Shown here piece by piece: positions 1 through 64,000 of a stretch of 64,000 nt of DNA; position 1 is the stretch's first letter, and each line of letters opens with the position of its first letter. The position numbers and the translations under genes are program-made. Under the pieces are notes generated by a model. The model was not told where the DNA came from, did no database searches, and saw nothing but the letters and a program-made list of their open reading frames with translations. This DNA comes from Symbiodinium sp. CCMP2592. Its lineage: Eukaryota > Sar > Dinophyceae > Suessiales > Symbiodiniaceae. Location of the stretch: the NCBI GenBank assembly GCA_905221615.1, contig CAJNDT010006157.1, forward strand, positions 1 through 64,000, read 5' to 3'.

Positions 1-650
1 GATTTAAGTCGCGGATTTAAGTCGCGAGAGAGTCTTCGGGATCGCGAGAGATTCTTCGGGAGAATCAAGAACCTTTTGTGCGCGTATGATCTAATTAGAG
101 CCTTATAACAGCCCCAGAGAGATCTGGGACGAGAGGATTTGAGTCGCGAGAAACCCTTCGGGAGAATCAAGAGCCTTTTGCGCGCGCATAATCCAGAAAG
201 AACCCTATAAGAGGTTCGGAGAGGCCTCAGACGAGAGGATTTAAGTCGCGGGAGAATTTTCGAGAGAATCAGGACTTCTTATACGCGTATAATCTAATAC
301 AAGTCCCAGAAGGGCCTCCGATGAGAGGATTTAAGTCGTAGGAGAGTCTTCGAGACAGTCAGGATCTATTTGTGCGCGCGCATAATCTAATAAAAGTCCT
401 ATTAAAGCCCCAGGCGTCCGACGAGAGGATTTCAGTCGCGGAAGAGTCTTCGGGAGAATCACGACGTTTTTGCGCGTGCATGATCCAACAAGAGTCCTAG
501 AAGCACCCCAGACGAGAAGATTTAAGTCGCGAGAGAATCTTCGAGAGAGTAAAGATCTTTTTGCGCGCGCGTGATCCAATAAGATCCCTACAAGAGCCCC
601 AGAGAGCCCTCGGACGAGAGGATTTACGTCGCGGGAGAGTCTTCGAGATT
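1..650. repeat. Satellite-like tandem array, unit about 90-102 bp
   Basis: The core GAGAGGATTTAAGTCGCG recurs with small changes at about 131, 233, 323, 423, 513 and 613, with a partial start at 1. Each unit then carries AGTCTTCGGGAGAATCA, a CTTTTTGCGCGCGCATAATC block and a CCCCAGAGAG block in the same order. Unit length drifts between about 90 and 102 bp, so copies have diverged. Short ORFs across it read the repeat and are not credible genes. The array runs off the left edge of the window. Confidence 0.85.
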
Positions 651-1100
651 CTTCGAGAGAGTTGGTGTTGTATTTCAGTCGTACTATATACGAATATTAG
701 TGTAGTAGATCAATTATTAGTATTGTATACGAGACCTATTACGCCGACCCGGGGGGAGGAGCGGGGCGGGTTCGACTCGTACTCTCGCACCACACAGGCG
801 GGGCTTCTGAGGTCCATTACTACCGCTATTACTGTAGGACTACAAAACCGGGTGGGGCGGGTTGGGGCGGGGCGGTGCAGGGCAGAAAAACAGAAACCCC
901 ACAGTAATGTGGGGAATTATAAGAATCGTCTACGAAAATACGCGCTGTAAAAATGTAATATAAAAAAATATGTTCAAGATTTCTCAGAATATTCTTCAGG
1001 ATAGTAGAGATATATTCTTATTCTTAGTCTCAGTCTTGCTCCTATTCCGATTATTATCACCATTGATATAATAACAACAACTATTAGGGGGTGACAAAAA

Positions 1101-1136
1101 ACTACTACTACTACTTCTTCTTCTTCTGCTACTACA

Positions 1137-1180
<44 letters not shown>

Positions 1181-1195
1181 AACTACTACTACTAT

Positions 1196-1236
<41 letters not shown>

Positions 1237-1256
1237 ATACTACTACTACTACTCCT
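1101..1256. repeat. (ACT)n trinucleotide tract
   Basis: An almost pure ACT/TAC run with short TTC and ACA interruptions. Poly-Ser and poly-Val open frames here are artefacts of a stop-free triplet repeat. Similar tracts occur at 9.7-10.9 kb and 60.95-61.17 kb. Confidence 0.9.
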
Positions 1257-1259
1257 GCT

Positions 1260-4200
1260 GCGACCAGTACCCCACACGAAACGTACCCCGAAACACACCC
1301 CAAACATACAGGTGAAACATACCCGATACCAACATGCCTGGAGGAGGTCTTCATTTTGCTGACAAACCCACAAGTAGAATATCAATCTGGAATCCAAAAT
1401 CCCAATCATAGAATCCCAATAGAGTTAATCCGAAACCCCAACCAAAACTTGAAACTCCGCGGACCACCAAACAAAGTCCATCCCCTTTCGAAAATCCTCC
1501 GATTTACGAACCGTGCTCTGCCCCAAATGAGACCAATCTTATGCAAGGGGGGTCGCCTGCATGCTGGGAGCCTTGAAGCCCAGACCGAAGGCCTGAGTCC
1601 TCAACAAGCCCGAAGCCCTCCATCCCAAAAACCCAAACACCAGGCCGACATGCTGGATGCTTTGACTCCAAGCCCAAACTCCCGAAATCTATGAAATGCA
1701 ACCCGGAACGCCGAATGTTCCAGAATCCTCACAAAATGTTCGCAAACCTGGGTCTACGAACCTTCCTACTTGAAGCCCCACTCCCAGACACGCACGAAAG
1801 GCAGGTCCGGTTGGGGGAGTCGTATAGGATGGCTTAACAAAAAATCAAAAAATCGGAGTCGCTGCATGCAGAGACAGCCGAGGTTCTCTGCTTTAGGTTT
1901 TCGTAGATTGCACAGTATCGCCTGGGAAAGAATCCACCATTTCAGCCTTCTTCTGGCCGACGACTTTTTGGCAATCGGACAGGTCCGAGTTTAGATCTGT
2001 CCATCTATTGCAAGCCGCAAGTGGCAGGAGAGTACCCTGCGCTGCAGGCTCGGCACGGCCTCGCAGTCAAGCCATGCTTCTCCCAACCCCCACGCGAATT
2101 CCATATTCCTATAATAAGGCAATTTGCGACCTTCAGTGCAGATGCGAATCAAGAAAACATCCACCGTCTGTTGCACTTTCGACAACCCCAACTATTTGTC
2201 TGTAATGCGCGTCGTCCTGCATATCACTACTTGCATGTTGCACGTGTGTGCTTGCGCCATTCCGTAGTAACAAAGTCGCACTACACACAGACCGTCATGG
2301 TGTACGCACATTTAGATAAAACCCCACCGGCACCGGGGGATACCAAAAGATTATGGGGAGCGCCAGTTCAGGTTCTCCGGCACACTCATCCGTCCCAGCC
2401 GCCCAGGACCATGAGAGCTTTGAAGGGCCCAAGGAGCTCAGATTCCGTCCACCGTGGCCCCTCTGCACAGCTTATTCTGAAGAGACAACCTCGAACAAAG
2501 CGTGCATGGGGAAAGGCCCCGGCCGCCATCCTTCCACCATGCTGTACTGTTTTGGGAATACGGAGGACCGAAAGCTCATTGCAGCAAGTGCATAAACAAA
2601 CCCGAAACACTCGATCTCCAACAACACTTGCTTGCCACAAGACCAACCACGAAATCACATCGAAATGCTGGGCGGAAGGGGCTCACAATACTACACATGT
2701 AGGACTTATGCAATAAAGAAGTGAATACCAGGCTGCATCATGTTCAAACTTGTCTGCATGAAAAGCTACTTTCCGGGGCTGCTGCTTGAAGCCAAAGCTG
2801 GAAAGTCCCTGCACGTGAGAAAGATACTCCTGCAAGTGTGCATGCCAGGCCGAAGTGTTTGACTGCCGATGCTGGCGTCCTCTATGGAGACAGGTGCATT
2901 CAGCGCCTGCAGATTGTGCAAAGCTGTGGAAAGTTCCCGCACTACAAAAGCGCAACTGCTGATCCTCTTGGACGACGTGACGAAGCCTGGCCAGGTGATG
3001 TGCATCACAAAGAAGATTCTCCCAGTATATAGGTCAATGCATGCTGAGGGCATTGCAATGCCGATGATATCCCAAACATTGATGCGTTGCTCAAGATCTT
3101 AGTTCTGCAGAGTGGGAGCGAGTTGCTGCGTGCACCTTCTGCGCCTCCGCCATTCGCTTAAGTTCCGCACGCCACCCGGTCCAGTACACCTCGAAAGCGG
3201 AGCCTGGTAGCCGGCCTTGGCAGAAGGAGCTCCTCTTAAGTGAAATTGAGATCCAACACCAGGCATGCAGTGTGGACCGACGCAGCTCCAGCGCTTTAGA
3301 CGTATCTTGGGGGCCCTGTGGGCCATGCGAGGCGTCAGCAGCTCTGCTGAGCAATCGGGTGAACATCGCCCCGTGCATTGAAGAGTCTACACGAGTCTAT
3401 GTACAAGGAGACCGTCAGCGCAGGAAGAGATTCACAAAGTCAGGGTCATGCAGTGCACCTGGGCTGTCCGGACCCAGAATCAGAAACAGTTCTATGTGGA
3501 CGCCGAACACTTAGTAATCCTGAAGCTTCTGCTCCTTCTCGCAAGAAATAGTTCGGTTGCCAGTGATAGTCGGCAGTCTTTTCCGATCTTGCACAGAACG
3601 ATCATCGGTTCAGGTTCCCTTCAGGAGCCTTCTACTCAAATGAGACCAGGTCCTTTGCCCGGCTTTCCTCGTGCTTTGCGAAGCATCATACTTCCAACCC
3701 TAGTCTCGCGCTACGTCTAAGCCGGTGCATCTTCGGAAACGTATCTACGATCGAAGTGCACTGGCTAGCAGCAGATCACTGCGTGGAAACTCGAACAGGC
3801 GTCCTTCCTTGACTTCGCCTGTGGATCCAGATCCAACAGACAAACTTCCAGCCGCAGAATCCCAAATCTCGACTGCAGACAAGATGCTGTGGCATCGCCA
3901 CCAAAAAGGGCATGATGGGGTACATGGAGAATGCACTTAGTGCGAACGTCTTCATGTTCTTTGAGACTCTCGGCCTGCGCAGCAGTATGAAACAAGCGGT
4001 TTGTCCAGCGGTATGTCGGCCCAGCACGCTTCCCAGACGTGCCTCTCAGGATAAGAACCCAGCATTGTTTGCTCCCGCTCTTTGCGAGCCAGTACTGCTT
4101 TGTTGATCGACTGCGTCCTCACGGGGACATACCTGCCTGCATGTACCTCTCCGCTCCGCTCTCAAGACAAGCATCAGCTTATCACGTGAGCCTGTGGTGG

Positions 4201-4940
4201 CCCCATGCTTGCAAATCTGCGCTGAACCGATGAGGAGCACATGCGAGCGGCATCTTCCTGAAGAGTGGCAACATGCCCAGATAGAAATTACATTCAACCT
4301 TACACGTCCGAGCCAGTTTACACAACGGCCTTCGCTGCCGATCATGACCTGGCGAACATTCCTGAGACTTGCTCTACGAGCATCTGCTCACGCAATCTGG
4401 TAAACACGCTGGCAAAATGCTGAAGGAGTGTCTCGACCACGACCGGAGGGTGCGGATGCAGGCCGGAGCCTCCTTGGATGCGTTGCAACTCAACGTTCTG
4501 AGAGTCATGAAAGTGTCACGTGGAACGGCCAACACTAAACCATGGTGCTCGACACTGTGTCACTACTGCCTGCGTGAACAATGTCACCCTCTGTCGGAGA
4601 TTTGAGGCCGGCCACTGTCTGGGAGCAGCTTTGCTTTCTTCGGCCGAGCGCAGAGTCAGCGGCCTGTCGTCTGTCGCTTCGCAGCATTTGGAGCTAAGAC
4701 AAGATGAGACATGAGAACATGCTGCAAGCGTTTTTGAGGGCCGTCGGCAAAAAATCCGGGTGGTCTGGTTCGGACGGCTTCACCGAACTTGCGGGCTCAT
4801 GGAAGGCTTTGAGGAAGGGAAAATTGAAACAAAGATCTGACTCTATCCCGGAGCTTGTACCTCCACACTTGAAGGTCAAGTTATGGCGCTTCAGCCGCCA
4901 CAGACACAACCTGAACGCCTCGACCTCAAACTTGCGCATT
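1260..4940. other. Region without a supported gene
   Basis: Only short overlapping frames on both strands are present, none with a recognisable domain, repeat or conserved motif. Small exons of intron-rich genes could be hidden here, but nothing in the sequence supports one. Confidence 0.5.
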
Positions 4941-4946
4941 GTTTCC

Positions 4947-7193
4947 TTAACAAGCGCGCGACCTGACGTGCTGCAACACATCCACCAAGTCACCGGGGAG
5001 GGGAGCCGATATCTCGCGCTCTACACCTTGCACGTCCCTGAACCGAATTCTGCAACGATGTAATGCATTTCTCGGACACCAAGCTCGATCAAAAGTGCTT
5101 GTTGCTTCACTTGAGTATGTGTCGTCTCTGCACACCGGGTGGCCCATGTGAGCTAGGTGGCAACGAATCTGGTGCCTCCGCCCCGTCGCAATCCTGATAG
5201 ATCCCACCGTCACCGCGGCTACCAGTGGATCCGGAAATGCCAAATATCCATGACGTATGACTTTCAGGTAGCTAAGGCTGGGCTTGCCCTGACCGCCGCT
5301 CAGGCTCGGCAGGCCACCACGCCAGTAGATTTGCGCCCTGACTTCGGCCCGTTGCTCGTTCACCCATCCATGCGAGAGCACCCTGTACTCGCGGAGAATC
5401 TCACGAGCAGCTAATTGCACTCTGAGAGCATAGTAGGCTTCATACGTTCTAGCACATACCAGAAGTCCGGAGCTTGGCACATCTAGGCGATGCAGGAAGC
5501 CGAAAGTGGCCTCGGCATCAAACAAGATGGGAGCGAGCTCGGCATCTTCTCGCGAGGCCAGTAGCGAGTGCAGCGAGCGGTAGTTTAATTCACCACCGAT
5601 CGCACTTCGGGGCTCCACTTCCCAGCCTGGTGGCTTCAAGAGCACGAAAAGGTCAGGGATCTCAGAAAGGATGCTTGGCTTCCCTTGCATCTCAAGCACG
5701 TGCTCGAAGGGCTCGCGATGCAAGCACATTGGGCTTGAAATGGCTTTCACTAAAGGCTTCCTGTCGGAAGCAAGCCCTGCTACTAGCGTGAGCCTTTGGA
5801 TAGCCACCCGAAAACTTTGGCTCACCATATCTACATAAGCGCAAGCCCACAAGCTCCCGAATATGTGGCTTCGTACACTCCTCCAATCCTGCATGGAAAA
5901 CTCACTCTTTGAGAGCAAGCTGTCTATGCGCACAACCCACTCTTCTTGTGAAGCTCGCAAGAGGTCATGTCCAGCATTACCCAAAATACCCCACAAAGAC
6001 ATCGCGAGCTCTTCAGAAGTGAAGTCCTCGAGACGGCACAAGCTCCTCTCCGTGAGAAGCTTCGTGTAGACCTCGCTAGAGGCACCTAGCATTTGACCTG
6101 CCCACCACAACGTAGATAATTGTTGTGGTCGATGGGAGTTCTGGCGCAAGTCACAGACTGCCTCAGCCAATGCCGAATGAAGAACTGCAGGATCCCTGAC
6201 ATTCAGCCTTGCGAGAGACCAGAGTAAGACGGACGGTGACCGAGGTCGGTCCATCAGTTCTGATTTGGTGAGGAAGTCAACGCCAAAATCCCAGTTGCCG
6301 GAAACTTCGCAAGCACTAAGAACTGCATTTGTGATTGCCAAATCCGGCCGTACACTTGTTGCAAGCATGTCTCGGAAAACTGCCAGAGCTCTCGACCACT
6401 GGCCGTTCTTTTCACACAAGCTGATACTAGCACCAAAGCTGACTTCGTTTTGTTGAAGTGCAGCATGCCTGATGTTTTCATGCATAGTCAATGCACGTTG
6501 CCAATCTTCACATGCCGCCAAGGCTGTCATTACACTTGTAAAGCTAATTTCGTTGGGGAAGAAGGACAGGCATGGCAGACTCCTTAATAAACGCAGAGCC
6601 TCCTCCCAAAGCTGCCCTGATGCCAGACCATCGCCCACAGCATTGCACGTAACCAGGTCAAGACAAGAGCGTTGGCCTCGCATGTCGTGCAATGCTTTCA
6701 CTGCCTCGCTCCACAGACCTCCCTGCCCACATGCGTTAATCGCTGCATTGATGCTCACATGATTCAAGAATGATCCCTTTTTCTGCATCGTGTTGACAGA
6801 TTGCAGTCCGATGTGCCATTTTGCGGATCTCGTGCACGTGCTGGTAGCCGCAGAACAGCAGAAATCATCGAGGAGAAGCCGGCCGTGCCACATTAGGCAA
6901 AGTGTGTCCAGCACCAATTGCCATTGGCTTTCCTGTTCGAGGGTGCTAAGGAAACTGGCATAAGTGACTTGGTTGGGCGACAAGTGGACTTCCTGCATGT
7001 CGTGGATGAGCATAGCTGCTCTTTGCCAGAGCCCGCCAAACGCGCAAGACTTAACCGCACTCGTCAGACTGTATACATCTGGTGGAACCAGCCGCTGCAG
7101 CATGGAACCGAGAATAGCTAGGGCCTCGGACCATTTGAACGTCTGTTGGCATACACTCACTGCCAAGCTGTAGCTGACGACAGACTGCTTCAC
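4947..7193 (-). CDS. PPR repeat array fused to RluA-family pseudouridine synthase (3' exon)
   Basis: A 748-codon frame in three parts. Residues 1 to about 312 hold roughly nine degenerate 35-residue pentatricopeptide repeats (helical hairpins that bind RNA base by base). Residues 312-500 are a helical linker with a SLWG-type repeat as seen in organelle RNA proteins. Residues about 510-748 form an RluA/RluD pseudouridine synthase. It has KPPGW near 520, the catalytic HRLD loop at 568-571 (Asp571; HRLDVPSSGL, with Ser for the usual Thr) and the late GRRHQIRCHLAHMGHP motif. The likely role is sequence-guided uridine isomerisation in plastid or mitochondrial RNA (inference). The frame opens with GTG after CCAAG, and coding reads upstream without Met to about 7240, so this is probably the last exon and the start lies upstream across an intron. 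PPR-RluA fusions are known from dinoflagellate gene models. Confidence 0.9.
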   Translation of the reverse strand: MKQSVVSYSLAVSVCQQTFKWSEALAILGSMLQRLVPPDVYSLTSAVKSCAFGGLWQRAAMLIHDMQEVHLSPNQVTYASFLSTLEQESQWQLVLDTLCLMWHGRLLLDDFCCSAATSTCTRSAKWHIGLQSVNTMQKKGSFLNHVSINAAINACGQGGLWSEAVKALHDMRGQRSCLDLVTCNAVGDGLASGQLWEEALRLLRSLPCLSFFPNEISFTSVMTALAACEDWQRALTMHENIRHAALQQNEVSFGASISLCEKNGQWSRALAVFRDMLATSVRPDLAITNAVLSACEVSGNWDFGVDFLTKSELMDRPRSPSVLLWSLARLNVRDPAVLHSALAEAVCDLRQNSHRPQQLSTLWWAGQMLGASSEVYTKLLTERSLCRLEDFTSEELAMSLWGILGNAGHDLLRASQEEWVVRIDSLLSKSEFSMQDWRSVRSHIFGSLWACAYVDMVSQSFRVAIQRLTLVAGLASDRKPLVKAISSPMCLHREPFEHVLEMQGKPSILSEIPDLFVLLKPPGWEVEPRSAIGGELNYRSLHSLLASREDAELAPILFDAEATFGFLHRLDVPSSGLLVCARTYEAYYALRVQLAAREILREYRVLSHGWVNEQRAEVRAQIYWRGGLPSLSGGQGKPSLSYLKVIRHGYLAFPDPLVAAVTVGSIRIATGRRHQIRCHLAHMGHPVCRDDTYSSEATSTFDRAWCPRNALHRCRIRFRDVQGVEREISAPLPGDLVDVLQHVRSRAC

Positions 7194-7199
7194 CTTGGA

Positions 7200-9700
7200 T
7201 AAGTCCGCACGTAAGCACTCATCGCGAGATATACAAAATAAAAGCCTTTCCCGTCACGGATTCACCCCGCATCCTGAACATCATGTTCAATCCATTCACG
7301 ACACATCGGGCTCCCACGGTTCTTGTTCGTTGGAGGAATGCCCCATTAAGCTGAAGACCACATTCCATTGGCCACCTCGCCTGCAAGCCACTCTCGCAGC
7401 TTGGAGATGTGCGAAGCCAGCTCGAATCCTTCGGGACCGTGCGATGTGTAACCGAAGCAGACCCATCTGCCACTTACAACTGTATCCAGACGAACTGGTG
7501 GCCACATCTTGATGAAGCTTCGCGGAAGCCGGAAAAGCAGCAAGCCTGGCCATTCCTTTTTGCGAAGGCTGCTCGCTTCAAGCTCCAGGGGTCTAGCAGG
7601 GCCATTGATGGCACAGGTAAGGAGGTCAGAAGTTCACCGATCTCCTCCAGATATCGCTGTTATTGATTATTAACATCGTCCAATGCACCAGTACTAGATT
7701 GACCCTACAATGCAAACAGATTCTTGCAGCATCATGAATATTAAACCGATCCTGCTGTCGTTATCAACTGCGGCACAGCGGCAACACAACTGAAAAAAAA
7801 CTTCACCGGATGGGCAGCGAAGTTGTCGCCCAGAGCCCTCTCAGGCTGGCATGCTCCAGTGCAGTATCTTACCATGTCTCCGTCCTAGCATACAGTCAGT
7901 GGCTTCGTTACAAATTAACCCTGGGGTAGAGATGATAATCAAGCCGCCCAAAACACATCCAGCCACCTGATGTCTGATCTTTGCTGTGCGAGAGTCGAAG
8001 TCTCCTGCAGATAGAGTCTAGGCCGACGCTCCGAACGGCATAAGCACCCGTGCAAAGCGTCCTCCATGTCGTGTAGGAGCAACGGGCACTGACTACAGAC
8101 GCTACAGACTCCTGGCAAGCCTTGAGCCAACACCACGGCAGGAAGCAGAAAAGCAAGTGCCAGGACGAAATCGGTCAGCTGGTATACATCTTGGTCTTGG
8201 TCTTTGGTGTGCCATCTTCAGGTCAAGGAGCCCATACCGGCTCGAAGATGACACTCGTAGAACGTTTTGGAGCTCCTTGTGCCCGCTCCACTTTTGCTTA
8301 CAAGGACTTCCCGCTTGTTGCCCATGCACCGACGGTCCTTGATGCCACGTCATCCTTCCTGCACTGTTCGAGCTTGGCTGTTACCCGACCGCAGAACAAG
8401 AGGTAAGCAGACCCGTTTACACTGACCTTGTCTGTGATGCTATGTTGCTGCTTCTGGGCCTATTGTAGCCACTATCTACGAACCTAGTTCCGCTACCGCA
8501 TGGTTCAGGAAACGCTGAACATGCCAAACCCTCAGACAGACGCACCGACACAAAGCTGAAATAGTAGACATAGTATGCCCGTTCTACGTGCTGCCGAAGC
8601 GTCAACGGAGCCAAATATCCTTGGCTCCAAGCATCCCCAAAGTACACCCGGATGATGGAAGCGATCATTGTCCTGACTTCATGTTCCAGGTCTAGCCGTC
8701 CCGGTCTCTCGCATCATGCCACTGCTGCAATCTTGAGAGTTCTTCATGCTGCCCTGAAAAAATTTGCATAGACTTCCAAACTCTTACAGGGCTTAAGCTG
8801 AACAGCCTCCTGGAATGGATCTCTTGCTCACAGCGCGCTTACGGTTTACAAAAGGACACTGCGCTTGCTTGTTCGCAGCGACTGAGGCTGTGACTGAATT
8901 GACACAACGGCCACGAAAGAATTACTTGCCATCCTCCGCACAGCACGGCATCCCACTTTCGCACGCAAACTCCCAAAAGCAGGGTCAGTGCACTTTGGCC
9001 GGGCAACACCAGGCCACGCCCAGCTCGACCATCGGGATTCAGGCCCAGCAACTCCAGCCAAGAGCCTCAGCCCGGTCACAAGAGCGGCCTTCGAGAGCAA
9101 CATCGACGGACTGAAACTTGTCTTCAGAGCGGCGAAACTTGATAATGAAGGCTGCTGCCAGAAGAAAGACTGGATAGTAAATGATTAATGCTGGAATGGC
9201 ATGCGTGAGCGTGACCACCATCATGACCTGAGCGGAGGAACAGCACGGAAGCACACCTCATCGGTGCTGCAGCAGGCACCCCACTTTTTGAGGATCTCCA
9301 AAACATGAGTCGCGGGCGAACACTGAAGATCCGAACCTCACTGATGTGGAATGACACTCGAGGGCCAGGCATGATACCCGTCATGCTCCAGCAGGCATTG
9401 CCCCGATGAAACTTCCCTCGACAGTGCTACAAGTGTGAGCGAGGAAACGACAAACCTTGACTCGGCAGTGGAGGAGTGACAAGGCTTTAAAGCGCTGCTG
9501 CTCGCTCTTCATCAAGGCCATTTCAAGCAATCGGGGTAAGTGCATGTCACGAAACTGCATGATGATGATGAGGAGAACGGCTCGATGCCAGTCACGCCAT
9601 CCCTGGCCGTCGTACTCCTTAAAGCGTGCAGGCGGCCGACAGCAATAGCAGCATCAGTGGCAGCAGCAGGAGACGCAGCAATCCGCAGAGAGAATCTTGG
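7200..9700. other. Region without a supported gene
   Basis: Upstream exons of the PPR-RluA gene should lie in this direction on the minus strand, but I could not identify PPR-like sequence here. A minus-strand frame near 9040-9254 encodes one hydrophobic segment followed by a basic stretch. It could be an exon of a small membrane protein, but has no recognised family. Confidence 0.4.
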
Positions 9701-9717
9701 CGTTGCTGCTGGTAATC

Positions 9718-9755
9718 GTAGCAGTAGTAGTGGCAGCAGCAGGAGCAGGGCCAGC

Positions 9756-9816
<61 letters not shown>

Positions 9817-9834
9817 GTAACAGTAGTAGTAGTA

Positions 9835-9874
<40 letters not shown>

Positions 9875-9979
9875 TGGTAGTGGTAGTAATAATAGTAATA
9901 GTAGTAATAGTTTTGGCTCCCACTTGTCAGCGTCCGTCGGACCCTGTTCTGCAGGTATTAAATCGTCTACGAGCGAGGG

Positions 9980-10019
<40 letters not shown>

Positions 10020-10117
10020 TTTTTTTGCCTCCTTAGTAGTAGTAGTAGTAGTAGTAGTCGTAGTAGTAGTCGTAGTAGTAGTCGTAGTAGTAGTCGTAGT
10101 AGTAGTAGTAGTAGTAG
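9718..10117. repeat. (AGT)n tracts in a duplicated block
   Basis: Three AGT runs (about 9720-9906, 9980-10019 and 10036-10117). The first and third are each followed by the same sequence, TTTTGGCTCCCACTTGTCAG at 9911 and 10121, and then by related sequence ending GCAGGTA. This is a tandem duplication with a period of about 210 bp that contains the triplet tract. The poly-Ser frame 9540-10220 is a product of the repeat. Confidence 0.85.
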
Positions 10118-10411
10118 ATTTTTTGGCTCCCACTTGTCAGCGTCTCACGACTCTGCTCGGCAGGTAACACGTCAACTACGACCCCTCCATTCCCAGACGA
10201 CCCATAACGTCCCACAGTAGCCCAGCAATACCCTAGACCCCCAAGGCAATGGGTCGTCGAGGAACAAAGGATTACGGGGCGGGGCACTCTTCAGGTCGGC
10301 CATCGCCCTCCAAATGGCAAGGCAGTACATATATCAGGTTAACGGCGTACAGTTCACAGGCTACTGCCCCCTCGCTGTCCAAAACAACAAAAACTACCGA
10401 ACCACTAACGT

Positions 10412-10900
<489 letters not shown>

Positions 10901-10919
10901 AAGCAGAAGTAGCAGTTGT

Positions 10920-13900
10920 GGTATTAGTTGCAGTAGCAGGAGGTGGAGCAGGAAGAGAATCATGAATCACCCAAGAACGAAGCGGACCCGAGGCAAGCAG
11001 CCGCTCCAAAGACTGGCCGGCCCAGCAGGCGTGCCAGCAGCCAGTCCCAGATGATCATCGACATCATGATCGAGCGCCTAGACTCTAACAGCTCAGACAG
11101 TCCAGATGAAGCCACATGCGCCAAAATGCATCCCTTATTCCATGGGTCAGGTTATGTGCTTCAAAGCTTTCTGAGGGAGACTGACCAGCTGCTTATAAGG
11201 ATTCAAGGATTTTGCCTACTACTTCGCAAGGACGGGCCCGTTTAGGGCTTGAGGGGTGTAATTTTTGGGTTTAAGGGGCGGAAACCCAAGCTGTCAGCCG
11301 GGATGCACAAAGACGGACGAGTGCACAAAGACATACACATACCTTAACCAAAGGAGAGAGCATTCATGCCAATGGAAGTGCTTACTGCATCTGGTCGTGG
11401 TGGTCTGCTCGTCTGAACCAGCAGAGGTGCAAGTTGTACATGTGCCACAAGCTTTCGCCAGCAAGCCAATCAATCTTGCCAACGATAGCCAGAGTTTCCA
11501 TCACGAGCCTCGGCTGCCACGGCTTCTGACTAAATCCTCTCGCACGTCAAGCCCGATTCCGATTCTTATCGAAATAAACACCCGTGAAGACTTCCGGCAA
11601 TCTATGCTGCTTCTTGAGCACGATTGCACTTCCCGGAAGTGGTGCCTGAATTTGCCGGTTGCACTTGTACAACGGTCATTAGCTGCATGAGCCCTTTCGT
11701 GGAGGACGTTTTGCGTGAATGATGCACAACAGATGTCAAATTCGCTGCCCGTCTAGCAGTTGCCTTACCTCCTGTGACTCTTGCGTTGGATTTGCGAGGA
11801 CTCTACCAGCCTCTGGCAACGCTCGGAGCAAGGACTGTGATGTTGACCACACATTCAGGACACACCGTTGCCTGCACCTATAGAATGTCTGCCATTACAC
11901 AGTACTTGTCCTTGTTCTTTCAAACTGCCTGTATCTTAGGATTTGCCGCCACGTGGGGTCTACACTGGCACTCCTCGTTCGTTTGACAGTTGAAGTTGCC
12001 ACTCCTCGAAACTACCAACCTGCACGCGATTGCCACTTCGCATTCGGCTTGCGGGTAAAAGCTGGCTACGGGCACTTCTTCTCAACTCCTCTGTGAGTTC
12101 CTGGATTCCTTCATAGCCAGCTTTGCTGCAGACGTCATTGTTAAAACAAAAGTTGAAGCTACGAGAACGGGCCTGCTTCCTTAGATTCCCGAATTATGGC
12201 TGCCTGGAGAGTTCCTCGGATTCTGCATTTGAACTTGCTTGTTTTCTTAAGTTCCTGACTTATGGCTGTCTGGAGAGTTCCTGTGATTCTGCGCTTGCTT
12301 GGACAAGAAATACACCTCTATGCAGGCCTTAGTTCGCCACAAGACCGCTTAGGAAGTAAGACTTGCGTTTCATGCAGCCGACGCGGAGTCCAAGACTCGA
12401 GGTTTTACTGACGGCCGAGCTTCGTCAAGAGCTGGATCCCAACGTAGCATTTCTGCCTTGGTGCTGTGGGCTGAGCAGTTGTCGCAGTTCTCGCGAGCCA
12501 CTGCTTCAAGCTACGTTTTGCTCAACTCCTCGTAGCGTTCCTCGTAGTATCTCGACGTGTCGATCAGTTGCTGCATCAGCGCACACACCCAACATGAAGC
12601 GAAAATGACGTAATAGGGCTTCTCCACAATCCTGGCCGAAGCATGAGCTCCGTGACTGTTGACGAGGCAAGACTGCATAAGCGACAGGAGGATTCATGCA
12701 CCCTCACGGTCCGGAACAGGTTGCAGAACTCCACGGTCACTTGACCTCATGCACATGTAGGAAACAGCTTGTTGCTAATGCACAAAAGACAGGTGGCATG
12801 ATGCCCACACGTCGTTCAGGAAAGGCACTGCTGGGAGGCGAGTCTGATAGGTATGGCAACAGGTAGTGCGCAGCGAGCCGGTCAGCTGCAACTCGCTGTG
12901 GCTGCGAAAGCAACCACGTGACGAGCAGGCTCGCTGCCGCACCCGCAGCAGCACTTCGCCACTGGCCAAATCCGACAGCAGCTGCCATTCGACATCATCA
13001 TACTCTCTCAGTCGGAGTGTCTGCAGCCTTTACCGTCGGAAGTTGTATGGCTAGTAAGCCGGTATATTTATATCCTAAAACAGGTGGCGATTGCTTGACT
13101 GGCGTGAGGGAATCAAAACTGCAAGGGGCAAAACATGTTATGCATGAATCTGCATGAAACTGTCCCTTCACAATTTTGCAAAGTTTGTGCCTCGAGCCTC
13201 GAGCCGGCTGTGTTGCAGATTGGTGTGGCAAGGCGCTGATACAAACCATGCTCATGACTGGTTGTGTTCGGGTCGCGACAGGTGGCACCAAAGGCCAAGC
13301 CATTGCATCGGGACTGAAGTCTGAAGGTGCCTGTATCTCGATCTCCTGACCACGTCCCACACAAGGGGCCAGCATCCCCTCTTCAGGCCGCTTACACGAA
13401 AGAGGACGGCCTGCAGACCGCGAAAAACAAGCTCATCTTCCAAAAGCCATGCGTTGAATAGCATGCCAACCTTCACGATGAAGGAATTCGCGGCCGCTAT
13501 TCATTCCTGCAGCTCACGCCGGGAGCAGGACCGAATAGTTGTCGCGTCCAACTTTCGACCTAAGCTTGCTCATTACACTTATGCCGTTCTTGCTCAGTAC
13601 GGGCGCAAGGCGGACAACGGCTGTGACTGAGCAGGCTGCAGCTTGTCGATTGCAAGAAGCAAAGCCTGAAATGCCAGGCACGGCGAACCCTTTCCGCGTG
13701 AGCCTGAATTGTCTGGGGGTGTGGTGGGCCTTGAGGGCAGACAATGCACGCTAATGTCAGAAGGTCAGGCAAGGGTGGAGGTCGTACGTTACCTCGTGAC
13801 TGAGCACTTCGCCACACAAATTTTCCACTGATGGAACATATAATGCTGCTTATCGGCTGTCCACTCGGTGGCGGGATGAAGCGACTGAGGCAGCAACGTG

Positions 13901-15560
13901 CACAAATATGCCTCTTCGGCAATCCTCGCCGCTCGACCGCACTGCCTGGCATCAGCAGCACTACCCATCCAGGCATTTGCCACTCGGGAAGCAAGCAGAG
14001 CCACACCTCAATGGCAGAAATGGAAACGATCTGGCGTGCCTTCCTTGCAGTGTGCGGACAGAAAACCGCAGTGTTGTGGGGTTTCGGGCGTGCTATTTAA
14101 TTCACGGCAACCAGCTCCTCTGGCTCTCAAGCGAAAGGTACCCACACTCTACCAGCGGCAACATATGTGCGGGACTTCTTCACGCGACGATGGAATCTCC
14201 ACACAAGCTTGTGTTGAGCATCTTGAAGCATAACTAGATTAACGGTGAAACGGCTTGCAGCGCCTTCTGGAATTAGATGTCTGAGTGCAAGATAGCTACA
14301 ACGGTGGCAGCAGAGTCTGGGACCGACGTTTCTGTCATAATCTTGAACTTTTGTGGTTCCCATAGCTGCCACCAATTCCATGAACCTGCTGGAGGTCAGA
14401 AAGCAGCTGAGAGGCCTCGGCAATGCTGTGACAAGCTGCCTGCTGCTTGCTCACATGCCCTAACAGCCTTGCAGCCTCCCATTGACAAATTCGACTCAAA
14501 TCCAACAGGCTCCCAGCATCTCCCAGCCAACCAGCTGCACCCAGCTATTGACATATAACGGGTCCTGGGCTCTTCCAGAATGTGGCTGGGCCCCATTGCA
14601 GGCAGCTTCTGACCACTGCCAACGATTTCGAAACCAAGACGCTGTGAGGGGTCTCTCCCTGCTCTTTCACTGGTGAAAGCGATGTGGTCCTTCCAGCAAA
14701 CATCTCCGAACTTCCTATGTGCACCATGAGGTCATGGCAGTGCAACAAAGACAATTAAATGAAAAGTTGCAATGGCCTACTTGCGATGCAAATGACCCTT
14801 GCGATTTCAATGGCTGCGGCTGTGACGGGGGAACTCCATCATCCTCGACCGCCTGGGCGTGGTTGCCGACAACTCCATGCTAAGCCAGGCCGCCTCGCAA
14901 CGCAAGTGCACAGTGCATGAAGAACAGGTGCTCATGATTAAACACGCTGACGATTTCGTGTCTTCGCGAACAGTTGCTCGCTCACTGACCGTCGTCACGC
15001 TAACCTGTTGCGGCCGTCTTTGACTGTCAGCCCGAAACTCCAAGAGCCTTCGACAGCCTAACAGCCCTAACAAAGTAGTTCGGACTTATGGGACTGGTGC
15101 CTCGGCGGGCGTTGGGCTTCTGAGCGCACGAGGAGGCTCGGCCTCTCGGCCTCCGGTGTGAGTTCTTCGCTTCCAAACATCCCGAAGCCTCAGCGGGGAC
15201 ACCAAGTGGACACAGCCTAAGCAGAGAACTTCTCGCACACTAGTTGAAGGAAGGCTCTGTGTCTTGAGGTCGGACGGGCAAATGCTTGACCTCGCACTCT
15301 CTCCAGATCCAGAAGAGACCGGACCTCCGCAAGCTAAGGCTCATCGTTCAAACTGCACAGGCTGCATCAAACCTGACCCGAACCTGCCCAATGGGCGCTG
15401 TGCCATATGGCAAGACATGGGGCAATGCATGGGCTTAAGCGTGTCCCTGGCATCCAAGTGTTCTCCGCCGCCCTCTAAACGAATCTCAGCCATGAACTCT
15501 GTGCAGGGCTGGCCACTTGCTTGAACGTGGTGAAACTCTTGCAAGAAGCTCCGGCTTCCT
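10920..15560. other. Region without a recognised gene
   Basis: Many short frames on both strands and no domain that I recognise. The best weak candidate is a minus-strand frame at 12737-12988. It has an ATG start, an Ala-rich hydrophobic segment of about 20 residues and then a basic stretch, as in the first exon of a signal-anchored protein. The tract 12130-12300 holds two copies, about 70 bp apart, of a stretch containing CTTATGGCTG and GGAGAGTTCCT. Confidence 0.4.
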
Positions 15561-15569
15561 CTCCGGAAG

Positions 15570-17048
15570 TCACTCAAACTGGGAGGATATGCCACACGTA
15601 ACTTGACGTGGATAGCATGCAGTGGTTGGAACATGGCGGACCTTGGCATGTCCATAACCACACATAAACGGCCACACTTCGTCCCCACCAACTGCGATGG
15701 TGTGGCGGTTTTGAGCTTCTAAGATATCCTCTTCATCTAATTGCCTCATGGCATCGAGCAGGAAGTCTGCTTGCTCCTCCTTTGTCTTCGCCTCCACATC
15801 CACATTGACACCCCCGATCTCGCACATCTGTCGTGTCAACTTGGAGGGGACCTGCTCTATCATGCTGCGACAGATTTGAGATAGGACAACCTGTTCCAAA
15901 TCGAACTTTAATGGAATTGGCAACTGCCGCACCACCTTCATAATGATGTCGACCTTTCGCAAGCGATGCTGCTCCCCCTTGAGTTCCAGCATCTTTCTCA
16001 AATTCACTCGCTCGATGGACACGAGAACGACGATCAAGTTGCCACGCTGGAAGTGCTTCTTGGCCTTGGCACTGATCGCGGCCTCATCACGCAGCTTCTC
16101 GCAAATCATCTTCTCAACTCCTTCTGCAAGCCGTGAGGCATACTTGTCATCCAAGACCCGGCCAGCCAGTAGATCCACTGATGAGCTCCTGTTGGTGCGT
16201 CCAGTGGTTGTTGTGGTTCTGGTGTAAAACAGATCTTTGCCGCTCTCAATGACGATGTTCAAGTAGAACTGAACTGATGCGATGTGCTGCACATACAACC
16301 AGCACCAAAGCCTGGCCAAAGCGAGCCATTGAATGCCGTAGGCTGCCATGGCCCGAGCATTTATCACTGTTCCTGTGCGACCAACTGATTGAATGAGTGT
16401 AAATAGCGTTTCCAACAACCAGAAAGCGGTCCACCACCGAACAGCTCTGTAGCTTCCCATTCCCTCATGCCTTGCAAAATGCATTCCAGCCAGGGGGAAT
16501 GCCACGTTCCATATGCCAGCAAGCGTGACCGAACGCCAAAGCAGCTGCAGCAGTAAGCTGCACAAGCCCAGCACTGCATGCAAGGCAAAGAACTGGCGAG
16601 CCAGCAGCAGCAACTCAAGCATGCTAAGCCGTTCGGGCTTTTCCACTAATCGGTTCACCAAGTCCCATCGGAGCAAATGTCTCGTGAATGCATTGCCGGG
16701 GAAGCTGCTCCATAGCGCCTTAAGTTTCGCCATGTCGATTATCCGCCGAGACATGAGCACTGCGAGGCCAGGAAGAAGGAAGACACGACCGCCGAGGCGA
16801 CGAAATGGCCCCAAATCGACTAGAATAGTAGCTGCCAGTGATGTACTACAGCTTGGGAGCATACATCGCGAAAGGCATGCAGGTGAAAAGACATCAGGCG
16901 ACATCGAGGGTCTACCTGCAAAATGCCTTCGTGACTGCCAGACACTGTGGGGTGCAGCCAGGTCGCTTAAACATGAGGTTTGGGAGGAGCTTGTGTAATT
17001 CCTTGGACTTTGCAAACAGTGAAGCAAAGTAATTAGTGTGAGTAACAT
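15570..17048 (-). CDS. Multi-span membrane protein, unrecognised family
   Basis: A frame of almost 500 codons, the second longest host-like frame in the window. The first ATG is at 17048, but the first 70 or so residues look like translated intron or leader. The convincing coding part starts near 16860. It contains several hydrophobic segments (VFLLPGLAVLM, LELLLLARQFFALHAVLGLC, an aromatic WWTAFWLLETLFTLI stretch and a Trp/Leu-rich pair). A Thr run precedes a soluble C-terminal half rich in Lys, Arg and Glu, with helical segments such as ADFLLDAMRQLDEEDI. The soluble part could face the cytoplasm (inference). The final residues may read into an intron, because codon use weakens after about 15680. 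No motif allows a function to be named. Confidence 0.6.
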   Translation of the reverse strand: MLLTLITLLHCLQSPRNYTSSSQTSCLSDLAAPHSVWQSRRHFAGRPSMSPDVFSPACLSRCMLPSCSTSLAATILVDLGPFRRLGGRVFLLPGLAVLMSRRIIDMAKLKALWSSFPGNAFTRHLLRWDLVNRLVEKPERLSMLELLLLARQFFALHAVLGLCSLLLQLLWRSVTLAGIWNVAFPLAGMHFARHEGMGSYRAVRWWTAFWLLETLFTLIQSVGRTGTVINARAMAAYGIQWLALARLWCWLYVQHIASVQFYLNIVIESGKDLFYTRTTTTTGRTNRSSSVDLLAGRVLDDKYASRLAEGVEKMICEKLRDEAAISAKAKKHFQRGNLIVVLVSIERVNLRKMLELKGEQHRLRKVDIIMKVVRQLPIPLKFDLEQVVLSQICRSMIEQVPSKLTRQMCEIGGVNVDVEAKTKEEQADFLLDAMRQLDEEDILEAQNRHTIAVGGDEVWPFMCGYGHAKVRHVPTTACYPRQVTCGISSQFE

Positions 17049-17726
17049 GAACCGCACAGGCAATCAAGCAGCAGGGACGATCCAGAGTCACCACGGATTC
17101 GCGCAGCGCTGGCGCCGAGACATTCAGCACAGTCACGGTCGACTTGCCTTGTAAGGCTCTTGCGAGCAAGCCTGCAGTCTTCCACCAAGTACGACATCAC
17201 ATGTGTGCAAGAATGTGCTGAGTAGAAAGTACAAAACTCTGGACGAGAAACCTGTCGTATACTGGTTCTGGCGTCCTGCATTGCCGCGATCCGGTGGATC
17301 CAGGCGTCGTCGGTAGTACAGGGCTCAGGGCCTGTGGGTGCCCCGTCCCAGGCGACAGCTGCAGCGGGGAAGCTCCGAGCACCAACGTGGATCGGCCTTG
17401 TGAGGCTCGCTTGGGTGCTCTATCTGGCGGAGGCACGGAAGGCATCTCCATCTTGCACGGGCCGCTGAGCAAGGGCCCTTTCTTGTCGGGCGAGGTCAGC
17501 AGGGTGGGGCTGACCAGTGCCGGAGGAGCCTTTGCCGGAGGCAAGCCCGCACTCGGAGTCACCGAGCTTCGAGCTTCAGCGCTCACCTGGACACGTCTAG
17601 GCTGGGTACGGTTAAGGCTTCCGCATGTGCGAAAGTCAGTGCGGTGGCTGAGCGCATACGTCTTTATGGCCGATGCATCTCCGAGCTACAATGCCGAAGC
17701 TTGACTGTGTATTGTGAGCACAAAGT

Positions 17727-18584
17727 CTACCAAGCAGTGTCAATTGAATAGGTGCGTTTTGCGATTTGCATGTTCACCGAGATCCACAGTTTGCACCGCA
17801 ACAACACATAACCAAAAAATAATCCGGAACAAAGGGCTGCCTCGCACGGCGGCGATCCTTCTGAGAGTGTCCTCGGTGGTCTCTGCGGACTCGGCATGCT
17901 GTTCCGCAGTGCGTGGATAGCCGGTCCAAGCGTTTCTGCCAAGGCTTTGCGCTCCACGTCTCGCTGCGATACCGAGTGCTCACTTGAGCTATCTGATGAG
18001 TCAGAATCCAAATACGGAGGAGTGAAGCGGCATTGCAGCCGCACCTCTGCAGGAAAGTCCGAAACATCGATTTCCTGTCTGACTCTGACGCAATCAGAGA
18101 CGAAGCTGTGCAGAAGACCAAACAGGTCTCGCTTGCCATCCTGGTCATCTTTCGGTGGAGGATAGACGTAAGCAGGATCGTCGAAATAAAGGCTGAGTTG
18201 CTTGTAGGCTCGCTGAATCTCTGCGTTCAAGCTCCAAATGTCTGCACAAGCTTCGCGTGAAGTTGCGGCAAAGTCCCGCATGCAAGAAAAGAAAGGGTCT
18301 CCATGCTCGACCGGAGCATCTGTGCCAGCTCTGCTCTGAGCTGGCATAACAGCGATCTTCTCTCCCTTGAACGTGCCGGTGTCCACCAAACTTTCGATAT
18401 GGCGAAAGCCCTCTAAATGACTGATGGTGTCGTGGTGCACTGTGAAACCACGTCTCAGGTAGGCAGACTGCAGGGCTTCCACAAAGTCTGCAGAGCAAAG
18501 GTCCTGCACATCGCTCGCCTGCAAGTGCAACAGAACAAAGTGGAATAGGGAGACATCACGGCGAAGCGGCGATCGCAAGTCCAA
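17727..18584 (-). CDS. Formin FH2 domain, C-terminal exon(s)
   Basis: The first residues, DLRSPLRRDVSLFHFVLLHL, match the FH2 pattern L-D-x-R-x-x-(D/G)-x-x-(S/T)-L-L-H-(F/Y)-(L/V), the helix after the conserved asparagine-rich block. A helical region (WSLNAEIQRAYKQLSLYFDD) and GLLHSFVSDCVRVRQEID follow. These are the last FH2 elements, where formins have a tyrosine-phenylalanine-aspartate turn and then the FxxFxxxFxxA helix. An acidic Ser-rich tail and a Pro-rich segment come next. The last 40 or so codons, past about 17850, become hydrophobic and are probably intron or 3' UTR. FH2 dimers nucleate and processively elongate actin filaments. The exon continues the FH2 pieces at 18.7-20.4 kb. 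Confidence 0.75.
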   Translation of the reverse strand: MDLRSPLRRDVSLFHFVLLHLQASDVQDLCSADFVEALQSAYLRRGFTVHHDTISHLEGFRHIESLVDTGTFKGEKIAVMPAQSRAGTDAPVEHGDPFFSCMRDFAATSREACADIWSLNAEIQRAYKQLSLYFDDPAYVYPPPKDDQDGKRDLFGLLHSFVSDCVRVRQEIDVSDFPAEVRLQCRFTPPYLDSDSSDSSSEHSVSQRDVERKALAETLGPAIHALRNSMPSPQRPPRTLSEGSPPCEAALCSGLFFGYVLLRCKLWISVNMQIAKRTYSIDTAW

Positions 18585-18675
18585 CAGCTTGGAAATACCT
18601 CAATTGCCGAGAAAAGCGGGAAGCATTATGCTGATGCACTGACATCCCAAGTGGTACACACTATGGTGTTATCTC

Positions 18676-18990
18676 TCACTGATTCTGCAGGGTGCTCGCA
18701 AGTCTGAAGCCTCGCTCGGTCGTGTTCGCCATGGAGCCACTGTTCAAAGCGTTGCCAGCTTGTAACACCGTAGCCCAAAAACGGCGTAGAGCAGGAAGCC
18801 GGTTGCCTTGAAATGCCATGCAATGCCGGAAACTGGCCGAAGACATCCCAAAAGCCAGCGCAGCAAAGATACAGATGCAAACCAAGGCCCGTCGAAGAGA
18901 GTCTAGGTTCTCCTTGCATGTCTCAAGTTCCTCTGGGAACTTCTGGACGAAGGCCATGCATTCCAGCCTGGCTGACAGTCGTGACCCTGC
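18676..18990 (-). CDS. Formin FH2 domain, central exons (GNxLNSGS block)
   Basis: Two FH2 landmarks in order. FVQKFPEELETCKENLDSLR corresponds to the FH2 helix that precedes the actin-contacting core. LQAGNALNSGS, then ERGFRLASTLQ, is the family signature (L-x-x-G-N-x-L-N-x-G-x, then A/G-x-G-F-x-L-x-x-L). A hydrophobic Cys-rich stretch between them (around 18830-18890) does not fit FH2 and reads like a short intron that happens to be open. The next exon starts near 18584. Confidence 0.75.
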   Translation of the reverse strand, partial: AGSRLSARLECMAFVQKFPEELETCKENLDSLRRALVCICIFAALAFGMSSASFRHCMAFQGNRLPALRRFWATVLQAGNALNSGSMANTTERGFRLASTLQNQ

Positions 18991-19469
18991 TTGCAGGCCG
19001 CCTTTAATGGAAGGCTGCCAGAACGAGACTAACCTGTCGGGCGCAACCCTCAAATTGTGTCTCCCAGGCTGAGGAAACATAGAGGTTGCAGAGCCGCGTC
19101 CGACTCAGAACCGAACGTTCAGCCCAAGCTTAGCCGGACCCTGCAAACGACTCGGACGTCTGGGTTAAGAGTGCTCCTGCGGTTGCAAAACTTGAACATG
19201 TCCGGCGGGCCAGGCAATGGCAGTCGCTGTATTATTTGGGAATTATGGGTATCCACATAATACAGCGGCCTTGAGGCAGATTCATTCGCCAACTGTGCCA
19301 TGTCACATGCAGACTGGTTTCCATTGAGTTGCCAGACACTGAGCCAGAGTCTGCCGCTTTGTAGAACGAGGACGCTAGAAATTATGCACTTACGAAAATT
19401 GCAACCGCTGAGGGCTTGCATTATGCATGCTTGGAGATCTGGAACTCTGGGCCTGGAGCACATGACGCA

Positions 19470-20440
19470 TAAGGCACGCAAGACTAGGAGATCTTGCACA
19501 TGGCGACTGGGCCGACGCATCAGCCAGAATGCGCGCAGTTTCGTATTCCGCGAAAGTGGAGAGCTAGCGAGAGTGGAAGGCAACATCTGCAAGCAAGTAG
19601 TCTCCGAAAACGCCATAACACCACCCTGTCTGGTCCAACGCAGCTCCTTGCCTTGCAACTATTGCGGGTATCCGAACCACTCCATATAACAGATGATGTA
19701 GATGTGGATGCTCAAGCCTGCGGGCGACATTCAGCGTGCAATCGGGATGAAGGACCTCTCTCCCTTAGCATCCACGCCTTGACAGAGCTTCAACTCCCCT
19801 GCTGTCGACGAAAGAAACAATGCTCGGATTGCTGCCATCCACATACGACGGTACGACCTTTCTCAGGTCCTGGTTGCAGACAGCATGACACCAAGTCGTG
19901 GAGGAATGCATGTGAGCAGCAAACCACATCTGCAAAAGCAGGCTCAACTAGCCAAGGGACACTCAGGACGGAGCTGCTCAACCGAGAGGTGTCGCAGCTC
20001 AGAAGGGCCGCAAGCAGGTCAGAGACAGCATTCTCCACACCATCCTCTAGCGTTTCGGGTTTGCATGCTTTCAGATTCCGAGAAAAAAAACTACAATCAA
20101 GCAGTTGGCCTGCTTGTGGATTGCAGCTCCACGCACCATCAGATCCAGTATTCTTTGATGAGTGCTGTCAACCTCGTGTACTTGGACTGCAGTTTGCAGT
20201 ATCCAATACACCCGGCAAGATGAGTATCGTCGAGGATGACATGCTGCTAAGCTGCAATCAACGAAGTCACATCTGTGGCACAAGACGCGCGTGCACAAAT
20301 GTCGAAGCTTGCAGCACGAGCTTGGAAGAATTCCTCTAGCTGGTGGCTCTGCAACTCTGGTACTGGAATATCTGTCATGCCATTGAACACCTTGGATACA
20401 GTAAGGTTGGGCGCTTTGACTTCAAGAGCTGCCGTCATAT
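19470..20440 (-). CDS. Formin FH2 domain, N-terminal exons (approximate)
   Basis: Three separated stretches fit the front of FH2. VPELQSHQLEEFFQARAAS near 20290-20380 matches the lasso/linker signature ...LEELFxAK. ENAVSDLLAALLSCDTSRLS near 19970-20038 matches the helix E-x-I-x-x-A-L-L-x-x-D. SRNTKLRAFWLMRRPSRHVQ near 19500-19560 matches the R-L-x-A-x-L-F-x-x-x-F helix. Their order and orientation agree with the later FH2 exons. Each lies in a different frame, as expected for introns. Boundaries are estimates. Confidence 0.55.
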
Positions 20441-21329
20441 GAGCACGCCCTGAACCTGCATCGACTTCGACGTAAAGATGTTTGCGCTGTAAATCGAAGC
20501 CTCAGCTAAGTCGCAGTTCTTCGACGGCGTCTTCCCGAAGCCAGCAAACTGTGCTTTGGCTCAGCCAGGCTCTGCTCCTCAAAGCTTTCTTTCAGCAACT
20601 GAAGCGAGTCTTTTGGATTGAACGAAAAGCGCCAGCGATCTGCACCTCGACAAAGCTTCCCTTTTTGGCAGCTGATAAGCCGACGCGATTCTCGAAGCAC
20701 GTGATACTTTGCCTGTCGCTACAGGACGTTGCATGGCGAACATGACGGAACCACATGTCGAGGATATCTTTCTCGCCTCATCCTGTCCGTTCGATCCAGG
20801 TCCCACCTGTCCATCATGTTGGCCATGCCTTGCAGGTACCTGAAACTGACATCTGCCAATTACTGTGCCGATTGATGCCTCGACTTCGGCAACAAATTTA
20901 AAGCGAGAAAAACATCACGAAGACTGCATCTGAGACGCCCATCTTTGCCAACATCAATCTCAGTTTCCTCCGCAAGGAGCCATCGTTTTTTCAGTGCTGT
21001 CGTAGCCCGCACTGTACAACCGGCCCTGTCCTCTGGCGGTCCCTGCGAGGCTCGCCAATGCAGGTTCACGAGACGGGCAGAATGGCGCACCTGTGCGCGG
21101 GCCAGCTTCGAACAACATGGCATATGCATCGCAGCTGCAGGCTGCTGCAGGCAAAGTAGCTGGATCGTCCCGCAAGCCAGTTATCTCTGACTCGGTAAAT
21201 GCCTCGCTGGAAGAGCTTGAACTAGACCATGACAAGAAAAAAACGTTGTAGAATTTCTGTCGAAGTATGCGTTGAGCGGAAATTGCACCGCCGAGGTCGC
21301 GGCCCTTGCTAGGCTTCTCGCTTTGGCCT

Positions 21330-21500
21330 CGAGTCCAAAAGGGCCGGGGGTGGCCCAATAGAGCAGTCACGCAGTCACGGAGCCCAAGGCGCGCCTTGCT
21401 GGGCGGCGGAGCGGCTCCCGGGCCTTTGCCCTTGGCCTTCGGTGGTGGCGGTTTAGGCAGAGAGCCCCGAGGCGAGCGATTGCCATGGCCTGCAGCAAAC
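21330..21500 (-). CDS. FH1-like proline-rich exon upstream of FH2
   Basis: On the minus strand this stretch encodes GSLPKPPPPKAKGKGPGAAP followed by PPSKARLG. It is a low-complexity PPPP and GKGPG run typical of the FH1 region that delivers profilin-actin to FH2 in formins. It lies just upstream (in gene direction) of FH2 sequence on the same strand, which is the main support. The open frame extends from 21613 to 20960. Its flanks, including a Ser run at 21200-21225, are probably intron. Confidence 0.5.
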
Positions 21501-22599
21501 TGATGCTCCGGTTTGCTCTTCAGCTTTGACTGGTTGCATACCTGTGGTTGCGCCTGGCGGTGGGCCTGGAGCCTGGGAGGAAGATGCAGGAAGCACCATC
21601 GGGGCCAATCCACAAGCCGGCCTTCGCCTTGCCAAGGAGGCTCACGCCTTTGGGCACTGCAACACCTCTTTCAGGCGACAGCGAGTCGAGCGACTGAAAG
21701 CAACACACCATGTGACCGGATATCGACAGTAAGCTTCCAAAGTGTGCGTCTGTGTGTGTGTGTGTGCAGACCTGCACGATGGAGCGGAACGGACATCGGA
21801 CCAGCCTAGCTCATCGACGAGCCCACTTTGAGAGTCGTCTTGCTCCGTCTTCTCCAGACCTCCGACATGCTCCAGACACAACATGCTCGTGCCATGTTGT
21901 GTGTCACATTTATGGCTGGACGGCATGCTCTTGAAATTGCGCTGGCCTGACGGCCCACTGCCAAGTTGCAGGTCCTTGCGCCTGCTTTGGACGCTGATAA
22001 TATCGTGTTTTTTCTCTTTACGGGACTCAGGCGGCAGCATCGACTGCAGATGGACCAACTGGAGCTCCTTCAGAGCTCGAATCAGGACGGAATGCACCGA
22101 CGATCAAGAGCGACATCGTCTGTCGAACGACATCTGTCCTGCTCCAAGTCGTGAAGCTCACTCTTCCTGTGAAGTTGTGAATCAGCTTTTGGCAGATAAA
22201 TTCCAGCACGAATTGGGACATCTGATTTGCGGGAGAGAACAGGCTGAGCAGCGGACTCTGCAGCGAGACGCCTGAACAGGTATGTCTGGCTGCGGGTTCG
22301 ATTAATTCTTCGGTCTAACCCGATCGAACCACAAGTAAGGTTCAGACCTTTGACGCTCAGCCTTGCGATCCGGCTGAGACTTTTGCTCCAGTGCCTGCCT
22401 CCGAAGAGGACCAAAAGCCTGCCAGGTCCCAGAACTTCAAACTTCGAGCCTATGTCAAGGAGTAGAGTCAGGGCCACTCAGAGGGGTCTTGCAGGTGCAT
22501 ACAATATGGATTTTGTTGTGGAGCCTCAAATCGTCAGGGACACTGGGTTGATCTTTCTGGAGTCGACGACTTGCGCCCCAGGCCAAAGCGGCAGAGTTT

Positions 22600-23150
22600 G
22601 CTCATCGAAACCCCGACGCTGCCGTGGCCAGTGCTGGGAGCACAAGAGAAGCTTCTGCGAAGAAGGCGCGCGCGTCTCGCGTGCTCTCTGAGTGCTCTGG
22701 CCTCCTCGCAGCCTGCTAGCAGCTGCTGGAGTCTTGCGTGACACTCCTGGGCCCAGGACACCACAACCCGTGGTACCGTGCAGTCGGGACATTGGAGAGG
22801 TGCCGGGATCTCTAGGCTGTCAAGCTTATCTGGCGAGCGACAAGGCTTAGCCCGTGACACTTGCTTTTTCGAGCTCCATAGGTGGTTTTGGTTCAGCGAC
22901 AGTGCATGGTATTGCCGGCACCTGCCAGGAAACGGGAGGATAATAGATGAAGTTATGTGATTGAGGATATGTCTAGTGTCATGTTGCACCGCCTGCTCCA
23001 CCTCATCGCAAAGCTTCTTCACGCGATCACGCAAGTGGTGAACCTACAGGGCTCGCATTGAGGGGTGATGGCCGGATCCGAATTGAGCGAGTGCCTCCTC
23101 CAAGGCATCTCGAAGCTTCTGCTGCAGATCCTCATCCGCCTCAGCAAGCT
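22600..23150 (-). CDS. Coiled-coil exons, unrecognised protein
   Basis: Three minus-strand pieces read as charged heptad-type helices. AEADEDLQQKLRDALEEALA lies near 23060-23140 and ends at a stop in frame. HHLRDRVKKLCDEVEQAVQH lies near 22980-23040 and begins after a CTGTAG/G acceptor-like site. WAQECHARLQQLLAGCEEAR is near 22690-22760. The change of frame at an AG/G site suggests exons of one coiled-coil protein separated by short introns. It is upstream of the formin on the same strand, but nothing proves they are one gene. Confidence 0.4.
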
Positions 23151-23509
23151 AACATCAATGCCAAATGCCGCCACCAACCCTCTGTTGCTTGGGATCCATA
23201 TGCTAGCTGCTAGCTCTCAGCTTGCGAACACGAGGGAGACAATATGGTCCGTTCCGGGAATCAGACCTCCATGCAACGTCACCTGTGCACGTGGGTGGGC
23301 CCAGAGGCGATGAAACGACGTGGCTTCCAGGATTGCAAGCCAGACTGTTCAACTGTTCCTGCCTCTGGCTGTGCGCTCGCACCGTGGCTTTAGGGAAGCT
23401 ATCGAGTAAGCTTGAAGCCAGCAGGCGAAGAAGTCGGTAGGTGTCAGCTATATATGTAGTGCACCGGCTACTAGGCTGTTGAAAGCACTTGCGGACAGGA
23501 GGTACTTCA

Positions 23510-24122
23510 CCTTTGCTTCTGTGATGAACATGACCAAGGCAGATGTAAACCCTTCTGAGAAGTGAGCCAGCGCTCTTGAGACAGGTCTAGAACCGCCACT
23601 TCATGTCCGGCATCCTCGTTGGACCCAGCATGGCACCAACTCCCACTTGCAACAAAAAGGTTGGCGCGCACCGTCAGAACGATGACCCGTGTCTGTGGCT
23701 TGAAATTCTCCAGCACCTTGGGGCACTGACTCAGCAACGGAAACCAAGCAAGCGAGCAGTACACATCCCTGCAAGCACCTCCCCCCCTTTGCCCATGGAT
23801 GGATCCCTCGGGCTACTTGCAACGGCAGCTGCCAACTGCAAATGCAACCAATGGGCAAGGCTCGTAAACTCCTCCTCCAGAAACAAGGTTGCTGGTGAAG
23901 CCTCGGTGCAGCCGGGCGACCCAAAGACCCACCACGGCACATGACGACGCGATTGAGAAGTCATTTCCCGTGGCCTTCCCGTTTGGGTCGACAAGGACAA
24001 GCGCCTCATCGTGAAGGCCCTCAGCATCTCGTTTCAGCCAGGTGTCTTGCTCGGAATTTCCGATAAGATGCAAACTTTGCGCCGCAGCAAACAAAGCCGG
24101 TCTGAGCCAAGTCGGCTCCCTG
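23510..24122 (-). CDS. Possible multi-exon gene, unrecognised
   Basis: Three exon-like stretches follow each other on the minus strand in different frames. TWLRPALFAAAQSLHLIGNS (about 24000-24120, after a TTCCAG/GG acceptor-like site) continues to VLVDPNGKATGNDF. GCTEASPATLFLEEEFTSLA (about 23840-23930) runs on into a helical stretch. VLENFKPQTRVIVLTVRANL (about 23640-23720) continues to EDAGHEVAVLDLSQERW. Composition is protein-like and the opposite strand is not, but I do not recognise the family. It may join the coiled-coil exons just downstream. Confidence 0.35.
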
Positions 24123-24399
24123 GAACTTTTGGGCACGTTTCCTTCACCCGGGAAACTGCAGATGCCTCGCAAGATGCCGGAGTTGTCAGGGGCCAAGCCC
24201 GGCCCCGGTATGCAGGCGGTTCCCAAGACCAGCGTTGTCCGTCTTGCAATCATTGTTGATCTACTTTTCCAGTTTGGGCTTCCTCAACCTGATATCTACT
24301 CCATGGGAGTGTCTATCCAGCTGAGCATCCGTAGCACCACGGAGTCCGTGCTGTGACCAGGCTAATAAGCAATGCAGCATGCCGCTCTCCTACAACTTG

Positions 24400-25330
24400 G
24401 AAACCTCCAAACATGCAGAGATCAATATGAGCTGTTCGAAACTGAATCAAGGTAAGACTCGGGCCTGCCGGTCAGGATCACTTAACGCGGTAGCATGGCC
24501 CTCGAAATACATCACGAAGTAGTCATTGACGTCGCATCTGGACCTGGCCCATCTCATGGCGTGCAAGCGAGCATGTGATGCAGCGCTGCCCAGCACAGGT
24601 TGCTTTGTATCCGAGGCCAGGGTCGATCACGGCCGCTGTCTAGGTGTGAAACCGGTGCTGAAATTGTCAGCATTCGTGGGCCGAAGGCCCGCTTGCATTG
24701 CCTGGCCGCACAAGAGGCTTTGGTCCTGTCCCGCGAAGTTGGACCAGCCTAAGCAGGCTCTAGAAGAACCCTGGTGAAACTTTCAGCGCTCAATCCAAGT
24801 TTGCGAAAGATAGAGCCAGGTCAGAAAAGTTGGTCTCCATGGATGCCTGCATCTCCTCTTCCAGAAGTGGTTCGCAGTTGGATACTTTTTGCGCAGACAC
24901 AGTTCGGATTCAGACAGAGCCGGCCCACCTGCCTGCGCATGGTGCGCCGCTTCTGTTTCGAGATTTGTTGAATCGCCTTGACAGCTTGCAAACATGCACA
25001 AACACTCTTTCCAATAAGCGACAGTAGCATTGTCAGTATACATAGTCGGAGTAGCAATCGTGGAGGAAAAATCCTTCGCAACCCGATGGGTTTCCATATG
25101 TTTCGTCGCTACATCCACATTACATCCATCTGCCCTCCGTCTCAAGCTGCTTCAGAAAGCATACAAAGCACAAAGGCAAATTTGGGGGAGAGAGATGTTC
25201 AAAGTGAGCGCCGCTGCGGGTCGGGCAATCCTATCTTGTATGCCACAACGTTCCAATCTGCACGGCGAGCTGCACTACGGGGCGTGGATTTGATGAGAAA
25301 CGGCACGTTTCTGCTGTCTTAATTCCCACT
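24400..25330. other. Region without a recognised gene
   Basis: Short frames only, on both strands, with no motif that I recognise. Confidence 0.4.
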
Positions 25331-25338
25331 GTGGGGTT

Positions 25339-25920
25339 TTGCCTTCGGGCGAATTCCGAAACTCTGGGCGATTTGCTGCAGAAACCCTAAACCCTAACTA
25401 CTAGAGCTGTGGGCCGACGACCTAGCCCCGGTTGAAAAGCGCAGGATTTGAAGCTTTTCAACTCAGGCAGGGTGGCAAGGGCCAGAGGACCCACAGAGAG
25501 GAGCCGAAAGTGGAAAAGCGCAGGATTTGCAGTTTCCGGGCCGCGAAGTCTCCGAATCCTGCGCTTTTCAACTTTTGCGTCCTTTGGCTCTCTCCTTCTG
25601 CCCGAGTTGAAAAGCGCAGGATTTGAAGCTTTCGAGCCGCGAATTCTCTAAATCCTGCGCCTTTCAATTTTACGGGTCCCTTGGCATTTGCGTCCCTGCT
25701 CCCCCTCCATAGCTTCAGGGACAGCATATATTCAACCCTCTACCATTTGCCTTCGGGCGAATTCCGAAACTTTCGCCGATTTGCTGCAAACATCCTAAAC
25801 CCTCCGATACAGCTAATATCAGTTTCTCAACCCTCCACTATAACTGCCTTCGGGCGGATTCCGAAACTCTCGCCGTTTGGCTGCAGAAGTCCTAACCCAG
25901 GCTGTGGGTTAGGAATCAAA
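25339..25920. repeat. Cluster of small hairpins and telomere-tailed repeats
   Basis: Arm GAAAAGCGCAGGATT occurs at 25434-25448, 25513-25527 and 25609-25623. The last two pair with AATCCTGCGCTTTTC at 25555-25569 and AATCCTGCGCCTTTC at 25651-25665, giving two adjacent stem-loops with related loops (CCGCGAA). Flanking them are three copies of a unit starting GCCTTCGGGCGAATTCCGAA at 25341, 25749 and 25846 (GGATTCC in the last). Each runs through a GCTGCA(G/A)A stretch into a CCTAAACCC-like tail. Confidence 0.8.
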
Positions 25921-25929
25921 GAATTTAGG

Positions 25930-27950
25930 TAGGGTATACTCATTTCTTATTCCCAACGATTCTTTATTGAATGCGTTGACCGTACGTGCAAACGGTGCAA
26001 AGTTTTACATAGTCGGACAATAGTTCAAAACCACCCACCCCTTGCATAATACCACCCTTCATAATCATGTCAACATCGCTTGCATGGACGTGTGCTCGGG
26101 CATCTTCGTCTTTCAAGGTCAACTGTGTCCGATGCCATTGGGCAGTCAATGCTGACCGCGTTTCACCAGCATTAGCAAGCCACCTCGAAGGGCATGGCAG
26201 TCTGCTGCAAACCTTCGTGTTTGGTGTCGCGCTGACGGACAGGGCAGCCACAACCGTGCGCAGTTCAGGCAGCCCTTTTGTCCATCGTTTTGTTACCCCT
26301 GTCACGCAGGCAAATCGCACGTCCCTCTGCACCACACGTCTTACCACACGACCGGCGCCAGCTTGATTGCTGTCCACGTAGCGACCCCTTGTGCTGCGAT
26401 GCCATGCTTGTTTCCTTCAAAATGCAAGCCGGATGCTCCATCGCAGCTGGTTTTAGGAGCCACACCAGCCAAACGCGCGGGGAACAATTCCAATTCGGCA
26501 CATGCGAAGCACTGGATTCAGCAAGACAGGATCCATGCGAAGGTTTTCCTATCATGAAGGGTGAGTTGAACGAACCTAAAGTTGCAAGCCGAACGCATGC
26601 GATGATGTCGTTCGACCCGTTCCTGGCGACGAGGTGTGTGCTATGTGTGTGTGTGTGTGCTAGGTATCGCAGGTGCGATTAACCGCGCGCTGATGCAACT
26701 CCGGGGGCTGAACCCCCCTGAACGACAACCAGGTACAGTAGGCATCGAGCTGCCTGTGCCAAAAGACTGGGTCGTCGAGAGGCGGGTGTTTCCCCAACTC
26801 ACATCCAGACGTCAGGCACAACGCTGTTCATGTTCACCCCCAAGACTTTCTCTCGAATGGGATGCACTACTGAGAAAACTGTCTGCAACTTCTTGCATCA
26901 TGCTACCCTGCGCTCGGGTTACTGTCTCGTCTAGGCACTTCCAACACTTGCAGTCTTCTTCTTTGCTTGCATGCCACCCTTTCAGTCTGCAGCTGCCGTG
27001 AAGGTTGAAACAAACGAGTCGTTTCGGATAGTTGCCGGCTCTGCTTGCCGAGCGGTGCTGCCCTTGCCCCACCTGCTTTAAGGACGTTGTAGCATTTCTG
27101 CCATCGAAGATGACGTGGGATCAATCATCTCCGCCATCTTGGTCGTCAAATGGCCAAGCAGCTGACACACATGCTCCGTGAAAACCTCTTCTAAGTCTGA
27201 AACGAAGCAGTTATGTACCACATTCAATTCAGGACCTCGCACCGATTTGCGGCAGGCTTGCTGTCGATGCCAGCACAGGTTTCGAAATCTTCCAAAAACC
27301 GAAAGCCACGGCAAGCGATACAGGCTTTTGGCAATGCTTTTTCTTTTGTAAGGTCGAAAAGAGCATAACGCAGTAAGTTTGCAGTTGCATCGTGTTGATG
27401 CATCTTCGCCATCCGAATGCTGTAAGCAACGCATGCAGAACTCTTCCGATCCATTCACAGGTCATGGTGCGTTTGGTGGGCCGTAGGATAAGGCCTCTAG
27501 TGGAAAGGCTGCACCGTCGTTGTTGGGCTTGCGTCGTAGTCGGGGCCGGAGCGTCTTTCATGGAGCCGCGTGTGCGGTCTGGAAGGCGGCTATGTTTTCC
27601 AGCGAGTCTCCGTGTCGTAGGATATGATCTAGATACGTGAAGAAATAATCTGTTGGGAAGGACATACGATCTTAGGAACATGTTCAGTTACCAAGTGGGA
27701 AAGATGCTCATTGGAGCCACCTGCACCTGCGTCGGAGGACTCCAATACTTTATGGTACAAGCAACTTTTTACGTTGAAGATTTCTGCATTGTTGGGCTTG
27801 GGGGGGTTTGAGCTTGATTGTACGTACATCTGCGACCGTGAGCCATGCAGCAGAATCGCTAGGAAGGACGGACGGAAATCAATGCGGCGTGTGAAATCAC
27901 ACGAAACCAAGCCAAATCAAAATCAAAACAAATCTCAGGCGCTGAAGCGC
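25930..27950. other. Region without a supported gene
   Basis: A weak exon candidate lies on the minus strand at about 27120-27230 (SDLEEVFTEHVCQLLGHLTT), with no family match. A short GTGTGTGTGTG run lies at 26645-26660. Nothing else is supported. Confidence 0.4.
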
Positions 27951-27954
27951 GCGG

Positions 27955-28335
27955 CTGCCAAACCCTAAACCCCAAAAGGGCAGCCTGGTTGCCAAAACCT
28001 AATACCGACAAGGAAATGTTGGTTGCCACAGTTAAGTGCTATTTGCGGCACTGGCTGCCAGCCCGAAGCCCCAAATGCAGATGTTGTTGGTTGCCAAACC
28101 CCCACACTGTCAAACCACTAACACTAAACGGAGAAGTTGCCAAACCCCTACCATAAATGGAGATACTGGTTAGCCCAGCGAAGCCAAGCCAGACCAATCC
28201 AAATGGTTATTACCAAACCCTAAACTAAACAGGCAAATGTTGGCTGTTGAAGACCGTAAACCCTAAACAGGAATGCTGGCTGCCAAACCCTAAATGGAGA
28301 TGATGTTGGCAACCAAACCCTGTTTGTGGGCGGCC
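27955..28335. repeat. Interspersed telomere-like array, left part
   Basis: Repeated blocks of GCCAAACCCTAAACC alternate with AAATGGAGAT and GATGTTGGTTGCCA. The core CCCTAAA is the plant-type telomere heptamer, but copies are spaced about 30-60 bp apart by the GGAGATGTTGG spacer instead of being head to tail. The array resumes at 31040 on the other side of the LINE. Confidence 0.8.
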
Positions 28336-28617
28336 CTTTGCAACTCGCTCAGCAGCAACTCCCCGCGAACTGAAGGCTGTGCGAAGACTGAACAGGAGTG
28401 TGTTTCTTGTCTTGCACGTTGGCAACCTCACCAGGGTACTCCAAAATTGGCGGTCCACAGCTGTTCTGTGAGCTTGTAGATACGAGTACCGGAAGGTAGG
28501 GCTGTGAGATGGGGGGTGTCTAAAGGACTTTAAAAGCCGGTGCCAAAGCAACTCAGTGCACTGTTCTGTCCAGTGGACTCTCCTCCTGTCAGTCCGCCGC
28601 CTCTGTACCGAAATGGC

Positions 28618-29996
28618 CTAGTAAAACAGCAGTTCCGTTCTATACTGGAAAGGTTTCAGCTGTATCAGCTGTGCTTTGTGGATGTGGTGTGTGAAGCATC
28701 TCTGTGCAGTAAATGCTTCCAATCTGCTGTATTCTCTTTTTGTGAGCGCTGCGGAGTCCTGCCCGTATGTCACGAGCGCAATGAAAACCGCGTTGTATAT
28801 GCGGAGCTTCCACTTCAGTGTGAGGTCGGTGTTTCGCCAGAACTGGTGCAGCGCGTAAAAGTGTTTGCGCGCTTTCGCGACTCTGGTGACTATGTCTTTG
28901 TGGGTGGAGCCGTCGCTGCTGCTGCTGCTGCTGAGGGTATCTCTCATGTATTTGGCGCGTTGCTCGATTGTGAGGGGGGGTGCCGTTGGTGAAGTGAACA
29001 GTGTTCTGTGAGGCGGGTGATCTCAACAGAACACACTTTTTGAAGTTGACGTGTAAGTTGCTGTGAGCCGCCACACGCTGCGGGATGTGTAACAATTGTT
29101 CTGCGCGTTGTGCTGTTCCTGCTATGAGTGCTGTGTCGTCCGCGTGTGTGAGGTCGTAGAAAGGTTGGTTTTGGCTGTACAGCCATGGGAGGAACTCCCC
29201 GTTGGCTGTACGCTCCTCGTCCACGTCATGCATCACCATACAATGGACTATGAGGAAAAGGTATGGTGACAGAGGACAGCCTTGCCGTGTACCTGCTCGG
29301 GCTTCCTCGCCTGTGCTGTGCTTGCCTGCTGCTGCCACCGTGAATTGTGGTGAGGTGTTGATGTTTTTGATGAGTCAGTGAGGTGTGAAGGGACTCCGTA
29401 GGGCTCCAGAGCTGTGAGAAGAGCATCTGGGTGTCTGGGTGTATCTTGTCGAATGCTTTCCCCCAGTCGAGCGAGATAGTGTAAAGTGACTGCCGTGTGG
29501 CTTCAGCTCGTTCAATGAGGCGGCGTACGATTTGGATTGGCTGGGAGGTTGAGCGTGCTGCTCTGAACCCGTATTGGGTTTCCCGGAGCCTGTCGTCCAG
29601 GGCTGCTCTGAGTCTGGTGTGGATGATCTTGGCGAAAAGTTTGTATGATGTGCTCAGAAGTGAAGTTGGTCGGTAACTGGCTGGGTCTGTGAATGGTCCT
29701 TTGCCCTTGTAAATTTCGACAAGTATTGCTTGGTGCCAGTCATCAGGGATTGTGGCTGCGAGCAGCGCTTGGTTGAGGACCCGAAGGAAGGCTTCTTGGT
29801 TGTGTTCGACCAACCATTCCCAGGCTTCAGCAGGGAGGCCGTCAGGGCGTGGTGCTTTGTCGTGCGCTAGCTCTTTCAGGGATGCTTTGAACTCTGCTGT
29901 GGTGATTGGTGTGATGTCCACGGCTGCTGCTGGGTGGATTCGGTCTGTGGGGCGTGTGTATTGTGTTGGTGGTGCTGCCCAGTGTGAATCTCGCAT
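28618..29996 (-). pseudogene. LINE reverse transcriptase remnant
   Basis: In the first frame (29996-29350) LKELAHDKAPRPDGLPAEAW is the RT entry motif (KAPGPDG). YRPTSLLSTSYKLFAKIIHT is the conserved fingers motif, YGFRAARST follows, and ISLDWGKAFDKIHPD is motif A. In a second frame (29338-28640) GTRQGCPLSPYLF is motif B and THADDTALI is motif C, with His for the usual Tyr before ADD. The tail frame (28947-28618) carries the thumb and connection (WKLRIYNAVFIALVTYGQDS). At least two frame changes, near 29345 and 28950, make it non-functional. Confidence 0.9.
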
Positions 29997-30229
29997 GTCG
30001 TCTGCAAAAGTCTGGGCCTGCTGTCAGAGGCTGGTGGGCTTGCATTGTGAGTCCTGTATGGACACCGGCCTAGGCTTGTAGCCTGAGCGAACTCTCTCAA
30101 TCCACTTCCATTTTTGACGCGAATCAATATTGGCCTCGCTTTCGGCCAGCCGCTCGTGCCTCGAGGTCGTATCTCTGTGAGAGGCGGGCTGTGGAGCGTG
30201 CTGTATGAGCTGCCAAGTAGCTTGTGTGA

Positions 30230-31045
30230 TCTAGGGGTGTTTGGGAAATGAGGTAGTGGTGAGGATGTGCTGTTTGATGGCCTCTGTGGCCGCTTCCTCG
30301 AGGTTCTGCCATTGCTCGTGTGGCTGCGGCTGCAAAGGAAGTCGAGGAGACTGTGAGTAGTCTGTGGTGTGTGTGGTGTTGTCCATGTGTTGCTTGATAT
30401 GCTTGTTGTATTCTTGCTTTTGTGTCTCCGCGGGTGTTCTAATGTGTCTTTGTTTGGATGGTGCTTGTTTGGTCTCCTTGGTTCTGAGCTGTAGCTCAAC
30501 CTTGACCATGTAGTGGTTGCTGTTGAGAGCTGCTCCAATGCTGGTGTGGATGTTGTGGGTGACGTTTCGCCAATCTTTGTGAATGATGATGTGGTAGAGC
30601 TGCACCAAGTCCCCGTTGGGTCTTTTGTGGGTATATCTGTTCTGTGGTGTTTTTTCCATCCAGCTCTCTGGAAGACAGTAGTCCTGTGAGGCAAGAAGGT
30701 CGTGAAATTGGCGTTGGTCGGCTCGTCATCCTCAGCGGTTTTGCCGGTTATACAGTGTGGTCCTGCGGCGTATGATATGGCTGCTATCTCGTCGAGTGCC
30801 AGCGCGTTGAAGTCGCCGACCACCAGTAGGTCTGTGATGGTCGGTGTGAGGTGTGGTGCTGTGATGGGGCAAACGCCGGTGAAGGTCTGCGTGGGTTTGC
30901 CTTTGCTGTCGTACTCTTCGGTGGCGCTGTGGGTGATGGTGTAGCCGTCGATCATAAATTGATCTGACTATTTCATGTGGGTCTCTGTGAGCGCCAACCA
31001 GCTAAGGCGGTGTTGGCGCATGAGGCGGATGAGAGTGTGCAGTTT
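30230..31045 (-). pseudogene. LINE endonuclease (EEP family) remnant
   Basis: LLVVGDFNAL, near residue 45 of the frame ending at 30955, is the GDFN active-site motif of exonuclease-endonuclease-phosphatase domains. A shifted frame (about 30560-30640) carries RPNGDLVQLYHIIIHKDWRN and then SNHYMV. These correspond to the late D-H-x-x and SDH catalytic motifs, with the acidic residues altered (Tyr for Asp before His, and Asn for Asp in SDH). Coding is split over at least three frames (frames ending at 30955, 30659 and 30729). The domain nicks target DNA to prime reverse transcription. Confidence 0.8.
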
Positions 31046-32480
31046 GGCTGCCAAACCCTAAACCCAAAATAAAATTGTTCATGGTTGCCAAACCTGAAAC
31101 CCCAAAAGGAGATGTCGATTGTCAAACCCGAAACGCAGATGTTGCCGAACCCTGAAACCTAAATGGAGATACTGGTTGCCAGCCAAACCAACCCGAACAA
31201 ATCCAAAGAGTTACCAAACCCTAAACCATACAAGCACATGTTGGCTTTTCCAAACCACTTCCAAACCCTAAACCCGAAAGGAAATGTTGGCTGCCCTTGC
31301 CTTCTTGGAGCTGTTGGACATGTTGGCTTCCAAATTTGCCAAACCCTTTTCGCTGCGCCAAAACCAAAACCCTCAAAAAAGCTATTGGTTGCAAATCTTA
31401 ACACTTAAGGGAGATGTATGTTGGCGGCCACCCTCACCTCTAAACGGTATGTTACGGTATGTTTGTAATGCCCGTTCTAAGCAAAAGCGAGCCGAGCACG
31501 TTTCCGTTGCTTACGCTTTCGTTTGGGGTTGCCGTTCCGCAACCAACATCCCCTTTCAGGGTTCAAGGTTTGGCAACCGCAAGTACCGGTTGTCCGCTTC
31601 CGTGTCGGATTCTGGGGCTGCCGGTTCTCTGCTCCCGGTCCGCTTTTGGAAAGCTGAACAGAAGCGAGATCGACAACAGAACCCCGAACGGAAGCCCGAA
31701 TGGAACCGAACAAACAAACGGACAAGGGAACGGCAGAGATTAAAAAAAGGAAACGTGCCTTGTTGCCCAGGCAACATTACGAGGATATGCTGGTTGCCAC
31801 CACATTTTTTTGCCGTTTCCAGCGCAGTCGCTTTGATTTAAGGTGAGCTTGGGGTTCCAACATGCAACATTGAAAAACACACACAGTGTTGTCATTGTTT
31901 TCTGCTTTGGGTGGGTACAAGGTTTTCGGTTTGCGGTTCAGTTCCTGCTTTTTGTCCCTTCCTGAATTTTTGGGTGCCAGGCTTTCCGTTGGGGGTTCAG
32001 TTTCCGAACGGAAGCCCAAACAGAAGTGCAAACGGAAAGGAAATCCCAAACGGGATTTCCAAAAGGCTACTCTAATTGGAGATGTCGGCTGCCAGACTCC
32101 TAAACCCCAAAATACATGTAAAAGTTTGCAAACCCTAAACCCTAAAAAATTGCTTGCCAAACCCTATGCCAAAAAACGTTTTGGTTGCCAGGATCTATGG
32201 TTGTCAAACGCTGACCCCTAAACGGACATGTTGGTTGCCGAACCCTCTACCCTGAATGGAGATGTTGGTTGCCAAACAAAAACCCACAAAAGGACCTTTG
32301 AACCCAGGCTCTATGCCATCATCAGCTGTGCCGATTATGTATGTTGATTGCTAAGCCCCACACCTTCAATGAAGATGTTAGTTGCTGAACCTTTTTAAAG
32401 CACAGATTGGCTGCAAGAAGCTGAAGCCAATTTTGGTAGCCAACCCCAGCCCTAAGAGGAGATGTTGTTGCAAACCCGAA
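31046..32480. repeat. Interspersed telomere-like array, right part
   Basis: The GCCAAACCCTAAACCC and GGAGATGTTGGTTGCC alternation continues from 31046, densest at 31046-31440 and 32080-32300. It shares spacer words with the left part, so both belong to one array split by the LINE. A region in the middle (31500-32050) is enriched in TTCCG/CCGAACGGAAGC words and may be a separate diverged repeat. Confidence 0.8.
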
Positions 32481-32499
32481 CCCAGCCGAAACCCTGTCG

Positions 32500-35400
32500 A
32501 AATCGTGGAGGGCTGTTGAAACAAGGACAAGGTGCTCGTCGGCAACATTCATGCCTCATTACCACCCCCCGGCCTCTGGTCCAGACGAGCTCCCACTTCC
32601 AAGAAAAAGAAATCAACAAAGAGGAGGAGAAGGAGAATGAGAGAGAGAGAGAGGGGAAGTGCGAGAGTACGCCGATGTGCGATGTGTCAAACATTGGCAA
32701 CGCAAAAAATCCTGCAGGTGCCCTTCCAGGGTGGCATGGACCTGCTACATACAGCTACACAATTTGCGCAGGCCCTGCTTTCACAGGGTTGTGCCCATAG
32801 TTTGGCTTTTGCTTTGCTGTTTGTGAGATAACACAATCGTAGCTGTTGGACGCTGTTGGTATCCGTTGCTGCGCCTGCCCAAATAAAAGTTCCACATCCC
32901 AGGGGTGACCACTGCTTAAGTTTGATCAGAAAACTCATGACTCATGAGCCAACCAACACCCAGAATTCCAGCGTTTCTGCATGAAGTCAGAAAGTCAGCT
33001 CAGATCCGCACAGGAAGCCGCAGGCGCAGAGGTGGCCTATTTACACGACCCCTGAATGCTGACTGAATCGTACTGCAGGGACACTCTCGCTCCAAGGCCT
33101 CATCAGGTCCGCCAGATGGCTTCCCCCATTTCCGTTGGCCCAGTGCTGGAGGTGCAGCAAATCTTGCATTATCACCTAAGCCGCGGCACCATCAGGAAAG
33201 TACTTTGGGTGTCGGGTCATACCCACATTCCACCGCAAGACGCTAAGCTGGCAACTCTCGCTTGCACGCTTGAGTGCTACAAGAAATTCTGGGTCGTCGA
33301 ATGCAGTTGCCTCGGCATAGCTTGAGACCACTGTATCCTTACGACAGCTCGACCAAGCACAAGAAGAAACTGTGAAACGGTACATAGACAAATAAAGGCA
33401 CGCTCTGCCCACTGAGGGTTCTATGGTCGGTCTTCGGTGGCGGCGGCGGTTGATGTCTCATCTCAGAGCTTGTCGTACTTGAGACCTGCATGGCCAGCGA
33501 ACCCAGGTATACAGCACGAACCATTGAAGCCTTTCGACACAAATCGACATGCCATCAAGAAGCGACGTCTCCAGTCTCTGCCTCACAGACGGGATTGCAA
33601 AGCCCAAGGCCCCCAAGACTTACAAGCTGTCGTTCCTGCCCAGGAGTCCATTGCGAACGCCAGGATGATTTCCCTGATATGCGGGAACCCTGTGTAGCAG
33701 CTGACCTGGTAGCATGGGTCTCGAGAACTTCTACCTGCTGAAGTGATCGCTGAGTGTCCTGCTCTTCACCTGCCGTCGTCGGCCTGCCGAAACGAGGCGT
33801 CGCATAACATCCCAGCGGCGTCACATAAGCATCCGAAAACAGAACGAGGCCTCGAGGAAGAAGTAGATGTCAAGGCACGCCGGAAGGATGCAGGCCTCTC
33901 GCGGAGCACGAGGTTCTCCTGCACGAGTTCATGAGGTCCGACCGAACACTCTTTTGGCCAATGGCCAAGGACCTAAGCACGACCGACGCCTCCAGTCGTT
34001 TTCCTTGCGGCGTCTCATCTTCTACAACTTCCTCCAGCGTCTGCCGTTCATGTCCGTGAGCAGGCAGAGGAGGGAGCAGCTCATCCACGTTTGAAGTGGG
34101 CACAAGCTCGTCCAGCAATTCTGCAGGCAGCTTCTGGGGTTGCAAGCCCTGCTCTGCGAGAGCTTGATCCACTGTCTGCCTGCGTCTGCTGGCGTCCTTA
34201 GAGAAAGCCATGTCTATTTTTCTAGCAGAACATTACTTCGGGTGAGCCGCTGCTGAGCCGGGCTAAACTACTGTCCAGGAGCAGCATCCGCAGGTTGAGC
34301 TGATGAAGGAGAACAAATCCTCGGCCCAATGATGCAAATTCATGAGTCATGGCACCCTCGTCATGGTCGCGGGCAGTGCTGCACGATTGAATGAACACTT
34401 GCAGCCCTCGGCTACTCAGACTCGTAATCATGGCCAATGGCAAAAAGGAAAGATGCTGCTTGGTGACGCAGGCTTCTCTGCTCTCGTGGGTTGTGACGCG
34501 GTTTCGTGAACTTGCTGCGTGGCTGTTCCACCCGCTGGCTGTAGATCCCAAGCCTGCAGCATTCGAAGCGTGCAAATTTCAGCGAAGCAACACGAAGAGC
34601 GTGCGAAGCGCAACATGCGACGAGCATTTACATAGCATCTCTGCTAGCAGTTGCATAGGAATACCGAGCAAAATTCTATGCATTTTGATGTCACCCGGAA
34701 ATTTAAATGGAGATTGCAGAATTGAAGGACATAGCGACTCGCAAAACTGCAAAACCCATGAAAACACACAGGGCCAGGCCTCCATGGAGTTTGCTGCCGA
34801 ATCAACGTTGACACGGGTTTGGTAATTAGATTTGCCTCGGGCTTGTGGAAACAAACATCGAGCCAGCCATTTCAAGCCGTCAGAGCGTTCTCTGGAAACC
34901 GATGGCTGGAAAAGGCTTCCGTCGTCAGCCTGGCATAGTTTGCCAAAACATCAAGATGTGCCTGCGCCTGTGCTGTCCTATCCGATTAGCCCACCATGTC
35001 ACGGTGCACCCTGATGCGGGCGGCCTGTTGGACGCGGTCCACTCCCATCCCGTTTGGGCGGAGACGCCCGCCGGCTGCACGAGCCAAACAGCAACGGCCA
35101 CGACATGCAGACAGCAGCACGTTCACTGCATACGTTCTGACTACAATACGCAGGCTGCACCCTGCGCTTCGGATGGCGCGTCGCACTGCATCTTTGGTGC
35201 ATTGGGTGTTGTACAACGTGAGGACCTTGTCAACACTTAACATATGCTCCATGAAACACAGAAATGACACGCTTCGTCTTAATCTCCGGGGGTTTTCAGC
35301 TGAGCCTCAGACTTCATGTACTCCGCATTGCTTCGCCTGGTTGTGTATGCACCGTGGCTCAAGGCCAACTTTCCAATCAGTGTGCATCCAGCGCTTGCAC

Positions 35401-37250
35401 CCCCAACTCAGCCCGGCACCAGTTCCTCCATGTGCTTGGCATCATTTACACTTGGAAGGCGTTGCTTGCTGTTGGCATAATCCAGTGCCTCAGGTAACAG
35501 GCAGTCAAAGCTAATCACTCGTGTAACATGAAGTCAGTGCCAGGCCAGTATCAACATGTAAATTCGGTGGTCCTGTGCTGGACAGCTACGGCTTAGGCCA
35601 TGGAGAATGAAAAACATCAGAAGGCCTCCCTGTGGAATATAGGAGCCTGAGGAAGGAAGCAAGACAAGCCACAAAAGCAGTTCCATGGCTATTCAAGGAG
35701 TAGAACCTTGAAACATAGCTCCAACCTTACCAGCTGAGAAGCCGCCCGTTTGTAGTTTGATGCCCCGCTCACTTGTCGATTCCGTTCGCGCACGGCCTCG
35801 AATTCGCCAAACATTGCCAATTCGTAACTGAGCACAGCTATGAGATTGTAAGGTCGAGCAGAGCACGATCCAGAACACTTGCTTGACATGTAAGGCTGCA
35901 TGATCAATCCAAACGCACGAACCGAGAGTTTGACTGCACTCATGGCGTCAAGGCAAGATGTCACAAAAAACTCAAGCTGTTGATGACTGGTGCATATTTC
36001 TCGCTCACGTTCGCTGGCTTAAAATGTCGTGGTGCTGCTTCTGGTTCGGGCGGGTCAAATACTGGACGCTGTCTTACCATAGTGCCTGCCATACCACAAC
36101 ACGCATCGGTACATGGCAAGACTGGCAACTGTGTACGCATATTTCTTGACTCGAAAACATGGCCACGCTGCAGAAGTACTGCACAAGCAAGTGGCAGAAA
36201 GTCATATTGGTCTTAATGGAAACTGTTGCTCCAGTCTGCAAAATCTTTGCATCGTTCGATCGAAAATTTTCAATTACTGGCTCTTGCCTCAGCCTCGGTT
36301 GTTCTTCGTTGCACATGAACGCCCGCCAACCAGGTCGCCGCATTGGGAAGGGGCTGCCATTGTCGCGGCGCTTCGTCGCAAACAACCTCCGCAACTTGAC
36401 AGTTCGGGGGTGCGGTCCTTCCTTCGAACCGGCGACTGCGGGCATCTGCCTTCGTTGCCCTTGTTGTGTGGAGCAGCTGGCCAAATGGTTTAATTTTGAT
36501 CACCGTGTGTTGTACCGAAACCACTCGGGAGTTTCAATCTAGTTCGGGGCATGCTGCTCTGCCAATATGTCGATGACACTAAACTATAGGCCCGGAGCCA
36601 CAGCGAGCTGGAACCCTTGTGTATCAATCTTGTTCTGGGACCTTCTTACACCGTGACGCCGTCAGCGTTGACTAGTGCGCTGCACTAAAGCAATCAAGCC
36701 GCCATGCACAAAAGGGCGCTTTTCACGGGGTGGGCCTCAGCGTCATCTGCATCCGCCAGCAGGTCACCCAAAAGCGGCTCCGTGCCGTCACACTCGTCTG
36801 CTGCCGCCATACGGCAACTCAAAAAGCTAACGAACACGTGGTTGCATGTGCCTCGCCTTGAATCAACATGCTGCTAACGCGTCGTGCTGAAGTCGCGGCT
36901 GTGCCCTCGCTTCGTGAATGTCGTCCCCGGATTAAATTTTTGTTGACATGCTCATAGCTCGCGTGTGTCCCCTTCCATTATCGAACTATGCCGTAATTTG
37001 ATGGACGTTCTGCCTCAGCCCAGCCATGTCTATGTGGCAGTGCTGTAAGGTGCATTGTTCACGCTCTGCGCTCCTGCCCCTGCTTTGTACCGTGGCGACG
37101 GATGCGCAAGCTCGACGGGTTCAATGCCGCACGGCGCATGACACGCCGAATGGCCATGACAAGCCAATGTTCAACTCCGAGGTAACGAAGCCTCGCGGGA
37201 AGTAATACCACTCAAGTGTACCAAAAACGTTTCGCTTTTGCTGGGCCGTT
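32500..37250. other. Region without a recognised gene
   Basis: A purine-rich GAGAGAGAGAG run lies at 32640-32653. The best coding candidate is a 113-codon minus-strand frame at 33870-34211. It starts with ATG and its first half (MAFSKDASRRRQTVDQALAE, then LPAELLDELVPTSNVDELLP) has protein-like helical composition. It could be a first exon but matches nothing I know. The remainder holds only short conflicting frames. Confidence 0.4.
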
Positions 37251-37339
37251 GAATGTTAAGGTATGTCAACCTAACAACGTTGCACTTTTGCAATTTGCCC
37301 GTTCGAGTCACGAAGACTACGGTCCTGCCAGGACAAAGG

Positions 37340-38420
37340 ACAACTGTGGGGCGTCTTGCTAATCGTGTGAAGCCGTCGCGAATTGTACAAAATCATCTCG
37401 CATTGAGGGCCATATTGGAAAATGTGCTACATCAGACCATGAACTATGACCAGGTAAACGCGCCATTACAAATCTGTTCAATTCATCATCCCATCGCTTG
37501 GGAAGGCGACGCTTTGGCTCACTGTTGAAATTGTGCTGGGACGCGGGGCTCCAAGTTGCCACACGTAATGGCCAGGCATTCTTGCCGGTTAAGTTCATCA
37601 CAGTTCATCACGAACCGGTGTTAGTTGGCATGATAAACACTGGACCAAGGAAGCACTGGATGTTGTTGAAGAGCAGACGATACCCGAGCGTTCATGCGTC
37701 GCATCGTCTCCTCCCAACTGTCGTCCCCGTCACGACGCCATCCAACAATGCACCGTAACATTTTCCGTTGACAAACATCAAGCTGTTCAAGCTGGCGTGA
37801 CGTCAATAGCAAAGTAGAAAGCCCGAACAGTGCCGCAGGAGTTACCACGGCGTTGAAGAGCTTCAATCTGCCTTTGATTGACAAATGGTTGTTCACGAGT
37901 ACACGTCTCAACCTAATGAATTTGCCCTACGCTGCACTGATGCGATGTGCCAATTCTGTTACAGACCGACGTTGAAGGTCGCGTACTTTCCGTTACAAAT
38001 GTGCGTCGTTGTCACTTAAAACTGGGATCATGTCTCCGTCAACGTCGATGAAAGTGGCCTAAGGCGAAGTAACAATTGTGAAGATGCGAGTTTTTGTTGC
38101 ATTCAACAACAAACCGACTAACGCCAACTCAACCTTCAATGACCCCAGCATGACAACAAGCTCCTGCCACGACTTGCTTTTAATCGTCAGCAAAGCGTAT
38201 AGTGGTCAAATTGGTCAAAATTTTTGCCCAATTCAAAGAAGAGCCGCGTACTTTCGCGGCATGCACTCCTCTGCATGACGTGAATGTTGGTCACCCGCGG
38301 ATCGAAGTCCAGCACAGTGCCCCGACGAATGCCCGCGGAGGTGCCTGTGACGAGGTTATCCAATACCTTCCACGTCGATATCAATTTACGGTTCCACGGG
38401 AAGCAACAGCCGTTTCAATA
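37340..38420 (-). pseudogene. Degenerate reverse transcriptase, family B, copy 1
   Basis: Minus-strand pieces in order. LDFDPRVTNI, near 38290-38320, precedes RT motif C. IRFADD, near 38180-38197, is the catalytic Asp pair. SWQELVVMLGSLKVELALVG and LNATKTRIFT, near 38080-38165, are the primer-grip region. LFNAVVTPAALFGLSTLLLT to CIVGWRRDGDDSWEETMRRM, at 37640-37911, is the thumb. KRWDDELNRF, near 37500, is the typical last motif of these elements. Frames break between every block and about 80 bp separate TNI from FADD, where intact relatives have none. A second relic of this family lies at 43.4-43.6 kb. Confidence 0.8.
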
Positions 38421-38639
38421 GGAATTTTGCGAAAACACCGCACCACCGGCTAATGGCTTCCCCTGAGCCGGATATGTTCAACGCGGCTTGACAGCAGTCC
38501 GGGACGATTGCCCAAGCTGAACAAGCTGCCAGAAAGCACAAACAATGCCGCAGGAAACACATCATCGTCAACACGGAAATGTTCAGATGAGCTCATCCGG
38601 GCCAGGTGCAATATTTCTTCCCACGCGCCTTTTCGATGT

Positions 38640-41056
38640 CAGCAAAACGGGAAATGCGGGTCCCCCTGCAACCTGCGCGCTACGAGCGCAAAAGGCTTGG
38701 GGTAGGAGGGACTGCGTCGTGCAGTACGTCCTCCAGCGGCGCGAGCTGGGTACCAGGCAGTGCGCCTGCGACGCAGGGTGCTCCGAGCGGCATGGCAGCA
38801 AGTGTGTAAGCCATGCTTAAGAAACCCCACCAACGGCGCAGCCAACCCTGCCTGGCTGCAGGGCGCAGAGCGGCAGGAGCACCTTGGGCACGGAGGCGCA
38901 CGACTTGACTGACCAGGCGAAGCGGCTTGTCATTCCATCGCCCGCCAACTTCGCATGCAAACGCATGGTCGTTGGGGTCCGGCTTTCTTACCAGTACTAC
39001 TCAGTCCCCCTGCGGTCCCGGCTTGCAAGCAGCTGGGCCCCTCGTCGGCGGCGAAGTCAAGGACACGGTCCAGGGCTGGGCCGTCGCTCGGCCCCGGCAG
39101 TGGAGCAGCAGGCCAGGCGCGGCCCAAGGCTGTGCCGGCGACGGCGCGCTGGACCGCGACGGAAACGGACCCCACCAACGTCTCGCAGCGCGTGAGCTCA
39201 GGGTAAGTTGCGCGCTTACGTCCTTCGGCAATGGCGGTGGCGGCGCCGTCGCGAGCCCGTTTTTCACGACAGTCTAAGGGGCGTCGATCGGCAAGTTCCA
39301 CGTCGCGGACGGACATGCGCGCCAACCAGTGCTGCGGGACTACATGGCCCTCGGGTCCGACGCCCTCCCGTGCGATGCGCACCCAAGCATACTCAAGGGG
39401 TTTGGCTCGGCGGGCGAGCAGTCCGGTTCGAGGGCACGCGGCGTGCACGGTATGCGTGAACAGCGGCGCACCATACCCGTATGCACCCCGTCTGTATGGA
39501 GCGACCGGCAAGGGCATCCGCAGCCGCCGCCGCAAGGCTGTCAGCATGTGGTCAGGTGGCAGGCCGGAAATAGGCTCACTTAGGAGGGAATGGAGCCACG
39601 CGGCTGCGTGCGGCTGGCTAGAGTCGGCTAAAGGGTTGCAAGGTAAGCAGCGCCGCGGCTTTGCGGAAATGATCAAAGCAAGCGCGAGAACCGTGGTGCT
39701 GCCAGCTCTGGCGCCCTTCCCAGTAAGTTCAAACAAGTCGCTTCGTGCGAAGCACAAGCCATTGTGTAGGTAGGTGGTGCCAGGAAGCGGCCTTGCCATT
39801 CAACACCCTCGGGCGCGCATCCAGCAACTGCAGCGGCTCGCAGGCAGGCGGCATCAGGCGGCTCGCACGCAGGCGGCAGCAGCAGCAGCAGCTGGTCGCG
39901 CAGCGAGCTCGGCGAGACACCGCTCCGCGGCATCGGGGCGACGAGCTCGCAGACGGGCCAGGCATCGGCCCAGGCGGCCCAGTATGCTGCAGGGGTGGTG
40001 TGTTCAGCGCACTGCAACGCGTGCCGTTGCGACGTCAGCCTCGGCGTCTTCCTGTTCCCCTACGAGCGCAAGCAGGAATCGCCAGACTGCGTCGTCGTGA
40101 TCTCGCGCAGAGCCAGCGGAAAGGTTGGGTGGGAGGATACGCAGCAATGGGTCGGCACGAGCGAGGCACACGTGGCCAGCAAAAACCATGCACACTGGCG
40201 GGCGGGCAGCATAGGAAGTTCATGCAGAAGCAGTGCCTCCTCAAGCAAGCGAGCATCCGTGTGAGCGGCGACGTACAGCAAATGCCCGATATAGGGGTGC
40301 CCAGTGCGACGAATCCACGTGTACACCGGGCACGCCTGCTCGTGTTTCGTTGGAATTGGACACGATGTCGAATGCCTCGCGCGCCCGTGGCGGGACTCCA
40401 GGGCGCAGCTGTGTGTCGGCAGCGACCAAGAGGTCGTGTTGGCCGCGGGCGTACAGCGCAGGAGCGAGATCCACCTGGTGCGTCGCTGGCCGGCGAAGTC
40501 CCTCCGAAAAGTGGACAGCTGCCTGTACCACATGCGCATCAAGGGTACGAGCGCGGGGGCTACGGCGTGCAGATTACGCAAGAATGCAGCACGCGAAGTA
40601 CAGGCACTGAGGCCCGTCGAGCGACGGGATGGTTGCCGCAGCGTCGAGGTCGACAGCGGCACGGAGCATACCCAACGGGGCGTCGCTGCCAGCACGTGTT
40701 TGCAGCGCGAATTGACACGGCCAGGTCGCCTTGTCAAAGGTGTCGGCGACCATCCTTGCAAGGCTGCTGGACACGAGACGCCGAAAACAGTCGTCGGTAG
40801 CGATGCCACGGACGCGCCAGGCTTGCGGACTCTTGCGGAGTGCGCTCAGGCGGGAAGGGCTCAAGGCAGCAGCGGCATCGGCCAGGATGCCTGCTGCAGC
40901 GGCGAGAAGGGAGGCTGCATGGACAAACGGCTCGAGTGCTTCAAATTTGTCAAGCAAAAAGCTTATTGTGTTCGCATGTGGTTTTGCAAAACTTGCTGCA
41001 ATTTTTTTAACGTCAGTCTCGAACAGTGCGACATGGAAATCAGTCTTCTTGGACAT
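38640..41056 (-). pseudogene. Degenerate dinoflagellate-type reverse transcriptase, family C
   Basis: A GC-rich minus-strand RT relic spread over several frames. VRGIATDDCFRRLVSSSLAR and FALQTRAGSDAPLGMLRAAV (about 40650-40830) form the N-terminal palm entry. PSLDG (about 40610-40625) is motif A. SRAAFLRNLHAVAPALVPLM is next, in another frame. DLAPALYARGQHDLLVAA is the motif B region (about 40420-40480). The expected LDD motif C is absent, and the frame jumps from LRPGV to PPRAREAFDIV. The C-terminal module includes LPARQCAWFLL, AAYWAAWADAWPV, LTALRRRLRMPLPVAPYR and ACPRTGLLARRAKPLEYAWV. Similar high-GC RT pseudogenes are very common in dinoflagellate genomes (from memory). Confidence 0.85.
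38930..39799 (-). pseudogene. C-terminal module of the family C element, rearranged
   Basis: The longest remaining frame of the family C element (289 codons). After the HVVPQHWLARMS stretch it reads EGRKRATYPELTR. It then jumps to VAVQRAVAGTALGRAWPAAP and DGPALDRVLDFAADEGPS, a segment that normally ends these proteins. After that it returns to GPQRPCVCMRSWR, which normally follows YPELTR. A second copy of the end segment (GWLRRWWGFLSMA) follows at 38680-38860 in another frame. A tail segment has therefore been inserted or duplicated inside the module. Confidence 0.65.
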
Positions 41057-41059
41057 TTA

Positions 41060-42900
41060 CTGCACCGGAAAGCGGCAAGGCCAGCAGCAAATGTGAGGGC
41101 AGACCACCGAAGCACATAGGCAAAGCTTTGCAATGGCAGCAATCAAGGAGTCGGCTAAACAGTAGCACAAGCAGCAGCAGCAATTCTTTATTTTTGTGCG
41201 CACACCTGTTTACCGAAGGTAACAAGCGGCCCCAGTGCTACAGCAACAACTGCAAGCTACGAAGGGGCACGCGGCATGCGGCTGAACGCTTCTGTGCACC
41301 ACCGGCCGCCAGTGCCACTGCGCAAAGCAGACCCAGCAGTACGCCTGCACACACACACACACCGGCCCCTTGCAGTCACAGTCCCTACCGAAACTTGGAC
41401 CGCTCCCGACAGTGGCAAGCGGTTAGTTCTGACCTCGATGCCGCGGTCGTATTGTCGGGCGGGGTTTACATCGAGGTCCCTCACCAAAACGTTGGTTGCA
41501 AACCATACCACCAGAGTTTCATGGCAGATATGCGCTGCAGCATGCTCTGGTCTTGGCAGCATCTGCGCAAAAGTATGGCAACAGCATCCTAACCTCGGAG
41601 GTGTAAACCTGCCAGCGAAACTTAAAAATGGACCTGGCCGTGAACAAGCCTGCATGCCCGTCCAGCGAGGCGGCGGCCGAAGGATCAAGCTCCCAAAGAA
41701 TGGAAATTATGGAGCAAGGAAAAGTCGTCGACAGCCCGGGATGAAGGACCCCGCCATCCACCCGTCGTGTCGAGTTGGGATTCCTCATCCTCATTCACCA
41801 AGTGTAGAGCCGGAGTAGTCAATAGCACAGACCAAAACGGATGAAAGCTCCGAACACATGCAATCTGGGAGGGGCACCTGACTGCCTGTTAGCCTTCCGT
41901 AACGCAACGGCAGGGTGTACCGACAGTCACAGCACACATCATCCCACCAATCCGGTTCAGCATGGTTCGAAAACGATGGTTTGAGCGCCGGACTTGGGGC
42001 AGAATGGGGCAGATTGCCATACCATGGCTAATACCTCACCGTACGAAATACCAAGTAGGGCACGGCGATTGATGAGCACGGCGCCTGACGGAGGAAGCGT
42101 GAGGAAGCGCATCGTGTGCACAACCAGCTGCCAGTCACACACTACCTCCGTCACACACTACCGACCAACACGGTGCAACATCCTGCACTGACATAAGCAT
42201 CAATTCAATTTGAAAGGTGATGAGCTTGTAATCGCTGCTCGCTGCCAACATTCGTGCGCGAGCTCCCGTCATGGCCGACTATATGGCGGACGGCAATTCT
42301 GCGTGGAACCAACGCGAAACCAACGCTAGAGCCGGAACCATGCCTTGGAACACGGACATCGCTTGCCATCTCAACGTGATTGTCCTAGGTCCCTCAGAAC
42401 TTCTCGTGTTCGGACTCCACAATCCCGCCCAAGTATGCCGAACTAAACATTGCAATCCAAAGCTAGGAACAAGTCACACTGAGGATATAGCTGTACAAGT
42501 TTTTGCGGGGCATAACACATACAATCTAGAACGAAGGAACTGCGATCGAGGGTTTCACAACCATGTCTGCCCTGCTGCCCGTCATAGACAGGCGGTTGGT
42601 CAATCGGCAAGGCCACGCCAAGTGGAACACGTGCTTCCAAGCCCATGACATGCGGGCTGCTCCGACCCGCCCCACAACCGCTATCGATTGCAGTTCAATG
42701 GCGCCAACCTTACGTGAGTCAGCTCTGGCGGTGTTAGCGGTGCTTGCTGACGAGAGCCACTCGCAATTTTCCGGCCACATCATGCCACATTCACAACCGG
42801 CGACGATTGGCGCAAACCCCTTCTTGGATGCTCATTCCGCCTATGTGCCAACCGGCCACGGCACTTGCACCTTTGGTGGGTGCGACGCGGATAAGAGTAG
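41060..42900. other. Region without a recognised gene
   Basis: A short (CA)n run lies at 41349-41363. The long plus-strand frame 42563-43558 is stop-free but runs antisense to retroelement sequence at its 3' end and has no protein-like signature. Confidence 0.4.
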
Positions 42901-43379
42901 CCAGTCGAACATGCAACCTTTTACGAGTTACGACTCCCTGGCAACCAAGAACGTGTGCAGCTCCTGTACACGGGCAACCTGCATCCCAACAGTGATGCGA
43001 TCAAAGACCACCTTAACAATCCTACGAAACCAACACGCAACAATTCGAGAGCCTACACATGTTCGCGCCTTACTGTCACTGGCAGCCACTGGCAGACATT
43101 GGCAGATTGTGGGGCGGTGGAATCCGCGACGGAGCAGGCCAACAGCCACACATGTTCGACTTTGGACAGTATTGCCGGCACGAATTCGATGTGCAATCCG
43201 CTGCCACTTCATTCTGGCGGTCCTGGCGGCGACCCCTGACACAAAAGCATCGGCGACTGCATTTTGCACTTCGAGTTGGACCCCAGCTCACGGCAAGCAA
43301 TGGCCAAGCATTCGGTTTGACAATACGGGCTCCGAAACTGTGTTGTGTGCTGCATGCGATATATTTCCGACCATGCCGT

Positions 43380-43640
43380 CACCGGCGACTAGCGAAGTGC
43401 AGATTGAACTCGTTGCTTCATACGCCGCATGGTGTGAGACCGAGCCTCACCTTCGACACGATACCAGCCGACGATCGTCAACAAACACGGCGACCAGGCG
43501 TGTCGCTGCGTATCCGCCGCATCTGTGCCGGTGTAGCAACCACAAGGCGGTGCAATAACTAGAGCAACATGCATCCGCAACTGGGTTTCCACATGCAGCG
43601 CATCGCACACACGCGTCAATGGCAGGGCATTCATGGCGTT
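43380..43640 (-). pseudogene. Family B reverse transcriptase tail, copy 2
   Basis: The minus-strand frame ends with CLLTIVGWYRVEGEARSHTM and then RRMKQRVQSAL. This matches CIVGWRRDGDDSWEETMRRM and NARVSSAL of the copy at 37.6-37.9 kb (IVGW, TMRRM and RV-SAL shared in order). Downstream, near 43190-43270, GVAARTARMKWQRIAHRI may be the end of the element. No catalytic domain remains recognisable upstream. Confidence 0.65.
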
Positions 43641-44399
43641 GACTTCACGAGGCGAGTGCCGGCCTGTGCAGTGGGTTGGGTGATACCCGGTCACACAAGC
43701 CAACACACCACCGTTCGAGCAACACGATCGCCTGCATGCCAAACACTCCCCTGGACCCACATGGGCTGCACAGTGTGTCACGACGGTGACTGATTGCCAC
43801 AACATGCCACAACAACCGGCCACATAGCCAGGCGATGCCAAACATTCACAATTGCGATACTTACATCTACCGACGAAACGGACAACTCGAATACGACGGG
43901 GCAAAAAGACAGCCACTGCTGGCAAGGGCATGTTGCCAACTTTTTCGAAAATTTACCTACACTGCCACACTTGACACGACAGATGTTGTCACCAACGCGG
44001 CAAATGTGGCAACATCGGCCTTCAACGGTGCCTGCGACTTCAGCCTTGGGTTGATCCGGGAGATTTTTGCAAAAGATTCCAAGAAGAAGCCAAAGTCAAG
44101 TATTCAGTCAATTACAATCAGTAAGCACCGCATACAAAAACACGCAAACGATTATGGCCGTGCAGGTTGTGCACCCGGCAGCGGCGGAGTTTGAATCGAC
44201 GTCGCTATGAAGTGGTGCTGTGTGGAAAAAGCAAACCGGCAAGCTGGCGCAGAAGGCTTGCGCAGCCGCGAAGGACAGGAGAAGGGACCAACCTTGCACA
44301 GTGGTGGAGATGCAAGTGGCGTATTGAATAAAAAAAATAAAATAAACCGCAACGTCAAGTGGCAGCGCACCTGCAGTAGCCAGGACGGGAAGCGTGTCA

Positions 44400-45190
44400 A
44401 CTGCAAGCTGCACGCCTTTCACTGATAGTTCTTTCGAACGACCTCAATTCGGCGTGAAAGGCTGTCATCTTGCGCACATGAAATTTTGAGTCGTCGGTCC
44501 GCGGCGCCGCAGGTCTTCGCTTCAAGGATAAAAGCCAAGAGCACAAACTGAAAAATCGTTGAAAACCAAATGTAAAAACTTCCGAAGGCAATCAAAACCG
44601 TCTGGAAAAAGACAAAAAGTAGCAAGCCAGACGTCTTCGCTTGAAAAATCAAAAGCGAAGGGACAATGCGAAAAAACATTGAAAACCTGATCGAGAAATC
44701 ACAGGAAAACTCTACAATAAAAACCCTGCGTCTTCGCTTGATAAGCGGGAGGGGTAAAAGCCGAAGAAAACAACGTCCATTCGGAAAAGTTTGCGCATGC
44801 GGCGGCTGCGCCCACAACTTCCCGCTCGCCGTCAATTGCAAATCTGCCGCAGCCGACGCACGAAAAGGAAGAAGCCATGCGTCGTCGCTTCACGGTGGCA
44901 CAAAACCAAGAAAACAAAGTGACAAATCGTTGAAAACAACAGCTAAAGCTTACACGGCTTCGCTGTAGATAGAGTCTTTAAAAATGCAAAATGTAACTGT
45001 TCAAACAAAGGTTAAAAGTTGAGAGAACAATCGAAACCTCTTTCCCGGCAGACAAAAAGAGAAAGCCACCCGTCTTCGTCTCAAAAAACAATAAACAAAA
45101 AACACCATGAAAACAATCTGAAAACCGGATACATTTTCGCGATCTTATGGAAAACTCTGCACTAAAAGCCCCTGTGTCAAAATAGCGCGG
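44400..45190. repeat. Diverged tandem repeats with CTTCGCTT...GAAAA core
   Basis: Words CGTCTTCGCTTGA, ATTGAAAACC(T/A)GAT, GAAAACTCTACA and AAAGCC recur at roughly 110-200 bp intervals (44510, 44630, 44730, 44880 and 45070). This suggests an old tandem array with strong drift. It is A-rich on this strand. Confidence 0.6.
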
Positions 45191-45244
45191 CATCTCAAGT
45201 CCACCCGAAATGGGGACTTACAAGCTTTTCATAAAAGTTATTTC

Positions 45245-45530
45245 AACCTACTACTATTCACCACTACTTACTTAAACTTGCTATTTACTACCTACTACGT
45301 ACTTCTTGCTACTTGCTACTGACCAAATACTTCTTTCTACTTACTAGTTACTATTTGCCACGTGCGATTTGCTACTTGCTACCTGCTTCCTTCTTTTTGC
45401 TCCTTACTCCTTACTTCTTACTCTTTACTCCTCCTCCTTACTCCTCACTGTACTACTTACTACTTGCGACTTGCGACTTACGACTTACTACTTACGACTT
45501 ACTGCTTACTACTTACTACTCACCTCACAA
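45245..45530. repeat. TACTTAC-type low-complexity tract
   Basis: A pyrimidine-rich run built from TTACTACTTACTACTTGC and near variants (CTTACTCCTTACTTCTTACT). The Tyr/Leu-rich open frames across it follow from the repeat. Confidence 0.85.
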
Positions 45531-46029
45531 AAAGGCAAGAGACATCCAGAGGTTGAGCCATCGATCTGAACCGCCGCTGAGCAGGTGTAGGTTATCTGCA
45601 TAAATAAGCATGAAAACAAAAGTCTGAAGCATTACTCTAAGAGACAAGCGAAGCAGGCGAACTAATAGGCCGCCGAAGCAATTCCGAAAGTTTCTGTGCG
45701 GTTAAGCCATGCAACTGATGAATCGCTCCGCGTTCCACGCGAGCACCTTTTGCTTGTACTTGCAGTTGAGTTTGTGGTTTCTGTCATTGTAGTGTACTCT
45801 CAGTAATTTTATTCGCAAAACCCCCCACAGGGCGATTCTGTGTGGCTTCTTCTCTCTTTATTTGGTGATTGTTGGTGTTCGAACCCCGTTCGAACTTTCA
45901 GAGGAAGTCTAGAACCCGAAGTTGGGCGGTTCGTCTGTTCGCGCCTTTAGCATTCTCGTAGGAGACTTCATGTCCTTCTAAAAGCTAGAGTAGTTCACGC
46001 CTAGGTTCGCGGACTACTGTCCCACCATA

Positions 46030-46260
46030 TTCCCCGATAACCATTCTTACCAACATATCCTATACCCACACCACCCAAAAGACCTTAACAATCATCATAA
46101 CCATTCTTACCCACAATCCTATAACCACACCACCAAAAAGACCTTAACAATCCTCATAACCTATCATAACCAAATACCCTAAACCATTCTTACCAATACT
46201 CCTATCAACCCAAACCCCCCAATACCAAAACCCCTAACCCCCTAATCTTACCAAATCACC
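46030..46260. repeat. About 60-bp tandem repeat upstream of the ubiquitin-like genes
   Basis: Two good copies of a unit that starts AACCATTCTTACC and ends AAAGACCTTAACAATC(A/C)TCAT, at about 46040-46100 and 46100-46160. A decayed third copy begins near 46184. It lies in a G-poor stretch that ends about 200 bp before the first gene. Confidence 0.75.
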
Positions 46261-46464
46261 TATCCAGCGAACGGGGCATCTTCCTTCTTCAATTTTGACG
46301 ACGAGCGCTACAACATCCAGATCGTGCTCCTTGCGAGTTTATCCATAAGCAGGACTACCGATTGCCAGTGAGTGCGAAAGGGTTTGCAAGTGAAAGCCAC
46401 GAGCAACACATTTTTGTAATCCGAAGCCTGTGAAATATCAAGCCTTTCGCCATAGATTGAAGCA

Positions 46465-47097
46465 ATGTCCGACGCAGAGCCCGATTACAAGGCACTTTAC
46501 TTTGCGGAGCTTCGTAGAACACAAGCCTTGTCGTTTGTCATTCGTGATGGGTGGCAACACAGCATCGTCCTTCCTCCCAATGCAGAAGCACAGGCGCTTG
46601 AACAGTTCATTGTGGATGGTGAAGTGAAGCTGTATGAAGCAAAGAAGCAACTTGCCTTTCACAATGCTCGTGATTTCACTGTGATGGCTACATACAAGAA
46701 CCAGTTTGCCACCATCAATGCCGAGCCGTTCTGGACGGTCAAAGCCATCAAGATTGCAATCAGCTCTGCCTTCCGTTGCCCTCAACCAGATGCTCCACTG
46801 CATATCGGGCGTGTCTTCTACTTCTTTGAGGGCATCGGTGAGCTGACAAATAACTCCAAAAGGCTTTCTACTGTCATTCCGAGAAGGGGATGCGTCGTCC
46901 ACGTGCTGGATGAGGATGAGAGAGTCGTAGAAGGTGCTCCTACACAGATAGATGACCTTTCCTATCCTGATGCCTGTTGTTTGCGAAGCAAGCTTGTGCA
47001 GAAGCGCGTTGAAAGTTATATGCGGAATAGTGCGCCTGTTGCCCCGAAGTCCAAAGCCAAAGCGAAGGCTGTGATTGCTCCTGCCGAAGGCAACTAG
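46465..47097 (+). CDS. Ubiquitin-like (beta-grasp) protein 1, 210 aa
   Basis: An intact frame from ATG at 46465 to TAG. Residues 1-65 form a mixed helical lead (AELRRTQALSFVI). Residues 70-155 alternate short hydrophobic strands with a helix (FTVMATYKNQFATI, WTVKAIKIAISSAF, then CVVHVLDED), as in a beta-grasp domain. The tail is Lys/Ala-rich (KSKAKAKA), which could be a nuclear or nucleic-acid-binding tail. It is the first of three plus-strand genes with similar architecture, a unidirectional tandem array as is usual in dinoflagellates. There is no C-terminal Gly-Gly, so a conjugated modifier is unlikely. The ubiquitin-like fold is my inference from strand pattern and from the clearer third gene. 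Confidence 0.7.
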   Translation: MSDAEPDYKALYFAELRRTQALSFVIRDGWQHSIVLPPNAEAQALEQFIVDGEVKLYEAKKQLAFHNARDFTVMATYKNQFATINAEPFWTVKAIKIAISSAFRCPQPDAPLHIGRVFYFFEGIGELTNNSKRLSTVIPRRGCVVHVLDEDERVVEGAPTQIDDLSYPDACCLRSKLVQKRVESYMRNSAPVAPKSKAKAKAVIAPAEGN

Positions 47098-47255
47098 AAG
47101 GCTTGAAGCGGAAAATTACGTTGCAGACTGGTTGCAAGTGTTGCTGAGCGCGAAGTGCTGTGAATTTCATTGAAGCACGTGAGCAAATATATGCCTTTGT
47201 AGCAACTATTGCTTCAAGACTTTTGAAAGCGTTCTTCATAGTCTCCTGTGTCGCT

Positions 47256-47765
47256 ATGGCTCGTGAAGGGTATGGGTCTTCTGCTGACAGGTTGCAGGAT
47301 GCCAAGCACTCGTCAATCAGTGATGTAGAAGCAAAGGCGGTTCAAAAGATTGGTCGCTGGTGGAAACGAGCTGTCAATGAGATGGAGATTGAGATTACGG
47401 TGCATTTCAAAGATATGCGAGTGTCAGGTGAGAACCCACCTCCAATCTACTGCAATATGTTCGTGCTCAATTTCAGGGCGGATATGTCTGTGTCCAGCTT
47501 GGGCGTAGCCATCTTAGAGAAGTATGATGAGCTCATCCCCACGGACGGCGATTACCTGCACTTGGCAAACCGAAGGTTCAAGCAGATGCTCTTCAAGGGC
47601 TTGGTTATTCCATCCCTTGGCGATTATGGCACACCATTGACCGACTCAATTCGCAGTTTGAGGTCGCTTGGCTTCACGAAGGAGAACGACGTGACGATGC
47701 ACCTCTACAAGGAGCATTCCCCTGAGTTCGCCAGTTTCTTTCAGAAGCATCCGTCCCAGTCGTAA
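47256..47765 (+). CDS. Ubiquitin-like (beta-grasp) protein 2, about 169 aa
   Basis: The frame is open from 47160 (a GTG), but the first ATG, at 47256 (MAREGYGSSADRL), is the more likely start. EIEITVHFKDMRV, FVLNFRADMSVSSLGVAILE and LANRRFKQMLFKGLVI follow the strand-strand-helix-strand order of a ubiquitin-like domain. LRSLGFTKENDVTMHLYKE is the last strand. The protein ends SFFQKHPSQS. The final 45 or so bases, including the stop, are duplicated just downstream. It lies about 160 bp after gene 1 and 240 bp before gene 3, all on the plus strand. No function is known to me. Confidence 0.7.
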   Translation: MAREGYGSSADRLQDAKHSSISDVEAKAVQKIGRWWKRAVNEMEIEITVHFKDMRVSGENPPPIYCNMFVLNFRADMSVSSLGVAILEKYDELIPTDGDYLHLANRRFKQMLFKGLVIPSLGDYGTPLTDSIRSLRSLGFTKENDVTMHLYKEHSPEFASFFQKHPSQS

Positions 47766-47828
47766 GCACAGGCTTTCGTAGCTTCTTCCAGAAGCACCTG
47801 CCCAGTCGTAAGCACTGGCTTTTGTGGT
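47736..47828 (+). repeat. Duplicated gene end (47-bp unit, two copies)
   Basis: CAGAAGCATCCGTCCCAGTC GTAA of gene 2 is followed by a second copy, CAGAAGCACCTGCCCAGTCGTAA, 47 bp on. Both copies continue as GCACAGGCTTT and GCACTGGCTTT. The duplication contains the stop codon, so it adds a second stop and 3' UTR instead of changing the protein. Confidence 0.8.
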
Positions 47829-48008
47829 GCAGAGGGCTCACCGAAGCGCCTTTGCAGTAAAACAGCAATTGCGTTGTAGACTGCAAGTGAGTGCGTGAGA
47901 ATTCCACAGTTTCCTATGTGCCTTGTTGAGCATTTGATTTGACTTGAAGCTTTTTCCAAGCCAAGACCAATTCGTAAGCCTTCTCCTCTTGCTGTTGCCC
48001 TAAACGCA

Positions 48009-49100
48009 ATGACGAGCACGAGGGACACCGAAAAGAAGCTCAAAGATGTCTTCGGGCATATGCTTCCACCCAAGATGTCATCAGACTCAGATGACCCCCA
48101 GCGCGCAGTGCTGATGAACGAAGTTATGAAGCAGAAGCAGACGATTGAAAAGCTCGTTGCCCGTCTCGCCTTGCACGGCGAAACCGTCAGCGATGACGGT
48201 GCCTCTAACCCGACGGTTTCTGGAAGTGCTGGCTACGGTGGTGGTGCACCGCCACCAGACGACAACGACAACGATGACAGTGATGACGACGACAAGTCAG
48301 ACAAGAAGCGAGGAAATGGACGAGGCGACCGAGGTGGTGACGGTCGCAGACGCCCCTTTGAATCCAGCACCTACGACCTTGAAATTGCGGTTGTCACCGA
48401 AGCTCACGCGCAAAGCTTCAAGGTCAGAGTGAGCGAATGGACTTTCCTTTCCTCGTTGAAGAATGTGATTTATGGTGCGCGTCCAGCCTTTCACCCTTCT
48501 TGCCAAGAGCTTCTTCTCAATGGCAACCAACTTGCTGATGAGGAAATGTTGCTTAAAGACCTAGGCAACCCGCGCACTATCCAGCTTGAAGTGGAGTCGG
48601 ATGGGGACAGCTCCTACAACATTGACATCCGCGTCCTGAACCTTGCGGATATGCAGTATCACAATTTCAAGGTCAATCACTACAACACCATCAGGAGCGT
48701 GAAAGAGATGATGCAAGGACGTATTCAAATCATCAGCGTAGAGATGGCGTTGCTCTTCAACGGCGACCACACGCGCAACGAGCGGGAGCTGTTTGACGAG
48801 CTTGAAATTCCTACGGATGGCACGGGCGTCCTTCACCTCGCCTTCCTGATGTTTGGCAGTGGGAAACGTGGCAGAACAAGCATTCAGGTGACCCCCGAAG
48901 AGAACGACAGTCCACTCGTCACCTCTATCATCCAAACCTTCCAGCAAAAATGGGAGATGAAGGACTTTGAAGCTATGGCAATCTCGGACATCGTGAGCTT
49001 GCAGGACTTGGAGAATATGAAGAATGCGGTGCAAGGCGGAGGGCACGATTACAAGGCGCAGAAAGTGTTTCGCTGTCTGCCCCACATCAAGGAGTTGGAG
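48009..49100 (+). CDS. Ubiquitin-like protein 3, double beta-grasp, exon 1
   Basis: Starts at ATG 48009. Residues 35-60 are a short coiled coil (MNEVMKQKQTIEKLVARLAL). Residues 75-118 are a Gly/Asp-rich linker (DDNDNDDSDDDDKSDKK, then GRGDRGG). Two ubiquitin-like modules follow. Residues 121-197 contain YDLEIAVVTEAHAQSFKVRV, FLSSLKNVIYG and QELLLNGNQLADEEMLLKDL. Residues 203-278 contain NIDIRVLNLADMQYHNFKV, IRSVKEMMQG and ALLFNGDHTRNERELFDEL. The L-N-G-x-x-L-x-D-E-x-x-L pattern is the classic ubiquitin-like loop. A helical tail ends HIKELE. The frame stays open to a TAA at 49122, but the tail continues in another frame after the 21-bp repeat (49307-49486), so the last codons before that TAA are probably intron. 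Confidence 0.75.
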
Positions 49101-49306
49101 GACGACCCCTTTTTCAGTTTGTAAAACACCCCTTTCGGTTTGTAAAACCCCTTTTTCGGTTTGTAAAACCCCTTTTTCGGTTTGTAAAACCCCTTTTTCG
49201 GTTTGTAAAACCCCTTTTTCGGTTTGTAAAACACCCCTTTCGGTTTGTAAAACCCCTTTTTCGGTTTGTAAAACCCCTTTTTCGGTTCGTAAAACCCCTT
49301 TTTCAG
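49101..49306 (+). repeat. 21-bp minisatellite, probable intron of ubiquitin-like gene 3
   Basis: Unit AAAACCCCTTTTTCGGTTTG T, 21 bp, with nine TAA stops spaced exactly 21 bp apart (49122 to 49290) in the upstream frame. The first and last units read CCCCTTTTTCAG instead of ...TTCGG, and this is a good polypyrimidine-AG acceptor. A protein-like frame opens directly after the last CAG. The donor is unresolved. A boundary at GAG/GAC (49100/49101) keeps phase and would be a GA-AG intron, a class reported for dinoflagellates. Confidence 0.6.
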
Positions 49307-49486
49307 GACCTGAGCGAGAGGCTGTCTCTCGTGCTTCGCTTCACAGAGCAGAACTTCAAGGCATCTTTCACAGAAGTGTTCGCTGACAAGAAAGCTTTTG
49401 AGACTTTCCTTTCGCAGATGGAGGGCGCAAAGCGTGCGATGGCTACTATGGTAGTGCAGAGCCAACCTGTTCCACCGACCGGCTAA
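49307..49486 (+). CDS. Ubiquitin-like protein 3, probable exon 2
   Basis: Immediately after CTTTTTCAG a frame reads DLSERLSLVLRFTEQNFKAS, then FTEVFADKKAFETFLSQMEG, and ends at TAA 49484-49486 after a Gln/Pro/Val tail. It has an amphipathic helical pattern like the end of exon 1 (LENMKNAVQGG), and exon 1 ends in an unfinished helix (HIKELE). The frame differs by two bases from exon 1, which rules out simple in-phase repeat expansion and supports splicing. Confidence 0.55.
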   Translation, partial: DLSERLSLVLRFTEQNFKASFTEVFADKKAFETFLSQMEGAKRAMATMVVQSQPVPPTG

Positions 49487-49499
49487 GCTGTCTCTTTCT

Positions 49500-49900
49500 T
49501 TCACGTGCTTGCACAGGGCGTTGATTGAATGCCACTCAACAGACTTGATGCACAGACCTTCCCGCAGTGAGTGAAATGTCGTTGAGTGTGCGCACCAGCA
49601 GATTTGAGACCAGTTTCGGCAGTTTGTGCAGTGCGGACGTCCCCTAAATCCCTAAACCCTAAACCCTTTGAGAACGGCTACTGTGTGCGCGACAGGTGGA
49701 GCTCTACAACAACGACGCTTATGCCGAGAACTACCAGACTTCGGTGCGCCCTTTCCGGTGTCTAGTGGTTCAGGGTTTTCGGGGTTGGGCTGGGGTTAGT
49801 TTCGGGTTGCTCGGGTTTCGTTGTGGTTGTGTCGTGTTTCCCTAATGGCTCAAACCGCGCGTGAGAAAAACCCTAGAACCCCCCTAGGGTTTTTCGGTTC
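49500..49900. other. Left flank of the AT-rich island with telomere-like motif
   Basis: No gene seen. It contains CCCTAAATCCCTAAACCCTA from 49640 and, just before the composition change, a perfect 11-bp inverted repeat, AAAAACCCTAG (49866-49876) and CTAGGGTTTTT (49884-49894), with a 7-base loop. Confidence 0.7.
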
Positions 49901-50173
49901 CCTATTCCCCCGAAGCCATTTTATCTCAAAACCGGCTCAAAAAACATAAAATCAAAAATACAGCATCCGGTGTAGTAAAAAACGGTGTTTTAAGCACCAA
50001 ATCCGATACAAACCTGCAAAAAAATCCAACCTACGCCAAAACATATAGCAAAACATATACCAAAAAAAGCAAAACAACAAAACACATCAATATTTTGATA
50101 CAACATTTTTTTTCAACTCCTCACCTCCTCTCGTCCAAAATAATTGTTATAATAATTATTAAAACAATTATTT

Positions 50174-50425
50174 TCATTCCTCAACCTTACCCGCTGTTAT
50201 AACCGCCATATTCTCCATACTATATTTTTGATTAGGAAGCATTTTAACCTTTCCCCCTTTGGCTTCCTTAATCCGTTGCTTGCTTAACCTTTTCCTTTCC
50301 CTTATTGCCGTGGCATAATCGGGGTCTTGCATTCTCAGCTTATAATACAACCTCTGATACAGCGCCATTTGTTCCCTAACTTCGTCCAGTGTTAAATCCT
50401 CGGGCTTCTTCATTGCAGTCATTTT
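50174..50425 (-). CDS. Small basic helical protein of the AT-rich element
   Basis: A minus-strand frame divergent from the polymerase ORFs. The frame opens at 50491 with a hydrophobic lead, but an internal ATG at about 50422 (MTAMKKPEDLTLDEVREQMA) gives a compact protein of about 82 residues and is the likelier start. The helix LTLDEVREQMALYQRLYYKL is followed by a basic stretch (RERKRLSKQRIKEAKGGKVK), as in small DNA-binding or structural proteins. I do not recognise a family. Divergent placement across a 130-bp AT-rich gap suggests a shared control region. Confidence 0.5.
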   Translation of the reverse strand, partial: KMTAMKKPEDLTLDEVREQMALYQRLYYKLRMQDPDYATAIRERKRLSKQRIKEAKGGKVKMLPNQKYSMENMAVITAGKVEE

Positions 50426-50556
50426 ATGCTTACTATATATAAGCGTTTTGTCTTTGAGGCATTTAACAAAGACCAATATAACCAAAATCAAAACAGGAGA
50501 CTAAGGAGAAACCATTTAAAGAAAAAATAACAATATATTTTAATCTAGATTATCAT

Positions 50557-51069
50557 ATGACTAGAAAGGCTATCCGTGACAATATTAAACACCTAAATAA
50601 CAAGAGACAACGATTAATAGAAACAAAAGCACCTAAAAACGTTATTACCAAAGTTAATCAAATTGTTGATTTATATGAGAACCGCCAACTTTCAATTTTC
50701 AAAACTGCCGAAAAACTCATCAACGATATGACAACGGGAACACAAAAAGAAAAAACAAGAGGCATTAAAAAAGCTGAAAAAGCCATAGAAAAGTTTGATG
50801 CCAAAGCCCCGTTATCGGAACGAATGAACAAAACAGCCGAAAAAGCCAGAGAAGGAAAGCAGATAAAGGTTTTACGGCGCATTTTCGGAAAACAACCTTT
50901 AAGGAATGTTGTATCCAAAACAAAGGAGCTTTTCAAAATCGCAAAACGTATTCCATTAAATATATGCTTCTTTCAACGCAGAACCGCTCGGGAAAGAAAC
51001 GAGCCTTTGAAGTCAATGGCAGAAATTATTATCCATTACTTAATCCAGCACAGAGAGAAGCGCAAGTAA
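50557..51069 (+). CDS. Coiled-coil N-terminal ORF of the polymerase gene
   Basis: 170 codons from ATG 50557. Residues 1-110 are highly charged helices (DNIKHLNNKRQRLIETKAPK, LSIFKTAEKLINDMTTGTQK, IKKAEKAIEKFDAKAPLSER). From memory, coiled-coil segments of this kind precede the polymerase domain in one protein in related elements of fungi and protists. From about residue 128 the sequence loses that character. In the other frame NRKTYSIKYMLLSTQNRSGK reads straight into the 991-codon ORF, 106 bases before this one ends. The two ORFs probably descend from one gene split by a frameshift near 50930-50955. A genuine overlapping second start at ATG 50964 cannot be excluded. Confidence 0.65.
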   Translation: MTRKAIRDNIKHLNNKRQRLIETKAPKNVITKVNQIVDLYENRQLSIFKTAEKLINDMTTGTQKEKTRGIKKAEKAIEKFDAKAPLSERMNKTAEKAREGKQIKVLRRIFGKQPLRNVVSKTKELFKIAKRIPLNICFFQRRTARERNEPLKSMAEIIIHYLIQHREKRK

Positions 51070-53939
51070 AAGCAAACGATTTTATAGAGACCGTCATAAA
51101 ACGGAGAATTACAAAACAATTTGACAAATTCCTTTTTAAGCGCCTTATGTTGATATTAAGAACTGATTCAGAATTTAACGAGATGGCTCGGGGAGAGATG
51201 TATCAATACATTGACGCTATAAGAATTGAAAGTGCCAACATCGCAGAAGGTGAAGCTCAACCGCCAGAAAATCAAAACTTACGAGATGCTACAAACATAT
51301 CCATATATAACAAATATATAGAAACTGAGATTGACCCCAGCTACTCAACAATAAAAGAAGCACTCGCAAAAAAGCACTATACCGAAAACGAATGTTGGAT
51401 AAATTCACTTCTAGACCACTACCCCGACCTTATGAGACACAAGCGGGGCTCGCTATCCAAAACCCTAACCCGACAACATATGCTAGAACTTCTACACACA
51501 ACAGAAGAAGAGTTTAAAAAAAAAGGCGCAACCACGACGCAAATGGAAAACGTCTTCAAGGCATTTAACATAACAGCACGTCTTTTTGACTTCAACGGGA
51601 AGCTTATTTATTCATTTGACCCGCCCAATTACCATATGCACACGAAAGGCTTCTTCGGGCTCATCAAGAACAACCACGTCTACACCATAAACAGAGACCT
51701 GAAAAGCATCAAAAGAACAATGAACGCGAACATCAACGCCAACCAAGAAGACTTCAAGCTTAAAATCAGTAGCAACTATTATATAAGCGACCGAGAAGAG
51801 CCCCCTGAATGCCATATGATAGATACAGCTAACGACCTTTTAAAATACACAGAAAAACCAGAATATACACTGGTTCATAAAGATAATGACCTCGTAAAAC
51901 TCTTCCACGAACTAAAACTAGCAGGTTACGAGCCCTTCATAAAATATCAAGCGGGAACGATGACAGAATTGAAAGTAAATTGGAAGATAAAAAGCACGAA
52001 GCAAGAAATCACCTACACAATCAAGCTACAAAACTTATCAACCCACAGCATAGACGAAGACGTATCGGTAGAAAACGAAAAGCTGTTCAACGATATGAAC
52101 CGAGAAATGTTTAACTTCAACAAGAAAATCTTCAACGATGCCCACAAGTCCTATTACAGTCAGACCGACATAGATATTTTAGACGAAGCCCGAACCATAG
52201 TGCCAACAGGATATTTCAAAAACAACTCTACAAACGAGACCGTAGAAATTGACAGAACAAAAGCTTTCACGAAAGCCTTCTCCAAAATTACACATATACC
52301 AGTCTTTACCGAGTTTGATATATGGAAGCCTTACCAAAATGAAGAATTACAAGGTTTAAACCTATACCTAGTGGAAGCATCAACAGGTAATCTTCTCTTC
52401 AACAAAAAATTCAATCTGGTATATGGAATGTTTCTTAAACGCCTTGAAGAAAAAACCTTCAAAATACACTACCACAAGCAACCGTCGCACATTCACGAAG
52501 TGGATTATGAAAATATCGTATCCGAGCTCTGGAATACCAAAATAAGCGACAAGCCCAAACAGGACGCCAAAATCAAAAAAACAATAGCCAATGTAAATTT
52601 CGGATTATTGGAAAAATCCACCAACAAAAAGCAAAAGTCAATATCCTTCAACAGTCTAGAAGAGGCGCTATATTACAGAAACATTTATGAGGGTAGGGTG
52701 TTTGTCATTGAAGAAGGCGAATTGACAGACGACGGGGACGGAACTCTTTTCACAAAATATACTGATAAATATTATATACTGAACATCACAAAATCCAGAA
52801 CATTAACTAACGGCTTCCGCTATATCAAAGAGCTTCTTCTTCAAAATCATAATTATGATATGTATGACACCTACAACACCTTAACCAAAAACAACATAGA
52901 AATTTTCAGTGTAAAGTCAGACGCCTTCGTCATCAACAAAAATCAGCTGACAAAAGCCAAGAAGCTGATAACCTTCAATAACCAAGTCGGAGGGTGGAGA
53001 GCGGAAACCGACAAGGAAATCAATTTCCCGACTGAGCCCTACAAATACAGATTAAACATAAAACACGACATACCAATCTACACCAACAACCGCCTAAACA
53101 TATCCGACGAATGGAACACCGAAGCCATCTGTCACCAAATCGTAGAAAACAACCCTTGTATGATACGCGCTAAATACGCCGGCTCCGGAAAATCCTATAT
53201 CTGCGAACACTTCCAGAAGCTAAATTACAACGTCCTTTTCGTTGTTCCTAACAACCGCCAGATACAGGAAATCAAATGCGAAGCCGTTACCCTAAACAGA
53301 TTTTTCAGTATTCCGGTGCATAAGGGCGACGAACTTCCCTATTACGACCATTCCGAATATAATGTTATTGTTTTTGACGAGGTTTATATGGCGAATGCCT
53401 ACATCTTAAACAGGATAAGGGAATTCACCATCCGATACAAGAAAGAAAAAATTATTATCGGAACAGGTGATACAAAACAGCTCCCTCCGATAAATGACTT
53501 ATCCAACACACAGCCATATGATACTTATGCCGACAACTGCATAAATATTATTTTTAATAATGACATCTTTCTAGAAATATGTAAAAGGGTAGGAGAGAAG
53601 GACAGAGAAACAATGAACCGTCTTTACAACGACTTCTGGCTAAATAAACTGCCTATTGAAACCATAGCGCACAAATACTTCCAATTCACCAACAGCACCC
53701 TAACCAGCCCTAATAACATAGCTTACACGAATGCCCGATGCGATGCAGTAGCCAAGGATGTTAGGCAGAAGCTAGGCAAGACGTCCAAATACGAAGTAGG
53801 CGAGATAATGATATGCCGTAAGTATGTACAAAAGGAAGGAATGAAATTTAATGTGAATATCAGATACAAAATCCTTCACCATATAGACAAATACGTAATC
53901 CAAGACATCAAGGAAAAAACGAAACACCTACCTCCATAA
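50964..53939 (+). CDS. DNA polymerase-like / SF1 helicase fusion, 991 aa
   Basis: The longest ORF in the window. Residues 141-153, ENECWINSLLDHY, and then HMHTKGFFGLIKNNHVYTIN belong to an N-terminal module of unclear role. Residues 480-492, NKKFNLVYGMFLK, resemble family B polymerase motif B (K-x-x-x-N-x-x-YG). Residues 648-657, FSVKSDAFVI, sit where motif C (YGDTDS) is expected, with one Asp kept. SF1 helicase motifs follow: Walker A AGSGKSY (GSGKS 740-744), Walker B FDEVYM (Asp805-Glu806) and motif III GDTKQLPP (835-842). It then carries TNARCDAVAKDV and YKILHHIDKYVIQ and stops. SF1 enzymes of the Pif1/RecD kind need a late HSxQG block and a terminal TR-arginine block, and both are absent. 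The protein was therefore truncated by loss of the right end. The likely role was element DNA replication. Confidence 0.8.
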   Translation: MLLSTQNRSGKKRAFEVNGRNYYPLLNPAQREAQVKANDFIETVIKRRITKQFDKFLFKRLMLILRTDSEFNEMARGEMYQYIDAIRIESANIAEGEAQPPENQNLRDATNISIYNKYIETEIDPSYSTIKEALAKKHYTENECWINSLLDHYPDLMRHKRGSLSKTLTRQHMLELLHTTEEEFKKKGATTTQMENVFKAFNITARLFDFNGKLIYSFDPPNYHMHTKGFFGLIKNNHVYTINRDLKSIKRTMNANINANQEDFKLKISSNYYISDREEPPECHMIDTANDLLKYTEKPEYTLVHKDNDLVKLFHELKLAGYEPFIKYQAGTMTELKVNWKIKSTKQEITYTIKLQNLSTHSIDEDVSVENEKLFNDMNREMFNFNKKIFNDAHKSYYSQTDIDILDEARTIVPTGYFKNNSTNETVEIDRTKAFTKAFSKITHIPVFTEFDIWKPYQNEELQGLNLYLVEASTGNLLFNKKFNLVYGMFLKRLEEKTFKIHYHKQPSHIHEVDYENIVSELWNTKISDKPKQDAKIKKTIANVNFGLLEKSTNKKQKSISFNSLEEALYYRNIYEGRVFVIEEGELTDDGDGTLFTKYTDKYYILNITKSRTLTNGFRYIKELLLQNHNYDMYDTYNTLTKNNIEIFSVKSDAFVINKNQLTKAKKLITFNNQVGGWRAETDKEINFPTEPYKYRLNIKHDIPIYTNNRLNISDEWNTEAICHQIVENNPCMIRAKYAGSGKSYICEHFQKLNYNVLFVVPNNRQIQEIKCEAVTLNRFFSIPVHKGDELPYYDHSEYNVIVFDEVYMANAYILNRIREFTIRYKKEKIIIGTGDTKQLPPINDLSNTQPYDTYADNCINIIFNNDIFLEICKRVGEKDRETMNRLYNDFWLNKLPIETIAHKYFQFTNSTLTSPNNIAYTNARCDAVAKDVRQKLGKTSKYEVGEIMICRKYVQKEGMKFNVNIRYKILHHIDKYVIQDIKEKTKHLPP

Positions 53940-53945
53940 AGTCTG

Positions 53946-56900
53946 GCCGACGAGTTTGCAAAACCAAAAGGGAAACGTTGAAGCCACGTCGGTCAACTTC
54001 CCAGAGCTTGAACTACGACTCCCATCCAAGAAAGAACACCAAAAATCCGCGCGGGTCAACTGGCGAGCCCGCTGCCAGGACGAAGCCACGTTATGGGGCT
54101 GTCGGGCGACCCCATTTCCAGGCCCGCAAAACACAAGCAATTCTGGCTTCGCCAGGTCGGCTCCACAGAAGGTATTGCAAATCCGCTTCTTGGTCAGATT
54201 ACGTTTCGTTGCGAAGAAGCCCCTTGGCTCTTCAAGGAAGGTCTTGGAGCTCCTAGGCCAGTGCCTCTGCTGAACTGCTTCCTCGGTGGAGCGCTTCATC
54301 TGCTGGAGAGGGATTTTTCCGAGGTGTTTTTTCATGTCCTGGCTCTTTCAGTCTGCTTCGCTGGTGGAATAAACAACAAGTCGGCGGATGCCATTTCTGC
54401 CAGACTTCTCACAACAAAAGTCTCTGTGATGTCTGTGCTGATGGAATGCTCACCGCTGCGACTTGGCCGGAGTCAGATGTCTCTTCAACTGGAAGCCGCG
54501 TGATGCGAATTAGGAAGCGGATAGGATCACGAAGAATGATTTCTCAGATCGGACAGCATGCATGAACTGTGCGATGTGTGGTGTAATTCTTCTTCGTCCA
54601 TGGCCAGACAAGGCCAGAGGCTGTCCACAGCAATCCATCAGGAGCATGCGATCCAAAAATGTCGTTGGGCGTTCTTGCTGTCCATCCCCACATCCTGAAC
54701 CCCAAACTCTTGAATCTCTGAACTTTTAGCCCTTTGGGCTTTTGGAATGTTCAACTACGCCTCCAGAGAACAATCGAGAGATCTGCTGTGCTGAATCCAG
54801 GCTGCGTGAATCTTCTAAAACATACCGGAAACAGAAAACAAGTTCCGTTTGAGATAGGCGCCCAGCACAACAGCTCTCTTTTTCATCAGGATCTGTGGGC
54901 TGTGCGGCTTGCCGGAGGGGCACAGGGAGAAGTACAGCTTCTGGTGCGTCAACATGCGAGCACCCAGAAGACAGTTTTGGGTGCGATTCGATCGCAAACT
55001 CCTTGTAAACGAGCATGGGGACGATCCTCAGCCAAGTAGTGGGGAAGCTTTTGGGCAGGGGCCCGATCTGCGACGAGCACGCAGGGCGTCGTGGACCCGC
55101 GAATCGACAGTGCTCCGAAGTACGGAATTTTTACCCTTTGTTTCGAACTTTGGGCCTGCAGCTAGCACAGAGTGGAGTGCTGGAACACTCTCCCCAGAGA
55201 GAGTTGCTGCTTATGTGTGTTTCAATAAGCCTCGAATCCATCCTCTAGACACACGTTCACACGAAAAAATTTTCATCCTTTGGCAGTAAAAAAGACACAC
55301 AGAGACACAGATACACACCCAGGTACCGCCTTGCAGGCGTGTTGATGTCAGAGAGGTTCCTTCGAGAAAGTTGAAGTCATTGAAATGAAGGCTCAGAGTC
55401 AGAGTTTTTTGGTGAGTCCAAGCCGAAAATCTGAATCCATGAAGGCCACGCACGTGCCTCCCTGCATGTCGTCCTCCGCGCTCTGGCCTAAACGCAAGAC
55501 TTCGTGATTTGGCTGGCATGTCAATGCTATCGTTCCTTGCATTACTTTCTGAAAGGTACGTTCTTGTTTGGTTGTTACCGGTTTTTTTTTTCACTCCATC
55601 TCAACCCCGAATGGACCTGTGCATCCATGAACCCTTCGCTCCATCTCTCAACCCAAAGTTTGCAGCAGATGTATTCCTCCTTCTCACCGTCTTTGGGCCT
55701 CCGATGCTCCGGACACTGCTTGGAGTGCCGTTTCTGCTTACGGGGATGCTGGCGAGTGGCAGAGGCAAGAAGGTTTTGACTTTCGTGGGATTCTACTTCT
55801 AGTCTCAAGGTATTTGAACAAATCAGAAAAGTAACTGCAGGTGGAATGTTTTCCGGGGGGTTTCAGGGTGTTTGGCAGTCCGGGCTGATTCAGAGGATGG
55901 AGATTCAGCATGCGAGAGATTTACAGCATGATCCTCGACAACGTTGTTCGGCTCGGCAGCTCATTCATGTCAGAGAAGGCAGAGACACATGTAAACGTCA
56001 CAGCATGTTGCTGAAACTCGATGTCAATCAGGACGCGGTTGGCTTTGGTGGCGCAGCCTCGAAGCACTTCCCGAACCCTTGTTCTTCTACATGTTCTACG
56101 GTGCACATTCGGCTTTATTCCGTGACCACCGAATATCCCATTCCTTCACTCACGGGCCTGAAGTCTTCTAAACACCTCGCTCTTGAGCATAACCACTCAT
56201 GCATTGCAGGGCTTTGGTGCTCTTCAAGACTGCGCGGCACGTGGACGCGGGGGATGCTGGTTTCTTTGCGTTTGCAATAGGTGCCTGTCAGGCACGGGGG
56301 GGCTTCGGGATGTCGTGGGCCAAAAGTTGACAGCCTCAGTTAGTACGAATTCGAAGGATATCTATTCGCGCCATTGCTGCTCTCAGAGCCAGGCTAGGCC
56401 AGGCCTTGAAACTGTTTGGCTCCCCAGCTGGTCAGATCGGAGCTCAGTGGCAGCTTGCGCTGCACTTCTTGGGAGAGATGCGGCTGGCAGGCCATGCAGA
56501 TGGCTTTTACTAAAAGTAGATCAAAAAAGGCTCAGGTTGGTTCTGCATTGACACGTGTCCACAATCGCAGCCGCAGTGGCCAATCAGGTTTGCTACTAGG
56601 AACAAGTTTCTGGATCTGGTATGTAACAGTGCTGTAGGATAATATGCTCATGGCTGTCATACTTGTGGCATCAGTCATGGTACCTATACAAGCAAGACCC
56701 TCCGTCGTGACTGTAGTGACGATATTAAGCTTCTCAACCAGAACAGCGCAAGGTCAGATTCGACAGCCTCTGGCAAGGTGTTTCAAACCAACCGGACCTG
56801 AGAAAGCGGACCAAAGACGTCCAAGTGCTTCGGCTTGTCAGGATGTGGAGGTTTCTTCAAGTTACGGAGTCAGACAAGAGCCTTTGCCATAAGGATCCTC

Positions 56901-58780
56901 CCCTCGGAGGTCTCTTATGCTCGGAAGCTCCATGCCTTGTGGTCTGCTGGAGGGAGGGAACTCATGCAACCCTTGGCGATCTACAGATCCCGAAAGCCCT
57001 GAATTCTAGGCCGGGACCTGCCACCCAACACAGCCCGAAACCCCAAAACCATTTCCCGGCTGCTGGGAAGTCTAGCGAATCCCGCATCTGGAACAACACG
57101 CTTGGAACGTATACCGCAGAGGGGCTCCGGTATCTTTTCCTTTGTTGGTTTGCCACTGCCTGTCCAGAATGAGCCCCATTTTCAGATGATACCACCGCGG
57201 GTTCTACACGGGTTTTAGCATAGTACCGCATCATGTGGAAGAGATGCCAGATAAGAGTTGAAGCAGAAGTCATATACAGGTCAGTGACCGGCTGGTGGCT
57301 TTCGGCGCCGCCATGAGTGCTGCGGAACGGGGCAACTGGCACCATGGCGCGAGATTGGCCACAGCCCAGCAGAATGGGGAGGCTATATGCCGTTCCTCCT
57401 CTCTCTCAGTCTCTACGGAAGTTTTTAGGAAAGCAGCGAAGACTGAAACGCAGCCACGTGGATGTGGGTAGCGCCAAACGTGGAACCCAAGGTTTTGGGC
57501 TCTACGCCTGGCTGAAGACCTGAGTCGGGAGGTCGGGTTATGTCGTGTTTCATGTTGAGTGGCGGGACCTTCGCACGTGGGATTTGGAGTGTGGCAGATG
57601 AGGATGCTGGGCTTTGAATGCTCGCACTTGAGCCTGAGGTTCTTGTAACAGTCTTTCGAAGCTTCTTCGAGATGAGTACCGAGTGTGCATTTCAGCAGTC
57701 CTGTTTATGCCACCCACATGAGCCAATCAGCTAACCCAAGTACGTGTAAATACGCACATGTTGAACAAAGGTGAGACGAAATATGCAATTCTACATGCAT
57801 GAGCTGATGATGGTATGTTCATCCCTCAGGGCCTGCGTCAGAACATCATCACGCGGAGCGTAGAAGTCAGCGCCTGGGGCCGTGGGTATCGCTGGCAGCA
57901 GGTGGGGCTGTCCGTGTGCAGCATATATCTGCTGCGAGTGTTCGTCTGAGCGAAGTCCTGAGCTCGAAACTGTCGCAAGTTGCTCGCAGGCTCTGGCCTT
58001 GCTGCATAGCATCGGACGCGAGTCCGTGCAGGCCGTTGCATTTGCTTCGCCTGCGGCGTGCGTCTGCGGCGTCTGCTGTTGCCAGGATTAGTGCCCAGCT
58101 GCCCTCATTCCCGCAAGCCGCAAAGCCGGGAAGCTATTGATATCTGCAAGTCCCGCCGCCGGAGGCCAACGTTGTCACCTTCACTGCCAGCAGCGCAGCA
58201 GCCCAGAAGGTAGGGTCCAGCCTTCTGCTGCACGCTCGGTCTCTTCTCACTCTACGCGCACGTGGAGGCGCAGCGCTGGCGGACGGCTGCAGAGCTGCTG
58301 TGTGTCATGGGCTCTAGAGTTGCATGGGATCGTAATCGTCTCTGCGTGCTCATTCCCTTAGCCTGCCTCCATGTGCAACCGAGGCTGTCAGAGCGTCCAG
58401 CCCAACGTGCAGGCATCCCAGGGTGATCAGACTTCAGTTGCTTTACACGTTGATTACGTAGCAGGCTGGAAAGGCCAAAATGCAGGCCAGACATGAAACT
58501 ACGTACTTACGACATGGCAGTCTGAAAGATCGGTGCTAGCTCTGGATTCGGAAATCCCAGCTGAATCGAAAGATGGCAACTCGAAAGAACCCTTTGCTTA
58601 TCCCAGAGTTGCATCAAGTGAGCCATAGTTTCCAGAGTTTTCTGGCGTTGCCCCTGAGGTTGCAAGTTCGCAATGAGGAGGAAGCGAGTACATGACACAC
58701 TTGAGGGTTTATCGCACGACCTCGCGGCTGCAGCTCAAGATCCTGGACTGACGGTAGGTTCCCAGTGATGTTTCGATGCC
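53946..58780. other. Region without a recognised gene
   Basis: GC-rich host-like sequence returns at 53940. Short frames dominate. A plus-strand frame at about 55504-55808 has two hydrophobic segments (LSERYVLVWLLPVFFF and ADVFLLLTVFGPPMLRTLLG) and could be part of a membrane protein, though without family support. Nothing else stands out. Confidence 0.4.
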
Positions 58781-58792
58781 ACGCCTGAAGCG

Positions 58793-59104
58793 ATGGCCAA
58801 GCCATCTTCTCTTTGGGAAGGCGATGGGAAAACAAAGCCTTACCTTGACGAGGTCAAGCCCGACTCCAAGGAATGGAAGGGTATCGAGGACCACTTATGG
58901 CACTTGGGTGGCTCAGAGGTGCAAGGCTTAGAGATTCTGAAGATCGAGCGGAACGAAAACTGGCACCTCTTCTCTCAATACCGCAGCTACCGCAATGGGC
59001 TTGATGACGAGGGGAATGAGAAGTACTTGTTCCACGGCAGCCCATCTGCCACCCATGAGATCATGGATGAAGGGAAAGGTCTCGATACTGCATATGCAAG
59101 CCAG
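58793..59104 (+). CDS. PARP-family ADP-ribosyltransferase, exon 1
   Basis: ATG 58793 begins a plus-strand exon. LEILKIERNENWHLFSQYRS corresponds to the PARP catalytic start (I-x-x-I-x-x-x-N-x-x-L-W-x-x-Y). EKYLFHGSPSATHEIMDEGK is the NAD-binding H-G-(T/S) motif (first residue of the H-Y-E triad) followed by the I-x-x-x-G helix. GLDTAYASQ leads to the donor. An exon ending at CAG/GC (59104/59105) keeps phase with exon 2 and is a GC donor. The frame otherwise stays open for 45 bases into the intron. An upstream exon is possible, because PARPs usually carry N-terminal domains. Confidence 0.8.
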
Positions 59105-59389
59105 GCCGGTGGGCCCATGATCGGACCCCTAAACAGTCTTGAAATATCTTGAAGCCCTTGACGCCCTGAAGTCCAAAGTTACCGCTTGACTTTCGATGTG
59201 TTTTTGATTGGTTAGTCCTTTGTGGATAGTGGTGCCATGAGTAGAAGTGCTATGAGTGAAGAATGACAGGCACTCCTGTGATCCGACCCCCTTCGCTCTT
59301 CCATTGTAATGGTTTGTGGTTGCCCTTTTGATCTTTTTTTGTGTTGGTATGATAGCGATCCTTTCTCATGACTGTCGGGGTTTGGCCAG
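59105..59389 (+). other. GC-AG intron in the PARP gene (about 285 nt)
   Basis: Begins CAG/GCCGGT and ends TTGGCCAG/GAG. A GC-AG intron with AG repeated at both edges is the form frequently reported in dinoflagellates. Removal joins GLDTAYASQ to EFNVYGVGNYFAPD in one frame and rebuilds the PARP core. Using the GT four bases later breaks the frame. Confidence 0.7.
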
Positions 59390-60133
59390 GAGTTCAACGT
59401 GTACGGTGTGGGCAACTACTTCGCCCCCGACCTGCGGCTCTCGCTGTCTTTCATCCGGGCCCAACCTGGGCAAGCCCGGGAAATTCTTTTGTGCCGAGTG
59501 GCTTGTGGAAGAGTTGGAGAGCGAGACCGGGTGGCCCCACAGGGTGCTTCACGGCAACAGTGGAGAGGTGCCTTGATACTGACGCAAAACGAGCTCGCCC
59601 CAGAGGGTTGCCAGTCGGCCACTTCAAGACACCGGAAAGAGCTGGTGGTCTACAAGCAGAATCATGCCTATCCAGCATACAGGATCACCCTCCGCTACAC
59701 AGATGATCCGCGCGATCCATACGAGTCTCCATCATTATTCAACGAGCTACGAGTGCTTGAAGACGTGCCGTACCCCAAGCTATCAAGATCCCGGCGGCAC
59801 TCGAGAAGATACTCGGGCTACCCAGCGCAAAGCAGCTCAAGCATCCCAAGGCCGCTTTCGGCTCCTGGCCAGGCTGCAAGGCCAAGCCCAAGCCAGACTC
59901 TAACAGCGCAGACCTTGCAGCAGTTGCAGTCTTCTTTGCAGCAGCCAAGGCGCCGATCAATGAGATACACATCAAACAACGGGGACAACTATCACGTAGA
60001 AGTTCAACAATTGCCGGGATCAAGTTTGATGATCTCCATAAACAGTGCTTCTTCTGGTAGATCGTCTGCCAGACAGCAGGTCTCTGACTCTTTCTCCTCG
60101 GATCCATGCCTTTTTGGGCCGCGCTTCTTCTGA
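59390..60133 (+). CDS. PARP-family ADP-ribosyltransferase, exon 2
   Basis: EFNVYGVGNYFAPDLRLSLS is the second catalytic signature (Y-G-x-G-x-Y-F-A, with the triad Tyr). AREILLCRVACGRVG is the strand after the D-loop (LLCxVxxG). KELVVYKQNHAYPAYRITLR is the late E-x-V-V-Y-x-x-x-x-x-Y-P-x-Y-x-(I/V) motif. The Glu before LVVY is in the triad position, so mono- or poly-transfer is possible (inference). A long Ser/Gln/Pro-rich tail (from about residue 150) follows to TGA at 60131-60133. The middle of the domain (RDRVAPQGASRQQWRG) is unusually basic, and a small intron or sequence drift there cannot be ruled out. Confidence 0.8.
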   Translation, partial: EFNVYGVGNYFAPDLRLSLSFIRAQPGQAREILLCRVACGRVGERDRVAPQGASRQQWRGALILTQNELAPEGCQSATSRHRKELVVYKQNHAYPAYRITLRYTDDPRDPYESPSLFNELRVLEDVPYPKLSRSRRHSRRYSGYPAQSSSSIPRPLSAPGQAARPSPSQTLTAQTLQQLQSSLQQPRRRSMRYTSNNGDNYHVEVQQLPGSSLMISINSASSGRSSARQQVSDSFSSDPCLFGPRFF

Positions 60134-60139
60134 AGGAAA

Positions 60140-60940
60140 GTCACGTCAAGTTGCGCAGTCATGCAGGTCAGGCGACGATTTTCACGAGAAATTGATAATG
60201 TGCATTGGCGAGCGAATCCGTTCAGGGTGGGAGAAGGGGGAGGACCACAGGCGGGTGGATCCCTCGGTCAGCACTGTTTTTCTCGGTGGCGGACTTCCTG
60301 CCAGCCGTCCTGTTTGCCGCTGAAAAAGCCTGCTCTGCTGGCATCTCGCCCCACATGCTGTACTGCCACAACATGCCAGCGAAGACACCCTGCATGAACC
60401 CTGCGTAAACTGAACTGAGCTTCTGGATTGAGCTCGCAACCCATCTAGAGCCCAGCAACTACACCCGAGCAAACCCTGACAGAACCCTGCAACCCTGAAC
60501 CGTAAACCCGGACGCTAAAGCAATCGGGCTCGTGTCCAGGCATTCAGCGCCCTCTGCAGTGCCTGGCCGAGAATGGATCCTGGTGCCAAGCCGCGGCGCT
60601 TCTGGAGGCTCCATGGCTGCGTCGTTGGTTCATAACAGGATTTCAGGGTTTCTTTGCGCTGAGTCTATGAGGCTTTACCTATCGTTGTATAGTGCTCTGG
60701 AGTTTGAGATAGGGTTAATAAATTGTGAGGTACCATGCAAGGAACACCTTGAGTTAGAGTCGCGCAGGCTTAGGCTGCAAAGAAATCCTTCAACACTAAG
60801 CCCTAAACCGTCTCGATGTCCGCGGTTTTCGCTGCGCTTGCTTTCCTGGACGACACAAGGGCATAGCAGATATCTTTAATCCGTCCAGTCGCTTACATGA
60901 TGCAAGTCATATATCTCTGATTGCTGTTGGTCATGTGTAA
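60140..60940. other. Region without a recognised gene
   Basis: A decayed telomere-like word series lies at 60465-60520 (AACCCTGACAGAACCCTGCA). No coding signal is supported. Confidence 0.5.
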
Positions 60941-60949
60941 ACCCATCTT

Positions 60950-60951
<2 letters not shown>

Positions 60952-60988
<37 letters not shown>

Positions 60989-61008
60989 GACTAGTACTAC
61001 TACTACTA

Positions 61009-61062
<54 letters not shown>

Positions 61063-61067
61063 GACTG

Positions 61068-61104
<37 letters not shown>

Positions 61105-61105
61105 G

Positions 61106-61167
<62 letters not shown>

Positions 61168-61168
61168 C
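60952..61168. repeat. (ACT)n trinucleotide tract
   Basis: Nearly uninterrupted ACT/TAC for over 200 bp with a few CGA or TAT interruptions. Poly-Ser, poly-Leu and poly-Thr frames over it are artefacts. Confidence 0.9.
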
Positions 61169-61309
61169 ACTACTGCCGGTGCGCCGCGGCTCCGCGGAGC
61201 CTAAAGCTCGGCTGACTCGGCGGCCGGTACCTTTGGCAGTGCGGCAGCTTGGAGATTTCAATCCCGGACCCACGCCACCGCCGTGACAGCTTTGGACCCC
61301 ACCCCGAGG

Positions 61310-61525
61310 AGCCAATTAATTAATTATGTGTTTATTTTTTTGGCGGCGGGCTGGAGCTTGTCATTCTTGTCATTCCTGTCATTTCGGAAAGCTGGTCGGT
61401 AAGGTCCAGAAACGAACAAGATTCGCGGCTTTTGCAGCCTTGCCGAAGAGCTTCTCGAAATGACAGGAATGACAAGAATGACAGGCTCCAGCTCGCCCGG
61501 AAAATAAATAATTAAATAATTAATT
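61310..61525. mobile_element. Hairpin MITE-like element, copy 1
   Basis: A palindromic unit of 143 bp (61350-61492) begins GCTGGAGCTTGTCATTCTTG and ends with its reverse complement, GCTCCAGC. The arms contain a 9-bp step (CTTGTCATT, CTTGTCATT, CCTGTCATT). Outer AT-rich tails, TTAATTAATTA on the left and ATTAAATAATTAAT on the right, are also inverted. There is no coding capacity. Arms have more mismatches than in copy 2. Confidence 0.8.
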
Positions 61526-61584
61526 CCACCGGAAGTGGAAAACTTCGAAGTGAATCACAAATGTCGATCTTCCAGGCATCGAAG

Positions 61585-61795
61585 CCATAATTAATTATTT
61601 ATTTATTTATTTTTTTTCGGCCCGGCTGGAGCTTGTCATTCTTGTCATTCCTGTCATTTGGAGAAGCTCGTCGGTAAGGTCCAGAAACGAAGAAGATTCG
61701 CGGCTTTTTTGGCCTTGCCGACAAGCTTCTCCAAATGACAGGAATGACAAGAATGACAAGCTCCAGCCCGCCGCCACAAAAAAAAAATAATTATG
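61585..61795. mobile_element. Hairpin MITE-like element, copy 2
   Basis: The same 143-bp unit at 61625-61767. The outer 50 bases pair with the last 50 with one mismatch. The loop, GGTCCAGAAACGAAGAAGAT, is nearly the same as in copy 1. The flanks are again AT-rich (TTAATTATTTATTTATTTAT on the left and AAAAAAAAAATAATTAT on the right). Confidence 0.85.
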
Positions 61796-61827
61796 GCCTC
61801 TATCCCTGGGAAGTCGCAGGGTACTCA

Positions 61828-62345
61828 TGAGTGCTCGCTCAACACTCGCTCAACACTCGCACGACACTCGCAAGGCACTCACAGGGCAGCCTAGTAGGGA
61901 TTAAGGGTCCTAGGGGTTCGGGTGCCCGGGGTTCGGGAGTTAGGGACAACCGGGAGGCAGCTTGCGAGACGCGAGCCTGGAAGTTCTCGGAGGGCAGGGA
62001 TTGCTCACAGTCACTCGCGCAACACTCGCAGGGCACTCGCACAACACTCACAGGGCACTCACAGGGCACTCGCAAGGCACTCACAGGGCAGCCTAGTAGG
62101 GATTAGGGTTCTAGGGGTTCGGGTGCCGAGTTAGGGACAACCCGGGGAGCTTGCGAAGCGCGAGCCTGGAAGTTCTCGGAAGGACCGCAAAAAAAACTCG
62201 CAGGGCACTCGCAGGGCACTCGCAGGGCACTCACAGGGCTCGCAGGGCACTCGCAGGGAGCCTGGAAGTTCTCGGAAGGACCTGGGCGCGCAGAAAGTAT
62301 AGGCACTCGCACAACACTCGCACAGGGCACTCACTCGCCGGGCAC
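61828..62345. repeat. ACTCGCAGGGC short tandem repeats in two blocks
   Basis: Units of 10-12 bp (ACTCGCAGGGC, ACTCGCACAAC, ACTCACAGGGC) occur in runs at 61837-61885, 62020-62090 and 62195-62345. A larger unit is also duplicated. AGGGCAGCCTAGTAGGGATT followed by GGTTCGGGTGCC and GCGAGCCTGGAAGTTCTCGG is present at about 61880-61995 and 62088-62180, and the last part is seen again near 62260. Confidence 0.85.
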
Positions 62346-62545
62346 TTGGGACTGCTTCGTTTTTTTGGGCAGCCCTGAGGAGCATTGTCGGCCATACGGC
62401 ATCTGTGCACATGCCTTGCAAGCCTCCCAAGCGGAGGGAGCGCGGCCACTAGCTGAAAACTCTGCGACCTCCATGCGACATCGAGCCTTCAGGCCTCTCA
62501 AGCGCCGCTAACGGACCCATGCACTTCAGAAACTTTAAAGAAGAT

Positions 62546-63313
62546 CTAGGCCGCCTCGTAGCCCGAAAATCGGTAGGGCTCCGGCGGCGGAGCGATCACC
62601 ATCCTCAGAACCTGCCTGCCATCTGGGCCCGGAACCAGCCGCTTGTAGACCCGTTTGGTCGCATCGCGGGGCTTGAAGCCGGCATTGGTCAGGTTCGGCA
62701 TCAGCTGCCCCTCCTCCTCGGAACCCTGCAGGGCGCTCCTGCCGCTCTCGTGGACCTCGGCGATGGTCGAGGCCTCATTGATGTCATCCGTGTAGGTGAC
62801 CTTCGCGAGCCAGCGGAGCCAGCGGGATTCCTCGGGCGCCACGTAGAAGCACATCTCCGAGACCTGCTTGATCCTCTCGGGGCGGGGTGCCACGTTCCTC
62901 GTGTGCTCCACCAGGTCCAGCAGGTGGTAGAACTCAGAGAGCCAGAAGAAGGCGCAGGCCGTGAGCTTGCCCTCTCGCACATCGTCGGCCAGCCGGGAGT
63001 CGCTCTGCTGATGGGTAGCCAGGTGCACGTTCTCCGTGAAGATGCTGGAGGCGGCGATGACATTCACTCTGGTGGAACTGCCGGTGTCCTGGCGCTCGTC
63101 GTGGGCGAGGCGGGGCTGAAAGTTCGAGGTCAGCACGATCAAAGCCGTAGGAGTAAAGGACTCGTTGCCGCCGCGGTAGAGGATTGGGGAAGCGATCTCA
63201 GCACCGCGCTGTTCGCAGAGAGGCTTGAGGAGGGCCATGGAGATGCGCCGGTTGGGGACTTCCGAAATGAAGACGAACCTTGCCCCGTCGGTGGCCGAGA
63301 GGAAGGGGTTCAT
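62546..63313 (-). pseudogene. D5-like SF3 helicase, C-terminal half
   Basis: 255 codons from ATG 63313, directly after an in-frame TGA. Residues 9-27, DGARFVFISEVPNRRISMA, match SF3 motif B (R-x-x-x-x-x-E-x-x-x-x-x-x-x-N/S-x-x), and LLKPLCEQRG follows. Residues 51-64, FTPTALIVLTSNFQ, are motif C (hydrophobic strand ending in Asn). The Walker A motif, which should lie about 40-60 residues upstream, is missing and no in-frame extension exists. The rest is helical and ends PEPYRFSGYEAA. SF3 helicases of the D5 type occur in large DNA viruses, phages and mobile elements. In dinoflagellates such fragments probably come from element capture (inference). An upstream exon could hold the missing half. 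Confidence 0.6.
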
Positions 63314-63439
63314 CCCCCTTCACATCGCCGCAGCACTCGAAGACACTATCCCGGAAAACGCGAAGGGGTGCCAGGATGGACCTTGTCGACCATCGACGAG
63401 CAGCAGGCGACCCGTCGCTGGCAGCTCCGGACATGGTGC

Positions 63440-64000
63440 GCGGCGCCTGCGGCTACTGCACGCACGACTGTCGCCTAATGCTACTGTGCCACTTATGCTG
63501 CTGTGCCGCCTGCTGTGCCGCCTGCTGTGCTGCTAATGTGTTATGTGTGCCGCCTGCTGTGCTGCTAATGTGTTATGTGTGCCGCCTCCACGCTGCTTGC
63601 ATGTGCATGTTCCCTAGAGAATTCTGCGCCTGCCGATGCTAGCTATCTTCGAGGAGCGAGCGCGGCGCCCGAAGCTCAATGCAGAGACGCTTGGGCGGGG
63701 AGCCTACGGGTTAGGGACGCAGGGCACTTGCAAGGCAGACGGGGAGCAAAGCCTACTGCGGGGCCGAAGGGGTTAGGGTGCCCTGAACTCCCTGAACCAA
63801 ACCAAAAAAAAAGCAACCCCGGCGAAAGCACTCTAGCAAAATGTTTTACTGCAAAAGTCGGCGGGCCTAGCTAGAATACCGCTAGAAATCAAAAAAAAAG
63901 CATCAGTGAGCAAAGGCGAACAGCACCTGGTGAAGCTGCATCCTAAACCCCCACGGATCAGGTCGACGGCGGCCACAGGCTCGCCGCGAATCGACACTGA
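63440..64000. other. Right edge, no gene seen
   Basis: TGTGCCGCCTGCTGTGC and its extension TGTGCTGCTAATGTGTTATG are repeated in tandem at 63500-63585. The last 300 bases contain decayed CCCTGAACTCCCTGAACC words and A runs. No coding signal is supported. Confidence 0.5.

Follow-up and report, generated by a model that had tools for sequence, protein, structure and literature searches.

In the window, by which we mean the whole 64,000-nucleotide stretch analysed here, positions 45,983–53,930 hold a left terminal inverted repeat (TIR), three cargo open reading frames (ORFs), a tandem array, a small gene and, divergent from it, a broken replicase gene (Table 1). The abrupt change in composition reported in a preliminary description of this DNA is confirmed: the best-fitting low-GC segment, 49,916–53,940, has a GC fraction of 0.376 as against 0.511 for the remainder of the 46–58-kb interval (log-likelihood gain 98), and the minimum over 1,040 4-kb stretches that do not overlap the element is 0.469. 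The longest open stretch comprises 1,046 codons compared with a maximum of 178 in 300 shuffles, so that the long frame, of which 991 codons had been singled out earlier, is real and beyond chance. The small divergent gene proves to be conserved, and lies upstream of the replicase on the opposite strand at 36 of 46 replicase loci. Neither an Rfam scan nor a tRNA scan of the window gave a match.

Table 1 Features of the window element and its flanks.
Feature	Position	Strand	Basis or remark
Dispersed host repeat, provirus insertion site	45747..45982	.	At least 40 other places among the matches listed
Left TIR, begins AGCTAG	45983..46296	+	85–87% identity to each TIR of C768 and C1557
Cargo ORF, 210 aa	46465..47097	+	Same ORF in C768 copy; no Pfam match
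Cargo ORF, 169 aa (201 aa with upstream GTG)	47256..47765	+	Same ORF in C768 copy; no Pfam match
Cargo ORF, 371 aa, ubiquitin-like domain	48009..49124	+	Pfam ubiquitin E=1e-6
Tandem array, 21-bp unit, 9.5 copies, overlapping cargo ORF end	49105..49304	.	Repeat analysis
Palindrome, AT-rich, perfect to near-perfect, at 3' end of small gene	50137..50174	.	19-nt arms, 95% complementary
Small conserved gene, 82 aa (ATG start), divergent from replicase	50177..50422	-	52 homologs; 136 matches in own genome
Replicase N-terminal part, frame differing from 991-codon ORF	50557..50930	+	tblastn with six relatives
Main surviving part of pPolB-S1H-like replicase gene	50964..53930	+	Sister-copy homology stops at 53,930; ORF continues to 53,939
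Putative vOTU protease region: Cys at ECWIN (residue 144), His at NHVYTIN (residue 238)	51393..51692	+	Motifs in relatives
Palm-like motifs: A DRTKAF (52,251), B KTIANVNFG (52,578–52,604), C VKSDA (52,911–52,925), GGW (52,989–52,997)	52251..52997	+	Combined motif pattern
SF1 helicase, RecD/Dda type: Walker A (53,181), DEx (53,373), motif III (53,469); without V/VI	53106..53930	+	Homology and motifs
Right break	53930..53931	.	5/5 near sister copies diverge from the window at this point
Flanking repeat DNA, 53,940–54,168 and 54,176–54,549	53940..54549	.	First part recurs elsewhere in arrays, ~2.8-kb spacing

Borders of the window copy

The left border had been placed at 49.9 kb, where the composition changes. 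That step is internal to the element and separates GC-rich ubiquitin-like cargo from the viral core; the true left end lies at 45,983, 4 kb beyond the stretch first flagged, within a dispersed host repeat. All four copies of this repeat that were sampled are empty sites, in which the repeat continues where the window becomes virus, and comparison with them puts the switch point at 45,982 in three cases and at 45,979 in one. From 45,982 to 53,930 the window aligns with the left part of a sister copy, C768, at 96.3% identity.

No TIR pair was found among the direct and inverted repeats within 48.9–54.8 kb, because the right end of the window copy is missing. The right break carries neither a TIR nor a duplication, the flank beyond it opens with repeat DNA, and this edge may be an assembly join. 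Both points would be expected if the contig were a chimera in which the assembler had joined viral DNA to its flanks, a reading that we weighed seriously and consider unlikely. At the true left border the worry is answered, since the element there has a proper virus end set in a host repeat whose copies elsewhere are empty sites; moreover, the sister copies lie inside contigs of 0.27–2.1 Mb.

The replicase gene

The 991-codon frame and a 170-codon frame upstream of it are a single gene, split by a frameshift. The first ~130 residues of the replicase are encoded in the other frame, between 50,557 and about 50.93 kb. Absent altogether are the last ~170 residues, which include an HNH-like end as well as helicase motifs V/VI. 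The long frame is thus not the whole protein that it had been taken for; 82 of 120 listed relatives have a length of at least 1,300 aa.

The SF1 helicase recognized earlier is supported by homology: of the 25 full-length members of the family, 21 match NCBIfam RecD models, the best at 5.4e-12. It follows the palm-like motifs in the protein. Of the two polymerase motifs first proposed, FSVKSDAFVI fits motif C, whereas NKKFNLVYG gives way as motif B to KTIANVNFG, which is more likely because of its spacing. The combined palm pattern, which was built after inspecting both the relatives and the phage pPolBs, occurs in 107 of 120 relatives and 4 of 11 phage pPolBs, but in none of 6,000 shuffles and none of 120 reversed sequences; an hhalign comparison of the replicase with the same 11 phage proteins returned nothing. 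For the region labelled OTU after the available part of PMC11071308, 118 of the 120 listed relatives have the Cys motif and 117 have the His motif, and no OTU or PolB profile matched the replicase. On its motifs the protein agrees with the pPolB-S1H plan already known, with the polymerase and vOTU parts putative. Such a polymerase–helicase fusion was reportedly first described in a 2016 paper.

Searches further afield returned little. Between them, PDB sequence searches with the window protein and a family profile gave no more than six weak hits, to RecD, TraI, DNA helicase I and a restriction enzyme, and the best PHROGs match (0.0025) was to a protein of unknown function and came from one member only. 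In 124 phage records, tblastn matched the helicase part only, at no more than 60% identity (best E 3e-4). There was no blastn match in plasmids, a scan of genome contigs for relatives found none, and scans of viral contigs yielded one partial relative (L001).

Between copies the replicase has a dN/dS of 0.08–0.14 (10 of 10 pairs), which shows purifying selection. Together with the long intronless frame, this is what a cellular polymerase–helicase gene of the host would display. We nevertheless regard a cellular gene as hardly credible, given that the copies are many and sit in TIR-bounded elements with target-site duplications, and that no element-free conserved locus was seen among the copies examined.

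Complete sister copies in the same genome

At least 46 replicase loci are present in the 1.1-Gb assembly to which the window belongs. Five besides the window are 95–98% identical to it and have open frames of 1,238–1,353 codons. Three of these five near copies are bounded by TIRs and are thus complete (18,359–21,818 bp), and the other two lack TIR bounds in the stretches examined. The TIRs of the three complete copies are 337, 368 and 732 bp long and start with AGCTAG, and all three copies are flanked by perfect 5-bp target-site duplications (AATTA, GTATG and CTTAG).

In the complete copies the replicase is a polymerase–helicase–HNH protein, accompanied by a packaging ATPase of the A32/FtsK type (Pox_A32 match 7.7e-12), a fibre-like protein with an S74 domain (1.1e-3) and a DDE integrase with residues D71, D133 and E165, which the Pfam rve profile matches at only E=0.18. 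Some copies also encode a GIY-YIG endonuclease (1.2e-7). A capsid-like gene lies 5.6–8.6 kb from the replicase at 24 of 46 loci; it encodes 506 aa, has 561 relatives and occupies the position expected of a major capsid gene. The capsid and minor-capsid labels are presumptive, assigned by gene position and size. The capsid-like genes had no Pfam, profile or PDB match, and the scan made of IMG/VR found no relative of the capsid-like protein.

Taken at face value, the AT-rich stretch, which contains only the polymerase–helicase and the small gene, and the recurrent linkage of these two genes would suggest a short capsid-less element of ~4 kb, transpoviron-like or plasmid-like. However, the AT-rich stretch starts within the element, and near-identical copies continue for 10–14 kb through integrase, ATPase and capsid-like genes to a second TIR. 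For the three bounded copies the TIRs and duplications refute the capsid-less reading, and for the window copy we give it almost no weight. Nor is the window copy a self-contained element of 4 kb. A transpoviron was rejected, the complete copies being chromosomal insertions of 18–22 kb with packaging ATPase and capsid-like genes.

The preliminary suspicion of a mobile or transferred element that might be viral is borne out: the complete sisters are TIR-bounded endogenous polinton-like viruses (PLVs) with target-site duplications. We are accordingly confident that positions 45,983–53,930 of the window are the left arm of such an endogenous PLV, in what is probably a dinoflagellate nuclear genome, with ~8 kb surviving out of the about 18–22 kb of a complete element. 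On the published plan, the replicase of an intact element would use a protein primer to start copying the linear DNA, its vOTU part would release the priming domain by cleavage, and its helicase would unwind the DNA in front of the palm domain; insertion of the linear product by the integrase would involve a 5-bp stagger, and virions could be formed from the products of the capsid-like genes. The window copy is a remnant, frame-broken and cut off inside the helicase, and is capable of none of these steps; for that reason the term self-replicating, used earlier, does not apply to it.

Between the left TIR and the small gene lie GC-rich ubiquitin-like genes in both the window copy and C768, and short zinc-finger-like genes in two other copies, C1557 and C232. 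C1557 also has, to the left of its core, a tandem array comparable to that of the window. It is conceivable, although we think it improbable, that the family is a PLV lineage that still moves and forms virions, and in which the interval between TIR and small gene is a cassette slot whose cargo changes between proviruses, the ubiquitin-like genes possibly acting on the host ubiquitin system. In its own genome the ubiquitin-like protein has two matches only, one in the window copy and one in C768, after scoring of 24 of 24 candidates, and we lowered our estimate of this reading somewhat because the genome offers no other ubiquitin-like relative. Capture of this cargo from the host was set aside on the same finding, although exons of a distant host gene could escape such a search.

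Relation to known elements

The kind of element found here is already known, and the complete sisters in the same genome reveal how the window copy was built and integrated. Its earlier characterization as not clearly described stands only in part: the pPolB-S1H plan, in which a C-terminal HNH is optional, has been published for both PLVs and transpovirons (PMC11071308), as have PLVs of dinoflagellates (PMC10120064, PMC12721341), to the extent of the available parts of these papers. According to the accessible text of PMC10120064, protist genomes, including those of dinoflagellates, can hold thousands of viral capsid genes; a replication enzyme was not found for many such elements in that survey, which remarked on helicases fused to an unknown domain. 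The present family offers a full set in one genome: its complete copies have ends and target-site duplications, and their replicase is open and has been kept under selection. It makes testable both protein-started DNA synthesis by a pPolB-S1H-HNH protein and the continued movement of such proviruses, and it illustrates that a sharp composition step can mark an internal border of an element and not its end.

In the order of its parts and in its motifs, the replicase resembles the Tlr1-like helicases, or pPolB-S1H proteins, as set out in the available part of PMC11071308: an N-terminal region, a Cys/His vOTU-like part, palm motifs and an SF1 helicase, with the first Asp of palm motif C lost and a C-terminal HNH in some members, the vOTU and palm parts being putative in our family. 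Unlike those replicases, from which its sequence is distant, the window copy is broken. A transpoviron is a ~7-kb linear plasmid of a giant virus that lacks a structural module, and the complete sister copies differ from it on both counts. As in the endogenous protist PLVs, including the Dino group, of PMC10120064, there are TIRs, a GC content unlike that of the host, insertions of 15–30 kb and dinoflagellate hosts. The gene set given there, a capsid with a polymerase or helicase and an rve or tyrosine integrase, is similar to that found here, where the capsid is putative; the 5-bp duplications and ubiquitin-like cargo of our family are without mention in the available portion of that account.

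The rve-type PLVs of cryptophytes (PMC12220804, in the part at hand, which also remarks on Symbiodinium) likewise have a helicase–HNH fusion with an adjoining rve integrase, TIRs of hundreds of base pairs and short target-site duplications. In that account, however, the HNH is N-terminal to the helicase and the duplications are typically 6 bp, whereas in the window family the HNH is C-terminal and the duplications are 5 bp in three of three copies. OmPLV of Oxyrrhis marina, as far as the available text of PMC12721341 describes it, is also an endogenous dinoflagellate PLV that is AT-richer than its host, has TIRs and encodes a large, often fragmented helicase–polymerase fusion. In OmPLV, however, a full pPolB with exonuclease follows the helicase and the element uses a tyrosine recombinase, whereas in the window family the palm-like motifs precede the helicase and the integrase is of the DDE type.

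Complete copies and spread in the genome

When five near copies of the replicase locus were compared, with their flanks, against the window, three turned out to end in inverted repeats (337, 368 and 732 bp; 95–98% identical) and to be flanked by perfect 5-bp duplications. Measured at the common terminal AGCTAG/CTAGCT, these copies span 21,818, 18,359 and 21,163 bp, with the duplications AATTA, GTATG and CTTAG. For the copies on contigs C1979 and C3802, no bounding terminal inverted repeats (TIRs) were found within the stretches examined. The copy on contig C768 carries a set of further genes (see table), two of which we take to be minor-capsid-like and capsid-like; the latter has 561 relatives, with no named protein among the 120 listed. 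The preliminary description had proposed a transferred or mobile element, possibly of viral origin, and this is borne out by sister copies with TIRs, 5-bp duplications, an integrase and an A32 packaging ATPase. An insertion of 8.9 kb (about 157459–166347 of the contig) splits the C3802 provirus (loci L025 and L043). It has identical 173-bp direct repeats and large ORFs on the minus strand, and is probably an LTR retrotransposon that inserted into the virus.

Features of the window and gene content of the C768 copy
Feature	Location	Strand	Details
PPR–pseudouridine synthase open frame	window 4950–7253	−	768 aa; PPR repeats and pseudouridine synthase domain
Broken reverse transcriptase frames	window 28643–30967	−	RVT_1, 2.7e-13 and 1e-8
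GC-rich cargo	window 46297–49915		GC 0.505; three ORFs, one with ubiquitin-like domain
AT-rich segment (best fit)	window 49,916–53,940		GC 0.376
AT-rich palindrome	window 50137–50174		19-nt arms; at 3' end of small gene
Small divergent gene	window 50177–50422	−	82 aa
Replicase, N-terminal part	window 50,557 to about 50.93 kb		other frame
Replicase, end of remaining homology	window, about 53,920
Right-flank stretch	window 53940–54168		229 bp
Integrase	C768, after replicase		304 aa; D71, D133, E165; Pfam rve only at E 0.18
Run of genes	C768	−	without clear matches
Minor-capsid-like gene (presumed)	C768		281 aa
Lipase-like gene	C768		8.8e-4
GIY-YIG	C768		1.2e-7
Capsid-like gene (presumed)	C768		506 aa
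Fibre with S74 chaperone domain	C768		1.1e-3
A32 packaging ATPase	C768		7.7e-12

The window belongs to a contig of 375,852 bases in an assembly of 1,098,105,373 bases. There, with 46 of 443 candidates scored, the replicase was found at 46 loci, window included, a count that is a lower bound; 45 of the 50 matching pieces listed have no internal stop. Five other loci are 95–98% identical to the window, with open frames of 1,238–1,353 codons, and the remaining 40 listed show 46–55% identity. Matches to the small divergent gene number 136 in the genome; with 72 of these used for the linkage count, the gene lies upstream of the replicase on the opposite strand at 36 of the 46 loci (469–588 bp between match edges). 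The capsid-like gene has at least 85 matches (85 of 515 candidates scored), the packaging ATPase at least 145 (145 of 660), and a capsid-like gene lies 5.6–8.6 kb from the replicase at no fewer than 24 of the 46 loci. Five more distant copies were examined in 10-kb stretches, a length at which absence means little: all five have an integrase match, one of them partial, and three (L026, L027 and L030) have several further core genes. Two replicase loci of equal score, each with the small gene, lie 19.5 kb apart on C5211 (192656–195676 and 212201–215221), and are either neighbouring proviruses or an assembly duplication.

Among five copies compared, replicase dN/dS was 0.08–0.14 in all ten pairs, including 0.11–0.13 in the four that involve the window copy; integrase dN/dS was 0.09–0.26 (six pairs). 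Values this low between copies show that both genes remained necessary as the lineages diverged; the window copy was probably damaged late.

The window copy and its borders

The abrupt change in composition described earlier is real: the AT-rich segment contrasts with a GC of 0.511 in its surroundings, and the minimum among 1,040 4-kb windows without contact to it is 0.469. It does not, however, mark the left border of the element at 49.9 kb, as had been proposed, since similarity to the near copies continues past the AT-rich stretch; the C768 copy, over its left part, aligns with window 45,982 to 53,930 at 96.3%. The left end lies at 45,983, with the terminal motif and a TIR that matches the TIRs of two of the complete copies at 85–87% identity.

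The GC-rich cargo is common to the window and C768 (97.4% identity; GC 0.496 in C768, where the core has 0.34); among the other four near copies, only C1557 has any match to it, in the 21-bp tandem array. The 49.9-kb step is therefore an internal border between variable cargo and core. The ubiquitin-like protein (371 aa) had two matches in the genome, window and C768, and this search (all 24 candidates scored) turned up nothing in the host that is closely related to the cargo. Silent-site divergence between window and C768 is lower in the cargo (dS 0.03–0.04, few changes) than in the replicase (0.087), suggesting an exchange between elements.

The 236 bases preceding 45,983 are a dispersed host repeat present at 40 or more other places, and at all four examined the repeat continues where the window switches to virus; these empty sites argue against a chimera at the left border. 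At the right border, each of the five near copies departs from the window sequence at 53,930, and the flank opens with repeat DNA. Ten virus proteins encoded in the part that is absent had no match in the rest of the window, and neither the capsid-like gene nor the ATPase matches the window's contig among the matches listed (85 of 515 and 145 of 660 candidates scored). The pattern would be the same whether it came from deletion, from rearrangement or from a join made in assembly. The right-flank stretch recurs outside the window (C437, C19, C324, C409 and C466), in arrays whose units lie about 2.8–3.9 kb apart.

Elsewhere in the window, the PPR–pseudouridine synthase frame is a fusion typical of dinoflagellates; together with the 1.1-Gb genome size and a GC near 0.53, it is consistent with a dinoflagellate host. 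The broken reverse transcriptase frames are probably a decayed non-LTR element.

The replicase and its known relatives

A search of 5.8 billion proteins returned 211 replicase relatives at E up to 1e-3, of which the 120 listed underlie the family counts given here. At least 1,300 aa is reached by 82 of the 120, compared with 991 for the window frame, and when six relatives were used as tblastn queries, the N-terminal part fell in another frame. The 991-codon ORF, a genuine frame as first described, is therefore not a whole protein but the larger piece of one gene with a frameshift near 50.9 kb and its 3' end cut off. The one relative found in IMG/VR (L001, 10001–10585) is a decayed vOTU-like part that sits among stop codons where a phage-like contig ends.

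The sole Pfam match of the window protein above cut-off was to the viral SF1 helicase core (PF01443, 2.3e-4). Among 25 full-length members, RecD-type models matched 21 (best 5.4e-12), UvrD_C_2 19 and HNH one (E 0.0059); PolB and OTU profiles gave no match. Motifs were widespread in the 120 relatives: putative vOTU Cys in 118 and His in 117; palm A, B and C in 119, 116 and 118; helicase Walker A, DEx, III, V and VI in 114, 116, 114, 103 and 101. An HNH-like end is present in 83; of the 37 that lack it, 29 are shorter than 1,300 aa. We also wrote a palm pattern from residues common to the family and phage protein-primed polymerases, which combines motifs A, B and C with a GxW downstream of C and sets the distances between them. 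Constructed after both groups had been inspected, the pattern matches the window protein as well as 107 of the 120 members and 4 of 11 phage enzymes, and none of 6,000 shuffled or 120 reversed sequences. Alignment of the family with these 11 enzymes by hhalign gave no match in the palm or any other part. Of the polymerase B-like and SF1 helicase motifs first reported, the helicase is supported by profiles, while the putative palm has its motif pattern in favour and the negative hhalign and PolB profile results against.

By motifs, the family fits the plan of the Tlr1-like helicases (pPolB-S1H), outlined in PMC11071308 as vOTU, a palm whose motif C lacks the first Asp, SF1 helicase and an optional C-terminal HNH. 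Endogenous polinton-like viruses (PLVs) with TIRs, of 15–30 kb, are described, dinoflagellates included, in PMC10120064. PMC12220804 describes rve-type PLVs in which short duplications occur together with HNH–helicase fusions, Symbiodinium being one of the hosts. Because PLVs with TIRs, pPolB-S1H and rve-type PLVs are already published, we place the family in that known kind: endogenous PLVs with a pPolB-S1H-like replicase. It is unlike OmPLV of Oxyrrhis in domain order and recombinase, as these are presented in PMC12721341.
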